Source of the DNA: Anniella stebbinsi
Lineage: Eukaryota; Chordata; Lepidosauria; Squamata; Anniellidae
DNA length: 64,000 nt
Direction of reading: 5' to 3'
NCBI GenBank assembly: GCA_029215795.1
Contig: JARDYH010000007.1
Coordinates: forward strand, 18,387,763 to 18,451,762
Every line of letters starts with the position of its first letter. The stretch's first letter is position 1. The notes beneath the pieces were generated by a model. The model ran no database searches and was not told where the DNA came from. It worked only from the letters and a program-made list of their open reading frames with translations. The translations under genes and the position numbers were made by a program. This document shows positions 1 through 64,000 of the stretch, piece after piece.

Positions 1-225
1 GGGGAGGTGTGAGGCTGAGAGAGAGCTGCTTGCCTAAGGGCACTTAGTGATTCACGGCAGAGGCGAGATTTGACTTGACGCAAGGACTTTTACTGGGGTA
101 AGCAATCGTACATTAAGAAGTGATTAATTGCACATAGGAGCATTAAAGATTAGATAGGAAAGCATTTCTTACACAATATTGCCACCTGTTGGATGCTTCA
201 GGAAATTAAGATTGACACATTACGG

Positions 226-358
226 GCACAACCCTACCCATGTTTAGACAGAAAAAAAGTCCTACAACTCCCAGCTTTACCCAGCCAAACATGTCTGGCT
301 GGGGAATGCTGGAAGTTGTGGGACTTTTTTTCTTTCCGAACATGGGTAGGATTGTATC
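226..358. mobile_element. Foldback MITE, family A, copy 1
   Basis: The two halves are inverted copies. The left half reads ACCCATGTTTAGACAG followed by an A run and CCTACAACTCCCAGC; the right half reads the reverse complement and ends in AACATGGGTAGGATTG. Two more copies lie at about 14561-14684 and 51828-51958, which shows that this is an interspersed non-autonomous element. It encodes nothing. Confidence 0.75.
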
Positions 359-1297
359 CGTAGGTATTAAATCTGACTACAGTCCAGCTGACAGTGGTGC
401 ACAGATACTGCAGAGGCTCCACACATGTGCAAGTATACCAAGGATTAGGTATGTGCATAAATCATCAGTGTCCTGCCCATCCAGCCATGCACACCCAGGA
501 GCAATGCATAGGTAGATAGGGGGAGGGAGTCTACATATGTGTGAGACTGGTGAATCATTCCCACACCATCTGACTAGCTTGTTTCTCTAACCTGAACAGA
601 TGTCTCTGTGTCTCACCTGACCAAGAGAGAACACTGCAGCCATATGGATAGACCCCAGTCAGCAATGGAACTATAAATCCCAGCTGAGTGTTTTGGGTTT
701 CAGGAATTATTACAATTTATGAGCCGTGCTTCTTAAAGCCAGAGAATATGAAGTGGTACCACAAAATATGTATTAGAGAAGATCAAAACTTGCAATGGTA
801 AAACAAAGATACATCACTATGCACAATACAATTAGGATGATTAGAATCATAATAGAAATAGTGGCTTGCATATTTCTTATTAAAATCAAAGTTCTTATTC
901 CTCTTAACCAACAGAACAGCAATCATTGAGCCCTTATATTTATTTATTTATTTATCTATCTGGCAGGCATGGTTAGTAGAGCTGACATAGTCCTGTTTAG
1001 CAGCCTTCTTGTTCACTCTGTTCAACTGTGTCAAAAATCTCAGTATTTGAATCATTTGCTCTAGTCTTTTATTTTAAGCAAACAACTGCACCAAGACTCA
1101 AACATAATTCCTGCTTATAGCTCTAAGGGGGCTTCTTCTTAACACAGGCTTAAAGCTGACTTCAGCGGCACCCTTCATCTCCTAAATCAAGAAGCTTTTT
1201 TGCTTACAAGGATTAACCAACCTACCTGTGGCAAACTCCTTTGCGCCAGTTCCCAAAATACATTTCTGTACTTAAAGCTAGCTCATAACATAATGAG

Positions 1298-1513
1298 CCT
1301 GTTCAGACAACACACTAAACAACGGCTAGGCCGTTCACCCTTTTGAAGCAAATGGTTAGCGAGCATGTTTAAACTGTGTTATGTAGCCAGTACCACCATG
1401 GTTAGGACTGGTTCACAAGACATTCTAAATCATGGATCACACGACACACTAAGCCATAATAGTTTGTCCAAAATGCTTAACCACCATTGCTTAGCATGCC
1501 GTCTGAATAGGGT
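1298..1513. mobile_element. Foldback MITE with TTCAGAC ends
   Basis: The left end CCTGTTCAGACAACACAC is mirrored at the right end by GCCGTCTGAATAGGG. Internal 'taaac...ggttag' and 'cttaaccaccattg' blocks are also inverted. Related words recur near 19320-19430. The structure suggests a non-autonomous DNA transposon, possibly hAT-derived, but I could not define a clear target duplication. Confidence 0.6.
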
Positions 1514-2324
1514 CATAGAGAACTACCACTCTGCACTTACAGTTAGCACTCATTCATTAACTGTCAAATGTTACAGTACTAGTTTAAATGTTACATACTA
1601 AGAAAACGTGATTTTAAAAAAAACATTTAACAAATAATATCAAAGCAAAATGCAATAATCAACCATTAATAATAAAACCATAATGCGTAAGAAAGCCATT
1701 TTACAGTAACAATAGAGAATCCATTTAAATTGCATTATTATCAGAAACTTTTATGCTTTTGCAGAATTATCCATTTTAATCTATAGTAAACTCTCTTCAC
1801 GTGTTCTCATTGTTTTTCAACTTCCAATGATTAATGTATTCCAGTTGTCATAAAACATTCCTAGTTTTCTTACAATGCAATCCAATGCATGTCTACTCAG
1901 AAATAAGTCCTGCTGTTTTCAGGGGAGTTTACTCTAGGTAAGTGTGCATAGGATAACAACCTTGGTTCCCTTTCCACTTTTGTTTAATTCTTACCGAGTG
2001 AGTGTGCTTAAGCTTAAACATGTAGAGAATTCGCAAGATACATTCAAACCAATCCTCCAGTTCCAGCGAATCAACTTGTTTCCACTTACTGGTAACTTCA
2101 ACTGCTATCAAAGGTATATATTGTCAAGAAAACATAAACAAACGTTTCCCTGCCGTGGCGGACAAATCCCGTCCCGCCACCCGGTTCCCCAGCCAAAACT
2201 GGCTTGAGCCAACCCTTGAAATAACCACACAGAAATTTAAGGACATATATAACAATTCATTTTGTTTGTTTGGTCTGGAGCCAAGCCTTCTGTCACCATT
2301 AACCATGTAGGGGCATCTAACTGA

Positions 2325-2572
2325 TGAAATAATATTATATTTTAATTTCTTTTTATTATTGCACTTATATCCTGCCATTTTTCCACTTGCAAGGAACCCA
2401 AGGCAACTTACATGGTCTTTGCCACTCTCTCCATTTTATACTCCCAACAAGCCTGTGAGGTAGGTTAGGCTGAGAGTGACTTTCCCAAAGTTACCCAGTG
2501 AACTTCATGGCTGAGTGGAGGGACTTGAACCCAGATCTCAAAGCCCAAGTCCACCACATCACACTGGCTCCT
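2325..2572 (-). mobile_element. tRNA-derived SINE (antisense)
   Basis: Read on the minus strand it has a 'gccagtgtg' head, a B-box-like 'gggttcaagtcc' segment, the body 'cactctcagcctaacctacctcac', and a tail 'ggcaggatataagtgcaataa'. The same body recurs at 6545-6786, 36004-36245, 38267-38392 and 17083-17316. Confidence 0.8.
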
Positions 2573-2659
2573 ATATCAAGAATATTCTTCCAGAAAATGT
2601 GGGGGGAGGGACGTTATTGTGAAAAATACAGTGTACTACTGAGTACTACAGAGTACTAC

Positions 2660-2963
2660 AGAGGAGGGCCACGGTCTTTTCTAGATCAACCCAGAATGCA
2701 GGACACGGAATAATAGGCTCAAGTTACAGGGAGCCAGATTCCGGCTGGACATCAGGAAAAACTTCCTGACTGTTAAAGCAATACGACAATGGAACCAATT
2801 ACCTAGGGAGGTTGTGGGCTCTCCCACATTAGAGGCATTCAAGAGGCAGCTGGAGAGCCATCTGTCAGGGATGCTTTAAGGTAGATTCCTGCATTAAGCA
2901 GGGGGTTGGACTCGATGGCCTTATAGGCCCCTTCCAACTCTGCTATTCTATGATTCTATGATT
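2660..2963 (+). mobile_element. CR1 LINE 3' end
   Basis: It shows the typical CR1 3' signature: 'agccagattccggctggacatcaggaaaaacttcctgac' split over the element, then 'gaggttgtgggctctcc', 'gggggttggactcgatggcc', and a short ATTCTATG repeat tail at 2944-2962. The 5' part is missing, as is usual for 5'-truncated CR1 copies. Confidence 0.9.
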
Positions 2964-3972
2964 TGAGATATCTTTCCAGTTTTTTACTCATCTGCCTCTT
3001 TGGCCATTTTGGATGAAGTGCTACCAAAATGTAATCAATCATTGAGAGCTCAAGTCTGTTCATGGGGCAGCAGCTACACTGAGCTACCAAAGGAGATGCA
3101 AATGCTGTGGCTACTCACTCATTTGTCAGCTGCCAAAATTATATTAGTGGTTTACACTACCCTACTGTGAACTGGTGTGTGTAATTGGGTGTGATAGACC
3201 ATGCATTGCGTACATGAGGCGCAAGGGTATTAGCAGAACAGAAACAAGACTGGCGGTCAGCTTTCAGAAATTGCCAGCCAATCTAACTGAATTGCTTCAG
3301 CCTCCAACACTCTGCCACTCCCAGTGAGTGTTTTCTAGGGAGGGGGGTGTCTATAAGCTCTATTAATCCTGCGGTGGCTGCGCAGTGGCGCTGCATTTTT
3401 TAAAATGATGCAGCTGCCAACTCACAGCCACATCAGCGTTTTACCTTCAATACTGCGCTTTTTCGTGGTGTCTATTTACCGTGACTTTTCTGTTTGCTCC
3501 AATGCCAGCATGTTGTTTCTCCCATCCTTCAGGGGTGGCTTCGGTCTGGAGGTGTTCCTAGGGGCAGATCCCAGTGCAGGATAAGCCCGGGAATGCAGGG
3601 CATTGGGCAGGGGGCAGGTTTGACAAATGGCATGGCCACCGGATAGCCTGCACTCCCTCCTGCCATCTAGGTTTAGCATTCCAAGCCCCACAGCAATGCT
3701 GCTGCGGGGTTTTGGTGGGAAGCAGCTACAAAGTGGTGGTGTATAAACACCCCCTAGGATGTGATAATCTGTGTTGCTGTATGCATTTTAGTTCCCCTTG
3801 TTCATAAAAGGTACATCGGGGTTCTCTGCACTAGCAATGTGGAGTGGGTAGATGGGAACTGGTCCAAAACATTTTGCTGCTTGAAACAGGACACCAAATG
3901 CCACCACTACCACCCATGGTGAAGTGGCGGTAGGGCCTGCAGGTTTGCAGCACCAGGACTTTTTAATTAAGA

Positions 3973-4370
3973 ACACAACAACAGCCATGCTGGAGCAGAC
4001 CCAGGGTCCCGTATTCTGTTCACACAGTGGCCAAGCAGCTGCCCATGGGAAACTCACAAGCAGGACATGAGTGCAACAGCACCCTCCTGCCCATGTTCCC
4101 CAGCAACTGGTATACATAGGCAGACTGCCTGTGATACCAGAGTAACATATAGCCATCAGGACTTGTAGCCATTGATAGCCTTCTCTCCCATGAATTCATC
4201 TAACCCTCTTTTAAAGCCATCCAAATTAGTGGCCATCACTACATCTTGTGGTAGTGAATTCCATAGTATAACTGCGTACTGTGCGAAGAAGTTCTTCCTT
4301 TAATCCGTCCTGAATCTTCCACCAGTCATTTGATGACCCTATTATTATGAGAGAGGGAGAAAAATGTCTC
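3973..4370 (-). mobile_element. CR1-like LINE 3' end (antisense)
   Basis: It contains 'catgctggagcagaccc' near 3990, 'ggccaagcagctgcccatgg' at about 4030, and 'gtagtgaattccatagtata' near 4251. On the minus strand it ends in the 'tctgctccagcatgg' tail. The same sequence recurs at 7996-8412, 20368-20937, 38795-39173 and 58888-59343. Confidence 0.85.
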
Positions 4371-6353
4371 TGTGGATCAACAAAGCTGCCTGCAATTTTG
4401 GACTCTCCTTGGGGTGTGGTTTATGGGACTGTCATGATGAGTGCCTGCACTTCAAAATTTACCACTGCACCACTGGTTAGGGCTAATACTTTTAAAATGA
4501 CTCGCTGCACCATCAGTACCTGCCTACATCTATTCCACTGCCTAAAGCATCCCTGCTTCACTCTGCTGCATGGTAGGCCCAGTCCTGATCTCCCTCACCC
4601 TAACATGAGTCCTATGATAACTAGCCCTACAAAACAGTATTTGTTCGGTGCAGAAGAAAATATGGCAAGAGAGCTTTTACCTCCAACAGACATCAACTAA
4701 GTTGCTGACTTCAGGCAGGCAGAACATCTGACGGCATCAGATGCAGACAAGCCGACCACCAGCCTGGTGTAGCAAGATATCTACAAGGCTTTCTGCAACC
4801 AATGTCCTGGACAGAGATGATAAGATGTTCAGCAGTCTGTCAAGCTGGAACCGCCCTCAGTGTTGCACCCAACCCAGCGGGTTAAAAAAGTGTCAGGCTG
4901 CAGGAGCCACAGGCAAGGTGGAGATGAAAGCTGCTGGATAAGAGTGAACCCAGGGCAAGCTGGATTCTCCCTCCTGAATTCTGGAGCCACCAGCCTAATG
5001 CAGCAGGAAGTAGCAGAAAAGGCTGCAGGGTAGATTGAGCCTCTAAAATCAGGCAGTTTCATGCACAATAATCCAAAAGTGCTGCGAAACCACAAAGGTG
5101 CCAGTGTTGCAGCAGGTCTATTATTTGTGCTAGTCTCCATCACAGAACATGAAGTTCTGTGGTTCACCGGCCGTCGCAATATATAGCCCACCTGTGGCAT
5201 GTCACGGATCTCACACAGGGTGATTATACATCCGTGTGCAGCCAAGGTTGAACCTATTTAGTTCTTTGTCCTTGGGCAGGTACAGCCTAAGGCCCATCTT
5301 GGGAAATTGGCATGACCCATCTCTGAATCCTGAGACAGATGGTTTCCCTCTGGGGAGCCACCGATTTCATAGCTCGTAAGCCAAGCTTGCTTCTATCAGC
5401 CACGTCCCAGTGCGGTCAGTTTTCTCTAGCTTTACTGTGTAAGAAACCCAGAGGCAGCATCTCCATTGTTGCAAATCAATAGGTATAATGTATTTAAACA
5501 CTGAGGGAGAACGGATTTTGAAAAGGGCAAAGACTCACCTCTATGTATCATGGGATAATGAATCATGGGATAAGGCTGGAAGCCAAACTACTGAAATATT
5601 TGGAGCCGAACCTCACAGACATAGCAGAATCTTACTTCAACACTGTCGACGAGACAACATCCCCCATCACACTTGAGGCCAGTGAGTAGTTGGGGGTGCA
5701 GGACAGGCCATGTAGCACACACAACCCTATCCCTCCGACAAAGGAGCTTAGGAAGAACAGCCAGGGCAGGGGGCTGCCACCTAATGGCAGGGTCGGCTCT
5801 GCCTGGAAGAGCATGGATGGAGAACATGAGGATGCTGAGAAGTACCTATCCCCTAAGCTTTGGGTGCATTGGTAAGCCTGAATCCAATGCTCTCAATTCC
5901 ACTTGTGGCATTGGCCACGCCCATAACAAGAAGACCGAGAGAGCATTCGGAGCCATCAGAAACCAAAATGATCTTGCCAAAGAGTGAAAGAGGCTGGGTG
6001 GGGAAGGGAAAAAACACAGCTCGCTTCTTGCACCCGGTCACTGCATCTGCCAGGCCCACAGCTTGCAATAAATCCTGGGGGGGGGGGGGAGGAATGGACC
6101 GAAACGTTCCCATTAATGCCAAATGGCTCTCTGCCCTACTCCCCAGCCCCGCTCAACCCCACAACAGCACAGCCTCCTACACAAGCATGTGAGGCCCTCC
6201 TCACAGAAGAAGTACAAACCAGTCAAGGTCATCCAAAGAAGCCGTTGCACAGCAGAGCTGCACGTTAAAAACGAACGAACGCCAGCCTCCCATTGGGCGG
6301 GGGAGATATGGACCTTCCTTCGTTTGTTAACTTCTCTCAAAAGCAGTCGGTAG

Positions 6354-6520
6354 AACTTGGTGGCCAACCAATGAAATTGTTTGGCAGGAGATTCGGGACG
6401 GGCAAAAGGAAGGACACCTTCACACAATGTGGAATTAATGTACAGAATTTGCTGCCACAAGTTGTGATAATAGACACTTAGATGGTTTTAAAATGGGATT
6501 GGACACATTCATGGAGGGGA
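6354..6520 (+). mobile_element. CR1-like LINE fragment
   Basis: It has 'accaatgaaattgtttggcag', 'gacgggcaaaaggaaggac' and 'ttcacacaatgtggaattaa'. These are degraded versions of the central block of the copies at 20368-20937 and 38795-39173. The 3' tail is missing. Confidence 0.65.
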
Positions 6521-6544
6521 AGAGGGGAACAGACCGTGACTGAT

Positions 6545-6945
6545 TTTCATTCACTTATTTATTACATTTATATCCGGCCTTTTTTCCTCCAAGGAACCCA
6601 AGGCGGCATACATAATCCTCCTCCTTTCCATTTTATACTCACAACAACAACCCTGTGAGGTAGATTGGGCTGAGAGTCTGTGACTGGCCCAAAGTCAACC
6701 AATGAGCTTCCATGGCCGAGTGGGGGCTAGAACCCGGCTCTCCTGACTCCCACTCCAACACTCTAACCACTACACCACACCGGCTCTCAAGGTCCCAGGT
6801 TCAATCCCCAGCATACCCAGGTAGGGCTGAAAAAATTCCTGCCTGAAACCTTAGAGATCCGTTGCTGACAGTCAGTGTCAACAACACTGGGCTAGACGAG
6901 CCAAGGGTCTTTTTCAGTATAAGGCAGCCTGAGAGGTTCCTAAGT
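6545..6945. mobile_element. Composite of two tRNA-derived SINEs
   Basis: 6545-6786 is an antisense copy of the 'gagccggtgtggtgtagtgg' SINE; its tRNA-like part (about 6726-6786) includes 'ggtgtagtggttagagt' when read on the minus strand. From 6787 a second tRNA-derived SINE runs on the plus strand. It starts inside the B box ('aggttcaatccccagc') and ends with 'gggtctttttcagtataagg'. The abutting heads suggest that one inserted into the other or that the two recombined. Confidence 0.7.
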
Positions 6946-7049
6946 CTAACAATAGTATTAGCCATGATCATTATATGAACCTTCCCAAAAAAAATGCCGC
7001 TGAATATCAGTTGCTGGGGGCGGTGGCGACAGTCAGGGCGGGAATCTGC

Positions 7050-7152
7050 CTTCTGTGCCTGGCCTGTGGGCTTCCTGAGAGGCAGCCGGTTGGCCATTTT
7101 GGGAGAGCAGAAGCTGCGTTAGATGGATCTTGGTTTCCTTACGTTCTTATGC
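7050..7152 (+). mobile_element. CR1-like LINE 3' tail
   Basis: A degraded tail with 'ggccattttgggagagcag', 'tagatggatcttggtttcc' and 'acgttcttatg', matching the end of the CR1-like group in this window. Confidence 0.55.
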
Positions 7153-7727
7153 TGCAGGATAAACGGGATAAAAAACCAACAACCGTAAAGCACTTTGCAC
7201 ACTCTTGCCAAAGTGATACATAAACAGGGTGAAAGAAAACTCTGAGCAGGACTGCTGTTGTTGCCAGCTCCTGCAAATTTTATTCCAAGCGTTGCCAAGC
7301 TTGTAGATTCTTCTAAAGTGTAAAATTGAACCAAAAAAAAAGAGCATGCAATAAAACTGTGAGGGGAAAAAAATCTCTTTCATGTTTAAAAAGCTCATTT
7401 CCAACCCCTGTGGTGGTAGAAAAACTTGGCAAATGTCAATGTGACAGCAAAAAGATCTAAAGGCTTTGATCCAAAAATAAATAAAGGAATAGCATCAAGA
7501 AACATTATTTTTTTTAAAAAAAAAAAAGTTAAAATTCATGATGTTAAAACAATCTCGTCGCTCTGGAGAGGGGGATGTTGACTCAAGGTTTTGAAGCCTT
7601 GCTCCTGGCAACTTTGTTCCATTCCTATTTTTAAAGTTTGCAAGGAGCGGAGGCATAAATTGAGTCTGGATTTCACATTCGGAGCTGGAAGGGGGGAAGT
7701 GCAAAGAAGGGACAGAGCTGAGTTGCT

Positions 7728-7972
7728 TCTTGAACAACAAAGAGTCCTGTGTCACCTTAAAGACGAACACATTTATTATGGTACAAGGGCAACATGTGGC
7801 ACTCCAGATAGTGTCAGGCTGGCAAACTCCCCAAAGCTGTAGCCAACATAGCCAATGGTGATGGAGCATCGGAATTGTAGTCCAACAATATCTGTAGGGC
7901 CACAAGCTCCCCTCCCCTGGCATAAACTTTCATGGACTAGAGCTACTTCATCAGTGGACTCTAATCTTATGT
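7728..7972. mobile_element. Retroelement end interrupted by a MITE
   Basis: 7737-7786 reads 'caaagagtcctgtgtcacc' and 'taaagacgaacacatttatt', and 7921-7972 continues with 'cataaactttcatggact' and 'cttcatcagtgg'. These two pieces read as one reptile-style repeat. Between them lies a copy of foldback MITE family B (7787-7920), so the MITE inserted later. Confidence 0.6.
7787..7920. mobile_element. Foldback MITE, family B (nested)
   Basis: It has a damaged left arm with 'ggcactccagatagtg' and a right arm with 'attgtagtccaacaatatct' and 'gggccacaagctcccc'. It matches the family B copies at 27854-27972 and 29354-29484. Confidence 0.6.
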
Positions 7973-7995
7973 ACTAGTGAAACCAAAATGCAGCC

Positions 7996-8412
7996 CACAG
8001 AACATAAGAGCAGCATGCTAGATCAGACCAAGGTTCCATCTAATCCAACATTCTGTTCACACAATGGCCAACCAGCTGCCCACAGGAAGCCCACAAGCAG
8101 GACACTGGGGCAACAGCACTCTCCTGCCCATGTTCCCCAGCAACTGGTGTACATAGGCTTACTGCCTTAGATACTGGAGGTAACACATAGCCATCAAGAC
8201 TAGTAGCCATTGATAGCCTTCTCCTCCAGAGATTTGTCCAACCCCCTTTTAAAGCCATCCAAATTAGTGGCCATCACCACGTCTTATGGTAGCAAATTCC
8301 ATCGTATAACTATGCACTGGGTGAAGAAGTATTTCCTTTTATCTTTCCTGGAACTCCTACCAATCAGCTTCATGGGATGACCCCAGGTTCTAGTATTAGG
8401 AGGGAGGGAGAA
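7996..8412 (-). mobile_element. CR1-like LINE 3' end (antisense)
   Basis: It contains 'atgctagatcagaccaagg', 'ggccaaccagctgcccacag', 'catgttccccagcaactgg' and 'aatcagcttcatgggatga'. It is close to the copies at 3973-4370 and 58888-59343 in the same orientation. Confidence 0.85.
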
Positions 8413-8466
8413 TTTATTAGCCTTCTGTACAAGCGAAACCTCAATGCAGCCAAGAGTACAAAGAAA

Positions 8467-8580
8467 ACATGAGAAGAGCCCTGCCGGATCAGACCGAGGG
8501 TCCATCTAGTCCAGCATTCTGTTCACACAGTGACCAGCCAGCTGCCCAGGGGAAACCCACAAGCAGGACATGGGTCAATG
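8467..8580 (-). mobile_element. CR1-like LINE tail (antisense, short)
   Basis: It contains 'cctgccggatcagaccgagg', 'ccagcattctgttcacacag' and 'cccacaagcaggacatggg'. Only the last 110 bases of the element are present. Confidence 0.8.
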
Positions 8581-9551
8581 GTGGAGAACAAGGACGTGAG
8601 AGAGACTGCCCAGAAGAAAGGGAAACAGTTATCTCCATATGATTTGGCGAGGATTCCAAAAGATGCAGGAAAGGGACCATCGCTACCGAGGCTCCCCAAA
8701 AGAAATGCTGGGGAAACTGATGTTCATAAGCCCCCTTCTCCCCCTCCTCTATTACACTGCTTGGCAAGAAAAGAAAGTGAAAGACTTCAGGTAGATGACT
8801 CTGCTCCTCTTCCCAGAGCAAAAAGCCTCAAGAATCTTGCCCACGTCTGCCACTTTCAAGGGCTCAGTCAGTATCCTGCCTTGGGCAGCAAAGAGCATTG
8901 GATGATGCTACCGGCCCAAGAGCTCTATTGGGGGATGTGTTTTCTCATATCATCATTGCTAGGAATAACGTCCAATGTTCATAAGAACCTGCATACAGGG
9001 ATTCCAGCAGATGAGCCTTCTTGAACCGTTGCAGCAAATTTAAGAATACAATTCTATACATGCCTGTTTAGGAGTAATAATTACTCCTGAGACCGATGGG
9101 GCTTACTTCCAGGTAAGTGGATGTACAATTGCGCCTTATCGTGGCCTTTATAGGCTAAAGCCACTGTATCAAATGTATGAAGCACTGTCATCAATTGGTA
9201 GATACATGATATACACATGGGTTTACAAGGGGGGGGGAGGTGGGATTGAAAACAGCGGGGGCAAAAGGTCATGAGATGCAAGTCTTCCATTTTGTGGCCT
9301 TTTCCCCCTACAGTTTCCTCTACATCCACATGTATGTTCATTGTATCACCCACCGAAGTAAGGAGCCTATTTCATGCTTCTGATGAAAGAGGTTCTAAAC
9401 AGAGACCTGCAGAGACTCAAGAGTGCTTTAATGTCATGACCTCTGACCTGAACGCTTCCCACCACCACCCATATTCCCTGTTGTATGGGGCATGAGTCAG
9501 TCTTGCCAGGCATCCGAGGATTCTAACAGATGCACAAGAATGAAGGACCAG

Positions 9552-9735
9552 TGCAGGCTGGTGCCTCCAATTTCAGTGGGGCTGTGAATCCACTCTGGGT
9601 TTTGGTCAGAACTCTCAAGGAGCTATCCAAGGTCTTGAACCCATTTGGGGCTTGGGTTTGGTACCTTGTATAGCTCCTTGAGAGTTCAGAGTGGTTCTGA
9701 TTACAGCTCCACTGAACTCAGAGCCACCAGCCTCC
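9552..9735. mobile_element. Foldback MITE, family H
   Basis: The left arm 'gcaggctggtgcctcc ... cagtggggctg ... aactctcaaggagctat' is mirrored on the right by 'atagctccttgagagtt ... agctccactgaa ... gccaccagcctcc'. A second copy, interrupted by a CR1, lies at 58850-59478. Confidence 0.7.
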
Positions 9736-11262
9736 TCTGTGAAGGACCTCTGTGTTTTTACACAAGCGGAATATTAGTAATTCCTAGTGTGGCCCAGGGA
9801 GTCAAGCAACACCATGAGTGGGAGAATATGCTCGTGAGTGTTTTTTTTTCTGCTTTATGGCTGTAATTGCTTCAATCAGAGGTAAAGGACCATTCTGGTT
9901 ATATGACACACCCACACCCTGGCACGTATCACTCCAGCACCCGTTTCAGCAAAGCATAAAGGAACGGGCTTTACTTCTTCTCTCTTCTTCATGTGGATTG
10001 TGTGCAATAAGAACATGAGAACATAAGAAGAGCCATGCTGGATCAGACCAAGGCCTTCTACCCACAGTTAAAAGCACTCTTCTCTCTATGATTTCATACC
10101 AGTATCCCAGAACGGAATACAACCAGAACAGGTCCTGGGATTAAGTTCTGGTAACTCAACACCACAAAAGGTCAATACTGTTGTAAACTATTGACACTGA
10201 CCCCATAGAAAACATCTGTCGTACGCCAAAGTAAATAATGTACAATGCCTCTACTATTGATCAACACCGTCACTCAGTCCTTCGTAAAAATCTGTGCTCT
10301 TCTGTCTTTATATACTCCCCAGTGCATTTCAGGTCATATGACCCCCTTTCTCAAGGGTAATTAATAAAAGAATTCACAAAGCTCTAATCATTCAGCAGCA
10401 ACATGTCTCGCTTGTGTTCTCACTGTAGATTATAAAGTGTCGCTCCTAATCTAGCACCGAATCTGGAAGCTTCTTCAGTACATTAAGAATCTTACGTTTC
10501 CTTCCTTCCTTAAGTTCTTAGCTCCCACAGTCCTCAACAATCTACTCCAAATAACTCTTGATCATGCAGAAAACCCAAAATAGTACAATTACAGACATGC
10601 GCATTAGCCATTTATGCAAGTAACTCTGCTTCCAATAACTTATTTTACATAAAATGTTTGGAGTTTCTGTATGTAGCACGACATTTTTAAGTTAGAAAAC
10701 GTACAACTTCTACCTACCCTGAACGTCTATAGTCCTTTTATTTTTATTTATTTGTGGCATTTATATACCACTGAATATATTAAAATCCCTCAGCAGTTTT
10801 AAGAAATCAGTGGGCAAAACAGCATCCTGTGGGAGTGAATTCCACAAAGCTGATAGAGGAAACATTTTCTTAAGGAACTACATGGTTTAGAAGAGGGATT
10901 TCAAGCTGTTTGAAGTTGGGGTGTCTTTTGTTAGCGACACTGAAAGCCTCTGTGCCCTTATCCATCAACACATTTTACTAGGAAAAAAGCAATCTTTCTT
11001 TAAGCATGATACCGGTCAACCAGTCATGTTTGAGCTTGCTGCAAAGTGAATTGAGCTCAACCGTAAACTAAATTATATTTTAAGAAATAAAGTTAAATTA
11101 TAACTGCAACTCCAGTTCAGAACAAGGTATTGTCTGCCAGGTGCCACGTGAATGCCACAGAAGATGGGACATGTCCACTCATCCTCAGGTAGGGTTTACT
11201 GTTGTGTGTGGGGCAGCCTCACCCAATTGAGTGCCCTCCATCTGTGCTGGACTACATGGTGT

Positions 11263-11382
11263 AGGCAACCTAGAGCCCTCCAGATGTTTTGGACTGCAAG
11301 TCCTATAATCCATGTTCTAGGCTAGGGTTGATGGGAGTTGTAATCCAACACACCTGGAAGGCACCAGGTTGGGGGAAGGCTG
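11263..11382. mobile_element. Foldback MITE, family B
   Basis: The inverted arms are 'gagccctccagatgttttgg' on the left and 'ccaacacacctggaaggcac' with 'caggttgggggaaggc' on the right. It lies about 0.5 kb upstream of the PARD6A CpG island. Confidence 0.75.
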
Positions 11383-11886
11383 TGTGTGGGTAGCCAGAAG
11401 TGTATCGTGCACCAGCCACCAAGATGATGAGCCTCCAAGCATACAAAATCCATTTTCCTCCTTACCACTGGCAGGGCTTCCGGTCTCTCCTGTACCACTG
11501 GGCTGACCTCATCTCCACCTTGTCTGATACAGAGATTGAATGGAAGCCAGAAAGTTATTCCCTTGCTTGGGTTGAGGACTAAGACGGCTGCAAAGCACTC
11601 CTCACTCTTCGGACAATCCGAAGGAACCACTCAATTTTGGCACTACTGCAGCAACAGCTGCCTGGTCTGTTCATTCTGGAACCTAACGACGTCCAGTTAG
11701 TAATTTCATCAACAAGCTCGACCTCACCACCACTCTCTTCTGTCTCTCTTCCCAGTTTCTGCCCTATGGAGCAGCCAGGCTGCCCCGAAGAGGCGGATCC
11801 TCACGGCAGCGCGCACGCCAGCTGCCCCACTCGGCCTCGCTTTGATCTCACACCGTCGGATACACCTTGGAACGCCCTGGGCGCCG

Positions 11887-11912
11887 GTTACCTAGGCGAC
11901 GTTGTCAGCAAC
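11887..11912. promoter_or_regulatory. RFX X-box-like motif pair
   Basis: GTTACCTAGGCGAC at 11887-11900 fits the RFX consensus RYYNYY-N(1-3)-RRNRAC on both strands. It is directly followed by GTTGTCAGCAAC (11901-11912), a second pair of half-sites without a spacer. It lies about 270 bases upstream of the PARD6A ATG. The motif match is seen; binding is inferred. Confidence 0.5.
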
Positions 11913-12011
11913 CTTCCATCCTAGCGCCGCGGACGTTCTGAGCCCGCCCCCTTCGGCCGGTTTGCGCCAATCGCGCGGCATCTCCCCCGCAACCTGCTTG
12001 CGGGGCGGCGG

Positions 12012-12019
12012 TGACGTCA
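12012..12019. promoter_or_regulatory. Full palindromic CRE (TGACGTCA)
   Basis: A perfect CREB/ATF octamer lies in the CpG island, 150 bases upstream of the PARD6A start codon. It overlaps an ATG at 12019 that is followed seven bases later by a donor-like GTGAGT. Confidence 0.55.
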
Positions 12020-12169
12020 TGGCCGGTGAGTTCTCCCTCCCTTCTCGCCTCCTCCTCCTCCTCCTCCTGCTTGCTGCGCTCGCTTGGTGGAGCAGCAGCA
12101 GCAGCAGCGGGAGGCAGTGCGGGGCGGGAGGAGCGAGCCGGCCCTGCCCGCTCGCCCGCCCGGCGCAGC

Positions 12170-12232
12170 ATGGCCAAACACCACCGCACCCCGGCGCGCA
12201 GCCCGGAGCCCGTCATCGAGGTCAAGAGCAAG
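12170..12232 (+). CDS. PARD6A: PARD6A coding exon 1
   Basis: It encodes 21 residues, [18 protein letters not shown] then KSK, and ends exactly before GTGAGC in phase 0. The human protein starts similarly (RTPARSP, then EVKSK). The final basic residues open the PB1 domain. The start codon lies in a GCAGCATGG context. Confidence 0.95.
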
Positions 12233-15200
12233 GTGAGCGCGCCGCCCCCCCCCCCCGGTGGTCTACATTGGGGAGGGGGCGGCGAGGGTCCGCGGCCGCT
12301 CCTGCCCAGGCGGCGCTGCAGCCCGCCCGACTCGGCGCTGCTTTTGCAGACTCACCGAGGGAAGAGGCGCCTGGCGCGCTCCGCTCCGGCCCAGGTCACG
12401 CCGGCGGCGCTCGCCCTGCTGGGGGCAGCCTTGATCCGCCTTTGCAGCAGGTGCACCAGGCGGCGGGCGCCACCTCCGTCCCTCCCTCCCCGGCTGCCTC
12501 CCCGGCTGGGCTTTCGGTTCCCACCGCGTCTCCACTGGCTTCGAGCTGGCGCGCAACGACGCATCGCCCCCCGCCGTCTTTCTGTTGTCCCGGGCGTCTG
12601 CTGTGTGTCTCGCCCGGCCTAGTGGATGGCGGCGGCGGCGGGCGATTGTTTGCGCCCCCCTCCCTTCCTCGGCAGTGCGGAGAGTGTCAGCCGAGAGGAT
12701 TACCTTGCTCCGCTCTGGAGGGATTTCTGCCTGCCGTGGCTTGGCACTCCGTGTGTGTGTGTGCGTCTATTATGCCCTCTTCCCCCCGGGAAGGCACCAG
12801 GCTCCCCCGCGGCGCGCGTGGTTATGCAATGGTGCAGCCAGGGCCGGGCTCCGGTGGCTGCTCAGCATCGGGGCCTGCGAAGGATCTCGCGCGGATCTCT
12901 CCGTCGGGAAATGTACCGAGGCATCCAGCGGCAAACCCCGCTCGGCAGGGATGGGAGGTGGGGACGTTTGCCTAGTCAATAAGGGATGTGGTTCTGCCGT
13001 CTGGAGGTTGATTCGCATGCCTTTGGGAGCATAATCGACAAGGGAGGGGGGGTCCCTTATTGTGTAACATCCCCGCTCCAAAATGATATTTCTTTGTTTA
13101 AATAAAAAGAAAAGCAATAGGGAAGCAGGAGACAGGTTGATTTCCCTTCCAACTCCGGACTGGTCCTGGTGGAATTCTACAGCTGATGGAGAGCAGCTCT
13201 CCCTTGAGAGTAAACTTACTTGACCTCTGGCAAGGGGCACAGTTTTTCCCACAGGGAACTGGGATAGGACCCCAGGCTGGCCGGCATTTCTGGAGCATCC
13301 CCTAACTTCATTTCAGGTGGGGTGGAGAGACCGCTGCTCAGTGGAAGAGCATGGAGAAGGCCCTGGCTTCGAACCACGGCTGCTCCAGTTAAAAACGACG
13401 AAGTAGTGGATGATGGAAAGGCCGTAGACCAGACTCCCAATGGTCAGGGAGCATGGAAGTTGTAGTCATCCCAGACATCTGGAGAGCACTAGGTTAGGGA
13501 AGGCTGGCTTAGATACTGGAGAGATTGTCTAGCTCAGTAGTATCTGTTCTGACTCTTACAAAAATTATCACATGGTATAAAAAGCTTCCCGGGTTCTTCC
13601 ATGTATGAAGGTTAGCTTTAATCTTCCATCTCTGTTTGTTTGTGCTAATTTACAGCCCGCCTGTAAATAAATCCTTCCAAGCCAGTGTACAAGTTAAAAT
13701 CAAAATGCAATAATTAAATACCACAATTAAATTGCTATGCCATAATTAAATCACAATAAGACCATATCAAGACATAAAAACTCATCAAGACTCATCCTAC
13801 AGGGCAGATGGCGGTAGATGAACCCTATGGTGGGGCAGAAGCATCCTCTTTCAAGGGGAGATATTATTTCTCCCCATTTGGGGCGGGGGCACATCAGAAA
13901 TGGATTTAGAGCAGCTTCTTGGTTGTGAAAACTCCAGAAGGGCCCTCTGGTGCGCCTCTGGAATGAGTTTTAGATCCAGATCCTGCAAGGCAGCCTTCCC
14001 CATCTAGCCACCTCCAGATGTATTGGGGTGCAACTCCCAGTATGCCACCAGTTGCTGGGAAATACAGGTGGGAGGGTGCTGATGCATTCATGTCCTGCTT
14101 GTGGTTCCCTGTTCAACAGCTGGTTGGCCACTGTGTGAACAGAATGCAGGACTAGATGGACCCTTGGTCTGATCCAGCATGGTTTTATGTTCAGTTCCTT
14201 CATCACAGGTGAGCAAGAAATAGTAGAAGGGGTGCTTTCTTATGTTGGGCTCCATCCCGATAGTTGTGTGTGTAAGCTTTTGAGCTGCACAGAGTTCTTC
14301 AGGTAAAGTGGAAAGTATGCTGAATCAAGGTAGAACAAGACAGGTTTCTGCTGCAGATGATTTAATCAGATAGTGGCTGCCTAGTCACAACTTAGCTTTG
14401 CCAGAACTTAGTGATGTTACTTAGCAGTTGTAGCAATTCCGGAACTCCAAGATCGTATTTAATACTTTGTCCTTCATCCTCAATAATGTTAGACATCTTA
14501 ACTTCCTGACATATTGTTCGGGACGCTGCTCAGTTGTTTTTCTTTCAAGACAAGGACTGAATGCGCAATCCTATGCAGGTTTAGACAGAAAAAAGGCCTA
14601 CAACTCCCAGCATTCCGCAGCCAGCAATGTTGACTGGGGGATGCTGGGAGTTCTAGGTCTTTTTTTTCTGTCTAAACCAGCATGCCACCCTGAGTGTTCT
14701 TGTGACTGTTCATTTGGGGAGACCTATTGACCAATCAAAGTGGAGTCCAGAGTCCTCAACTGCCTTTAAAGGTTGTTCTGCTTCTTCTTAAGGCACCGTC
14801 TCCTATCAGAGGTTAGTTATCATTACAGCTAATTTTGCTTTTGATGCCGTTGCTCTAAATAATTGTATAGAAGTACAGCTATACCGTTCCCTCAGTTTCT
14901 TTAACAATGATGTTCATCCTCTTCCCATCAATCTTTTCCCTTCATTTTCCCCTTGTATAATAAGTTGGAGCGTGGTGTGTTTTTCTCCTCTGATAATATA
15001 CCAAGATATTGTCATTTTCTTCTTTTGATGGTATTTATTAATTCCGTTTGTTGGTTCAGCCTATGTAGTACATCCTCATTTGTTACTCGGTCAGTCACGA
15101 TATCTTCAACATGCGTCGGCGAATCCATATTTCGGAAGATTTGATTTTCCCGAAATTGTTCTTAGGTGTCCAAGATTCCACTCCATAAAGGTTGTTGCGA

Positions 15201-18200
15201 AGTAGCAAAACTTTGCTTGGCTGTGTTAGCAGTTTTACGCTTTATCTTTTCACCCTCTCCTGCTCTTGTACAGTTTGACGCTGAGTTCCGCCGCTTTGCC
15301 ATGAAGCGCTCCAGCGTCGGCGGCTTCCAGGAATTCTACCAGCTGATCCAGAGGGTCCATCAGATCCCCTGCTTGGATGTTCTGCTTGGCTATACGGACG
15401 TCCATGGTGACTTGCTGCCCATCAACAATGATGACAACTACCACAAGGCCCTGTCGTCTGCCAATCCTCTGCTCCGAATCATCATCCAGAAGCGAGGTAA
15501 GGGAGTGCCCGGGGGTCTAGCAGTGCATCCATTCATCTCATAAGCCCAGCTTATTTATTTATTTACCTGCCATTCATTGAAGGAGCTCAGGACAGTGTAG
15601 AGCAGAAACAGGCATATGGTAGATCTTTGGGTAGTTTGCCCAGGCAGCTATTTTTGAGACCTTTTTTTGTCACAGGAGAGCAAGAAATAACAGTACATGT
15701 GCTTTCTTATGTGGGGTTCAATCCTGATAGTTGTGTGTGTAAGCTTTTGAGTTACACAGAACTCTTCATCAGGCAGAATGGAAAGATGGGCAAAGGTTAC
15801 TGACTCCCAGTAGGTTCGCAATAGCAAATAAATTGCAAGTAAAGCATTCCCAGCTTTGTGAAGCTCTGCTAGGCACTTTGAAATTGAAATGAAAAATGTA
15901 AAGAAACATGGTTCACTATTTTAAACAGTTATTTCCTAGGCCTCATGAGCCTTTTAATAGAAACGTCCAAGGAGGTCAATCAGCTTAATGTACAAGTGAA
16001 ACATACTAAAGAGGGGGGAGCGGGAAACTAGTTTAGAAGAGCAAAAATGTGTGGATTAGAAAGACTGGATACGGAACTACCAAAGCAATATTGAGAATGC
16101 AAAGATTCCAAATTTCAGAAATTCCAGGGAGATATTCGGGATTATGGGGAAACTAAGATATATAATTGGTGCAAACCTAACAGGGCTACACATGTCGGAA
16201 AATCCGTTTCCTTCAATAGAACTACAGATACCTGCAATGAAGAAGGGGAAACTGATGGGGTTGATTGGAACTCCACTGATGGCTCCTTGCCAGCATCCTC
16301 TACCTCCAGGTCAGAGAGATCTTTTTTTTAACATCAAACCAAGGGAGGGGTATGGGAAAAGAGACAGACCTGCAGAAAATAGAACAACATTCAACAGGAA
16401 AATCCTAAAAAACCTCCAACAGTAGTGAATTGATCCCATAGGATTCTAAGTGGAGGTGGACTTAAGGAACTCTAGAAAGGAGTCGCCTCTGTCCCTACTC
16501 TTAAACATAATTCTTTCACATTACTGGTAAGACTTCCAACAACTTTTCAGGAAAAGACTTGCAGATTTTGGGCCAATTTAGAGCTAGATTTCAAGTCCCT
16601 GATCTAGTTCCGCCTTCACCCAACCAGACTGGGAATTGTTGGACTGCAGTTCCCACCAGTTCCTAATTGAAATGAATGGGACTTAAGTGAATCATGACTA
16701 ACTTAAATCCCATTCGTTTCAATGGGTCTACTCTAAATTGGATTTATGTCAGATTTTATCCATTGATTAAAAATATTTTGATGGACTAAACTAGTGCCCC
16801 TGATTAAGATGTTGCTTTTAATAATTACTGCATTCTTTAGTAATATAAATATTCCAGACGGTATGCACCATCTTAGAAGATGTATTCTATCTAGTGTGAG
16901 AGAGGAGGAGGAAAGTCTTTTCGGAGGTTATGACTGCTGCAATAGATGTATCCATAATCCAAAACAATGTATTGTAGCACATCTGGAGTGAACATGCGAT
17001 CCCAGTTTGTTACCTGGTTTGCAGAATTGCCAGTGTGCTTAACGTGTATATAATGTGTATATAGTTCTCCTCTGCACACACACACCCATTTTACCCTCAC
17101 AACAGTCCTGTGAGGTTGGATAGGCGGAAATTTAAGTGACACCCAGTGAACTTTCTACTTGCAGAGGAGTTTGAACCCGGGCTTCCTTGATCCTCCAAAT
17201 ATTTTGGACTATGGCTCCCATCATTCCTTACCATTGGCAGTGCTAGCTGGGTTTGACGGGAGTTGCAGTCCAACCAATCTGGAGACGTTTTCTCTAACCA
17301 CCACATCTCACTGGCTGGCTGCTAAAAGCTCCTACTTGCAGGGTCAAGAATACCAGGAGACGAGCTGGATATATTCTGTGCTAAAATTCCAGATTCTGCA
17401 AATGTATTTAACATGAATTATATATATCGCATCAGTTGGGACAGCAAGGAACTAAAACAGAGCAACAAAGCTCTACTCCAATCAGTCCTGCGTGTAAAAT
17501 TTTATTCATTTTTGCCTGTTCGTATTTAAGCTTATCTTTGTAGGCAAACGTGACTAGTAGCTTGATTTTCAAAGGCACATGATGCAGCAAATCAGTCTCG
17601 GTTTGGTCAGTGTCTGGATGGGAAACTACCTAGAAACCCCACGTATACAGCTGCCTTGAGTTCCGTGTTGGATACAAGGTGGGGTATAAAATGCAGTAAA
17701 CTAAACAAAGGGCCCCATGTTTAGGTGCTGAATTCTGTGCCATGTCAGAGCGCAGGGGCCCTGGCAGGTGCCCAACGATGTCAGGTGTTGGAGCCGGCCA
17801 TGCCAGCGAAGGCTGCTCGGCTAGGTGGCAGAGGGAAGCTGTACATTTCCCCCGTCTCCTGCCCGTTCCTCTGCAATGTGGCTTGAGTCTTGGCCTTCCT
17901 AGCCACACAGAAGCTGAGTGGATAGATGCTGGTTCTCTCTGGCCCCGGCTTTTTAATCCTCCTCATACTCTCTGCCTGCTCAGAAGCAGAAGCCGCCACT
18001 CACCTTCGCCTCACCCTCCAAGCAGTGGAGTTTTCTGCACTGGGTTGACTACTAGAGGGCTGTCAGATGGGCAGTGGTGACCATGGCCAGGAGGCAGGGA
18101 GACCCCCACCCTGGGGAGGGAGGTTCACTGAGGGCATCTTGCCCAAGGTTCCTTCAGGACCTGGAGCCGGCCCCGCTGGGCCCAGCTGCTGGAGGGGGGT

Positions 18201-21200
18201 GGGTGGAGAAAGACTTCCCACCGTCTTGCACGACTGCCCTAAGCTAAAAATAAGCTGCTGTGCTAAAAACACAGCGTGATATTTATAACTTAGGAACTCT
18301 TGTCTGACAAGCTCTGTAGAATGAGGGGTGTGCTACTTAAGCCCCGTGACCTGCCGAAACCTCCCTGGCTTCCCCTTGGAAAAGTTTCTGTTACTGTGTA
18401 ATCTTCCCCAACCTGGTGTCCTCCAGATGTGTTAGACTGCGATGATGGGAGTTGCAATGCAACACATCTGGAGGGCACCAGGTTGGGGAAGGCTGAACAA
18501 CAGGTTCTGCTAAGCAAGTGTGGGTCCATTTAGCATGCTGATAAACAGCACACGGCCGGTCACCTATGGCAAGCAAAGATCTCCAGGCAACCAGGCAGGG
18601 TGAAATTATAAACGGGGACAAATTATAAATGGGGACAGTGTTGGTTGTTTATTTTCAGTCTCTCAGACTGACTCAAATGACTAACAGCCTATCTACACTA
18701 CTGCTTTAAAACGGTTTAAAACGGTTTATAACAGTTTTGAGAACTGTTGGGGCCCAGGACACACTCCATATACCGTTTTCAAAACATTTTCAAAATGTTT
18801 TATCCTGCGTGTGTGGATAGGCTCTAAGAAAGCAAGGGGGCTTATAAAAAAATGTTGAGGCCAGGGCTGGCTTCTTCTGCAGGCTTAACTTTGCATGGTT
18901 GTTTGGACCGGATTGTAAAATGGGACACGCCTCCCCGGGGCGTCTTGTGTAGGTGTTCCAAGACTCTGTTTAGCATTGTCGTCTGGGCTTCCTGTGGTTT
19001 CTTTTTTAAAAAAAAATATGGGTTCAGATCCTATTTGCTCCCAGCTCTTGTTACGGCAGTTGTGCCAGAACTCAGCCTCCAACCTGTTCCGACTTGACAC
19101 ATCTTGCTGCTTCATGTCCATCTCACAGCTTGTCGCAAGCATCTCTGGCCTCTTCAGGGGACCGGGTGAATCATCCACCCTGCAAACACGTCATGGGAGA
19201 CGTGTTTGCGGCCAGCCAGAAAGCGAGAGATTTGTGATTCTTGGACAGGCATTGAATAGGAACATAGGAATACTGACTCAAATGACCCTTGATTTATCAT
19301 CTACCCTGTTACTGTCAATAGTGGCCCTGTCGAGGCAATACACTAAACCATGATGGTTACGCGTTTTGAGCTAAACATGATGGCTTAGTGTGTCATGTGA
19401 ACCATTCCTAACCGTTGGGGGGGGGGAACTGCACAAAAGCCAAGAAACTGGCAAACCATCGGTAATTGGGGGGAAGGTGTGGAGCTAGGGGAAAAGGCGT
19501 AGTCTTCTGGAGAATCCCAGAGGGCCGGATTGACCCCTGGACGTTCTTCACCCCTGCTTTTAGATACCAGAAGACTCCTTGTTGTTAATGCAGAAATAGT
19601 TAGCTCTCAACCAGGTCATGATTGCAGTGATTAAAGGGAAGGTTTCTCTCCTCCTTCTTCTGCCCAATTGTTACATCTATTTTTATTGGGTTCACTATTT
19701 GGGGTTGCCAATTTTCAATAATAATCCCTAGTAAAAAAAATTTGCTGCCTTCTGTCTTGCTCTGATTCTATGTGTGCTACTCTGCCTAAATACTAATCAA
19801 CACTTTAGATTAACGTACATTTAATTCAATCAGCATATGGAATTGGGGGGGTGGGGATAAGAAGGTGCCTCCCTCTACCTTCCCCCAGTCTGGCAGAATT
19901 GGCGGACTAAATGTTTGTATTGGCGTGTTTTGAGCCGTGGTTATTCCTGACAAATGCCTCCGGGATTCACATGCATCTGTCTCCACTTCCTCCATTGGAT
20001 CTAGAGGATGTTGAGGGTACTGGCAATTGTGGGAGAGGAGGGTGCCTCAGTCGGTTCTGTTTTTTTGCTGCATGAACACTTGCCGCTATTGAGTTAAGTC
20101 TGCAGGGCGCAGCTCAAAGTGTGATTAAGACTGAATTATTCATATCCCTTTTAATCTCAGCCTGGCATACAATGTGTAATCCCGCTGGGTCGCACAGCAC
20201 TGGCAGGTACCACACAGCCAGGCATGGGGTCAGGATCTGACCTGGATAGAGAAGGGTGGGAAGGGGGAGCAGAATGAGGCCGGCCCAGCAAAATGGAGTC
20301 CTAATCTCTGGTGTGAAGTCCAGAATCCAACCACACACAGCTGTGGCCTGTTTGTGCTATGCTGCCAGTGCAGAAACAGGCAAGTAAAATGATCAGGGGG
20401 CTGGAGTATCTCCCCTATGAAGGAAGGATGCAATGGCTAAGATTGTTTAGTTTGGGGGGAAAGGAGGCTAAGGGGAGACTTGATAGAGGTGTACAAAATT
20501 AGGCATGATGTGGATAGGAAGATATTTTTCTCCCTCTCTCATAATACTGGAACCTGGGGTCATTCCATGAAGCTGATTGGTAGGAAATTTAGGACAGATA
20601 AAAGGAAGTAGGTCTCCACACAGTGCATAGCCAATCTACGGAATTCACAACCACAAGATGTAGCGATGGCCATCAAAATTTGGATAGCTTTAAAAGGGGG
20701 TTAGACAAATTCCTGGAGGAGAAAGCTATTAGTCCCAATGGTTATATGTTACCTCCAGTGTCTGAGGCACTAAGCCTATGTACAACAGTTGCCGGGGAAC
20801 ATGGGTGGGAGGGTGCTGTTGCACTCGGGTCCTGTTTGTGGGTTTCCTGTGGGCAGCTGGTTGGCTGCTGTGCGAACACAATGCTGGACTAGATGGACCC
20901 TTGGTCTGATCCAGCAGGGCTCTTCTTATGTCCAAATGGAATCCATAGCATCTTGCCACCTTGGGGGTTCCTATAGGGCTGGAAAGGTGGGATCAAACCG
21001 CTTTAGCAAATAAGTGACATATTGTGGCTGGGCCGACATCAAAAGTAGGCATGGTTGGGACCTTGCCGAGGGGCCACACCCCAGCCAGGGTCCCACTGAC
21101 AAGACCCCCTGGAGTTGCTCCTCCTCTTCACTGTTGCAAGCAGCTTGTTCAGCTGCCTCTCGCCTTAGCCCAGAGAGCAGTGGTGGTGAGGAGGAGCAGG

Positions 21201-22356
21201 TGCCAATGCCTACTTGCTCGCCAGCTCTCTGCCTGACTAGCAAGCAAGCGGTGGCAATGATGACGAAGAGGAAGAGGCGGAGGAGGAGCAATAGCAGCTG
21301 GTCACGAAGGTGGTGAGAAAGTAGGCTCCCAGAGGGAGTGAGGGAGTGAGCCCATTGAGTGTCATGCCCACGGGCCCTCCGACACCTGGAGCCAGCCCTG
21401 GTGTTAGGAACCTTGGCGAGAGCACCGGGTGTTGGAAGGCCAGAAGGGGAGACAAAGAGGCAGATCCAGGGGATGCTGACAGCTAGGGAGAAAGGGTTGG
21501 GTGGGAGTAGAGTATGCCCGTCCACCTGCCTGATGGGTCCTTGCTTTCATGCTTCCTTGCAGCAGAAGCCGACATCAGCGTCTTTGCCTCCAACTCCCTG
21601 CAGCGGAAGAAAAAGGGCCTCTTGCGCCCGGTGCACCAGCGGACCAAGCCCCACCTGCTGATCGGCATGCCCCAGGACTTCCGACAGATCTCCTCCATCA
21701 TTGACGTGGACATTCTGCCCGAGACCCACCGCCGGGTGCGCTTGCACAAGCACGGCTCAAGCAAGCCACTGGGCTTCTACATCCGAGACGGGGTCAGCGT
21801 GCGCGTGGCCCCCCAAGGGGTCGAGAAGGTGCCCGGCATCTTCATCTCCCGCTTGGTCAAGGGGGGGCTGGCTGAGAGCACGGGGCTGCTGGCCGTGAAC
21901 GATGAGATCTTGGAGGTCAACGGCATCGACGTGGCAGGCAAGTCGTTGGACCAGGTCACGGACATGATGGTGGCCAACAGCCACAACCTCATCATCACCG
22001 TCAAGCCGGCCAACCAGCGCAACAACGTCATCCGCAGCAGCAAGGCCTCGGGCAGCTCCGGAGTGTCTACGGACAGCACCCCCAGCCAGCAGACGCCCAG
22101 CCCGGCTTCCCAGTATCTGAGCAACTGCAGCACGGCGGAGGGTGAGAGCGACGAAGAGGGCGACCTGGTGATTGAGAGTGATTTGCCAGCCAGTTGCCCC
22201 AACGGGGGTCTCCTAGAAAGCCTGCAGCACAGCCTGTCCCTGTACAGCTCTCAGGGCTCTCTGCCCTCCCTGAACAGTCACAGCGGCAGTGGCAGCCCGA
22301 TCCGGGGCAGCCGAGCGGGGAGCCTCCGAGAGGACGGCACGGTCATCACGCTATAG
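12170..22356 (+). CDS. PARD6A: PARD6A, par-6 family cell polarity regulator alpha (3 coding exons)
   Basis: This is the scaffold subunit of the PAR3-PAR6-aPKC polarity complex, acting at the apical or junctional cortex downstream of CDC42. Coding exons are 12170-12232, 15274-15496 and 21563-22356, joined in phase to 359 aa (human, as I recall it, 346). Residues about 14-95 form the PB1 domain that pairs with atypical PKC. Residues about 134-155 ([16 protein letters not shown] onward) are the semi-CRIB that binds CDC42-GTP. Residues about 156-250 are the PDZ domain, with PLGFYIRDG as carboxylate-binding region and GLAESTGL following. The C-terminus is Ser-rich. The PDZ sequence and the exon-2 motif LDVLLGYTD make this PAR6 alpha. 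Introns of 3.0 and 6.1 kb are filled with repeats, much longer than I recall in human. Confidence 0.97.
13325..13420 (+). mobile_element. tRNA-derived SINE remnant
   Basis: It has an A-box-like 'gctcagtggaagagcatgg', a B-box-like 'ggcttcgaaccacgg', and 'ctccagttaaaaa' as in the second SINE type at 32838-33000. It lies in PARD6A intron 1. A family B half-MITE follows at 13433-13507. Confidence 0.45.
13990..14197 (+). mobile_element. Half MITE joined to a CR1-like tail
   Basis: 13990-14045 is the left arm of foldback family B ('cctccagatgtattggggtg', 'caactcccag'). It passes without a gap into a CR1-like tail with 'gttgctgggaaatacagg', 'gctggttggccactgtgtga' and 'actagatggacccttggtct'. Confidence 0.6.
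14205..14330. repeat. Dispersed repeat, copy 1 in PARD6A intron 1
   Basis: It shares 'gagcaagaaata', 'gctttcttatgt', 'atagttgtgtgtgtaagctt' and 'cacagagttcttcaggtaaa' with 15672-15790, in the same orientation. I could not assign it to a named family. Confidence 0.55.
14561..14684. mobile_element. Foldback MITE, family A, copy 2
   Basis: The left arm has 'atgcaggtttagacagaaaa' and 'cctacaactcccagcattcc'; the right arm is 'gggggatgctgggagttct' and 'ctgtctaaaccagcat'. It lies in PARD6A intron 1. Confidence 0.8.
15274..15496 (+). CDS. PARD6A: PARD6A coding exon 2 (PB1 domain)
   Basis: The acceptor TTGTACAG at 15266-15273 and the donor G|GTAAGG after 15496 frame 223 bases in phase 0 to 1. The exon encodes [18 protein letters not shown], then [17 protein letters not shown] and [13 protein letters not shown], the core of the PB1 fold of PAR6. 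The last G forms a split codon with exon 3. Confidence 0.96.
15672..15790. repeat. Dispersed repeat, copy 2 in PARD6A intron 2
   Basis: It is similar to 14205-14330: 'gagagcaagaaataacag', 'gctttcttatgtggggttca', 'gatagttgtgtgtgtaagct' and 'cacagaactcttcatcagg'. The two copies flank PARD6A exon 2. Confidence 0.55.
16648..16750. mobile_element. Small palindromic element (CCCATT...AATGGG)
   Basis: 'tgaaatgaatgggacttaag' and 'atgactaacttaaatcccat' with 'cgtttcaatgggtctactct' are inverted copies. Related words occur at 1875-1945, 9040-9130, 38490-38570 and 40197-40262, so this is a dispersed repeat. Confidence 0.5.
17083..17316 (-). mobile_element. tRNA-derived SINE split by a MITE
   Basis: 17083-17188 and 17288-17316 are the body and head of the antisense SINE ('cctcacaacagtcctgtgag', 'ggagtttgaacccgg', then 'ctctaaccaccacatctcac'). 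Between them, 17189-17287 is a family B foldback MITE ('cctccaaatattttggacta' ... 'gttgcagtccaaccaatctg'). The MITE therefore inserted into the SINE. Confidence 0.65.
18403..18494. mobile_element. Foldback MITE, family B (short loop)
   Basis: The left arm 'cttccccaacctggtgtcct' with 'ccagatgtgttagactgc' is mirrored by 'caacacatctggagggcacc' and 'aggttggggaagg'. The middle is deleted compared with the other copies, which gives a compact hairpin of about 90 bases. Confidence 0.85.
18685..18828. mobile_element. Foldback MITE, family D
   Basis: Terminal 'agcctatctacactactgct' is mirrored by 'gtgtgtggataggctct'; internal 'taaaacggtttaaaacggtt' pairs with 'accgttttcaaaacatttt'. A related longer copy is at 60082-60316 (ends 'ctagatctacact' and 'gtgtagatccagccc'). 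Confidence 0.7.
20368..20937 (+). mobile_element. CR1-like LINE, longest copy in the window
   Basis: It begins with the end of the reverse-transcriptase region and 3' UTR ('ctggagtatctcccctatga', 'aaggggagacttgatagagg') and continues through 'ttccatgaagctgattggta' and 'acaaattcctggaggagaaa' to the tail 'actagatggacccttggtct', 'gatccagcagggctcttctt'. It lies in PARD6A intron 2. The reading frames are broken, so it is inactive. Confidence 0.85.
21563..22356 (+). CDS. PARD6A: PARD6A coding exon 3 (semi-CRIB, PDZ, C-terminus)
   Basis: The acceptor is a tandem CAGCAG at 21560-21565. Use of the first AG gives the junction QKR-AEAD, as in human isoform 1; the second AG would drop one alanine (QKR-EAD). 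The exon encodes [14 protein letters not shown], the semi-CRIB and the complete PDZ domain, then a Ser-rich tail that ends DGTVITL and TAG at 22354-22356. GC content is much higher than in the introns. Confidence 0.97.
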
Positions 22357-22835
22357 CCCCGGGCACCGTCTGTCCCCTCCCGACGCCCATGTATTTGAAT
22401 TGCAACATTTCCGAGGTCAGTTTGGCAGTGGAGCTGAAATACAGAGCCTATCTGGATCATGAGACTTGACCCTCACTTGCCGTCACTGACCCTCCCTTGC
22501 ACACTGCCTACAAGCCCTACGGTGCTCTCTGTGGCCACTGCAGCCAAGACAGGAGATGGGATTGGAGACGCAGGGGGTGGCCTGTCTTCCCAGAGACCTT
22601 TGCAAACTGTCCCCATTGAACCAAAGCAATGGGAGTTCAATGACCTTCCCTGTTCCCTCTCTCCAACACAGCTCCCCCTCTACCGCCATTTGTGTTCCAG
22701 GCAGAACAGGGGCTTGCCTGTCTCACAGCCCGCGGTCCCTGCTATTGCCAACTCTCGGCCCTCATTAAGTGTTTGGGTTTTCATTCCTTGTTTTTATGAT
22801 AACATGCATCACAGATTAATATATTGCAACAGACT

Positions 22836-22841
22836 ATTAAA
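22836..22841 (+). terminator. PARD6A: PARD6A poly(A) signal ATTAAA
   Basis: ATTAAA lies 480 bases after the stop codon and is followed within 20 bases by a T-rich stretch and later 'catgttttttgaaagtgtcc'. No AATAAA is nearer. It is the most likely 3' end of the gene. Confidence 0.6.
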
Positions 22842-24016
22842 CTGTTTTCTTTTTTAGGAAGCATGTTCTCACATGTTTTTTGAAAGTGTCCTGAGGCGGG
22901 GAAGGGTGAGACGCAGGACCCACTGAGAGAAAGGGTTTGAACAGCCTTGGCGGGCCAAGTGGGGTGGAGGTAGCCCAGGCCGTTTGGGAGCATGGGCTCA
23001 GCTCCACTTTAGTATGGCATCAAGGCAAATTGGGCGGTTCTTCTATCAACCGGTATCCTGGCCCAAGAAGCGTGCCAAGGCAACGGGTTTCCAGTTGTCC
23101 CCTATCTTTTTCCCCAGCCCAAGAATATATTTATTGGTCTTAACGTGCCAAAAAACAAAGCATACCAGCCAAATACAGGCGTGCGGAAAGAAGCTGCAGC
23201 ATAAAGCAGACATGCACAGCTTATTTAGCTCGAGGTCCAGGTCCCCTGAGCCGAAGGGCCACAATCCAAAAGGAGCTATGTATGTGCAGCCCATGAGTAG
23301 TATCCCACATTAGTCCTACATAGAGCAGACCCACTGAAATGAATTGAGACTTGAATGCTACTGCTGTGGATAAGCAGAAACAGCAATTGCTGACGGCACC
23401 AGCTTCGAGGCTTTTGCCTTGATGCCGAGGCTGATGGATGAGTGAGGCCAGCTGGGTGGAGCTGCAGCTATCTTCCGCTTGCCCGTGTGCTGGGCCCCTC
23501 CCCAAACATCCTCCGGCGGAGGTTCTGTGTCCTCCTCCATCCCAAACAGAGGCACCATGTGGTCAGCCCAAGGTCGGTCACCCTTTGGCCACAACCACTG
23601 TTTTCTGTTGTTTTTAAGAAGGAAAAACCCCATAAAGATGGGGAGAAAGAGAGAGGGTAAAAATAAAGGACAGAGATACGAGAAGAAAAACTGACATATA
23701 TCTAACGCACGCACACAAATCAGAGGTTGGTCCCATGCTGCGGACGGGTCCTGGGTCCGAAAAGGAGGAAGACGTGCTGAGCTTAGCCCTTTTGTGGTCC
23801 GTGGTTTGGGGCAGCTGGTCCCTTGCTCATTCTCCATTGTGTGCAAAAATCCTGCCCATTGGCAAAGAGCACCGGAGCTTGTTCCACCTCCAGTGACGGG
23901 GAAGACACAGAAATCTGCATGACTATGAGAAGTGTGGGGTTTATGCAAATGTAATGCTAATTCGAACTCTCCCAGGGAGGTGGTTTTTTGCTTGACGTGA
24001 GATACCTGCTGGTAGG

Positions 24017-24019
<3 letters not shown>

Positions 24020-24073
<54 letters not shown>
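24020..24073. repeat. Simple repeat (GT)n then (GA)n
   Basis: A run of GT dinucleotides passes directly into GA dinucleotides, 54 bases in total. Confidence 0.95.
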
Positions 24074-26034
24074 CTGGGAGGAGGAAGATAGAGGGATGGC
24101 ACCACAGGTTAAGCTAAGCTCCCACTCAGAAGGATCTTTGGCCTGTATTTCAATTGTCTAGAGAGGAGCAGCAGGAACAACTAAATCTGCAATTCTATAC
24201 ATATTTGTCTGCAGTGGTGTAGCGGGGCCAGAATTCACAGGGATGCAACACCAGCCGTTCTATATGAGCCGGGACACCGAGGTCATCTGTTGAGGCCTTC
24301 CATTCCTGAGAGTCCCCTGCTCCCGCTGAGCTTAACTGCAATTGTCACAGCAGCAGAGAGAGAGGGGATGAATTTTCAGGGAAACAATATATTGTTTCTT
24401 GTCGTCATGCAAAGTATTTGGAGGGGGGAGTTGGTCTTGAATGGGCCATGAAGACCCATTTTATTGATATGGATCCAACATAGCTGCCTGCAATTTCGGC
24501 CTCTCCTTGGGGGATGTGGCTATGGTGGGTGTGTTTCAGCACTGACCCCTAACTACACCACTGTGGCCCTGCTCAACGCAGAGGGACATTTCGGCATCTT
24601 AATTAAGAGACTTACACATTAGTCTTTAAATGTTAAATCTCTTTTGTATTTGTTTAAAATTATTTCAGGGTCACCGTCCAGGCAGCGTGGAAGACGAAAG
24701 AAACAACAGAATGCAATTAATTAAAACTAGTGATTACAAATAAAACCAGCCGCTCAAAAATTAAGCAAAGGGCAGTGGAAACAAATGGGTCTGCGAAGGA
24801 GAAGATGAATCCCTACTGAGAGCTCATTCCAGAATTGTGGGGCCACCGCCAAAAAGAGACCTCTCGCTTTTTACTCGTCAACCTAACTGCCTTTGGCAGT
24901 GGGCGAGGGAGAAGAATGTCACTGAACTGGGGCCCAAACTGTTTAAGGCTTTAAAAGTTTAAAGGTTAAAACCAGCATTTTAAATAGGCATGTAAGCGCA
25001 CTGGGAACCAGTGCAGCTGGCATGGCTTTGGTGTCGCATGAGAATAGCTGGGTGACTGGATTCAGCATCAGCTGAAGTTTCTGAGCCACCTTACAGCCGT
25101 TGCTGTTCTTGCTTTGTTATCATGCTGCCCTTATTTGGCCTTGCAAGGTGCCTGGCCCACTGATCCAAAGCGTTCTGGCTTGGGCCCTTTCCCTCGTGCC
25201 TTTGTGCTACTGATTAGGAACCGACTACATGCATGGTATCTTTCACTCTTCCTTGCAAAAAGCATCCTAAGAAAGAAAACAAAGAATCTCTAACAAATAA
25301 GTCCTTGATCCCAATATGTCAGCACCGCCTCTCTCTCCACCCCCATCCCCACCCCACAATCCATCTGCCTCATTTGCACCCAAACAGCTTTTAGGGAGAC
25401 TCAATTTACACATTTAAATCCCAGAAGCATGAACTCTTTGTTTTGCTCTCTTTAAAGCCCAACCAGCTAAAATGTTCTACCTGTCGGTTGTGGATTTCTT
25501 GCTATTTAAGTCATCCAGATCCAGGTGGAAACTGGGTAGTGGTGTTGGCTGTTCTCAGTACCAAGCCCACCCTTCCAGGCATTGGCGCGAGCAGGGCCAC
25601 TGATACCTTTGGGTGTCCTCTCGTGTTTTAGCAAAAAGAGCCTTGGGCTGAGTGAGTCTCTTGCTGGGCTTCGTGGAAGAAGGTGATCAAGATGCATACG
25701 GTCCCCTTACTGCCTTGCAGAAGTTATGGAGACTGTAAGTGAATCTCTCACTCAGATGCCTGATGCACCATTTAGTCAACGACTCTTTCAGTATATCCTA
25801 ATAGCTGGCGCTACTGATACAGGATTACACAGACCGCGTATAGGTGTATCTTGTTCCAAAGCTTGACTGGGAGAGGGGGTGGGGGTGGAAATCAAACGTA
25901 TATATCCTTGACCGTCTTTGTATGGAGCTTAAATCCTGGCTGACTAGCCAGTGGTAGCTGTTCCCACCTCAGGATAGAGGCTTCTCTGCCTTCTACATCC
26001 TTGATGTGCTGTGAAGTATCAATTATTAGGCTTG

Positions 26035-26048
26035 CCACCAGAGGGCAG
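26035..26048 (+). promoter_or_regulatory. CTCF-like core motif
   Basis: CCACCAGAGGGCAG matches the CTCF core CCASYAGRKGGCRS at all 14 positions. It lies midway between the 3' ends of PARD6A and ENKD1, outside any recognised repeat. Occupancy is inferred. Confidence 0.55.
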
Positions 26049-26579
26049 CAGGAGCCAGGTTCAGGGTCCAAGCCATCTTCCCCTGGAAAATCTAAACTGC
26101 TCCAGGGGATTGCTGGTCATGGCCAACCACTGGGCTTCAAATTCTCCAGGTAAGTGAAGGGTCAAGTGTGGATTGCACACTGCACCTAGCCCTCTGCAAG
26201 ACCCTTGACAAGCGCAAAGTCCGCAGAAAACTTTTCTCTGCAACGCACACCACGCCGACCCTTCTTCCACAAGCTTCGTATGCACGCAAAGGCGAAGCGG
26301 AAAAGCAGAACAGAGCCAAAGACGGGGGCTTTGCACAATTTTCCCCTCTCCAAAACCCCAGCTAGGGAAGTCCGGGCAGACTTTGAATTGGCCTGTATGC
26401 ACAGCTGACAATCTCCGGCATCTGGGTCATAGAAAGCAGAAGCCAGCAAACTCCTATACCAGGCGGTATAAAAAAGTAATAAATAAATACAATTTCCACA
26501 GGGCAGGATGGATGTTTGAAAAACACCGATGTGTTTAGACCGCACCGCCAGGAGGTTTTTAATCCTGCTCCTGCAGTCA

Positions 26580-26690
26580 TCTATTTATTTTGTTTGTGGA
26601 TTACCTTTCCGTGCCACCCAATAGCCAAAATTCTCTGGGCGGTTCGCAACAATTAAAACCACAAAACATATCATAGAAGATATAAAGTGC
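26580..26690 (-). mobile_element. L2-like LINE 3' end (antisense)
   Basis: It contains 'gccacccaatagccaaaatt' and 'ctctgggcggttcgcaacaa'. Antisense copies of the same tail are at 37738-37810 and 43858-43945; a sense copy ends the element at 31935-32485. Confidence 0.6.
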
Positions 26691-27471
26691 AAATGCTTTA
26701 AACTCCAGTATAAAAGTACTATCAACTTCCTTTGCAACCCTTGTGTAGTGCTGGTGGGGCGGGGGTGGGGCGTTGCACCAGCTAAACGCCCAGGCTCCCC
26801 TTTTGCAGATTGCACAGTTAGGGCTCGAAGGACAGGCTTGATTGCTTGTCGGTGCGATTAACCTTCCCTGAGCCTCGCAGGCTGCTTGAGCCTGCCGGCT
26901 CTTAGGGAGATGGACTAGCTTTGCCCTGGGTATCATTTCAGGGCCCTTTGGGAGCAGAGGGCAGGCCTAAACGGCGAGACTTCCAGGCAGCAAAACCAAC
27001 GCAGCAACCCCGTCTCCTCCCTGTGAGCTTAAAGGCCGAACTGCAGCATCTTTCTCGGGACGCAGAAGTACTTTTCAGATTAACGGAAGGGGGGGGGGGG
27101 GGGAAACCCTCCTGAAACTTGAAATCCACATCATGCTGCATGAAGCAGTGATATTAAAAACTCCTTGGGAACTTCATGCTCCAGGAGTTCATCCTTACGG
27201 GAATCCAACGGTTTGCAGAAGTAGAACAAGAACAGACAAAACAAAACTGCCCAAATCAGGACTTCTGCTCGAAGAAGCAATGTATCTGCTCAATGAGATC
27301 ATTTGCCTTAACTAGCTGCATCTGGAGGGACGATTCCCCAAATGAAAGAGAACCCATTTCCCAAATTAAGCATGTATTAAAATACCCGTGCCACACATCC
27401 ACTCAGGATCGCTGGCGAAGGCACTCACACGTTCGGCTTCTGCCCCAAGACAAGTACATACAAAAGATTGC

Positions 27472-27477
27472 TTTATT
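27472..27477 (-). terminator. ENKD1: Candidate ENKD1 poly(A) signal
   Basis: TTTATT on the plus strand is AATAAA on the minus strand, 683 bases past the ENKD1 stop. It is the first canonical signal downstream. Confidence 0.45.
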
Positions 27478-27853
27478 TATTTGAAACTGCCGAGCATTTA
27501 AGTTAGAAATTGCACACACTCCTCTAAGGTCCGGGTGTCTGTCAAGCCACAGCATGTACCTGCAGAGTTTCCAGTGCTGCCTCATTGAAAGGCCGAGAGC
27601 TGTTGACGTGCAATCACCTGCCACGGTGCTAGCGCTTCTCTCCTGTGCTGCTAAACAAGTCCCCCACGCACCTGTCCCTCTCCTCACTCCACGCAGGAAA
27701 AACCCTGCAAATCCAAAACGCAGCTACAGGATTTTTTTACAGTTCTCATATTAGCCAGGCTCCTGGGAACACACCCACCCACCAGCTTCCTCCCCACCCG
27801 TTTTTGGCAATCTATCGCATTTGCTTGTAAAGCGAGACAAGCAGAAAGATATA

Positions 27854-27972
27854 GGGTTGGGGTGGGGAAACTGTGGCCCTGCAGGTGTTCTTGAATGCCC
27901 ATCATCTCTGACCACTGGGGATGCTGGTTGTGGCCCAAGAACATCTGGAGGGCCACAAGCTCCCCACCCTTG
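27854..27972. mobile_element. Foldback MITE, family B
   Basis: The left arm 'ggttggggtggggaaactgt' with 'ggccctgcaggtgttcttg' is mirrored by 'aagaacatctggagggccac' and 'aagctccccaccctt'. It lies in the presumed ENKD1 3' UTR region if the poly(A) signal at 27472 is used. Confidence 0.75.
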
Positions 27973-28159
27973 AAATAGGTGGGCATCTTTTGCTTCCTAC
28001 CTCGTGCTAAGAGCACAAGAGAGAGAGATCAGCCACCGAAGTGGGTCGGAAGAAGCTCAAGCCACTGGGACAGACTGTGGCGGGGGAGGCTATTTGGCCC
28101 TTCCTTTCCGTCACAGTCCAGAAGGGGAGGCTGGGAAAGGGAAGGCCTTGCGTCCCTGT

Positions 28160-28320
28160 CTAGGAGTCCATCTTGATGAAGACTTTGGGCCGGGAGAAGA
28201 TCTTGAGAGCCTCCTCAATCTGGGACAGCTTCTTCTCCAGAGCGACCCGTCGGTTTTGGACACTCAGGCTGTCAATTCGCACCGGAAGCAGCAGCAGGTC
28301 TTTCAGGAGCTGCTGCTGAC
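28160..28320 (-). CDS. ENKD1: ENKD1 last coding exon
   Basis: The acceptor 'ctgctgtag' precedes 28320. The exon encodes QQLLKDLLLLPVRIDSL, then RRVALEKKLSQIEEAL, and ends FSRPKVFIKMDS with TAG at 28162-28160. It is the C-terminal half of the enkurin domain. Confidence 0.96.
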
Positions 28321-31300
28321 CTACAGCAGAGGAGAAAGGAGGAGGAAGGCCAGCCAGGTTACAATTCAGACTGCCTGTCCAATTAAAAGAAATCTCAGTC
28401 AACTCATCAGCCGCACCCACACAGAACCATGAACGAGCGTCCAAAGAAGCCAAACTTTGTAGGCCAAAGACAAACCTGGTTTGCAATCTTGGCTTGTAAA
28501 GGCCCCGGCCCTGGATTGGATGACATGCTGAGTTTCCGATTTCAACTTAGTTTAGCCAGCCGTGCTTGCAGCAGGAGCCACGTCAAGCCAAACAGGCTGT
28601 GTGCAAAAACACACACAGCTTGTTCATCACAAACCAGAATTCTGCAGAATCCTGACTTACCCCTCCATGTGAACACAGCCATCATTTGAGTTTTGAAACC
28701 AACAGTGTGGATGAATAAAACAAGAGCTCTGGGGGCTGGGAGCATTCTTCTTTTTAAGATAATGTTTGCAACCATATTTTTTAACCTGTTGTCCAATCAA
28801 TTAGGGGCATCTTTCTGAGGCCACGGAGAGCCATGTGAGACAGTCCTGGGCGGACTCAACGTGAAACCGCTCGGAACGTCCCACCTCCCACCCTTCTTAC
28901 TCTGTTGGAGGTTGTTCAGCGTTTCCAGCCGCTGGCTCTCGGGCATCCTGGCATGGCCGGGCGGCAAGTCGGGGTCGGGCATGTTGTGCCGGCGCTCTTC
29001 TGCCTCTTTGCGCCAGTGGTCCTTCCTCTCAATCAGGCTAATTGCAGCAGAAAGACCGCATCAATCAGGGCAAGAAGACAAGGAGGGCAGAGAAAGCAAG
29101 GATGAAATGGCATTCTAGTCCTCAAGGAAAAGAGCACGGCCTGGCTTCCCCCTCTTCCCTCAAGCCCATACGGAGTGGCCCAGAGAGGCAGTGGCACACT
29201 GGTTGGCAACAAATGCTGCCTTTACTGCAACCGCTCAGCCTTTCAGAAACGGGACTCTGCAGGGAGGCTGTAACCACAGAGGAGTAGCAGCAATACACTG
29301 CTTGTGGCTCTCTAATAATCTGCATTGTCATTTCCAGCTTTCTCCCTTCATCAGCCTTTCCCAACCTGGTGCCCTCCAAATATGTTGGACTGCAACTTCC
29401 AGCATGCCCCAGCCAGCCATGCTGGCTGGGGCATGTTGGGAGTTGCAGTCCAACACATCTGGAGGGCAGCCGTTTGGGGGAGGCGGTCCTACAAGCCCAT
29501 CAAAATCTTCCTGTGGCCAGAAGTGCACTGGAGTGTCCAGGCTCTAGCACTGACGGCATAACACAATGAACAGGTCAGGCGGGAGCTGAGAATCTCAGCT
29601 TTAAAAATATATATATATTTTAAAAGGGACTAGGAACTTGTTCCAAAGAGTAAAAGAAAGCTGAGAGTCCCAGGAAACAAAGTTCAACAGCAGGCACGAA
29701 TTGCCACGCTTGCAGGTCAGATGGGCAGGATTACCCCCAGCCCAGAGTCCAACATCCATCAGAGCTTTTGCCAGATGTACTGCCGGGGCGACAGGATAGC
29801 ACGCTCGGCCCTGCAAACGCACCTGCCGCCACTGACCGAACAGGTCAGAGGCAGCGAGCTTTATACCTACTAGCGGGGGACGTGGCCTTTCTGCCGGGCG
29901 TTGTACTCTTCCTGCTCCTTGCGCTTCTGCTCCAGCACTTCGGAGAGCGATTGCAGGGAGCGCGAGCGCTGCAGCTGGGCTCGCTTGGCGTTCTGGGCGT
30001 TGTGGCTGACAAAATCCACCGCCCGGATCTGAAAGGAGGGAGGGGGAAAAGCACGACGGTGGAAGGCAGGGAGAGATTCCAATTCCAGGAGCCCGAGACA
30101 TTGCGGGTCATGACACCCCTGGAAACAGGAAGTGGGGGTGGGCTGGAGCAACAACTACTTAGGGGGCACAAGGAGTATAAAGGAGATGGCACAGTGCCAG
30201 GGGTCGCACGCAGCACCTTCCCCCCTGCTATTCCCACACCTCGACATTCCCGTTCTGCTCCTGTGCGGCTGTTGCGGCTGCCGTTGCCCTTGACTGGGTG
30301 CGGCTTGGAGACGTTGACCTGCGAGGGTGAATTCCTGTGCCGCAGCGAGAATAGGCGCGCAGGTACCTCTGGGCCTCTGGATTTGGAGGAATGGGGCCCT
30401 CCTGGGAAAGACAAAGAGAGAAAAGCAGGGAGAAGGTTGGGGGTGGGATTACAGCGTGGCCAGGAAAGGCTCCCATGAGCCCAGGGGAGTGCCAGTGCCG
30501 TCGACAACTTAAACTCAGCTCAGTTTAGACCTGCGTTAACCCCCGTTCCTAACGATCACACTTTTGTCCTTTTGAATTGGGCCATCAACTGAATCTGCCG
30601 AAGAATTAGTCAGATGCTAAGCACCGTCAGGTCACCGGGCTAGGAGATTCAGAGACCTGGATGAGAGATGCACCCCAGACTTTGTGTCTCAGTAGCTGAG
30701 GCCTGCCCTGCCTCCCGGCTAAGATACAGCCGGCCGTGGGCATTTCGTCCTCTTGGGTGGAGAGCGAGGCATCCTCTTGTATACATAGCACGTGAGATTC
30801 TGAAGGTCCTGCTGTGGATGACTCCTTCTCACTCCACCGTGGTGTCCTTGTCTTGATTCGGAGGGGGGGGGGGACTGCATTCCCTCAGTGGTGATCTACC
30901 GGAGGCACATGCTGCCAGTAGATGGGGCTGAAGCTGGTGGGGGTGGGGGCAGAACTAAAAGTAGGTGGCAGCTGTCCCATGTCTTTGAATTATACTTTCA
31001 CCAATCCTTCTGCAGGACCTGCTGGCAACTGAGCTTAGGGACCTTCTACATCTGCTCCACCTCGAAGTTATTCACATACTCACGGTCAAGGTTCCTTCTG
31101 GACCCCTTAAGCAACTCTATAGGATCTCTGCCTCCTTAGGAGTCCCCCCTTCCCCCTAATGTGGGTTCAGAGGAGGGGTGAGTGACACTCTAGGGCTTCA
31201 CACTACAGTTTACAGTTTACTAGTAAAGTAAAACAAGCCACTTACAACTAAAGGTATTTAGTTGATGGAGCTGAGTGCTACAAAGGCGTTAAAAGAAAAA

Positions 31301-33913
31301 TCTAAATTTGCAAAAATGCAAGTCCTTTTACCCTAAGCTGGTTCTTTCTGCTCCTGGCATGGTTCTCTCACTCTTTTATACCCTCTTCCCCCAATACTGA
31401 AAATAAAGTTCCCACTTTGAGGAAAAAACCATTAACAGAAATGAAACTTAACCAGGGTATCCTCTCAGGGATCCCCCTTCCCAGAAAAAAAAACCCTCCA
31501 GGGCTCTAAGGCCTGCTTTGACTACCTTGCCTCAGCAGGCCTCAAACTTTCACACACACACACACACAAAATGGTCTCTCTCTCTCTCTCTCTTCTCCGC
31601 TGTGTGTGTGTGTGTGCCTCGCCCAAACACAACTGAGCAGAAAAGGGAGCAATGGAAGGGCAGCTGGGGCTCAGGCTACCTGCAGCTTGGCCTTCACTTT
31701 GGACTCCACGTTCTCGTACTTCTGAGACTTCCACAGGGCTTTCACGGGCTTTGGCTGGCTGAGCTCCCGGGCCTGCTCCTTCTCTCGGCACTTCCTCTGG
31801 ATCTCCCTCATGCGCCGCAGGTTCTCCTTCTCGTGGTCCTTGTGATCCCGGCCTGCGAGAGGAAGAAAGAGACAGGCCTTGGAGACTGTACGGAAGCTGC
31901 GGCAGCCAGATTGATAGCAAGGACCAGAAGGTATGAGCAGGTAACCCCGATCCTGGCCTGCTTGCGCTGCCTGCCTGTACGTTTCCGAGCCAAATTCAAA
32001 CTGCTGGGTTTAACCTATGAAGCCTTATACAGCCTGGGACCGAAATGCCGGGTGGAATGCCACTCCCGTTATGAACCTACTCAGACACTATGATCAACAT
32101 CTGAGGCTCTCTCCCAAGTGCCTCCTCTGAGGGAGGATCGGAAGATGGCAGCAAGGGAGAGGGCCTTCTCAGTGGTGGCTCCCAATTGTGGAATGCTCTC
32201 CCCATTGAGGCCTGCCTGGTGCCACCACTATCATTTTTGGGGCTCAAGTTAAGACTTCCCTGTACTCCCAGGGCATTTGACAGGCTTTCTAATAACAGTT
32301 GTTTCATCAGGTCCAGGTATTTTATTGTAAGTGGGGTTTTCTTTTTACTTGCTTTAAATCAATTTTAAAGGCTAATGTTGAAAGGTTTTATATTAAGTGT
32401 TTTCTGTCTTGTATTTTGGGGCTATATTTTTTGTGAACCGCCCACAGAGCTCTGGTCGTTGGGTGGCACAGAAATAAAATAAATGAACGAAAAACATGGC
32501 AGCTTGATAATGCAGCCCCGAACGCCGGCGTCAGCAGACCAGCAGCTGCCCTGCTTACGCTTGGCCGTTGGCTCCTGACAGAAGGAGATGCCTTCGAGCT
32601 GCAACAGGACTCCCACCGTGCCTTTCTGTCCCCTCTCCAGAATGTCCTTGGCGTTGGGCTTGATCCGTGGAGGAGGGCGAGCGAGGCGAGCGCTGTAGCA
32701 TGTGGGGTAGAGGCTGGACTCCGGAGGAATGGGGCCAGGGAGTAAATCCAGCTTCAAAGTGTTTCCTTCGAGCCTCCCTCTTGCTAAAGATACAGGGAGA
32801 GAGAGAGAGAGAAAAAAGAAGCAAGGGCCTGTTGCTGCGTGGTAGAGCGGAAGATCCGAGGTTCAACCCCTGACACTTTCAATTAAAAAGAACACGTACT
32901 GCAAGGGATGGGAAAGACCTCTGGTGAGTCATTGCCAGTAAAGTAGACCACGGAGAAGCAGTCTGACCCGGTGGAAGAAAAAGCTTGCTATGGTCCTCTT
33001 TTCCTAAGGGAGGGAGGAGAATTTAGTCTCCCTAGGTGAGCTCTTTTCCAGGCCCCCATTGGTCTACATCAGTGCCAGTGAGGACCTCCTTTCCCAAGCC
33101 TGTTCCAACTCAGCCTCTTCCAGAACCAAGCAACTGCCCTATGGCAGGGATGGGCATCCTGAAGCCCTTGGCCTCATTTCAAAAGCCCTCACCCTGCAAG
33201 AGATCAGTTCAGACCTCTGGCCAAAGCAATCTGTCCCTTCCTCGGCAGCTCACTGGGGGAGAGGAAGGAAGGGGATGAGTAAACAGGGGTGGCAGAGAGA
33301 GAGAGAGAGAAAGAGAGAGACAGAGAGAGTGAACATAAATGGGAGGTCGAAAGACAGAGAAAGAGAACAGAGGGGAGGGAGGGAGGGAGGGAGGGGGAAC
33401 ACAATTGGGGGCGCCCAAACAGAGAAGGAGGAGAGAGAGAGAGAGAGAAAGAGAGAGAATAGTGGTGGCCAAGAGAATGAACAAATGGGGTGGCCGAGAG
33501 AGAATGAATGGGGTAGCCAGAAGAGAGGGGGAGAGAAGAGGGAGAGAAAATAAGGGTATGAATGGGGTAGCCAAGAGAGAGAGAGAAAACGAACGGGGTG
33601 GCCAAGAGAGAGAGAAAGACCAGGGGTTGCCTGCCCACTTTTAGCCAAACAGTAGCTTTGTCTGCCACTCACATGCAGCCCCAATAAATTACCCATGAGG
33701 AAACACAACCCTTGACAGAAAAAAAACCATTCCCACCCCTGCCCTATAGAATAGGCTATTGAGCAAACTGATTCTGCACGGAGATGATCAGGACAGGAAA
33801 TAACCCTGGGACTGTGCAGCACACTCACCAGATAGGGGGCGTCTGTAGTAATCCGGGCAAAGGGTAGGGTCTGGGGGGATAGGGCCTGTGATCCTGGAAG
33901 GCCCCTCCGACAT
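28160..33913 (-). CDS. ENKD1: ENKD1, enkurin domain-containing protein 1 (7 coding exons)
   Basis: ENKD1 is a microtubule- and centrosome-associated protein linked to ciliogenesis and spindle orientation. Coding exons on the minus strand are 33913-33829, 32783-32559, 31852-31680, 30401-30240, 30028-29871, 29037-28901 and 28320-28160. All are GT-AG and in phase, giving 366 aa (human, as I recall it, 346). The N-terminus MSEGPSRITGPIPPDPTLCP is almost identical to human. Residues about 52-160 hold the repeated GPIPP block and a basic helix (ENLRRMREIQRK). Residues about 265-363 are the C-terminal enkurin domain, with YLIERKDHWRKEAEERR and the end ALKIFSRPKVFIKMDS. The gene is tail-to-tail with PARD6A. 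Introns carry L2, SINE and MITE insertions. Confidence 0.97.
28901..29037 (-). CDS. ENKD1: ENKD1 coding exon 6 (enkurin domain)
   Basis: It lies between acceptor 'ctgcaattag' and donor A|GTAAGA. It encodes LIERKDHWRKEAEERR, then PDPDLPPGHARMPESQRLET, very close to human (PAMPPGHTRMPENQRLET). The tyrosine before it is a split codon. Confidence 0.96.
29354..29484. mobile_element. Foldback MITE, family B (well preserved)
   Basis: The arms 'ttcccaacctggtgccctcc' and 'ggactgcaacttccagcatg' are mirrored around 29412-29432 by 'catgttgggagttgcagtcc' and 'aacacatctggagggcag'. It lies in the ENKD1 intron between 29037 and 29871 and is one of the clearest hairpins of this family. Confidence 0.85.
29871..30028 (-). 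CDS. ENKD1: ENKD1 coding exon 5
   Basis: The acceptor is 'cctcctttcag'. The exon encodes IRAVDFVSHNAQNAKRAQLQ, then SLSEVLEQKRKEQEEYNARQ and KGHVPR, ending with TA of a split tyrosine codon. Two donors are possible (TA|GTAGGT or, three bases on, TAG|GTATAA). Only the first keeps the frame; the second would place a stop. Confidence 0.95.
30240..30401 (-). CDS. ENKD1: ENKD1 coding exon 4
   Basis: The acceptor is 'gtctttcccag' and the donor GAG|GTGTGG. The exon encodes 54 residues in phase 0, including EGPIPPNPEAQRYLRAYSRC, which matches human HFLRAHSRCGPG, then a low-complexity S/T/A-rich linker. Confidence 0.94.
31551..31616. repeat. Simple repeat (CA)n-(CT)n-(GT)n
   Basis: A CA run, a CT run and a GT run follow each other. 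CA and GT are reverse complements, so the tract can fold back on itself. It lies 64 bases beyond the ENKD1 exon 3 donor, inside the intron. Confidence 0.9.
31680..31852 (-). CDS. ENKD1: ENKD1 coding exon 3
   Basis: The acceptor is 'cctctcgcag' and the donor CAG|GTAGCC. The exon encodes RDHKDHEKENLRRMREIQRK, then QPKPVKALWKSQKYENVESK and VKAKLQ. Human has the same blocks (DHEKENLRRIREIQKR, RPLKALWRSPKYDKVESR). It is strongly charged and helical. Confidence 0.96.
31935..32485 (+). mobile_element. L2-type LINE 3' end
   Basis: It encodes a fragment of the reverse-transcriptase C-terminus (LPVRFRAKFKLLGLTYEALY), followed by an untranslated tail ending 'tgtgaaccgcccacagagct' and 'gtggcacagaaataaaataa'. 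The LPVR...F..L.LT..AL pattern is typical of L2 elements. The frame is open only in part. It lies in the ENKD1 intron between 31852 and 32559. Confidence 0.8.
32559..32783 (-). CDS. ENKD1: ENKD1 coding exon 2
   Basis: The acceptor is 'tatctttag' and the donor AAGC|GTAAGC. The exon encodes RGRLEGNTLKLDLLPGPIPP, then AKDILERGQKGTVGVLLQLE and GISFCQEPTAKRK. The human counterpart is QGRLEGNALKLDLL and GEILERGQRGVGDVLLQLLG. Confidence 0.96.
32838..33000 (+). mobile_element. tRNA-derived SINE, second type
   Basis: An A-box-like 'tgcgtggtagagcgg' and a B box 'gaggttcaacccctgac' are spaced as in a tRNA gene. They are followed by 'ggatgggaaagacctctggt' and 'gcagtctgacccggtgg'. The 3' part is degraded. 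It lies in the ENKD1 intron. Confidence 0.7.
33292..33625. repeat. Purine-rich minisatellite
   Basis: About 330 bases on the plus strand are almost pure G and A. They consist of irregular units such as 'gaatgaatggggtagcca' followed by 'agagagagaga'. The long open frames across it are a by-product of this composition. Confidence 0.85.
33829..33913 (-). CDS. ENKD1: ENKD1 first coding exon
   Basis: ATG at 33913-33911 opens MSEGPSRITGPIPPDPTLCP and DYYRRPLS, followed by donor G|GTGAGT. The exon continues upstream as 5' UTR; a likely acceptor 'ggggttgcag' puts its start at 33932. The human start (CEGPSRISGPIPPDPTLCPD) confirms this ATG. Confidence 0.96.
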
Positions 33914-34069
33914 CTCAGCCTCAGCTCCAGGCCTGCAACCCCTGAACGGCAAATTCTTTCTTCCCAGGTGCGCCGGGAACAGCTTCTCAGTCTACGTCAC
34001 CAACGATGTGTGTCCAATATATTTGGAGAAGCAGGGAACTCTAGGGAAGCTGCTACAAAGGAAAGGCAA

Positions 34070-34170
34070 CGTAAGAACCATCCTGCTGGATGAGACCAAG
34101 GGCCTATCTAATTCAGTATTCTGTTCCCACAGTGGTCAGCCAGCGGCCCCAATGGGAAGCCAAGCAGAAT
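34070..34170 (-). mobile_element. CR1-like LINE tail (antisense)
   Basis: It contains 'tgctggatgagaccaagggc', 'cagtattctgttcccacagt' and 'ggtcagccagcggcccc'. It is short and diverged. Confidence 0.65.
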
Positions 34171-35020
34171 ATGAGAGCACAATGGAGCTGGTCTCTCAGC
34201 AGAGCAGACAGAGGGGCCCTGCTTCCCATCTCTCCCTCTGGTGCAGCCTGATGGAAAGGCTAGCAAGGGAAACCCTCCAAGGAGACCACTTCTGAGCATT
34301 TCCTGTGTGCGTTCAAGTAGACACTGCATGGAAGCATGCCTCCCCTCACCACACTACAAAGCTCTGGAATTTTGCCTGCACCAAACAGGTGCAACAGTCA
34401 TGGCTCCAGCACAATGCCAGACCTCACAAAAGCTGCCAATGCAATCAAGGAGGCACAGAGAAAGCAAGAAAATCACGTGAGCATCTGCCCCCTTTCCGGC
34501 ACTCCCCTCGAGATCTTCTCCAAGCTGATCTGAAACCATCATTCATTGTACCCCAGCACCTAAGTGAGGCAAACTCAGGTAGTTTGTCACTGTTTTGCAG
34601 AAGAGAGGTGGCTGAAATCCAGAGTTAAAACAGAACCGTGGTCAAGCTGCCAAGCTTGTCTTATCAACGGAGGCCAAACGCCTTCCTCGCACCTCCGTTA
34701 AAAAAAAAAGAGGGGGGAAATTAAAGCACTTAGCAAGACACTCTTGGCTTCATTCCAGGCACAACACGGAGATGTGTTTATTCTGTCGGCTTGGAGGGCA
34801 AACGGCTGTTATGAGCCAAGTACAAACAAGCTGCCGGAAGACGCTTGGCCCTAAATCAAGGGACAGCAGGGATATGGAAGTGGAGGAAAGGAGGCCTTTT
34901 GAGATAAACCCTTGCAGTGCAATCAAAGGGCAGATGGATGAAGCGGAAAGCAAACCCTACTTGCATGCAAAAAGCCCATTTTGGTAGGACTCACTTAGAT
35001 GGGCCAGTGGCATCAACAGC

Positions 35021-35134
35021 CTTCTGCAACCTGGTGTCCTGCAGATATATTGGACTGCATTTCCCGCCCTTGGCCATGCCTGCTGGGAATGATGGGACTT
35101 GTAGTCCAATACATCTGGAAGGTTGTGCTGCAGC
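35021..35134. mobile_element. Foldback MITE, family B
   Basis: The arms are 'tgcaacctggtgtcctgcag' with 'tattggactgcatttcccg' and 'gggacttgtagtccaataca' with 'tctggaaggttgtgctgca'. Confidence 0.75.
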
Positions 35135-35693
35135 AATGAGGATGCTAAAAGGGAAAATTAAGCACCTGCCCAGAGTGATACTCAGGGATGCAATCTGTTA
35201 AGGGGCTTGGGGCGGATGAACAGTCTTAAGCGTTCTAATGATCCGCACCCCAATTCCCAGTCTACATAAGCTCAGGGCTGTTCCGCACAACTATGCAGTT
35301 CAGGGCACACTTGCAACGAACAGAATCACCTGAATCTCTTGCCACAAGACAAACCTCTGCTTTGAGCACCACTTCCAAACCTACACTTGGAAGCTGTGCA
35401 ATCCTTCCCAAAAAAATAAAAAGACTAGCTTGCCACCATGGCAAACAAGTCACGCAGGCCATGTGCCCCATTCACAGCCTAATCCAGACAAGAAGAGGAA
35501 AACACCTAGTCAGAAACAGAATGGTTGCACCAACTGGCCATTAAGATAATGTCAGATGAGAGAATAAGAGATGCAGGTTGTTAGACGGCATTTAAGTTAG
35601 TATGTCCCATTTTCCACCAATGGTAACATACTCTGTTGCTAAGTATCATCACACATTGAGGCTTGATGTCACTTTCTAAACTGGAGATAAGAA

Positions 35694-35848
35694 TATAAGA
35701 ACATAAGAAGAGCCATGCTGTTCACACAGTGGCCAACCAGCTGCCCATGGGAGACCCACAAGCAGGACATGAATGCAACACCATCCTCCTGCCCATGTTC
35801 CCCAGCAACTGGTGTATGCAGGCTTCCTGCCTCTGATTCTGGAGGTAG
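35694..35848 (-). mobile_element. CR1-like LINE tail (antisense)
   Basis: It contains 'agaacataagaagagccatg', 'ttcacacagtggccaaccag' and 'catgttccccagcaactggt'. The segment 'ctggatcagaccaagggtcc' is deleted. Confidence 0.75.
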
Positions 35849-36003
35849 GATCAGGGCAGGATTTTGGAAAGAGAAGCCCAGGACCCCACTCAATAGTATG
35901 TGCAGGAGGGTCCCCAAATGCAGCAGGGCTGGCTTACCACATTTTGAAGTAAGTGAAGTAATACACACTACCATCTCGAGAGGAGACTTTGGTTATGATC
36001 CTT

Positions 36004-36245
36004 AAGAGAGCCAGTGTGGTGGTTAGAGTATTGAACTGGGGTCTCGGGAGATCCGGGTTCTAGTCCCCACTCGGCCATTAAGCTCACTGGGCAATTTGGG
36101 GCCCATCACGGACTCTCAGCCTAACCTACCTCACCGGGTTGTTGTGAGGATAAAATGGAGGGGGGAACCACATAAGCCGCCTGAGGTTTTCTTACAAGAG
36201 GGGGAGAAAGGCGGGATATAAATGTAATAATAAATAAAAATTAAT
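36004..36245 (+). mobile_element. tRNA-derived SINE (sense, nearly full length)
   Basis: It starts 'gagagccagtgtggtggtta' (A-box region) and continues with 'gatccgggttctagtcccca' (B box), the conserved body 'cactgggcaatttgggg' and 'ctcagcctaacctacctcac', and a tail 'ggcgggatataaatgtaata' ending in an AT-rich 3' end. Confidence 0.85.
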
Positions 36246-36499
36246 TAATTAAGTTCCAGTGTCTAAACATGAACTCACTCCACCATTGCAGCCTGCATAA
36301 CACAGCCCAAGCAAAATCTGGAAATCCATGGCAATCGGCTCTATTAAGAAGCACCCAACCTCAGCAACAGACGCTTCGCCCATTCCAACCAGTTCCATGC
36401 AATTTCCTCTTTACTGGGCCTCCCAATCTTGGTTTAGGGAAGCCAAGACCCTCTCCCCCCCCCCCCCCACCTCCCTCTTTCTCCCCATAGGATTATAAA

Positions 36500-36610
36500 C
36501 GGAGCCTTGCAGGATTGCACACTTTGGACCCGTTTCCCACAGCCACAATGGCCCACCAGAGGCCCCCAGGAAGCCCAAAAGCAGGACATGCGCGCAACAG
36601 TTCGTTCCCC
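36500..36610 (-). mobile_element. CR1-like LINE fragment (antisense)
   Basis: It contains 'cccacagccacaatggccca' and 'aggaagcccaaaagcaggac', followed by 'atgcgcgcaacag', matching the tail of the CR1-like group. A pure C run lies just upstream at about 36454-36468. Confidence 0.5.
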
Positions 36611-36726
36611 CAGCCCCATATGCTCCGAGCCCCTCACTCACATTTCTGGGCTCCAGTGGCTAGCAGAACTGCGCGGCTCTCCAAGCTGGAGCGTGAGGGG
36701 AAGTGAAGTCCCAGGCAGTTACTCAC

Positions 36727-36860
36727 CCCGCCTCCTGTTTCTAAGCAACAGCGAGTTCCTGCCGCAGGTTAGAACCGGAACAGAGGCTGCTGGGAAGTGT
36801 AGTTCTCTTTCTCCCCCCTTCCTCCCAGGCCCACGCGTTAGTTATCCCTAGGGAGAGCGC
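36727..36860 (-). promoter_or_regulatory. ENKD1: Probable ENKD1 promoter and non-coding first exon
   Basis: A minus-strand donor CGGG|GTGAGTAA ends a possible first exon at 36727. Upstream on the minus strand lie an X-box-like GTTGCTTAGAAAC (36749-36737) and a ZNF143-like AACTACACTTCCCAGCAGC (36804-36786), in a GC-richer stretch free of recognised repeats. In human, ENKD1 and C16orf86 start close together and diverge, so this may also serve C16orf86. The start site is inferred. Confidence 0.5.
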
Positions 36861-37224
36861 CACATCTCTACCAGGATTAAAACAGCGTTTGCATACTTTC
36901 CACGCAACTCTTGAAATATCGTCAACTCTCCTCCTCTTGCTGCTCCTCTCCAAAAAATCATTTCTAGGTTTCTGATCAACTCCTGAAGAGGAACCCTCAG
37001 ACCCAGTACTGTGATCCAGCACCCATAAGTCATTAGATTGAGAGAGGTCGTGGTGGGAATCTCTCAACTGTCCTTTTCAAGTTCTCTACGTGCCTTGTTA
37101 AATCTAGGGAAGCTAAAGAAACGCTCGATTTTAAGTAGTTTTTAAAAAGCGATTATTTTTGTTGTTTTAAACACACATCACACAATAATTCTTTCAACCT
37201 TACCTGGATGGCAGGAGATACAGG

Positions 37225-37502
37225 GATGGGGAACATAAGAGCCATGCTGGATCAGAGCAAGGGTCCATCTAGTCTTTTCACACCTGGGGCACTCTTCCCT
37301 GATCATTCACCACATGAGCTGGGGCTGATGGGAGCTGGGAGCCCAAAACCTGGATGTACACCAGTTACTGAGGAACATGAGTGGGAGGGTGCTGTTGCAC
37401 ACAAGTCCTGCTTGTGAATTTCCCATGGGCAGCTGTGTGAACAGAATGCCAGACTAGATGGACCCTTGGCCTGATCCAGCAAGGCTCTTCTAATGTTCTT
37501 AG
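37225..37502. mobile_element. Two CR1-like tails facing each other
   Basis: 37225-37290 is antisense ('gccatgctggatcagagcaa') and 37360-37502 is sense ('cagttactgaggaacatgag', 'actagatggacccttggcct'). Together they form an inverted pair. Confidence 0.65.
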
Positions 37503-37737
37503 GGCTTCAGTTTCTCCATCCCTGTCTATGAAAAGGACCTTCTTGGTGGTGGCACTGCAGTTATGGAATCCACTAAGGCAGTTAAACATGCAAATCATAT
37601 GCACACATGCTTACTTGGGAATAAAACCCACTGAACTGAAGGAGACTAACTTTGGAATAAACATGATTGGTCTTGAGCATTTGTGTTTATTGTTTTAATT
37701 GTGTTACATTGATCCTGTTGCAGTTAATTTAATTTAT

Positions 37738-37810
37738 GTAATTATTTTATTTTATTCCATTTATATACTGCCCCATAGCCCAAGCTCTCTGGGCGGTTTA
37801 CAAAAATTTA
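37738..37810 (-). mobile_element. L2-like LINE tail (antisense)
   Basis: It contains 'atttatatactgccccatag' and 'caagctctctgggcggttta', the reverse of the tail at 32400-32485. It lies in AT-rich DNA. Confidence 0.55.
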
Positions 37811-38216
37811 TTGTTAAAGAGACTTCTTATTTTATGTGTCATCAGGTTGTATTTATTTATTTTGTTAGCTGGTTTGAAAGTATTGTAGATACAGAGAAAC
37901 AGGTTATAAATAATATATTTTTTAAAAAAAATCAAAACAAACTTTATAACGGTAATTGGGAACACATCATATAACTCACATTATTATTCAAAACACTTCA
38001 CATAACTACATTATATTGTTGTAATTTTCACAACAGCCTTCTAGGGTTGGTTATTATTATTATTTCCACATTCCAGAGGGAGCTGGGCTGAAACAGAGAG
38101 AACTGCTTGCTTCAGGCCACCTAGTGATCCAATGGCAAGAGACAGATTCATAGGAAGAGGAAGATTCAAAACAATGGATTAGCCAATTCTAGTGTATTAG
38201 GCTGCAATCCTGTACA

Positions 38217-38478
38217 CCAGCTTTCCCCAATCTTCAGTTGTTTTAGACTACAACTACCATCACTGTATTTTTTATTTTTTTATTACATTTATATCTTGCC
38301 TTTTTTCCCTTTTGGAAAGAACCCAAGGCAGCTTACATCCTCCTCCTCCTCCTCTCCATTTTTATCCTCACAACAACCCTCTGAGATAGGTTATCATCTC
38401 TGATCATTGGCCACACTGGCTGGAGCTAAAGAGAATTGTAGTCCAAAATATCTGGAGAGCACCAGGTTGAGGAAGGTT
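38217..38478. mobile_element. Foldback MITE, family B, split by a SINE end
   Basis: 38217-38265 is the left arm ('ccccaatcttcagttgtttt', 'agactacaactaccatcac') and 38393-38478 the right arm ('gagaattgtagtccaaaata', 'tctggagagcaccaggttga'). Between them, 38267-38392 is the 3' part of an antisense tRNA-derived SINE ('acccaaggcagcttacatcc', 'tcctcacaacaaccctctga'). Confidence 0.7.
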
Positions 38479-38794
38479 TCTATACACACTTACTGGGGAG
38501 AAAATCCATGCTGAACTCAATGGGGCTTACTTCTGAGTAGACAAGTACAGGACTGCGCTTCTGAACATTACCCATATTTGCTGTGTAGAACATCCGCCTT
38601 CAGAGGCAGAACACCAGCTGCCTTTCTGCCCTGCTTGAGAACTTCCCCAAAACAACTGCTTGGCTGATGTGGGAAATTGGATGCTGGACTTGGTAAAAAT
38701 TTGGTTTCATTCTGCAAAGCACTTCTTACACTCTTATGATTTTTCACTTGCTTGCTTAGCCACTGCTATGCTATACAGTATCTAGCTACAAATT

Positions 38795-39173
38795 TATGAA
38801 AGTGAAGCTGATCGATGGGCGATTCAGGACATATAAGAGGAAGTACTTCTTCACACAGCACATAGCTAAACTATGGAATTCACTACCACAAGATGTGGTG
38901 ATGGCCACCAAATTGGATGGCTTTAAAAGGGAGTTGGATAAATTCCTGGAGAAGACTGTGGCTACTAGTCCCGATGGCTAAGTGCAACCTCCAGTATCGC
39001 AGGAAGTAAGCCTGTATACGCTAGTTGCTGGGGAGCATGGGTGTGAGGGTGCTGTGGCACAATGTCCTACTCGCGGGTCCCTGGTCAACAGCTGGTTGGC
39101 CACTGTGTGACCAGAGTGCTGGACTAGATGGACCCTTGATCTGATCCAGCCTGATTCTTCTTATTTCCTTATG
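38795..39173 (+). mobile_element. CR1-like LINE 3' end
   Basis: It contains 'gaagctgatcgatgggcgat', 'ttcacacagcacatagctaa', 'aaattcctggagaagactgt', 'cagctggttggccactgtgt' and 'actagatggacccttgatct'. Confidence 0.85.
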
Positions 39174-39604
39174 TTAATACCTATTCCGCATGCTCTGCCA
39201 CTGCTTCAGTTTGGCCTACAACCACCAACAGAGCAGAGAAGACAGAATGCTGCCGGCCTTGCGTAGCCTAGCAACCAGTACTAAGGGAAGGCTGAGGGAT
39301 ACCTGCAGGACCTGACAACCACCACTACCACCACTGGACAGAGCAGACTGCTGCTCCCTGTGAGAACTTACCTGTGCTTCAATCTCAACAGACTGTCACA
39401 GCCCCGGTGGGGAACACATATTTCTCTTAACCTTGGGGAGATCAAACGGCCAAAACCTACCCAGCTCAAGTCCTCCTTGATTTGAATGATGGCTCCAGGG
39501 GACTTGAAGTGATGGTCGTGGGATATCAAGACATGGTCCTTGCATCCCAGTTGGAAGATAATTTCTTTTTCCTCCCACTCACAACCAGCAGAATCATATG
39601 TTAA

Positions 39605-39845
39605 AATCTGTATGGCTGAATTCGGACAACACATTAAGCAACTGAGGGTGGGGGGAACAATCGTCAGTTGTGTTGCTTATTGTGTTGTGTGGAGGGTAAC
39701 ACGCCGCTCACAAACTACTGACGGTATATTATTCCGCCCAGATAAGCAACTGAGTGAAACAACTGGCTTGCAAGTTGTTTAGCTTGAAGCCAGTTGTTTA
39801 AAGTGTTGTGTGGAGGGTGAGTGGGTTAATGACATGTGGTGAGTG
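39605..39845. mobile_element. Foldback MITE with GTTGTGTGG ends
   Basis: Left 'aattcggacaacacattaag' and right 'aaagtgttgtgtggagggtg' are inverted. Internal 'aacaactggcttgcaagttg' and 'gcttgaagccagttgtttaa' form a second hairpin. Words resemble the element at 1298-1513. Confidence 0.55.
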
Positions 39846-41041
39846 GGTTAAAACACAAGCCCATAGAGGCAGGCAGTAAGAGTGACTAAAGCGGCAGCTG
39901 CCACTCTGCTACAACTGGTGCAACTTGCAGAGGCTGCTGGGATAGAACTGGGAGGACTGAGGGAGGGGAGAGGGGCGGGGACTGTGTCAGTCAAATGCTG
40001 GGTTGACTATTAGTCCACTCAACGCCAGCCTCAACCACCCACAGTTGTGTAGGAATAGGTCCCAGTCATTTATTATAGATTAGTTACCATCTTGAATGAG
40101 ATGTTAGCACCATTTTTGCATTTACAATGAGCATACAAAAGAATAGTGAGATAGAGATGGCATAGCATAGCGATTCATGGCATGCTCCTATACAGAAGTA
40201 AACCCCATTATATTCAATGGGACTTACTCCCATTGGAAGTTCATATAGGACTGCAGCCTAACAGATGGACTTACAATTCAGGAAGCTTCAGATCCAAATC
40301 TCTCCTCTTCCATTAACTCACTAGGTTACCTTAGACCACAACAGTGTGAAAACTTGCATGTGTGAATGCATTACAAGGCAAGGCAGAGTTTTTATATCTC
40401 CTTCCATAACCTCAGTGCTTTTCAATGGAATCAGTCAGTTCAGCTGTTCAAATGCCAATCTTCATATATGCAGGAATCATATGATGGGCCTGGATGCTCT
40501 ATATGCAGGTCAAATGATGGGCCTGGATCCTCTATATACAGGTCAAATGTTCTGTACAGTGTTCGTGGGGGTGGGGGGAATAAAGGAAGGCAATGGTACA
40601 ATTCACTGCTGCTAAATAAATGTGCTTCATAAACGAGGGCCTTTAGCCTCAATGGCATTTATCTCCTTGGTACACAAAGCCAATCAACAGCTACCGCAAT
40701 ACAGACGACCCATTTAAGAAACGTCAAGTGTATTCAAAAGTTAACATGTTTTCATAACCCTATTAAGAGCTGTGCTAATTGAAGAACAGTTTTCAAATTA
40801 AAATGATCAGAGTAAACGGCAAAGTGCAAGAGGAGCTGTTGCTACCAAAAGACAGTACTAACAATTATGAAAGGAGTCTTAAAATATAGGGTTCAGTTGA
40901 GTCATGTTAAGAAACAATTCACTAAAGATGATGCCAACTTGATACTCGCTTATCCAGAAGCCTTTACAATGAATATTTTGGATGGTCAATTTGTTCTTAG
41001 GGTAGCCCTTGAATCAAATGGGCAAATTAGAGTTATACCAG

Positions 41042-41170
41042 AGTAGGCAATCTGATGTCCCTCCCCCCATGTTTTGGATACAACTCCCATAATCCCTGAT
41101 AATTATTACCCATGCCCACTGGGGTGATGGGCATTGTTGTCCAAAACACTAGAAGGCGCCACGTTGCCTA
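41042..41170. mobile_element. Foldback MITE, family B
   Basis: The arms are 'gtaggcaatctgatgtccct' with 'catgttttggatacaactcc' and 'attgttgtccaaaacactag' with 'aaggcgccacgttgcctat'. Confidence 0.75.
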
Positions 41171-41709
41171 TTCTTAAGTTAATACTATTACTGTAATCTT
41201 CACACATTTTAGACCGAACTGTCACATTAATATCAAACTATGACATAAGATGCACTTCTCAACTTTCTATGTGGGCTTATTTTTCTTCTTCTCTCTTTAC
41301 GATTACCAGATGCAAAGGAAGGAAAACCTCGTGCATTTTTAGTAGGTGTACAGAAGAGCAAAGATTTGCAGGCAGAAAACTGCACAACGCACAGGTGAAA
41401 GCATCCATGCCTACCACAATACCTTCTTCTACACAGTTATTAAATATCACCTTTGTTTCCTCTGCAGACTTTCTTTTTCTGTGCCACATCCCTCTTTAAA
41501 ACAACTCCCACCCATCCATCCCCATCCCCATACACACACACAAAAGACATCAGTGATGGTGCCACATCTCGCATGACCTTGGTCCTAAACCTACCAGTGA
41601 AATCTATCGTTCTGTTAAGATTGGAAACCCTATTTTGCCTTTCTTCCCATGCAAAAATAAAGGCCTTTCTGGGCTGAATCATTTCCGAACTTTTCCCTCT
41701 CTGAAGGAA

Positions 41710-41826
41710 ATGACTAGTTCTACAAAGAGCCCCAATGAGAAGAAATCTGGAGGGAAGACTGCACCTGCTCACTTCCTGTTCCAGCTGGCTGCAGCCTTGG
41801 ACAACCCAACCATCAAGTCGCTGGAG
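41710..41826 (+). CDS. C16orf86: C16orf86 coding exon 1 (start of HSF-like domain)
   Basis: ATG at 41710 is preceded by an acceptor-like 'tttccctctctgaag', so the exon may begin at 41707 with an untranslated exon further upstream. It encodes MTSSTKSPNEKKSGGK, then FLFQLAAALDNPTIKSLE, and ends at donor GAG|GTAAAG in phase 0. If the exon extends upstream instead, the open frame would add 25 residues from 41635. Confidence 0.82.
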
Positions 41827-44800
41827 GTAAAGGATTAACCACTGTTTATGCGAAAAAGTATGTGAATACACTCAGTGCAGGATACTGCAGCAGGTATGGG
41901 AAGAAAGTAGATCTCCAGATGTTTTGGACTTCAACACCCAGCATTCCCCACCATTGGCCATGCTAGCAGTGGCTTCTGGGAACTGGAGAAAGAAAATGGA
42001 GGGAACCAGGTTGGGGAAGGCTGGTCTACTGACAGTGAGAACAATCCATGCTGGAAAGTGTGCTCCAGAGCAGGGCTGGGGAGAAGGTAGATCTCCAGAT
42101 GTTTTGGACTTCCCCTCAAAGAAACCCCTGCTAGCATGGCCAATCAAGAATGCTGGGAGTTGAAGTCCAAAATATCTTGAGATCTACCTTCTACCCTCGC
42201 CTCCTCTGGAGGCAGTGGAAGGGTGTTAGACAGAGCCTGCCACAGTTTTGTCTCTCTGTGGCCCCAACTACATGTTATGATAAAAGTGTGGTCTGATTGG
42301 ATTAGTTTGTTTGGATTTGTTTGCATGTTGGTTAAATAGCCCAGTCAGAGTCAGGATCAGGACTGCTTGTTAGGGTTTAACCCTTCCCCTGCCATATTGC
42401 GATCCTGATGAAAACCACTCTCCTCCATTCTCTTTCTTTCACTTTCACCCCCCCCCCCCCCTGCTGTTTGCTGCAGAAAGGTAGTCACTTCCTCTTGGGA
42501 GCAGAAAGCTTAGAGCAGAAACTCTCTGGTGATGCCTCCTTGCTAGCCTTCTCCAAAATTTGTTCCAGGACCCAGGATGATTCATTTCCAGCTCACCCTT
42601 AGACAGCCATGACCTGAAAGCATTCCCTGGCCCTGTGAAACTTCCATGAAGTGACAAACGTCACGGGCTGTTGGCTCAACATAAATTCAAACACAAGACC
42701 TGCACCTTTCCTTCTGTAGTGATCATGCAACTTAGTCTTTGTTCTTCCCATTGGCCTCTTGCACTGAGTAACCGTGTATGTGTTCCCACAGTGGCACGAA
42801 GATGGGAAGGGCATTCTCCTCCGCACCAAGCTATATGAAGAAGAGATCCAGAGGCATCAAGAACTGTTTCCAGAACTCAAGAATCTGAAATCAGTTTCTG
42901 TGCTCCAGGCCTGGCTGGCAACCTATGGCTTTAAAGCAAGAATGACAAAGTAGGTCATCATGAAGTGATTTCTGTATCTGCCCCACAGCACAGATGTACA
43001 GCACATGGGAAAGGGAAGGGGGTCCTGTTCTTGGCATCAAATAAAAAAATATATTAAAGATAACAGATAGCAGTTCTGGTAGAAACCTCTGTCCAAGGCA
43101 TTGGAGAGCCACTGCCTGATAGGATCACTGGTCTATGACTCGCTGTAAGAGTTTAACGAAGAGATGTTCAAAATGCTGCATTGTGAACATATTGTTGAGG
43201 TTCCAGCACTAATAACATAACCTGACAATGCAAGGAAAACAGAATGAGGGTGCTGCAGTATGGGGAAACAGTGGCAGTAGCTCCCACAGCCATTCCTTCT
43301 GATTCTACTCATCGTTTTTCCTCTGTAGGAGTACAGTAGTAGACTGAGTGGCACACACACCACGCTCCCTAAGCTAGCCTGCTGCCTTAGGTGCAAGTGG
43401 AGGATGCTGCCCTATTGGTATTGCCAGTGCTGAAAATTCAATTGCCAGTCTAGTTGGCTTCTGTACATGGAATTGGGCAGGATGGTGGTGCTACCTTGTC
43501 CTTCATTGCAGGCAGCAAAATGTCTTGGACAGGCCCTTGCTCCTACTGGCAGTGAACTGATGACCTAAGAGCTTCAAGACTGAAAAAGGCTGGTGGCCGC
43601 ATGAATAGAGAGCTGCTCTTCCCAGAGGGATTTCATTGCAGCACATGACTTTTACCTGCAGACAGAGTGTTTGACAGGAAAAACAGAGGAAGGCTGTCAG
43701 GACTTAACAAACCATAGAATTATAGAATAGTAGAGTTGGCAGGAGCTTATAAGGTCATCAAGTCCAACCCCCTGCTCAGTGCAGGAATAGGGCCTAAGGT
43801 CTCCAATGGATCATGGGAGGCTCACTGGAACCACATCTGCTCTCCCTTCTTTCTTCTCATTCCTTGTTATTATTTGTTATTATTATTTATTGCATTTCTC
43901 TACCGCCCCATAGCTAAAGCTCTCTGGGCAGTTTGCAAAGATTTAAAAAAAACATTAAAAATTACATTATACATGAAAACATATAAACAGAGAGCACACA
44001 CAGACACAACGTATATCTAAATTTAATTTGAAACAATTTCGTTTTAAGATCTTGATCCCAATGTCTTGTTTCTATCCCACGGGACTGAATCCAACATGCT
44101 CACTTTCCCTCACAGAACCGACACTGACATGCTTGCTTTCCAGCATGCAGGCTTCAAGAAACTCCCTCCCAGGGCAGAGGAGGCAGAGGGTCCCAAAGCG
44201 GAAGTGTCACTCATGCCAAAACAGTCCAAGAAATCCAAGAAAAGGAAAAACACCCTGGATATCACAACGATCCCATCCGCCAACCCAGGGGGATCCTTGC
44301 CTCCAGAGTCTGCAGGTGTAGAGAGTGAGTCCACAAAGAAATGGATGCAGTTACAAGCCAGGTCTCCCTCAGCAGACGGAGGTCTGGGAGGTGGGGCTGA
44401 TGGCTTGGCTGTGCCAGGAATACTAATATTTCAGTGTATTGCTATCTGGGGCAGGGATTTCTGACTGGTAGAAGACAAAAGAATTCTACTACTTTCCACA
44501 GTGAGGATTTGGAGATAAAGATAGCAGTCACTTATGAGTTGTATCTTATGAAGATGGTGCAACCGTTCAAGCACCAGAAAGTCAAGCAGGATAGATGCTT
44601 CTAGCCTTCAGCCATGTGACTGAAAACCATCTCTAATTCCCAGCACTTTCTTTGTGCGCTTCTTCAGAAAGTGTACAAACAGGTACTAAAACCAGGCAGT
44701 TGCCGTTGCTTGAACTACCAATGGCTTTCTCTCAAACACTTTTCGACATGGGGGAATTGGGTGTTCTGGAGATTAGCTCTTCATCAAGCGGTATAAACAG

Positions 44801-45639
44801 AATGCAATGATGTGACCTTTCATGGCTCACTGTCTGCTGAAGTAGCTATTAAGAGAAGCCAGGTGTAGCAGGGCAGACAATCTTACCTAGGGAACGGGGT
44901 AGGCTGTAGCTAAGGTATAATTTAAAATGGTACTGTAATTCCCATCTCACCAACACCCCTCTACATCTTAGAAGCAACCTGCCCTCCAAAGTTCATTTCA
45001 TCTTATTATTTCTAGGAAAGTCCCAGCGCCTGCGTCCTTTATACCAATACATCAACTACGACAACCCAGAGATGAACATCCCATCAGACAAGGAATGTGA
45101 TCTGCTCCAGCTGGAGGCTCCTTCTACTCTAGAGAACAAGACAGGCCCCTTAGAACTGAGAATTATTGCACCCATAGGTAACAAGCTGGGAACTAAGAGG
45201 GAGGTATACATGCTCCTTCCTCCAAATCCAACATAATGAAGGTTGGAATAATAAATTGGGCAGAACTTGGTGCTTTGCAGGACCAATGAGAAATGAGATG
45301 AACTGTTCTTGGTGTGGTGTCAACGCTCCCTTCTCACTTTTTAGTTATAGGTTGCTGAGTGCAAATAGGCAAGTGCATGGTAGAGCTGAGAAAGCCACTG
45401 GTCACCTAGCATCACCTTTCCACAGCCACTCCAGAGACAGGATAATGGTTCATACCGTCCCTTTTTTCTCTGTTGCAGTTGCAGAAGACAAAGGCAAAGA
45501 ACTGAGAGGTTTAACAAGCACCACTTCAGGAGCTGTAGCAAAAGCAGAGGTTGACAAGTCTACTCAGGTGGACATCGACAAGATGCTCAGTGTCTGTGCA
45601 GCTCATCTAGTTCCACCACTTTCACCACAGCCCAAGTAG
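41710..45639 (+). CDS. C16orf86: C16orf86 orthologue with an N-terminal HSF-type winged-helix domain (5 coding exons)
   Basis: Coding exons are 41710-41826, 42792-42949, 44116-44324, 45016-45177 and 45479-45639, all GT-AG and in phase, giving 268 aa. The C-terminal half is clearly C16orf86: ERKSQRLRPLYQYINYDNPE and KAEVDKSTQVDIDKMLSVC with LVPPLSPQPK at the end. A basic cluster KQSKKSKKRK lies near residue 120. Residues about 20-107 (exons 1-3) look like a heat-shock-factor DNA-binding domain: FLFQLAAALDNP, EWHEDGKGILL, LATYGFKA and AFQHAGF align with FLTKLWTLVSDP, CWSPSGNSF, LNMYGFRK and EFQHPCF of HSF1. The recognition-helix arginine of HSFs is alanine here. I do not recall this domain in human C16orf86. 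Function is unknown; a nuclear role is inferred. Confidence 0.9.
41893..42024. mobile_element. Foldback MITE, family B
   Basis: The left arm has 'tagatctccagatgttttgg' and 'acttcaacacccagcattcc'; the right arm is damaged and ends 'gggaaccaggttggggaagg'. It lies in C16orf86 intron 1, 50 bases from a second copy. Confidence 0.65.
42071..42205. mobile_element. Foldback MITE, family B
   Basis: The left arm 'tagatctccagatgttttgg' is mirrored by 'gttgaagtccaaaatatctt' and 'gagatctaccttctaccct'. It shares the variant ends with the copy at 41893-42024. Confidence 0.7.
42792..42949 (+). CDS. C16orf86: C16orf86 coding exon 2 (HSF-like core)
   Basis: The acceptor is 'gttcccacag' and the donor AA|GTAGGT. 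The exon encodes WHEDGKGILLRTKLYEEEIQ, then FPELKNLKSVSVLQAW and LATYGFKARMT. In a hand alignment this covers strands 2-3 and helices 2-3 of the HSF fold. The pattern S-x(6)-L-x-x-YGF is kept, but the HSF arginine is alanine at residue 79. Confidence 0.9.
43714..43800 (-). mobile_element. CR1 LINE tail (antisense)
   Basis: It contains 'catagaattatagaatagta' and 'gagttggcaggagcttataa', 'tcatcaagtccaaccccctg', the reverse of the tail at 2884-2963. Confidence 0.8.
43858..43945 (-). mobile_element. L2-like LINE tail (antisense)
   Basis: It contains 'gcatttctctaccgccccat' and 'agctaaagctctctgggcag', as at 37738-37810. It lies in C16orf86 intron 2. Confidence 0.55.
44116..44324 (+). CDS. C16orf86: C16orf86 coding exon 3 (end of HSF-like domain, basic linker)
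   Basis: The acceptor is 'actttccctcacag' and the donor GAGA|GTGAGT. The exon encodes TDTDMLAFQHAGFKKLPPRA, then MPKQSKKSKKRKNTLD. DTDMLAFQHAGF corresponds to the last strand of the HSF domain; KKSKKRK matches KKAKKRK of human C16orf86. One exon thus links both parts of the protein, which argues against two separate genes. Confidence 0.9.
45016..45177 (+). CDS. C16orf86: C16orf86 coding exon 4
   Basis: The acceptor is 'ttatttctag' and the donor ATAG|GTAACA. The exon encodes KSQRLRPLYQYINYDNPEMN, almost the same as human KAQRLRPLYQYVNYCNPELN, then an acidic stretch. Confidence 0.95.
45479..45639 (+). CDS. C16orf86: C16orf86 last coding exon
   Basis: The acceptor is 'tctctgttgcag'. The exon encodes VAEDKGKELRGLTSTTSG, then the most conserved block AEVDKSTQVDIDKMLSVC and the end LVPPLSPQPK with TAG at 45637-45639. 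Confidence 0.96.
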
Positions 45640-46146
45640 CAACATCTAGGAGGATTCATAACAGCTCCCTGAAGACACAAGACTAAGGTCAGCAGGGATT
45701 CCTTTGCTCCTCAATTTTTTTTACAAAGCTTAGAGACAGATGTTTTGCTAGATGTTCCTTTTATCCCATCTGAGTGTATTTCCCCAAAAATTGTTCATTA
45801 TATTCAGGTGTCAAGTGTTTGCATTTGTCACATCGTTTACTTGTAAAAGAAAGGGAAATTGGGTTCCAGTACATCCAGACACAAAACATAACCCGCTAAA
45901 TTATCCAGTTCCTGAGCAACTGCTAAAGGAAACACATAGATAAAGACAGCCCCCTCATTTCAACATTCTCCCAAGCATTTACACAATGCTCCCTAAGCAT
46001 AGTCTAGTAATTGAACACAGTTATCAGGAACTGTGTCTGATTCTCAGTCAATTTAATGCATGTATGACTGCAATTCTTGAGGCATGAGGGCTTACGAATC
46101 CTCTTCATGGAAGGTAGATGATAGAACTATCTTGGCCATGACAATA

Positions 46147-46152
46147 ATTAAA
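46147..46152 (+). terminator. C16orf86: Candidate C16orf86 poly(A) signal ATTAAA
   Basis: It is the first AATAAA or ATTAAA that I see after the stop codon, 508 bases downstream. Confidence 0.35.
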
Positions 46153-46182
46153 TGGAGATTCCAGGTTCAGAGACACCACGAC

Positions 46183-46610
46183 ATTGTTTGCACATCAAGC
46201 AGCAGCTCCTAGTTTGTTTAACCCAGGAATGAGGAAGGACAGGAGTGTGCTGCCTCCCATACACTCATAGTTTCTGCTTTCAATCAACAACCCAGGAATG
46301 CCCCATTCCTGGGTTGTTTTGACATGTGAACCTGGAAACTCTGGATTGTTTATGGATTAAACAATCCAAAGTTAACCCAACAAATGCAAGTGGTTTGTTG
46401 TTGGGTTAACTTGGAGTTGTTTAACCCATAAACAACTCAAAGTTTCCAGCACGGCACAAAAAAACCCCAAGAATGGGATGTTCCTGGGTTGTTACCTGAA
46501 AACAGAAACAACAAACATACAGGAGGCAATGCACTCATCGCTTTGTTCGTCTCCAGCAATTCCTGGGTTATACTACCCAGGGATTATAACATGATGTGCA
46601 AACTGCCCCT
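46183..46610. mobile_element. Large foldback MITE (AACCCAGGAAT hairpins)
   Basis: The outer ends 'ttgtttgcacatcaagcag' and 'acatgatgtgcaaactgccc' are inverted. Inside are four 'cccaggaat' or 'attcctggg' words and nested hairpins such as 'ggattgtttatggattaaac' with 'gttgtttaacccataaacaa'. It lies between C16orf86 and the 3' side of GFOD2. Confidence 0.65.
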
Positions 46611-46677
46611 ATGTTTCTTGAATACCACCAGTTAGTGGGGGCCAAACAGTGGGAATAGGCTGCTACTTTCATGCTCA

Positions 46678-46790
46678 CCTTGTGGGCTTTCCAGAAGCAT
46701 CTGGCTGACCACTGTGGGAAACAGAATGCTGAACTCCATGGGCGTTGGTCCGATCCCAGCAGGGCTCTTATAGTCTTACAACTTCTCAGT
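46678..46790 (+). mobile_element. CR1-like LINE tail, diverged
   Basis: It contains 'ttgtgggctttccagaagca', 'ctggctgaccactgtgggaa', 'acagaatgctgaactccatg' and 'gatcccagcagggctcttat'. Confidence 0.6.
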
Positions 46791-46799
46791 ATCAGAGAG

Positions 46800-49700
46800 T
46801 CTCTTACTCATATTTCATTCTTTACAAGATATGCCCAACCCAGCAACAATGTGATACCCTGCCTGTTTGGGGGTGGGGGTGGTGAGGGAAGAGACAAGTG
46901 TCAGGTGGCAGTAGTGCTCTTTCCCCCTTAAATATGTGTAGCTAAACACTCCAACACAGTAGAAAGAAGAGATAAACACTCCAACACAGTAGAAGGAAGA
47001 GTACACAGCCTCCCAATATATTTTTAAAATGAAAGGCTTATATAATGGAAGAAGTGTGGTGTCATTTACAGAAAAAAGAATATACAAACAAGCCTTCATT
47101 AAATCATTCCTTCATCTTTCCATTTTTGCAGTGCACTTCATGAATGTGTGGGTAGCATCAACTATCATGCACACAAGTGCATGGATCCTTAAATTGCCAG
47201 AGAGAAAAGTACCCTGATCTACTCATTTTCCAAAACAAACAAGATCACACTGCTTTATCACTGGTACTCAAGTACAGAGGAATTGCCAAGCTCTAACAGA
47301 TCAGATAGTTCATAAAAGAGTAGAGCTGATGACTTAATTTGTCAGCAGAAGAGTTTACATGAAATACCAAGGCAGAAGTCTAAACAAGTCACTATCCGGA
47401 TCAGGGTTATTTTATGCACTTGGGTGAAGCATGTATAGGAATCTAAAGCAGAAATTTGACTGAGAATCTCAGTTAAAATTTTAAAGGTGAATTTATAGCC
47501 TTCATAAGTAAAGTCTGTGAAAGTACACAGACAGGATATCTGTTAAAGGCTCAGCTATAAAATAAAACTAGAAGTAGGACCTTCTAACAAACAAGGGTCA
47601 GACCTTGAACGTCTCTACATTAAGGGGGGAAACCACACCATTACCATTTTTTTCTTTTTCTGCGGTCTTTCCACATTGACTAAGGCTCCGTTAGATGGCA
47701 ATCATTTGATTTGTAATTGAAAGCTTCCCCTCTCGTCAATGCTTCATGTAAAGAACCAGTGAACTTCGGTGAGTGGCCAATTATGAGCTTGAAATAAATC
47801 GCTCATGTAGAGAAGCTCCTTGTGTGCCCTTCACCATTTGTTCATGATGGTCTTTAAGTTAAGGTTAAACTGGAAATGATAATGGAGGTATGTGGTCAGA
47901 TCTTCCACCTTTATTTCCTTTAAAAGCTGTTGCAGGGGGAAAACTGGATCAGGACTGTGGCAATGGAGGAAGATTTTGGTATGTTTGGTTTTTTAAAACC
48001 TTGTCACATTAATAGCAGATTGGTGGAAGATGTTTAGAGCAAGAACACACAGCAAAGGGGAAGGGTTAACCTGTCCCTTTAGTGCAATTTCCCCACGCCT
48101 GTGGCTAGTTTTTTTGTGTTTTTTAAAGGGACAGAAAATCCCATCATGGACTCCCATTGTCTCATTTAGTGTGGCCCTCCTCTTCAGTGTCATTGCCAAA
48201 GCATTTTGAATTCTTATATACTACATAGTCAAGTGGAAGGTCCCTTATGCGAGAATTTAGATTTTTCAAGTAGATAACATAATCAGTCCTGCATTTTGTT
48301 AGTATAGTTGTACAAAACCAACATCTGTAACTGGAATTAAGGATACATCTGTTATGGTTAAAAATAACTTTAAAAGCTCAGAAGAGGGGGGAAATAGTCA
48401 GGGTCTTTTCTCCAAGGAGCAGAATTAACAGCTGAGCTGGCTCTTGATTTTATCTGTTCTTAGTTTCTCTTCCATAATAAGTCACCACCATTTACAAAAA
48501 CACATGAAAGGTTGCTTGTTAATGCTTTATATTAATGTACAGGATTAAAACCTAGTAGGAAAACAATTTTAAAAATTCAAGTAAACAATATGTTTCATAC
48601 AAAAGTTAGCTCCCCTTTCTCAGTTTCAGCCCAGTGAAGAGCAACTCTGAGATCTGATAGTTGTGTATGAAGATCTATTCTGCAAACAGCACCAAGATTC
48701 CCACAGGATACAAGACAGAAAGAGAAGGGAGAGGGAACATTGACCAGTGTTTAGATTAAATCCATTTATCTAACCAAAACTGTTAACTTAGCGTCTCTGG
48801 TAAACAACCATCCCTACCAGCATACAGCTGAGGACATCTTTTCTATCCAGCTTCATAACCCTTGATAAATTACATACTAGCCTCATTAAACAGCAAGATT
48901 TATCACTGACTTGTCAAATGCTCTGCCTGGTAAAGCTGGCTATAGGTTTGGCTTCTGTGTTGCCAGGCAGTCTATACTCACATTCTGAATTCTTGTATTT
49001 TATATATTGGAGCTGGTCCAGATTGGTGAAGTTTGGCAGCACTGGCCAGGGCAGGAGATAATGTAGGAAAAGAAGTGCAAAAGGTCTTCAGCCTTGGACA
49101 TCTGCCAGGGGAGAGGGGCATTGATTTGCACAAACAGCAGGTGAACTCAACACAGAATTCCAATTATAAAAGCAGGGAGAGAACAGCTTGTCTCAAAGAA
49201 CAGACTAAATTTGAAACCAAGGCTCAAACTAGGTGGATGGAACCATAATTCATGTGTTTGTCTTGTTCACAACAAAGCAAGAGATTTGTAGGGTGCCCTC
49301 TTTTAATCACAGAAAGAATGCAGCAGTGGTGCAGAATCCTCTCTCCTCCTGCACCTTACCTATTCACAATATATTGCTCCAAGTACCTTTTCTATTTCCA
49401 GCCCGTTTCCAGTAACAGAATGTTGAAACAGAGAGAAAAAGCTGGAGCAATTTACTGAGGAGTTAAGGCATGAGACAGTTTAGGGTCCCTTTCCCACATG
49501 ACATACTTTTCATTATAACAGTAAGTCCCCATTTGCTTTATTTGAAAATGGGGAGGATGAAGTAAAAGAAATGTGTGCAACACATATCTTAACCCTGAAC
49601 TGGAAAGGCTGCAACTGGTCCCTTCTAATCTCCCGAAGGACTGAAATTAAAGGTTTGCTTCATCATATCCCTTTTGGGCAGCTTTTTCCATCAAGAAGCA

Positions 49701-50102
49701 TCCCAAGAGATAACCTGTGTTCCTATTAGAAAACACCAGCCTTCTCTAGCACTTCATGCCACCATGTTCAGTTTTAAAATATACTTGAATTGTGGAAAGA
49801 AGGGAAGACAACGGCAGAGACTCCACTCTTTTGTTTTAGCTACTGCTGAGTGCAAAGGGCAATTCAAGTTTTCCTAGCGATACACAATTCAGAAAAGTTT
49901 AGCTTTAAAATAACCAATGACACACACATCTGCAACATTTTAAACTCTCTGAGTTTAAAAACCAAAAGCATTTCCTTAAAGGTTTACTGACAACTATAAT
50001 TCCCCATTATTCCTCCTCCCATCCTGCCCTCCCCAATAGGAAACAAAATGTGCAGAAATGTGGGTACATTTCCAATTATTCTGCTCTCCAGGAATGTTTC
50101 TG
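46800..50102. other. Non-coding stretch including the GFOD2 3' UTR
   Basis: No exon is recognised. The right part is the 3' UTR of GFOD2 on the minus strand. AATAAA on the minus strand occurs at 49542-49537 (561 bases after the stop) and 47915-47910 (about 2.2 kb after the stop), so short and long 3' ends are possible. A short direct repeat 'aaacactccaacacagtaga' occurs twice near 46944-46992. Confidence 0.5.
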
Positions 50103-51001
50103 TTATAGGTTATTTCTCTGTAGTGCCTCACAGAGGTTTTGATTGGCATCTGGCTCCTCGGTCATTACCTCCACAGTTTCCCAATCCCCAGACCTGCTGG
50201 ATTTTTTAATAGCATCTACTACACTTTGCATATAAAGGCCGTCTTCAAAAGAAGCTGCCATTGCAACTGGCTCAGGATTCCAGGTGCGCTGGTCTTCCTG
50301 GTCCTGGAAAGAGTGACGTAATGCTTGCACCTGGTATACCATCCCTTTGAGGTACAAAAGGGGTATGTCTTTGAATCCTTTTTCCAAAAGCCCTGCATGG
50401 ACATTCAGAGAATCTGCAAACAGGAGCTCTTCCTGGGGAGCAGTGTTCTTCTGGCCGTATAAATCCGTCCCACGTGCTATAAGGCGTCCAGATGACCCAA
50501 CAATCATGACCTCGTGGACAAATGACCCAGGCATGTTAAAGTTCAAAGTTACTGTGCTACAGATGCCTCCTGTCATCAGCATCTGGAAAAAGCAAAAGTC
50601 ATCACTGGTGACGTGGCGGATGCCACTGATGGCAGAGTTTTGCTTCACAAAGGTTTTCAGCAACCCATGGACCTTCTCTGCCTTTCGGCTTGTCAGGTGA
50701 GTGAGGAGATCTATGATGTACGTCCCCATAGAGTGCAACCCACCACCACCCATCAGCTCATCACAGATCCAGTTGTACTTGTGGCTGAGAAGGCTACCCC
50801 AGTACACTCGCACGTCACAGACCAGCACGTTGCCCACATAGTGCTCTTCTATCAATTCCTTCATTTTGATGAAAGCTGGTAGAAACCGCAGGACGTTGCC
50901 TACAAGGCTCATGAGTTTGGGGTAATATCTGGCAGCTGTGACCATCCTGAAAGCATCCACAGAAGTAGCAGCTTTCTCGCATATTACATTCTTTCCGATA
51001 C
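50103..51001 (-). CDS. GFOD2: GFOD2 last coding exon
   Basis: The acceptor 'cgttttttgcag' precedes 51001. The exon encodes [20 protein letters not shown] to the C-terminus [12 protein letters not shown], with the stop at 50105-50103. It is one open frame of 298 codons, with no damage. Confidence 0.98.
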
Positions 51002-53045
51002 CTGCAAAAAACGGACAGCATTTTAATTAGATTGATAATCATCATCAATCTATACAGCATCACTGTGCATAATGTTTTACAGAATAGATCCCTGCCTTAA
51101 AAAGTTAAATTTCAACAGAGATGGGAGAGGCAAAAGTAACAAGGGATCAAATAAAAGTGGGCGTTTCCAGTGAAAATGGGACACAGGAGACTGGATTTAC
51201 TTGGGGAAACAAGATAGCTAAAACCTTCCAGGAGAATATTGCACCTTTAAATCAAACACCCAGTAGCAAAAACTGGACCCCTAGCCCTACATTAAGTCTC
51301 TTGTTTCCATTTTGCATTCTGCCACCCACCTTATTTTTTCTGCACACAAATATGACCATGGTCTTCTGCGTCTCCTTTTTTCATTCAATTAAGACTGAAT
51401 ACACTTCAGGATAAGTAGCATTCTCCAACCTGTGCTTATCTTTCATCTCTGATTTCTTTATATTCTTCTTGCAAGTCTTTGCATACTTCTGGTTCTTAAC
51501 TGCTTGTTCAATCTTGCATCTCTTTAGCACTCTGGCTGTACCAGTTCAGCAAGAAGCCAATATATTATCAACTGTCTCTAGTAATTCTTCAATGACAAGT
51601 TTAATAGTCATGCTGCTTTTATCATTTATAAGTTATAGCAATAGGGAGGATTGGCAACACCGTGTGAAACCATCAACACTTCATTTCTGCAGGACGTCCA
51701 GGCTTGTCCTCTCTTCCCCCACCCAAGGAGTAAATACCATGATGTGATCTTTGCAGACACCCAGTGGTCATACTGGTGTATTTTATTATGTCCTTCAGGG
51801 GCTTTGGGAATGTGAGAACTAAATTTAGGGCAAAAACCTATGCATGTTTAAACAAAAAAGACTTTTAACTCCCAGTATTCCCCAGCCAACCATGCTAGCT
51901 GAGGAATGCTGGGAGTTGTAGGAATATTTTCAGTCTAAACGTGTGTAGGATTGCGCCCTTAATCACAAATCTAGTAAGAGTCCCCCCTCTAACCTCTATA
52001 AAAACAATTTTTGGAGGGCTTCTATCCTGCACCAACTTTCCTCAAAGAAGAATGAAAACTCTGTTCAATAGATACTTTCACCTTCCTGCTTTGTGTGTAC
52101 TGTGCTCCTGGAACATGCAAACCCTTGCCATACTAATATATAAAGGGAAATATGCACACAGACTGTGTGCTCTTTCAAGAAATATTTAACTGAAACTTCC
52201 TTTGCTATGTTGTATAGCAAAGAAATAGGATAATAGGTAATACACAAATCAGCAAACATCAAAAGCTTCTTTACAATATCTTTCTCCTTCCATCAGACCC
52301 TACAAATAAACACGTTTTGGGATCAGTGGAAGTAGGTGTGGTAGCACTAACTTTGGCTAGCTGACAAAAGTCAAGGGATCATTTTTTCTTCCCTTTCTTC
52401 CCCCCAGGTATTTTTGTTCATTATGTGATATGTTGCTAGGCAAATCCCCCCTCAGAAAAACAAACCTATAAAAATAAATAAACCAGTAACAGGAGAATAG
52501 TAGTCTACAGTACAACATTTGTCACTCCCCAAGCAGTGTACTGACACAATAACCTACAACAGGGCAGAACAGGCATCACTCTATGTTAAGCAACCTGACA
52601 TGATCCTCAAGTCAAACTTTTAATTTTGTTGGTTTCCACAGCTACAAACATATTACTCCAAAATGAAGCATTTAATTTTACTCTGTCAATTATTAAGTAA
52701 CAGCCATCATCATTCAGTTGGGATCTACTCAGGAGGAAGTGAATTTTAAATAACAGCCAGAACTTGCAACAGCAAGAACACAGTACCTAGAGCTTTCACA
52801 GCAATTTGTCGCGTTAGTGGTGGGGGAATATTGATGCAAACCAAATCAACATCCTGGTGCAGCAAGACATCATCTGTCCGACTTGTGTAGAAGGAAATGT
52901 TCATTTCCTCAGCTAGTTGCTTTGCTTCCTCTTCAGTCTTCCCCCAGAGTGCCTCGATGGAGAAGCCTTCTGCTCTTAGCAGAGGTACTAACACCCGAGC
53001 TGAGCTCCCAGTCCCAAACACCCCCACGCCAGGAAGCATTTTCAT
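50103..53045 (-). CDS. GFOD2: GFOD2, Gfo/Idh/MocA-like oxidoreductase domain-containing protein 2
   Basis: GFOD2 belongs to the glucose-fructose oxidoreductase family; the mammalian protein is reported as secreted and linked to matrix assembly, and no substrate is established. Coding exons 53045-52787 and 51001-50103 join in phase to 385 aa, the human length. Residues 1-120 form the NAD(P)-binding Rossmann fold ([19 protein letters not shown], then [13 protein letters not shown]). [14 protein letters not shown] carries the EK of the family's EKP motif, with alanine for proline. The rest is the alpha/beta C-terminal domain ([33 protein letters not shown]). The end [18 protein letters not shown] and EKAATS (I recall DRTATP in GFOD1) identify GFOD2. 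The 5' intron carries the 3.2-kb palindrome. Confidence 0.98.
51828..51958. mobile_element. Foldback MITE, family A, copy 3
   Basis: The left arm 'cctatgcatgtttaaacaaa' and 'taactcccagtattccccag' is mirrored by 'gaggaatgctgggagttgta' and 'agtctaaacgtgtgtaggat'. It lies in the GFOD2 intron between the coding exons. Confidence 0.8.
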
Positions 53046-53132
53046 TTTGTGTTCTTTTCACAATTTAACTCTGGACAGTGACACTCAGACATAAAAAGCA
53101 AGCTCCTCAGCATATTGTTTCATCCACAGTTC
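52787..53132 (-). CDS. GFOD2: GFOD2 first coding exon, with 5' UTR part
   Basis: ATG at 53045-53043 opens [20 protein letters not shown]; the exon ends CTAG|GTACTG at 52787. A strong minus-strand acceptor 'ttttttctgttttag' lies just beyond 53132, so 53132-53046 is probably 5' UTR spliced from a distant first exon. Coding is 53045-52787, 259 bases, ending in phase 1. The N-terminus is hydrophobic enough to act as a signal peptide, as annotated for human GFOD2. Confidence 0.95.
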
Positions 53133-54310
53133 CTAAAACAGAAAAAATAATGAATGAGCAAAAACGTACCTGTTACATGCACAGCATAAGTCACTAACAG
53201 TTCATACTCAACACACGTTCAATGCAAGGTTGGTTATTCAACATCCAATTTGGATTAAACTACTCATTTTAAGAATTCTTCCCTATTCTTCAACTTCTTA
53301 ATTTTAATCCTACACATATTTAATATAGTATGCCTGACCTACTAAAAACATCTATTGCTACTTTCAAAGGAAATCCAAACATGTCTTTATAGTTGAAACA
53401 TGTCCTTAAGATACCTTTCTCTTTAGTCTCTGCAGGTAAATTCACTCTTTCAAATATAGAACATTTAAACAGTATCTCAGCTAGCTTAGTATAGCATTTC
53501 TAAGATGCATAGATGTATAATAGCTTGAAGATGCAGAAATAAGTACTAAGGGATCAAGCTGGTGGCTGAAGAACTCATTGCTGATGGGCCATATATAGAC
53601 TGCAACAAATTAACAGTAGTTTCCCATTTTATCTAAACAGAAACTGTGGTTAGCAGCTTTGGAACAATCCAGGCTATGAAGACAGCTTTGTACCATGGCT
53701 TCATATCCTGGCTTATTTCGAAGCAATAAGCAAAACAAAGCAAACTTATTTACTTATGACCATTACTTATTATTGTTAGAAGCAAGAAGATATTAAACTG
53801 CTCCACAAAGTTACAAGCAAAATTAGACAGATGTGGATCCTTCCATAAAACTTCTTACTAATCTATTCAGTTTAGATTAAAGAGAAAGATTTATAAAAAC
53901 CCTACATGTATTATTTTGTACCACAGCCATACAAGGAAATAGACAAAGGACAATCATGTGCAGAACATAAGCCTCCAAGGGAGGCTCTCTTGTTCATAGT
54001 GTCTACAAGCATTAAAAGCCAAGCTGATGCCGGCAAGAAACTTAAATTTCCAAGGATAGTTTAAAAACAATAATTCAAATTATAGTTCAGCCAATACCAA
54101 ATTTCCCCAGTAAAGGAGATCATAAGTATGAAAAGCATATCACACTCTGCAGAGTATTGCTGGTTAGGATAATACCACCAACACCCTGTCTACAGAGAGC
54201 TTCAGCTATTGTGCAGTATAGAAATAAAATAAATAAAATAAATAAAAATATTGTGAGCCCACATTCTTCAAGGTGGCACCTTCTCACTTATTCGTCCTCC
54301 CTCTCCATTG

Positions 54311-54318
54311 AATTTTAT
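54311..54318. repeat. Left 8-bp target duplication of the palindromic element
   Basis: AATTTTAT stands directly before TAGGGATGTGCA and again at 57487-57494, directly after the mirrored end TGCACACCCCTA. Confidence 0.85.
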
Positions 54319-54499
54319 TAGGGATGTGCACTGACCCCCCGGATCGGATCGGATAGCGGATCGGAATCGGACCTGGGGGGTCGGATCGGATCGGATCGGA
54401 TCGGAGGCTGGTCGGATCGGATCGGACCAGATGTCCGATCCGGATCGGACGCCATTTTGAATGCTTTTTCCCATAGCCAAGTATTGTTTTACAAAAACG

Positions 54500-55560
54500 C
54501 CTATAACTTTTTCATTTTTAAAGATAGAAGGATGAAACTTGGGGACATTGTAGACTGGTTAGGGATAGTTATCTGTGAGAAATTTCAGAAAGATTGGTGC
54601 ATGCGTTTTGTGGCAATTAATTTTTTAATAAATACCCAGGAATGCTTATAACTTTGTCATTTTTAAAGTTACAAACATGAAACTTTGCCACATTGTAGGA
54701 GGTACCTTGGGACCTATGTGTGTGAAATTTCAGAAACATAGGTGCTTGCCTTGTGTGGCAATTAATTTTAGAAAAATAGGTAGTAGTGGGGTAAATACAG
54801 TTACGCCTCCCATTTTTTTATTTTTTAAGATACAAACAGGAAACTTGGGCACATTACAGGTACCACTTGCCTTGATATGTGAGTGAAATTTCAGAAACAT
54901 TGGAGCTTTCCTTGTGTGGCAATTAATTTTTGAAACAATGAGGAAAGAAACACCTATAACTTTGTCATTTTTAAAGTTACACACATGAAACTTTGCCACA
55001 TTGTAGGTGGTACCTTGGGACCCATGTGTATGAAATTTCGGAAACGTAGGTGCTTGCCTTGTGTGGCAATTAATTTTTTAATAAATACCCAGGAATGCCT
55101 ATAACTTTGTCATTTGTAAAGTTACACACATGAAACTTTGCCACATTGTAGGTGGTACCTTGGGACCTATGTGTGTGAAATTTCAAAAACGTAGGTGCTT
55201 GCCTTGTATGGCAATTAATTTTAGAAAAATGGGTAGTAGTGGGGTAAATACAGTTACGCCTCCCATTTTTTTATTTTTTAAGATACAAACAGGAAACATG
55301 GGCACATTACAGGGAACACTTCACTTGATAGGTGTGTAAAATTTCAGACAGCTGGGTCCAGGCATGTGGTGGCAATTAATTTTTGAAACAATGAGGAAAG
55401 AAACGCCTATAACTTTTTTATTTTAAAAGTTAGAAGTCTGAACATTGCTCACTTTGTAGATGGGTTAGGGGTAGATATGTGTCAGAAATTTCAGAATGAT
55501 AGGTCCAGGCATTTGATGGCTATGGAATTTTTAAATTACATGTTTCAAAAAAATTTCTAC
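54500..55560. repeat. Tandem ~150-bp units in the left arm
   Basis: Units begin near 54501, 54649, 54953, 55097 and 55404 with 'cctataactttgtcattttt' or a variant. Most continue through 'aaactttgccacattgtagg', 'gtgaaatttcagaaac' and 'tgtggcaattaatttt'. Variant units near 54800 and 55256 start 'acgcctcccatttttttatt'. The right arm carries the same units in reverse order and strand. Confidence 0.8.
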
Positions 55561-56432
55561 AGAGGCCAGGTCTTCCTTTCCTCCCCCTCCCGCTTCCCGC
55601 GAAGAAAAGGAAACACTGTCTCGTCTCGATCCCTTTGATCCTTGCTAGTATCCATTACAGGGCTCGTGTCTGCTTGAGTAAAAAAGTGAAAGTAGGAAAG
55701 CAGACACGAGCCCTGTAATGGATACTAGCAAGGATCAAAGGGATCGAGACGAGACAGTGTTTCCTTTTCTTCGCGGGAAGCGGGAGGGGGAGGAAAGGAA
55801 GACCTGGCCTCTGTGGAACATTTTTTGAAACATTTAATCTAAAAATTCCATAGCCATCAAATGCCTGGACCTATCATTCTGAAATTTCTGACACATATCT
55901 ACCCCTAACCCATCTACAAAGTGAGCAATGTTCAGACTTCTAACTTTTAAAATAAAAAAGTTATAGGCGTTTCTTTCCTCATTGTTTCAAAAATTAATTG
56001 CCACCACATGCCTGGACCCAGCTTTCGGAAATTTTACACACCTATCAAGTGAAGTGTTCCCTGTAATGTGCCCATGTTTCCTGTTTGTATCTTAAAAAAT
56101 AAAAAAATGGGAGGCGTAACTGTATTTACCCCACTACTACCCATTTTTCTAAAATTAATTGCCATACAAGGCAAGCACCTACGTTTTTGAAATTTAGCAC
56201 ACATAGGTCCCAAGGTACCTCCTACAATGTGGCAAAGTTTCATGTGTGTAACTTTAAAAATGACAAAGTTATAGGCATTCCTGGGTATTTATTAAAAAAT
56301 TAATTGCCACAAAACGCATGCACCAATCTTTCTGAAATTTCTCACAGATAACTATCCCTAACCAGTCTACAATGTGCCCAAGTTTCCTGTTTGTATCTTC
56401 AAAAATAAAAATGTGGGAGGCATAACTGTATT

Positions 56433-56560
56433 TCTCAGTGGGAAAGTGCAATGCAATGATTCCCTATGGGAAAGTGCAATGCAATGATTCCCTATGGGAA
56501 AGTACTGTCCAATGAATCCTTATGGGCAAGTGCTGTCCAATGAATCCCTCATTGTTTCAA
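56433..56560. repeat. Short tandem repeat found only in the right arm
   Basis: Units of about 28-30 bases, such as 'gggaaagtgcaatgcaatga' followed by 'ttccctat', are repeated three to four times, with a variant 'gggcaagtgctgtccaatga'. No counterpart exists in the left arm, so this part was inserted or expanded after the palindrome formed, or was lost on the left. Confidence 0.75.
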
Positions 56561-57486
56561 AAATTAATTGCCACACCAGGCAAGCACCAATGTTTCTGAA
56601 ATTTTACACACATATCAAGTGAAGTGTTCCCTGTAATGTGCCCAAGTTTCCTGTTTGTATCTTCAAAACTAAAAAAATGGGAGGCGTAACTGTATTTACC
56701 CCACTACTACCCATTTTTCTAAAATTAATTGCCACACAAGGCAAGCACCTATGTTTCTGAAATTTTACACACATAGGTCCCAAGGTACCACCTACAATGT
56801 GGCAAAGTTTCATGTGTGTAACTTTAAAAATGACAAAGTTATAGGTGTTTCTTTCCTCATTGTTTCAAAACTTAATTGCCACACAAGGCAAGCTCCAATG
56901 TTTCTGAAATTTCACTCACATATCAAGGCAAGTGGTATCTGTAATGTGCCCAAGTTTCCTGTTTGTATCTTAAAAAATAAAAAAATGGGAGGCGTAACTG
57001 TATTTACCCCACTACTACCCATTTTTCTAAAATTAATTGCCACACAAGGCAAGCACCTATGTTTCTGAAATTTCACACACATAGGTCCCAAGGTACCTCC
57101 TACAATGTGGCAAAGTTTCATGTTTGTAACTTTAAAAATGACAAAGTTATAAGCATTCCTGGGTATTTATTAAAAAATTAATTGCCACAAAACGCATGCA
57201 CCAATCTTTCTGAAATTTCTCACAGATAACTATCCCTAACCAGTCTACAATGTCCCCAAGTTTCATCCTTCTATCTTTAAAAATGAAAAAGTTATAGGCG
57301 TTTTTGTAAAACAATACTTGGCTATGGGAAAAAGCATTCAAAATGGCGTCCGATCCGGATCGGACCTCATCGGATCGGATCGGATCGGATTGGAGGTTGG
57401 TCGGATCGGATCGGATCGGATTTTCCCGATTTTGGGTCGGATCGGATTCGGATCGTGGATCGGATCCGATCCGATGCACACCCCTA

Positions 57487-57494
57487 AATTTTAT
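57487..57494. repeat. Right 8-bp target duplication
   Basis: AATTTTAT directly follows the mirrored terminus CCCCTA and is identical to 54311-54318. Confidence 0.85.
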
Positions 57495-58089
57495 ATCCTT
57501 CCTCCTGTCTCCATTCTTCACAAGGCCCACAGGCACACTCATCGCTACAACCCTCTTCATTTCCCCATGTTTACATTGCCCAAACACTCACTATTTTACA
57601 TCTATCTTGCTACTGCAGCTGCCCCTGATGACTTGTACTCCCATTCCCAGTTCTTATAGCTCCTGCCCAGACACACTCATCCTATGCAACACTATTTAAG
57701 AATAGTGTCTTCAAAACCTGTGACAAGCAAGATACTGAAAATAATTCAATTATATGGGGTTTATTGTATGCTGGCAGTGTAAGGGAAAGACAATTCATAA
57801 GCATACCATTAAAAAAAAAAAAGGCGCAAATTCACCCTGCCTGCCCTCCACATCCATCTCACTTAACTCCACGTTTTATCTGCTCTTTCCTTTCACATCC
57901 ATATCCTCCCACAGCACTAACATTATTGCTGCTGTGAATGGTTGCTGCATACATTGGAGCTTGTACCAAAATATATCTGTTAGCCTCCTTTATGGGTCCC
58001 AACGCTTTGGTTTTGAGGCAATGGACTAACGCGGATTAAAAAAAAAAACCGCCCCAGCCCCGCCCTGGAAGCCAAAAGGGACACACTTT

Positions 58090-58720
58090 TGGCTTCCACA
58101 CCGCGCCCCCCAATAAAAATCTGGAATCCCTCCACTTGCCCCCGACTCCCTAAAGCTCCTTCATCCAATCTACACCGCCCCCCGGGCACCTCGCCTCCTC
58201 TATTGCTTCCCACCCCCGGAACCCCTCAGCTTCTACCGCGCACCTTTCCCCTCCTTTCGTTTTGCCTTTCAGGCTCACACACCTCGCGTCCGTTTTTTGC
58301 CTCGGGTCCCTTCTCCTCTCGCCCCCCTTCCCGGGGTGAGGGGCGGAGGAGGAGAGTAGAGCGAGAGGAAGGCAGGAGCAGGGCTGAGCGACCCCGCCCG
58401 CCTCTTTCACCTGAGGGCCGCCGCCGCTGCCGCCGCCGCAGGGCCTTCCCCTCACGGCCGCTCCTCGCCCCCGCACGCGGGTGCGCGCGCACCTCCGCCT
58501 CGCGAACGGCCACGACGTACCCGGCGACCTCGGCCACATCTCCCCTCTTCCCACCCTGACCCCGCCCTCCGTCCTTCAAACAGCGGGGTGCGGTGGGGTG
58601 TTTCTTGCGCGTGCGCAGGCGCGCGGGGGAAGGGGAAGATTTTTTTTTAAAAAGGAGGGCCGTTATCGACTCCCTTTTAAAGGCGACCGAAGTTCGTTTC
58701 CTCCTCCACCCCCACCGGGC
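58090..58720 (-). promoter_or_regulatory. GFOD2: CpG island, probable GFOD2 promoter and first exon
   Basis: A GC-rich, CpG-dense block about 5 kb upstream of the first coding exon of GFOD2. Candidate minus-strand donors are CTCAG|GTGAAA at 58411 and GAG|GTGTGT at 58283. An NRF1-like palindrome lies at 58606-58617 and a CCAAT box on the minus strand at 58739-58735. The many open frames in this block are composition effects. Assignment to GFOD2 rests on position, strand and the acceptor at 53132. Confidence 0.65.
58606..58617. promoter_or_regulatory. NRF1-like palindrome
   Basis: TGCGCGTGCGCA fits the NRF1 consensus YGCGCRYGCGCR. It lies at the upstream side of the GFOD2 CpG island. Confidence 0.5.
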
Positions 58721-58849
58721 GGGTGGGTGTGTCTTATTGGAAGCGTCATAGAAAGGCGTTAAAGGGGCCTAAGACGTTTTGCTGCCTGAGGCGAAGGATG
58801 ACGTGACACATCCACGCAGGCTCACAATAAATCAGTTGGTCTTTCAGCC

Positions 58850-59478
58850 AGTGGAGGCTGGTGGCTCTGATTTCGGTGGGGCTGAGAATGAGAATATAAG
58901 AAGAGCCCTGCCGGACCAGACCAAGGGTCCATCTAGTCCAGCACTCTGTCCACACAGTGGCCCACCAGCTGTCGGCCAGGCACCCACAAGCAGGACACGG
59001 GTGCAACAGCACCCTCCCACCCATGTTCCCCAGCAACTGGTGTACATAGGCAAACTGCCTCTGGTACTGGAGGAAACACATAGCCATTAGGGCTAGTAGC
59101 CATTGCTAACCTTCTCCTCCAGGAATTTATCCAACCCCCTTTGAAAGCCTTCCAATTTGGTGGCCATCACCACATCTTGTGGTAGTGAATTCCGCAGGTT
59201 AATTCTGCTGTGTGAAGAAGTCCTTCCTTTTACCTGTCCTGAATCTCCCGCCAATCAGCTTCATGGGGTGACCCCGAGTTCTACTATTATGGTACAGGGA
59301 GAAAAATGTCTCCCGATCCACATTCTCCACACCACGCATCATTTTCTGGGTCTCAGTCAGAACCAGCCCAAACGCTAAAGGATCTCTCCAAGGTGCTGAA
59401 TCGATTTTAGGGAGAGGGTTCAGCACTTTGGATAGCCCTTTTAGAGTTCTGGCTTGTTTTGACTGAAACCCAGAATGG
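58850..59478. mobile_element. Foldback MITE, family H, split by a CR1
   Basis: 58850-58887 is the beginning ('gtggaggctggtggctctga', 'tttcggtggggctg') and 59344-59478 the rest, whose arms 'ctgggtctcagtcagaacca' and 'tggcttgttttgactgaaac' are inverted. An antisense CR1-like LINE occupies 58888-59343, so the CR1 inserted into the MITE. Confidence 0.65.
58888..59343 (-). mobile_element. CR1-like LINE 3' end (antisense, nested)
   Basis: It contains 'ccctgccggaccagaccaag', 'catgttccccagcaactggt', 'aatttatccaaccccctttg', 'gtagtgaattccgcaggtta' and 'aatcagcttcatggggtgac'. It is one of the best preserved copies in the window. Confidence 0.88.
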
Positions 59479-59584
59479 ATATATACCTTGTTTCAGATGC
59501 TGGGGACAAACAGGATGGTGGCTGAATGAGCCTTCATGTGTCATCTGGCCAGACTTCAAAGGACACTTTCCTCCAAACCCAACA

Positions 59585-59621
<37 letters not shown>

Positions 59622-59632
59622 TGCACACACAC
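59585..59632. repeat. Simple repeat (AT)n then (AC)n
   Basis: An AT run passes into an AC run, about 48 bases. Confidence 0.95.
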
Positions 59633-59879
59633 TTTATTAAATAAGGATGATGAGGTCTAATCTTCAAGCTCCTGAAGTATCTTGCGCTGGACCCTCTTTT
59701 TCCCCAGGGCCAGTTTGGGTTCGACTGGGGGTGGGGGGAATCCTTCCAGGCTCCAGTTCAGGCAATCAGCTAAGCCTGCTCTGTCAGGTTAAAGAGAGCT
59801 CATCTTGTCCAATCTAAGATTTAGCTCTCATTGATGTAATCAATCTGTGTCTGGCCTAGCCTTCGCTATTATTAAGATT

Positions 59880-60075
59880 AAAGTTAGACATGGAGTCACG
59901 TGGATGAGTGGAAGGAAGATGTCCGATTATTATTTTAATATTGTATCAGTTTTATATGTTTTTAATCAGTTTTATGCATTTGATTTATATGGTATTTTTG
60001 TATTAAATGTTGTTCCCCACCTCGATCCAGAGGGAGAGGAGGGTAAGAAATAAATGTATTATTGTCGTTGTTATT
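59880..60075 (+). mobile_element. L2-like LINE 3' end, degraded
   Basis: An AT-rich tail with 'ttgttccccacctcgatcca' and 'gagggtaagaaataaatgta' resembles the ends of the L2-like copies, but the match is loose. Confidence 0.4.
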
Positions 60076-60081
60076 AATCAA

Positions 60082-60316
60082 GGCTAGATCTACACTATTG
60101 CTTTAGAGAGGTATTGATGTGGACTGATAACTGTTGGGGCATTGTACATTCCATATATCACTTTTATAGTTTTATTTCCTGCTTTTTATTCCACATTAAC
60201 CAAAATACCATGACAAATGTTATTGTGTGTCCTATGAGGTATAAAAGCGCAAGAAGGATATAGCGTTACCATAATGGGATAGTAATGATTGGACACAAAG
60301 TGTAGATCCAGCCCAA
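60082..60316. mobile_element. Foldback MITE, family D (long copy)
   Basis: The ends 'ggctagatctacactattgc' and 'aaagtgtagatccagccc' are inverted. Internal 'gataactgttggggcattgt' also occurs in the copy at 18685-18828. Confidence 0.65.
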
Positions 60317-61435
60317 GTCTGCAATCAGACAGCCCTGCCTCCAGCAACATCACTAATAATAAGGATGAACTATATCAGCACACATTGTCAATGTAATTTA
60401 AATGTTTATAAACTCTGAAAAAAATATATTAACAAGTTCTAAGCTAGAAAGATCACAAGATTCTGTCTTTGGTGCTACATTTTTTCCCCTTTCTTTTTTT
60501 TACTGCCCATATCCAGCTACAGGAAACTCCTGGATTTTTAAATTGTTTTTCGCGAGGCTGCAATTACTTCATAACTGGGAAGACTCCCCCAAAATGCTTA
60601 TCACACCCAGAAGGGTTAACACACCCAGATAGTTTGTGTGTTAACCATCGCTGTGAGTGCATTCATTGGCAAAAAATGCTAAAAGGTGGGAGCAGGTGAG
60701 TTTCTCGCAAAAATAATGGGCAGAATAGTGGCTGCTCACTTTGCCTCATATTTTGGGTTCTACAAGGGCTAGAGACTTTGCCTTTTTTTAATGAAAGCTG
60801 GGAATCTGGAGATTATGGCCCAGTTTCCCTTCCCTGGCCCTTCCTGCAGATGCCCGTGAACATGACTGAAATTTGGAACGGCTCTCCTGATAACATGGCA
60901 ATGCCTTTTCCCTTAGGTTCTCTTTCGGCGCTTTCCAAACCTCTGTGGGTGTAAAGATAGGGTTTTCAGATGCTTTCACATGACAACGTTAACAGCCTAA
61001 TCCTATGCATGTTTAAGCAGAGGGAGTGTTAAGTCACCAAAAGCCAGGGGACATAAGGAGTGCATCATCCCTTGTGATTCTGGGACTGTCCTTTCAAGCA
61101 ACAACCAACCCCCCTTCCCAGATAGGTGATGTTACTGTGTTCTTCTCCACCCACCCCACATCTCACTAATGGGCTGGAAAACAACTCATTGGTTCACTTT
61201 AAATTAAATTCAACCCACCGGCCTCACTGGTCTTTCCGGGTCCAAATTCTATGATTTGCATTGCAGCCACTCTCAGCTGCCAGCTTAATTTACTGACCTG
61301 CCCTGGCTGGGCCTCACCTGCCCATTTTATGGGGAACTGGAGATATGTGGGACAGGTGTGCACAGCAGGAGGTGATGTTCCCGCTCTCAGAATACAGCTA
61401 CTTGGGCATGGTGGAGCCTGGTCAGACTGTTGCCT

Positions 61436-61640
61436 TCCGCAACCTGATTGTTAGAGCAGTACAACAATGGAACTAACGACCTAGGGAGGTCGTGGGCTCT
61501 CCCTCACTAGAGGCATTCAAGGTGTAGCTGGACAGCCATCTGTCAGGGATGCTTTAAGGTGGATTCCTGCATTGAGCAGGGGGTTGGACTAGATGGCCTT
61601 ATAGGCCCCTTCTAACTCTACTATTCGATGATTCTATGAA
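61436..61640 (+). mobile_element. CR1 LINE 3' end
   Basis: It contains 'aacgacctagggaggtcgtg', 'ggctctccctcactagaggc', 'ggggttggactagatggcct' and the tail 'ctattcgatgattctatgaa', close to the copy at 2660-2963. Confidence 0.9.
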
Positions 61641-62075
61641 CCTCTTTAGAAGGCACTCCCATGGTGCCGGTTAAACGCAAGTGTATCTCCCCATCCGCTG
61701 CTTGATTTACTGATCTTCTGTCGGAAACTGAACTTTGCTGGTGCGTCTGGAAACTGAAAGTACAGATAGACAAAGTGCAGCACACCAGGTCTTGTTGCTG
61801 CTCTAAGATGACATCGTGACTGGAATCCGGCGAGGAAGCAGTTCTACCTCCTTGTGTGGATGTCTATGCTTCCTTTCTCTGAGAGCCTGCTTGGTTTCTA
61901 TGCCAGTTTGCACGCAATTACTTACGGCCTCTAGCTACTAGCTTAAAGGCCAGTTTGTGTTAATTGGGCCTCTACGTTCTACCACATTTCTCCATGTGGA
62001 TATTTGGCAGACTTTCTGGGACGTTTCAAAGATAAAATAGCAGAGAACATTTTTTTTTTCTTGTAACTCAACTCA

Positions 62076-62081
62076 TTTATT
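62076..62081 (-). terminator. Poly(A) signal of the C-factor-like gene
   Basis: TTTATT on the plus strand is AATAAA on the minus strand, 56 bases after the stop codon. A run of A on the minus strand follows within 20 bases. Confidence 0.55.
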
Positions 62082-62136
62082 GGAGACTCTACAGTAGGCA
62101 GTGTAGGAAGCCTCATAACATCGGGAGACAAACCCC

Positions 62137-62250
62137 TCACCAGGGAATTCTGCATCCTTCCCAGTCTACAAAGGTACCGTTATCTTCGTCAGAAAGCCTG
62201 GAGAGTACGTGCATGATTCCTTGAGTGCTCTCTTCCACAGTCAAGTCCGC
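62137..62250 (-). CDS. C-factor-like SDR, last coding exon
   Basis: The acceptor 'ttcttctcatggcag' precedes 62250. The exon encodes ADLTVEESTQGIMHVLSRLS, then DEDNGTFVDWEGCRIPW and a TGA stop at 62139-62137. The blocks TVEES..G, LS..S and GTF.DWEG..(I/V)PW are typical of the C-terminus of vertebrate C-factor-like short-chain dehydrogenases, related to CsgA. The substrate of the vertebrate proteins is not known to me. Confidence 0.88.
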   Translation of the reverse strand, partial: ADLTVEESTQGIMHVLSRLSDEDNGTFVDWEGCRIPW

Positions 62251-63868
62251 CTGCCATGAGAAGAATCTTGTAAGTGAAGAAGGAATCAAACCTGCCAAGC
62301 CAAAGACCCTCAAGTAACTAAATGGGCATATGCTGCCAAAGGGACCGATATTTTTTCCCAGACGCAATTGCTGTTCTGTGGATGAATACAGTGCAGTATC
62401 CGTTGTGTTTATAATGAAGTCAGGTTCCACATGCCAATGCGTATATTGCCGTAATTGTGACAGAAGCAGGTGGAGTTTGAATGATGTTGTGTGTTTATAG
62501 TGCAACTACGGCTGCCTCTACAAGAGGCATTTAAAGCACTTTCAAGGCACATTAAAAAATTTACCTCTACAAGAATGGAGCATAAATTGGGCGTAGAGGC
62601 GCGTTTTCTCTCCGATTATGCGCATTATCGAATGCGCGTTAAATAGCGAGTTTTATTTTGCTCCAGCCGTTAAAGCGCATTTTGACTATGTGAACAAGCA
62701 ATTCTCCACATGTCAAAGTTTAAATCGCGTTTCGGTCGTCCAGTAATGCGCTTCGCCGCCTCTCATACACAGGTATTAGGCGTAAATGCGCTTCTGCGAA
62801 TATGCGCATAATCGCCTAACCAGGCATAAAGGTGAATTCTTGTAGATGAGGCCTACATGACACAAGCTCCAGCACAGAACTGTGGGTGAAAGTAGGTCAT
62901 GCTGCTGTTTCAGATTGGTAAAATTTGTAACAGTTAACCAAACTGCCTAGGCATAGAATGAGAGGAAATAGAGGACAATCCACAGATTTCCTGCCTGCAA
63001 ATCTGGCCGCCTGCCCCACATCAAGTGAAAAGAGATGGGGAAATGTTGCGAAACAGATTCTATAGCATTGAAACCACTCCCACAAATAAGCGTTATATCG
63101 CTAAACTGGAAACCAGATACTTCAGTAATGCATGGAAATTGCAGTTTCTGGAAAAAAAATGTCATAAAAGTGGTCTGGGGAGGGGGAAATGTCAGTATTG
63201 TAAGAGGAAAAATCAGTAGGACAATTGGTTGGGGAGTATGCACTATGCAGGTGAGTCAGACATTACGTTACCAATATAAAATGCTAGTGTAAATTGCCCT
63301 GAGTCACCCAAATGTTGATCAACAGCTCTCTCCAATGCCTGAAGCACAGATCTATCCCATTTTATCCAAAAGCAATTTGGGATATTCTTAGAAACGCCAA
63401 CAAGTGTGTGTCTGTTTGCCTTATACTTCTGCCTTTTGGCACTATTAGAGAGACTTAGAGACTGAACCTTGGCCATTTAACATACAAGCATGCACTTTCC
63501 TGGGGAAATAGCCTCCTACAAATAGGAAAATCTATCTGCAATTCAGGTATTCCAAGAGGGAGAGAGGCTTTGCATGTTCCCTTCAATAGGAGGATGAAAA
63601 TCAAGCTTTATATTGAACAACTTGCTTCCTCAATCTCCATTCCTCTTCCTAGACATTACAAATCACCAGAATACTAAAGTGGCCCAGGGTTTAACAGGCC
63701 AGCTGATGGGTCCCATGTGTATGTGTGTCCTTCCCGTGATTGTTAAAAGGTTAAAGCAATTACCTCTGGATCACGAGTTTTCACCCAGCCAGGATGGATG
63801 CAAACACACAGAATCCCACTCTTTGAATACGTGAGTGACTGACACCTGGTGAGCATGTTTAATGCAGT
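62137..63868 (-). CDS. C-factor-like short-chain dehydrogenase/reductase, 3' part of the gene
   Basis: Two exons on the minus strand, 63868-63764 and 62250-62137, join in phase 0. They encode the last 72 residues of an SDR-family protein: TALNMLTRCQSLTYSKSGIL, CVCIHPGWVKT, then ADLTVEES and GTFVDWEG. The catalytic YxxxK of SDRs would fall just before the first of these exons, which begins with TALN; that exon and the GxxxGIG cofactor motif lie beyond the right edge. After HPGWVKT, the usual DMGG-like segment is replaced by RDPE. The gene is on the same strand as GFOD2 and upstream of it. Being an intact copy is likely but cannot be shown from 72 residues. Confidence 0.88.
62509..62858. mobile_element. 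CpG-rich foldback MITE in the SDR intron
   Basis: The ends 'ggctgcctctacaagaggca' and 'aattcttgtagatgaggcct' are inverted. The interior is full of 'atgcgcat', 'aatgcgc' and 'gcgcatt' words, with many CpG in otherwise AT-rich DNA, which suggests a young insertion. It lies between the two C-factor-like exons. Confidence 0.6.
63764..63868 (-). CDS. C-factor-like SDR, penultimate exon
   Basis: The acceptor 'gtttccctcctgtag' precedes 63868 and the donor GAG|GTAATT follows 63764. The 35 codons encode TALNMLTRCQSLTYSKSGIL, CVCIHPGWVKT and RDPE. ALNMLT.CQSL and GILCV..HPGWV are hallmarks of C-factor-like proteins. Both ends are in phase 0, which matches the next exon. Confidence 0.9.
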
Positions 63869-64000
63869 CTACAGGAGGGAAACAAACACTATGAACAGAA
63901 AGTGCATTGGACAGGGAATGGCTTAAAATAGGTTAAGATAAAGCACCATGTGACAACACATTAGATTCCATTCTATTTGTGAACTAGAAACAGGATATCA

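Follow-up and report, generated by a model that had tools for sequence, protein, structure and literature searches.

The C16orf86 locus

The window, by which we mean the whole stretch of 64,000 nucleotides analysed here (Anniella stebbinsi, contig JARDYH010000007.1, positions 18,387,763 to 18,451,762), contains an orthologue of C16orf86, situated between a PARD6A-like and a GFOD2-like gene. The orthologue has five exons on the plus strand (41710-45639), which form one frame of 268 residues with one terminal stop. The features are as follows.

12170..22353, plus strand: PARD6A-like gene, the upstream neighbour (start at about 12.2 kb by eye; end approximate)
41710..41826, plus strand: exon 1, residues 1-39; N-terminal tail, and the first helix of the HSF-type domain (from the GT donor, frame, orthologues and Varanus model)
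42792..42949, plus strand: exon 2, residues 40-92; strands 1-2, helix 2, recognition helix 3 and start of the wing (from frame, model and alignment)
44116..44324, plus strand: exon 3, residues 92-162; remainder of the wing (AFQHAGFKK), with the linker and basic cluster (from frame, model and alignment)
45016..45177, plus strand: exon 4, residues 162-216; contains the conserved RLRPLYQYINYDNPEM segment
45479..45639, plus strand: exon 5, residues 216-268 and stop; conserved C-terminus
50106..53057, minus strand: GFOD2-like gene, the downstream neighbour (GFO_IDH_MocA domain matches; ends approximate)

All four introns are GT-AG, with phases 0, 2, 1 and 1, and the segment E/WHEDG straddles the junction of exons 1 and 2 (here and below, a slash marks an intron). 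A preliminary description of this DNA had reported a C16orf86 orthologue with the elements FLFQLAAALDNP, EWHEDGKGILL, LATYGFKA, AFQHAGF and KKSKKRK, followed by the conserved C16orf86 C-terminus and joined by the splice phases into one frame. All of these elements are present in that order, the GT-AG introns connect the five exons in a single frame, and both KKSKKRK and the C-terminus are found downstream of the domain in it. Orthology is upheld by 85% identity to the Varanus C16orf86 homologue (coverage 95%, E 1.3e-140); identity and coverage are 79% and 100% for Podarcis, and 74% and 100% for Anolis.

A protein search with the window protein gave 250 proteins at E <= 1. Among the best 120 of these, the top matches are squamate C16orf86 homologues, followed by turtles, amphibians, coelacanth, birds and catshark, and the mammalian proteins match over part of the query only. 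Many annotated lizard and snake proteins span nearly the whole query, and exons 1 and 2 therefore belong with exons 3-5. Some snake gene models have no exons 1 and 2: those of Liasis (P0024) and two Crotalus (P0029, P0030) begin at or near exon 3. The winged helix is missing from these Liasis and rattlesnake models and is found in other snakes. The models lacking it may represent domain-less transcripts, incomplete annotation or real loss.

Within the genome of 1.89 Gb, all five exons were found at this locus only, in a search that scores the best candidates only. A second, partial match is located on the minus strand of another contig (C5, L013:2806-3090) and is 78% identical to window positions 43887-44190. 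It was considered as a retrocopy and rejected, being a genomic fragment that consists of the end of intron 2 and the first 75 bases of exon 3, within which it ends. Because it carries intron sequence, it gives no proof of splicing.

The PARD6A-like gene has a PB1 match at 15.2-15.5 kb and a PDZ match at 21.5-22.4 kb. Minus-strand reading frames near 30-32 kb resemble ENKD1, by eye only; two of them were scanned, with no supporting Pfam match. In the skate Rhinoraja longicauda, PARD6A (PB1) and a portion of the C16orf86 domain are fused in one gene model (P0123), suggesting that these genes are adjacent in skates, or read through. Two sets of repeats were also seen. Within intron 1, at 41889-42211, lie repeat pieces, some direct and some inverted, that resemble one another at 73-91% identity; copies that are weaker or shorter occur near 17.2, 18.5 and 29.4 kb. 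The translations of 54271-55077 and 56673-57656 echo each other on opposite strands (KINCHTRQAP..., PVYNVPKFHPS...), and these seem to be repeats in an inverted arrangement.

The N-terminal domain

The proposal that exons 1-3 encode a winged helix of the heat shock factor (HSF) type is supported by profile comparisons, predicted fold and phylogenetic spread. The expected match to the HSF profile was not obtained with the window protein alone, but was obtained with orthologues from coelacanth, catshark, two rays and gar. The window protein has no match to Pfam HSF_DNA-bind (PF00447) at E <= 10, and its sole HSF match among PDB sequences is weak (HSF5, 8zys, E = 1.6) and is outranked by an unrelated repressor (E = 1). 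The orthologues from coelacanth (E 1.5e-7), gar and one ray (2.6e-6), catshark (4.2e-6) and a second ray (8.2e-6) all exceed the PF00447 cut-off and cover most of the profile, and it is therefore these basal orthologues that decide the HSF likeness of the domain. The frog orthologue falls just under the cut-off (E 2.8e-4, score 21.8). PF00447 was matched at E <= 1 by 17 of 36 orthologues; at this threshold Varanus, turtle, caecilian, two salamanders, a bird and a truncated shark model had no match, and a second bird had none at E <= 0.1.

A profile built from 52 orthologous domains was compared with a profile of the HSF1-5 and HSFY domains of this genome (those of HSF1, HSF3 and HSF4 being partial). 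The comparison gave a probability of 97.8% (E 1.2e-12) over 85 aligned columns, and the highest probability among 20 column-shuffled controls was 1.0%. Pairwise probabilities were 95.8% for HSF2, 95.6% for HSFY and 89.3% for HSF5, values that do not separate a closest HSF. When a profile of 18 full-length orthologues was run against PDB sequences, HSF5 appeared at E 0.086 and HSF2 twice, at 0.25 and 0.27; unrelated U3 proteins scored 0.23 and 0.25, and the result is only suggestive of an HSF relationship.

Structure prediction agrees. The model of the Varanus orthologue, generated from 36 sequences, has an N-terminal winged helix with HSF topology, as had been anticipated. The first 27 PDB matches listed for this model are HSF or Skn7, and IRF and ETS domains come lower in the list; families absent from the list were not counted as evidence. 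No helices are predicted in the 75 residues behind the domain; helices of at least four residues are absent from 111 to 187, and two short ones follow. Neither a coiled-coil trimeriser nor HR-A/B heptad repeats are predicted in the protein. The C-terminal 34 residues had no match to PDB chains at E <= 10. Homology of the domain to HSFs is thus indicated by the basal relatives together with the prediction.

Distribution of the domain and its apparent loss in therians

A search with a profile of 11 orthologues located the domain, in full or in part, in cartilaginous fishes, gar, coelacanth, amphibians, turtles, squamates and birds. Among the named proteins in the match lists (best 120 of 250, 8 of 8, and best 120 of 249), there is no teleost, crocodilian or monotreme. 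The preliminary description had asked whether mammals lost the domain or the lizard lineage gained it. As the domain also occurs in gar, cartilaginous fish, coelacanth and amphibians, a gain in squamates is rejected. With non-mammals down to cartilaginous fish carrying it, the comparison of orthologues favours loss in therian mammals, which is the simplest reading, and the domain goes back to the jawed-vertebrate ancestor.

The mammalian proteins, 83 when counted by listed name (P0061 and P0066 are unnamed), retain the remainder of the sequence. In seven mammalian alignments, the match to the non-mammalian profile begins at 81-83 (marsupials) or at 107-111 (orangutan, armadillo), with E values of 1.5e-45 or better on a one-sequence scale. 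The marsupial match opens with HGLKRKPVKVEAELQLQHTDLRR, aligned to the wing segment yGFKkkvakadaevlvfQHadFkk. A remnant was sought in 19 of the 83 proteins, leaving out the truncated P0099, one of seven marsupials. With the wing-segment profile, the N-terminal parts of all six marsupial proteins beat every one of 200 shuffles of themselves. The same was true of two of the 13 placental proteins (one of 13 with the whole-domain profile), and a remnant is therefore not claimed for placentals generally. A model of a marsupial protein, generated with 20 therian sequences, has an unfolded N-terminus (mean pLDDT 53). Therians would thus appear to have lost the fold and kept the rest of the protein, the winged helix being replaced in their N-terminal half by other, apparently disordered sequence.

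The recognition helix

The helix that in HSFs occupies the major groove has the following counterpart.

42894..42923, plus strand: VSVLQAWLAT, equivalent of recognition helix 3, residues 74-83 (from model and alignment)

The specificity of HSF1 and HSF2 is reported to be largely due to paired hydrogen bonds from Arg71 (HSF1) or Arg63 (HSF2) to the guanine of GAA, helped by Asn74 or Asn66 (PMC8379338), and the recognition-helix Arg has been termed essential (PMC11059408). Residue 79 of the window protein, an Ala, aligns to HSF1 Arg71, and residue 82, also Ala, to HSF1 Asn74. The joint alignment has 56 rows, among them the window protein and a handful of isoforms from a single gene, and 55 rows have scored columns. 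The Arg column contains 40 Ala, seven Gly, seven Ser, one Thr and one gap, with Arg or Lys in none of 55. The Asn column contains 22 Leu, 13 Cys, 11 Thr, eight Ala, one Val and one gap, with Asn again in none of 55. Both Arg and Asn are present in all six HSFs of this genome. Since Arg is absent from all 55 rows, cartilaginous fish included, base reading either disappeared before cartilaginous and bony fish diverged or was never acquired. With small or mostly apolar residues in place of Arg and Asn, the C16orf86 protein is not expected to read heat shock elements by the known mechanism.

It is conceivable, but we think unlikely, that the altered helix reads a different DNA element and that the protein is a working sequence-specific transcription factor, comparable to HSF5 with its non-canonical site. 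The intact predicted fold, the constraint on the domain and the basic cluster behind it would fit such a role, and binding of a different motif has been reported for the atypical HSF5 (PMC11059408). However, HSF5 keeps SFIRQ with its Arg, whereas the base-facing positions of C16orf86 are A/G/S/T and L/C/T/A/V throughout the 55 rows. The net charge of the domain is -1 to +4 in seven rows, compared with +4 for HSF2 and +7 for HSFY of this genome, which is a weak argument, the HSF stretches being somewhat longer.

The domain is retained despite the missing base-reading residue. Its identity is 0.81 among 18 squamates, compared with 0.48-0.57 for three linkers, and 0.51 among ten wide-ranging species, compared with 0.19-0.23 for the linkers. 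These values, and the intact reading frame and splice sites of the present gene, make it improbable that the winged helix is a decaying, functionless relic in amniotes and that only the C-terminal half matters, even though therians live without the domain and some snake models have no exons 1 and 2. That the HSF likeness is convergent or due to chance, the N-terminus being of ETS, IRF or other winged-helix origin, is hardly credible: the window protein has no significant HSF match by itself, and IRF and ETS do figure in the fold list, but they are outranked there by HSF/Skn7, PF00447 is matched over most of its length in basal orthologues with E values down to 1.5e-7, and the profile comparison stands far above its shuffled controls.

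C-terminal motifs

Three motifs lie behind the domain.

44228..44248, plus strand: KKSKKRK basic cluster, residues 130-136
45039..45059, plus strand: LYQYINY, residues 170-176, conserved from cartilaginous fish to mammals
45553..45573, plus strand: DKSTQVD, residues 241-247, an exact match to the LC8/DYNLL consensus

The basic cluster is probably a nuclear localisation signal; residues 127-137 have a mean identity of 0.94 in 18 squamates. The LC8/DYNLL consensus is given as [D/S]KX[T/V/I]Q[T/V][D/E] (PMC3078936). In its strict form it is found in 37 of 64 non-mammalian rows (the window included, some rows truncated) and in 77 of 83 mammalian rows, and when the window protein was shuffled 20,000 times, it arose in four cases. 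In the Varanus model, DKSTQVD is flanked by a stretch modelled with low confidence on one side and a short predicted helix on the other. The cartilaginous fish seen have NKS[A/S/T]QVSLD, and the birds seen often have DKSMQ followed by V, F, L or A; neither form satisfies the consensus. The gar orthologue (Lepisosteus oculatus, P0139) keeps the HSF-type domain and has neither the KKSKKRK cluster nor the LC8-type motif. The main text of PMC3078936 makes no mention of C16orf86, and its supplementary list of predicted partners may already include the motif. The putative LC8-binding motif could dimerise the C16orf86 protein and, as no heptad repeat is predicted, such pairing could replace trimerisation.

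A hypothesis for C16orf86

Taken together, an HSF-type fold, HSF ancestry, loss in therians and a missing base reader form a description in which we have considerable confidence. Exons 1-3 encode a winged helix homologous to the HSF DNA-binding domain, as the profiles of relatives and the prediction show. At the protein level, the domain was already there in the jawed-vertebrate ancestor and appears to have been lost in therians, with a wing remnant in marsupials. The counterpart of the HSF major-groove helix has neither the Arg nor the Asn that reads nGAAn and would not bind heat shock elements by the known mechanism. More tentatively, the winged helix may touch a protein partner, or DNA without base reading. 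The C-terminal LC8-type motif could pair two chains, and the C-terminal motifs may carry the role that mammals keep. The preliminary description called the protein a divergent HSF-family member. This is right for fold and descent but not for heat shock factor function, given the absence of Arg from all 55 rows and of a predicted coiled-coil trimeriser. C16orf86 is not filed here as a heat shock factor, since a test for the base-reading residue found it missing.

On the basis of the basic cluster, flexible linker, LYQYINY and LC8-type motif, our favoured hypothesis, put forward as a possibility rather than an expectation, is that the protein is a dimeric nuclear adaptor. Equally tentative is the wider proposal that C16orf86 is an unrecognised eighth vertebrate HSF-type lineage, whose winged helix has exchanged base reading for protein binding, in which LC8 pairing replaces the coiled-coil trimer, and in which therians later discarded the domain but kept the C-terminal adaptor.

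No publication linking C16orf86 to HSFs was found in the literature searched, where C16orf86 occurs in no title and rarely in an abstract, and DUF4691, its Pfam family, is mentioned in no paper. In the same literature, "heat shock" and C16orf86 occur together in the available text of goat and sheep genome scans only. C16orf86 is not mentioned in the searched text of two HSF reviews (PMC12366260, PMC13072094). One paper brings up the gene in connection with cancer prognosis (PMC10298883). Automatic annotation is ahead of the papers and already hints at the link: UniRef names a Phrynosoma and one Patagioenas protein "HSF-type DNA-binding domain-...", and five fish proteins come with a precomputed PF00447 match. 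A Nannospalax protein (P0108) carries the mouse gene name 4933405L10Rik, which presumably points to a testis library. The gene of this name is reported to be extremely low expressed in one data set (PMC10186154).

If C16orf86 is indeed an ancient further HSF-type branch, then the family is wider than counted, and one branch of it has been without the base-reading residue since the first jawed vertebrates. Studies of human and mouse cannot see this branch because therians dropped the domain. An uncharacterised human gene would gain an ancestry and two testable parts, the LC8 motif and the LYQYINY segment.

Comparison with HSFs and with therian C16orf86

C16orf86 resembles HSF1-4 in having an HSF-type winged helix that ends in an FQH..F motif, and in profile similarity. 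It differs from them in having no equivalents of Arg71 and Asn74, and in the introns of the domain, which lie at SLE/WHEDG and MTK/TDTD in C16orf86 but at WSQ/NG and at the Tyr of NMYGF in HSF1-4. Shared intron positions were considered as proof of kinship and rejected, as none is shared with the HSF genes compared.

HSF5 and HSFY keep both the base-reading Arg and Asn, whereas C16orf86 has neither, and in this genome they have no intron at either of the C16orf86 domain-intron places. HSF5 has no HR-A/B heptad repeats for trimerisation. A tree places C16orf86 on its own branch, apart from HSF5/HSFY and from HSF1-4 (100/99). A placement next to HSF5/HSFY was not obtained from the tree: C16orf86 forms one side of a long branch, which the program flags for possible long-branch joining. 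The HSFY-like gene of this lizard, so named from a reading of its motif, has most of its DNA-binding domain in an uninterrupted exon (L007:2506-2814, minus strand), with an exon encoding FYHNPNFKRG further along. High-confidence HSFY orthologues are said to have been identified in mammals only (PMC12366260).

The last comparison is with therian C16orf86 (Pfam DUF4691). The window protein scores 21.6 bits against DUF4691, below the cut-off of 27, and 23 of 36 C16orf86 orthologues match it at E <= 1; the model was probably built mainly on mammalian sequences. Therian C16orf86 shares with the lizard protein the basic cluster, the LYQYINY segment, the LC8-type motif and the C-terminus. Its N-terminal half differs and is predicted to be unfolded, with the remnant of the wing kept in six marsupial sequences.
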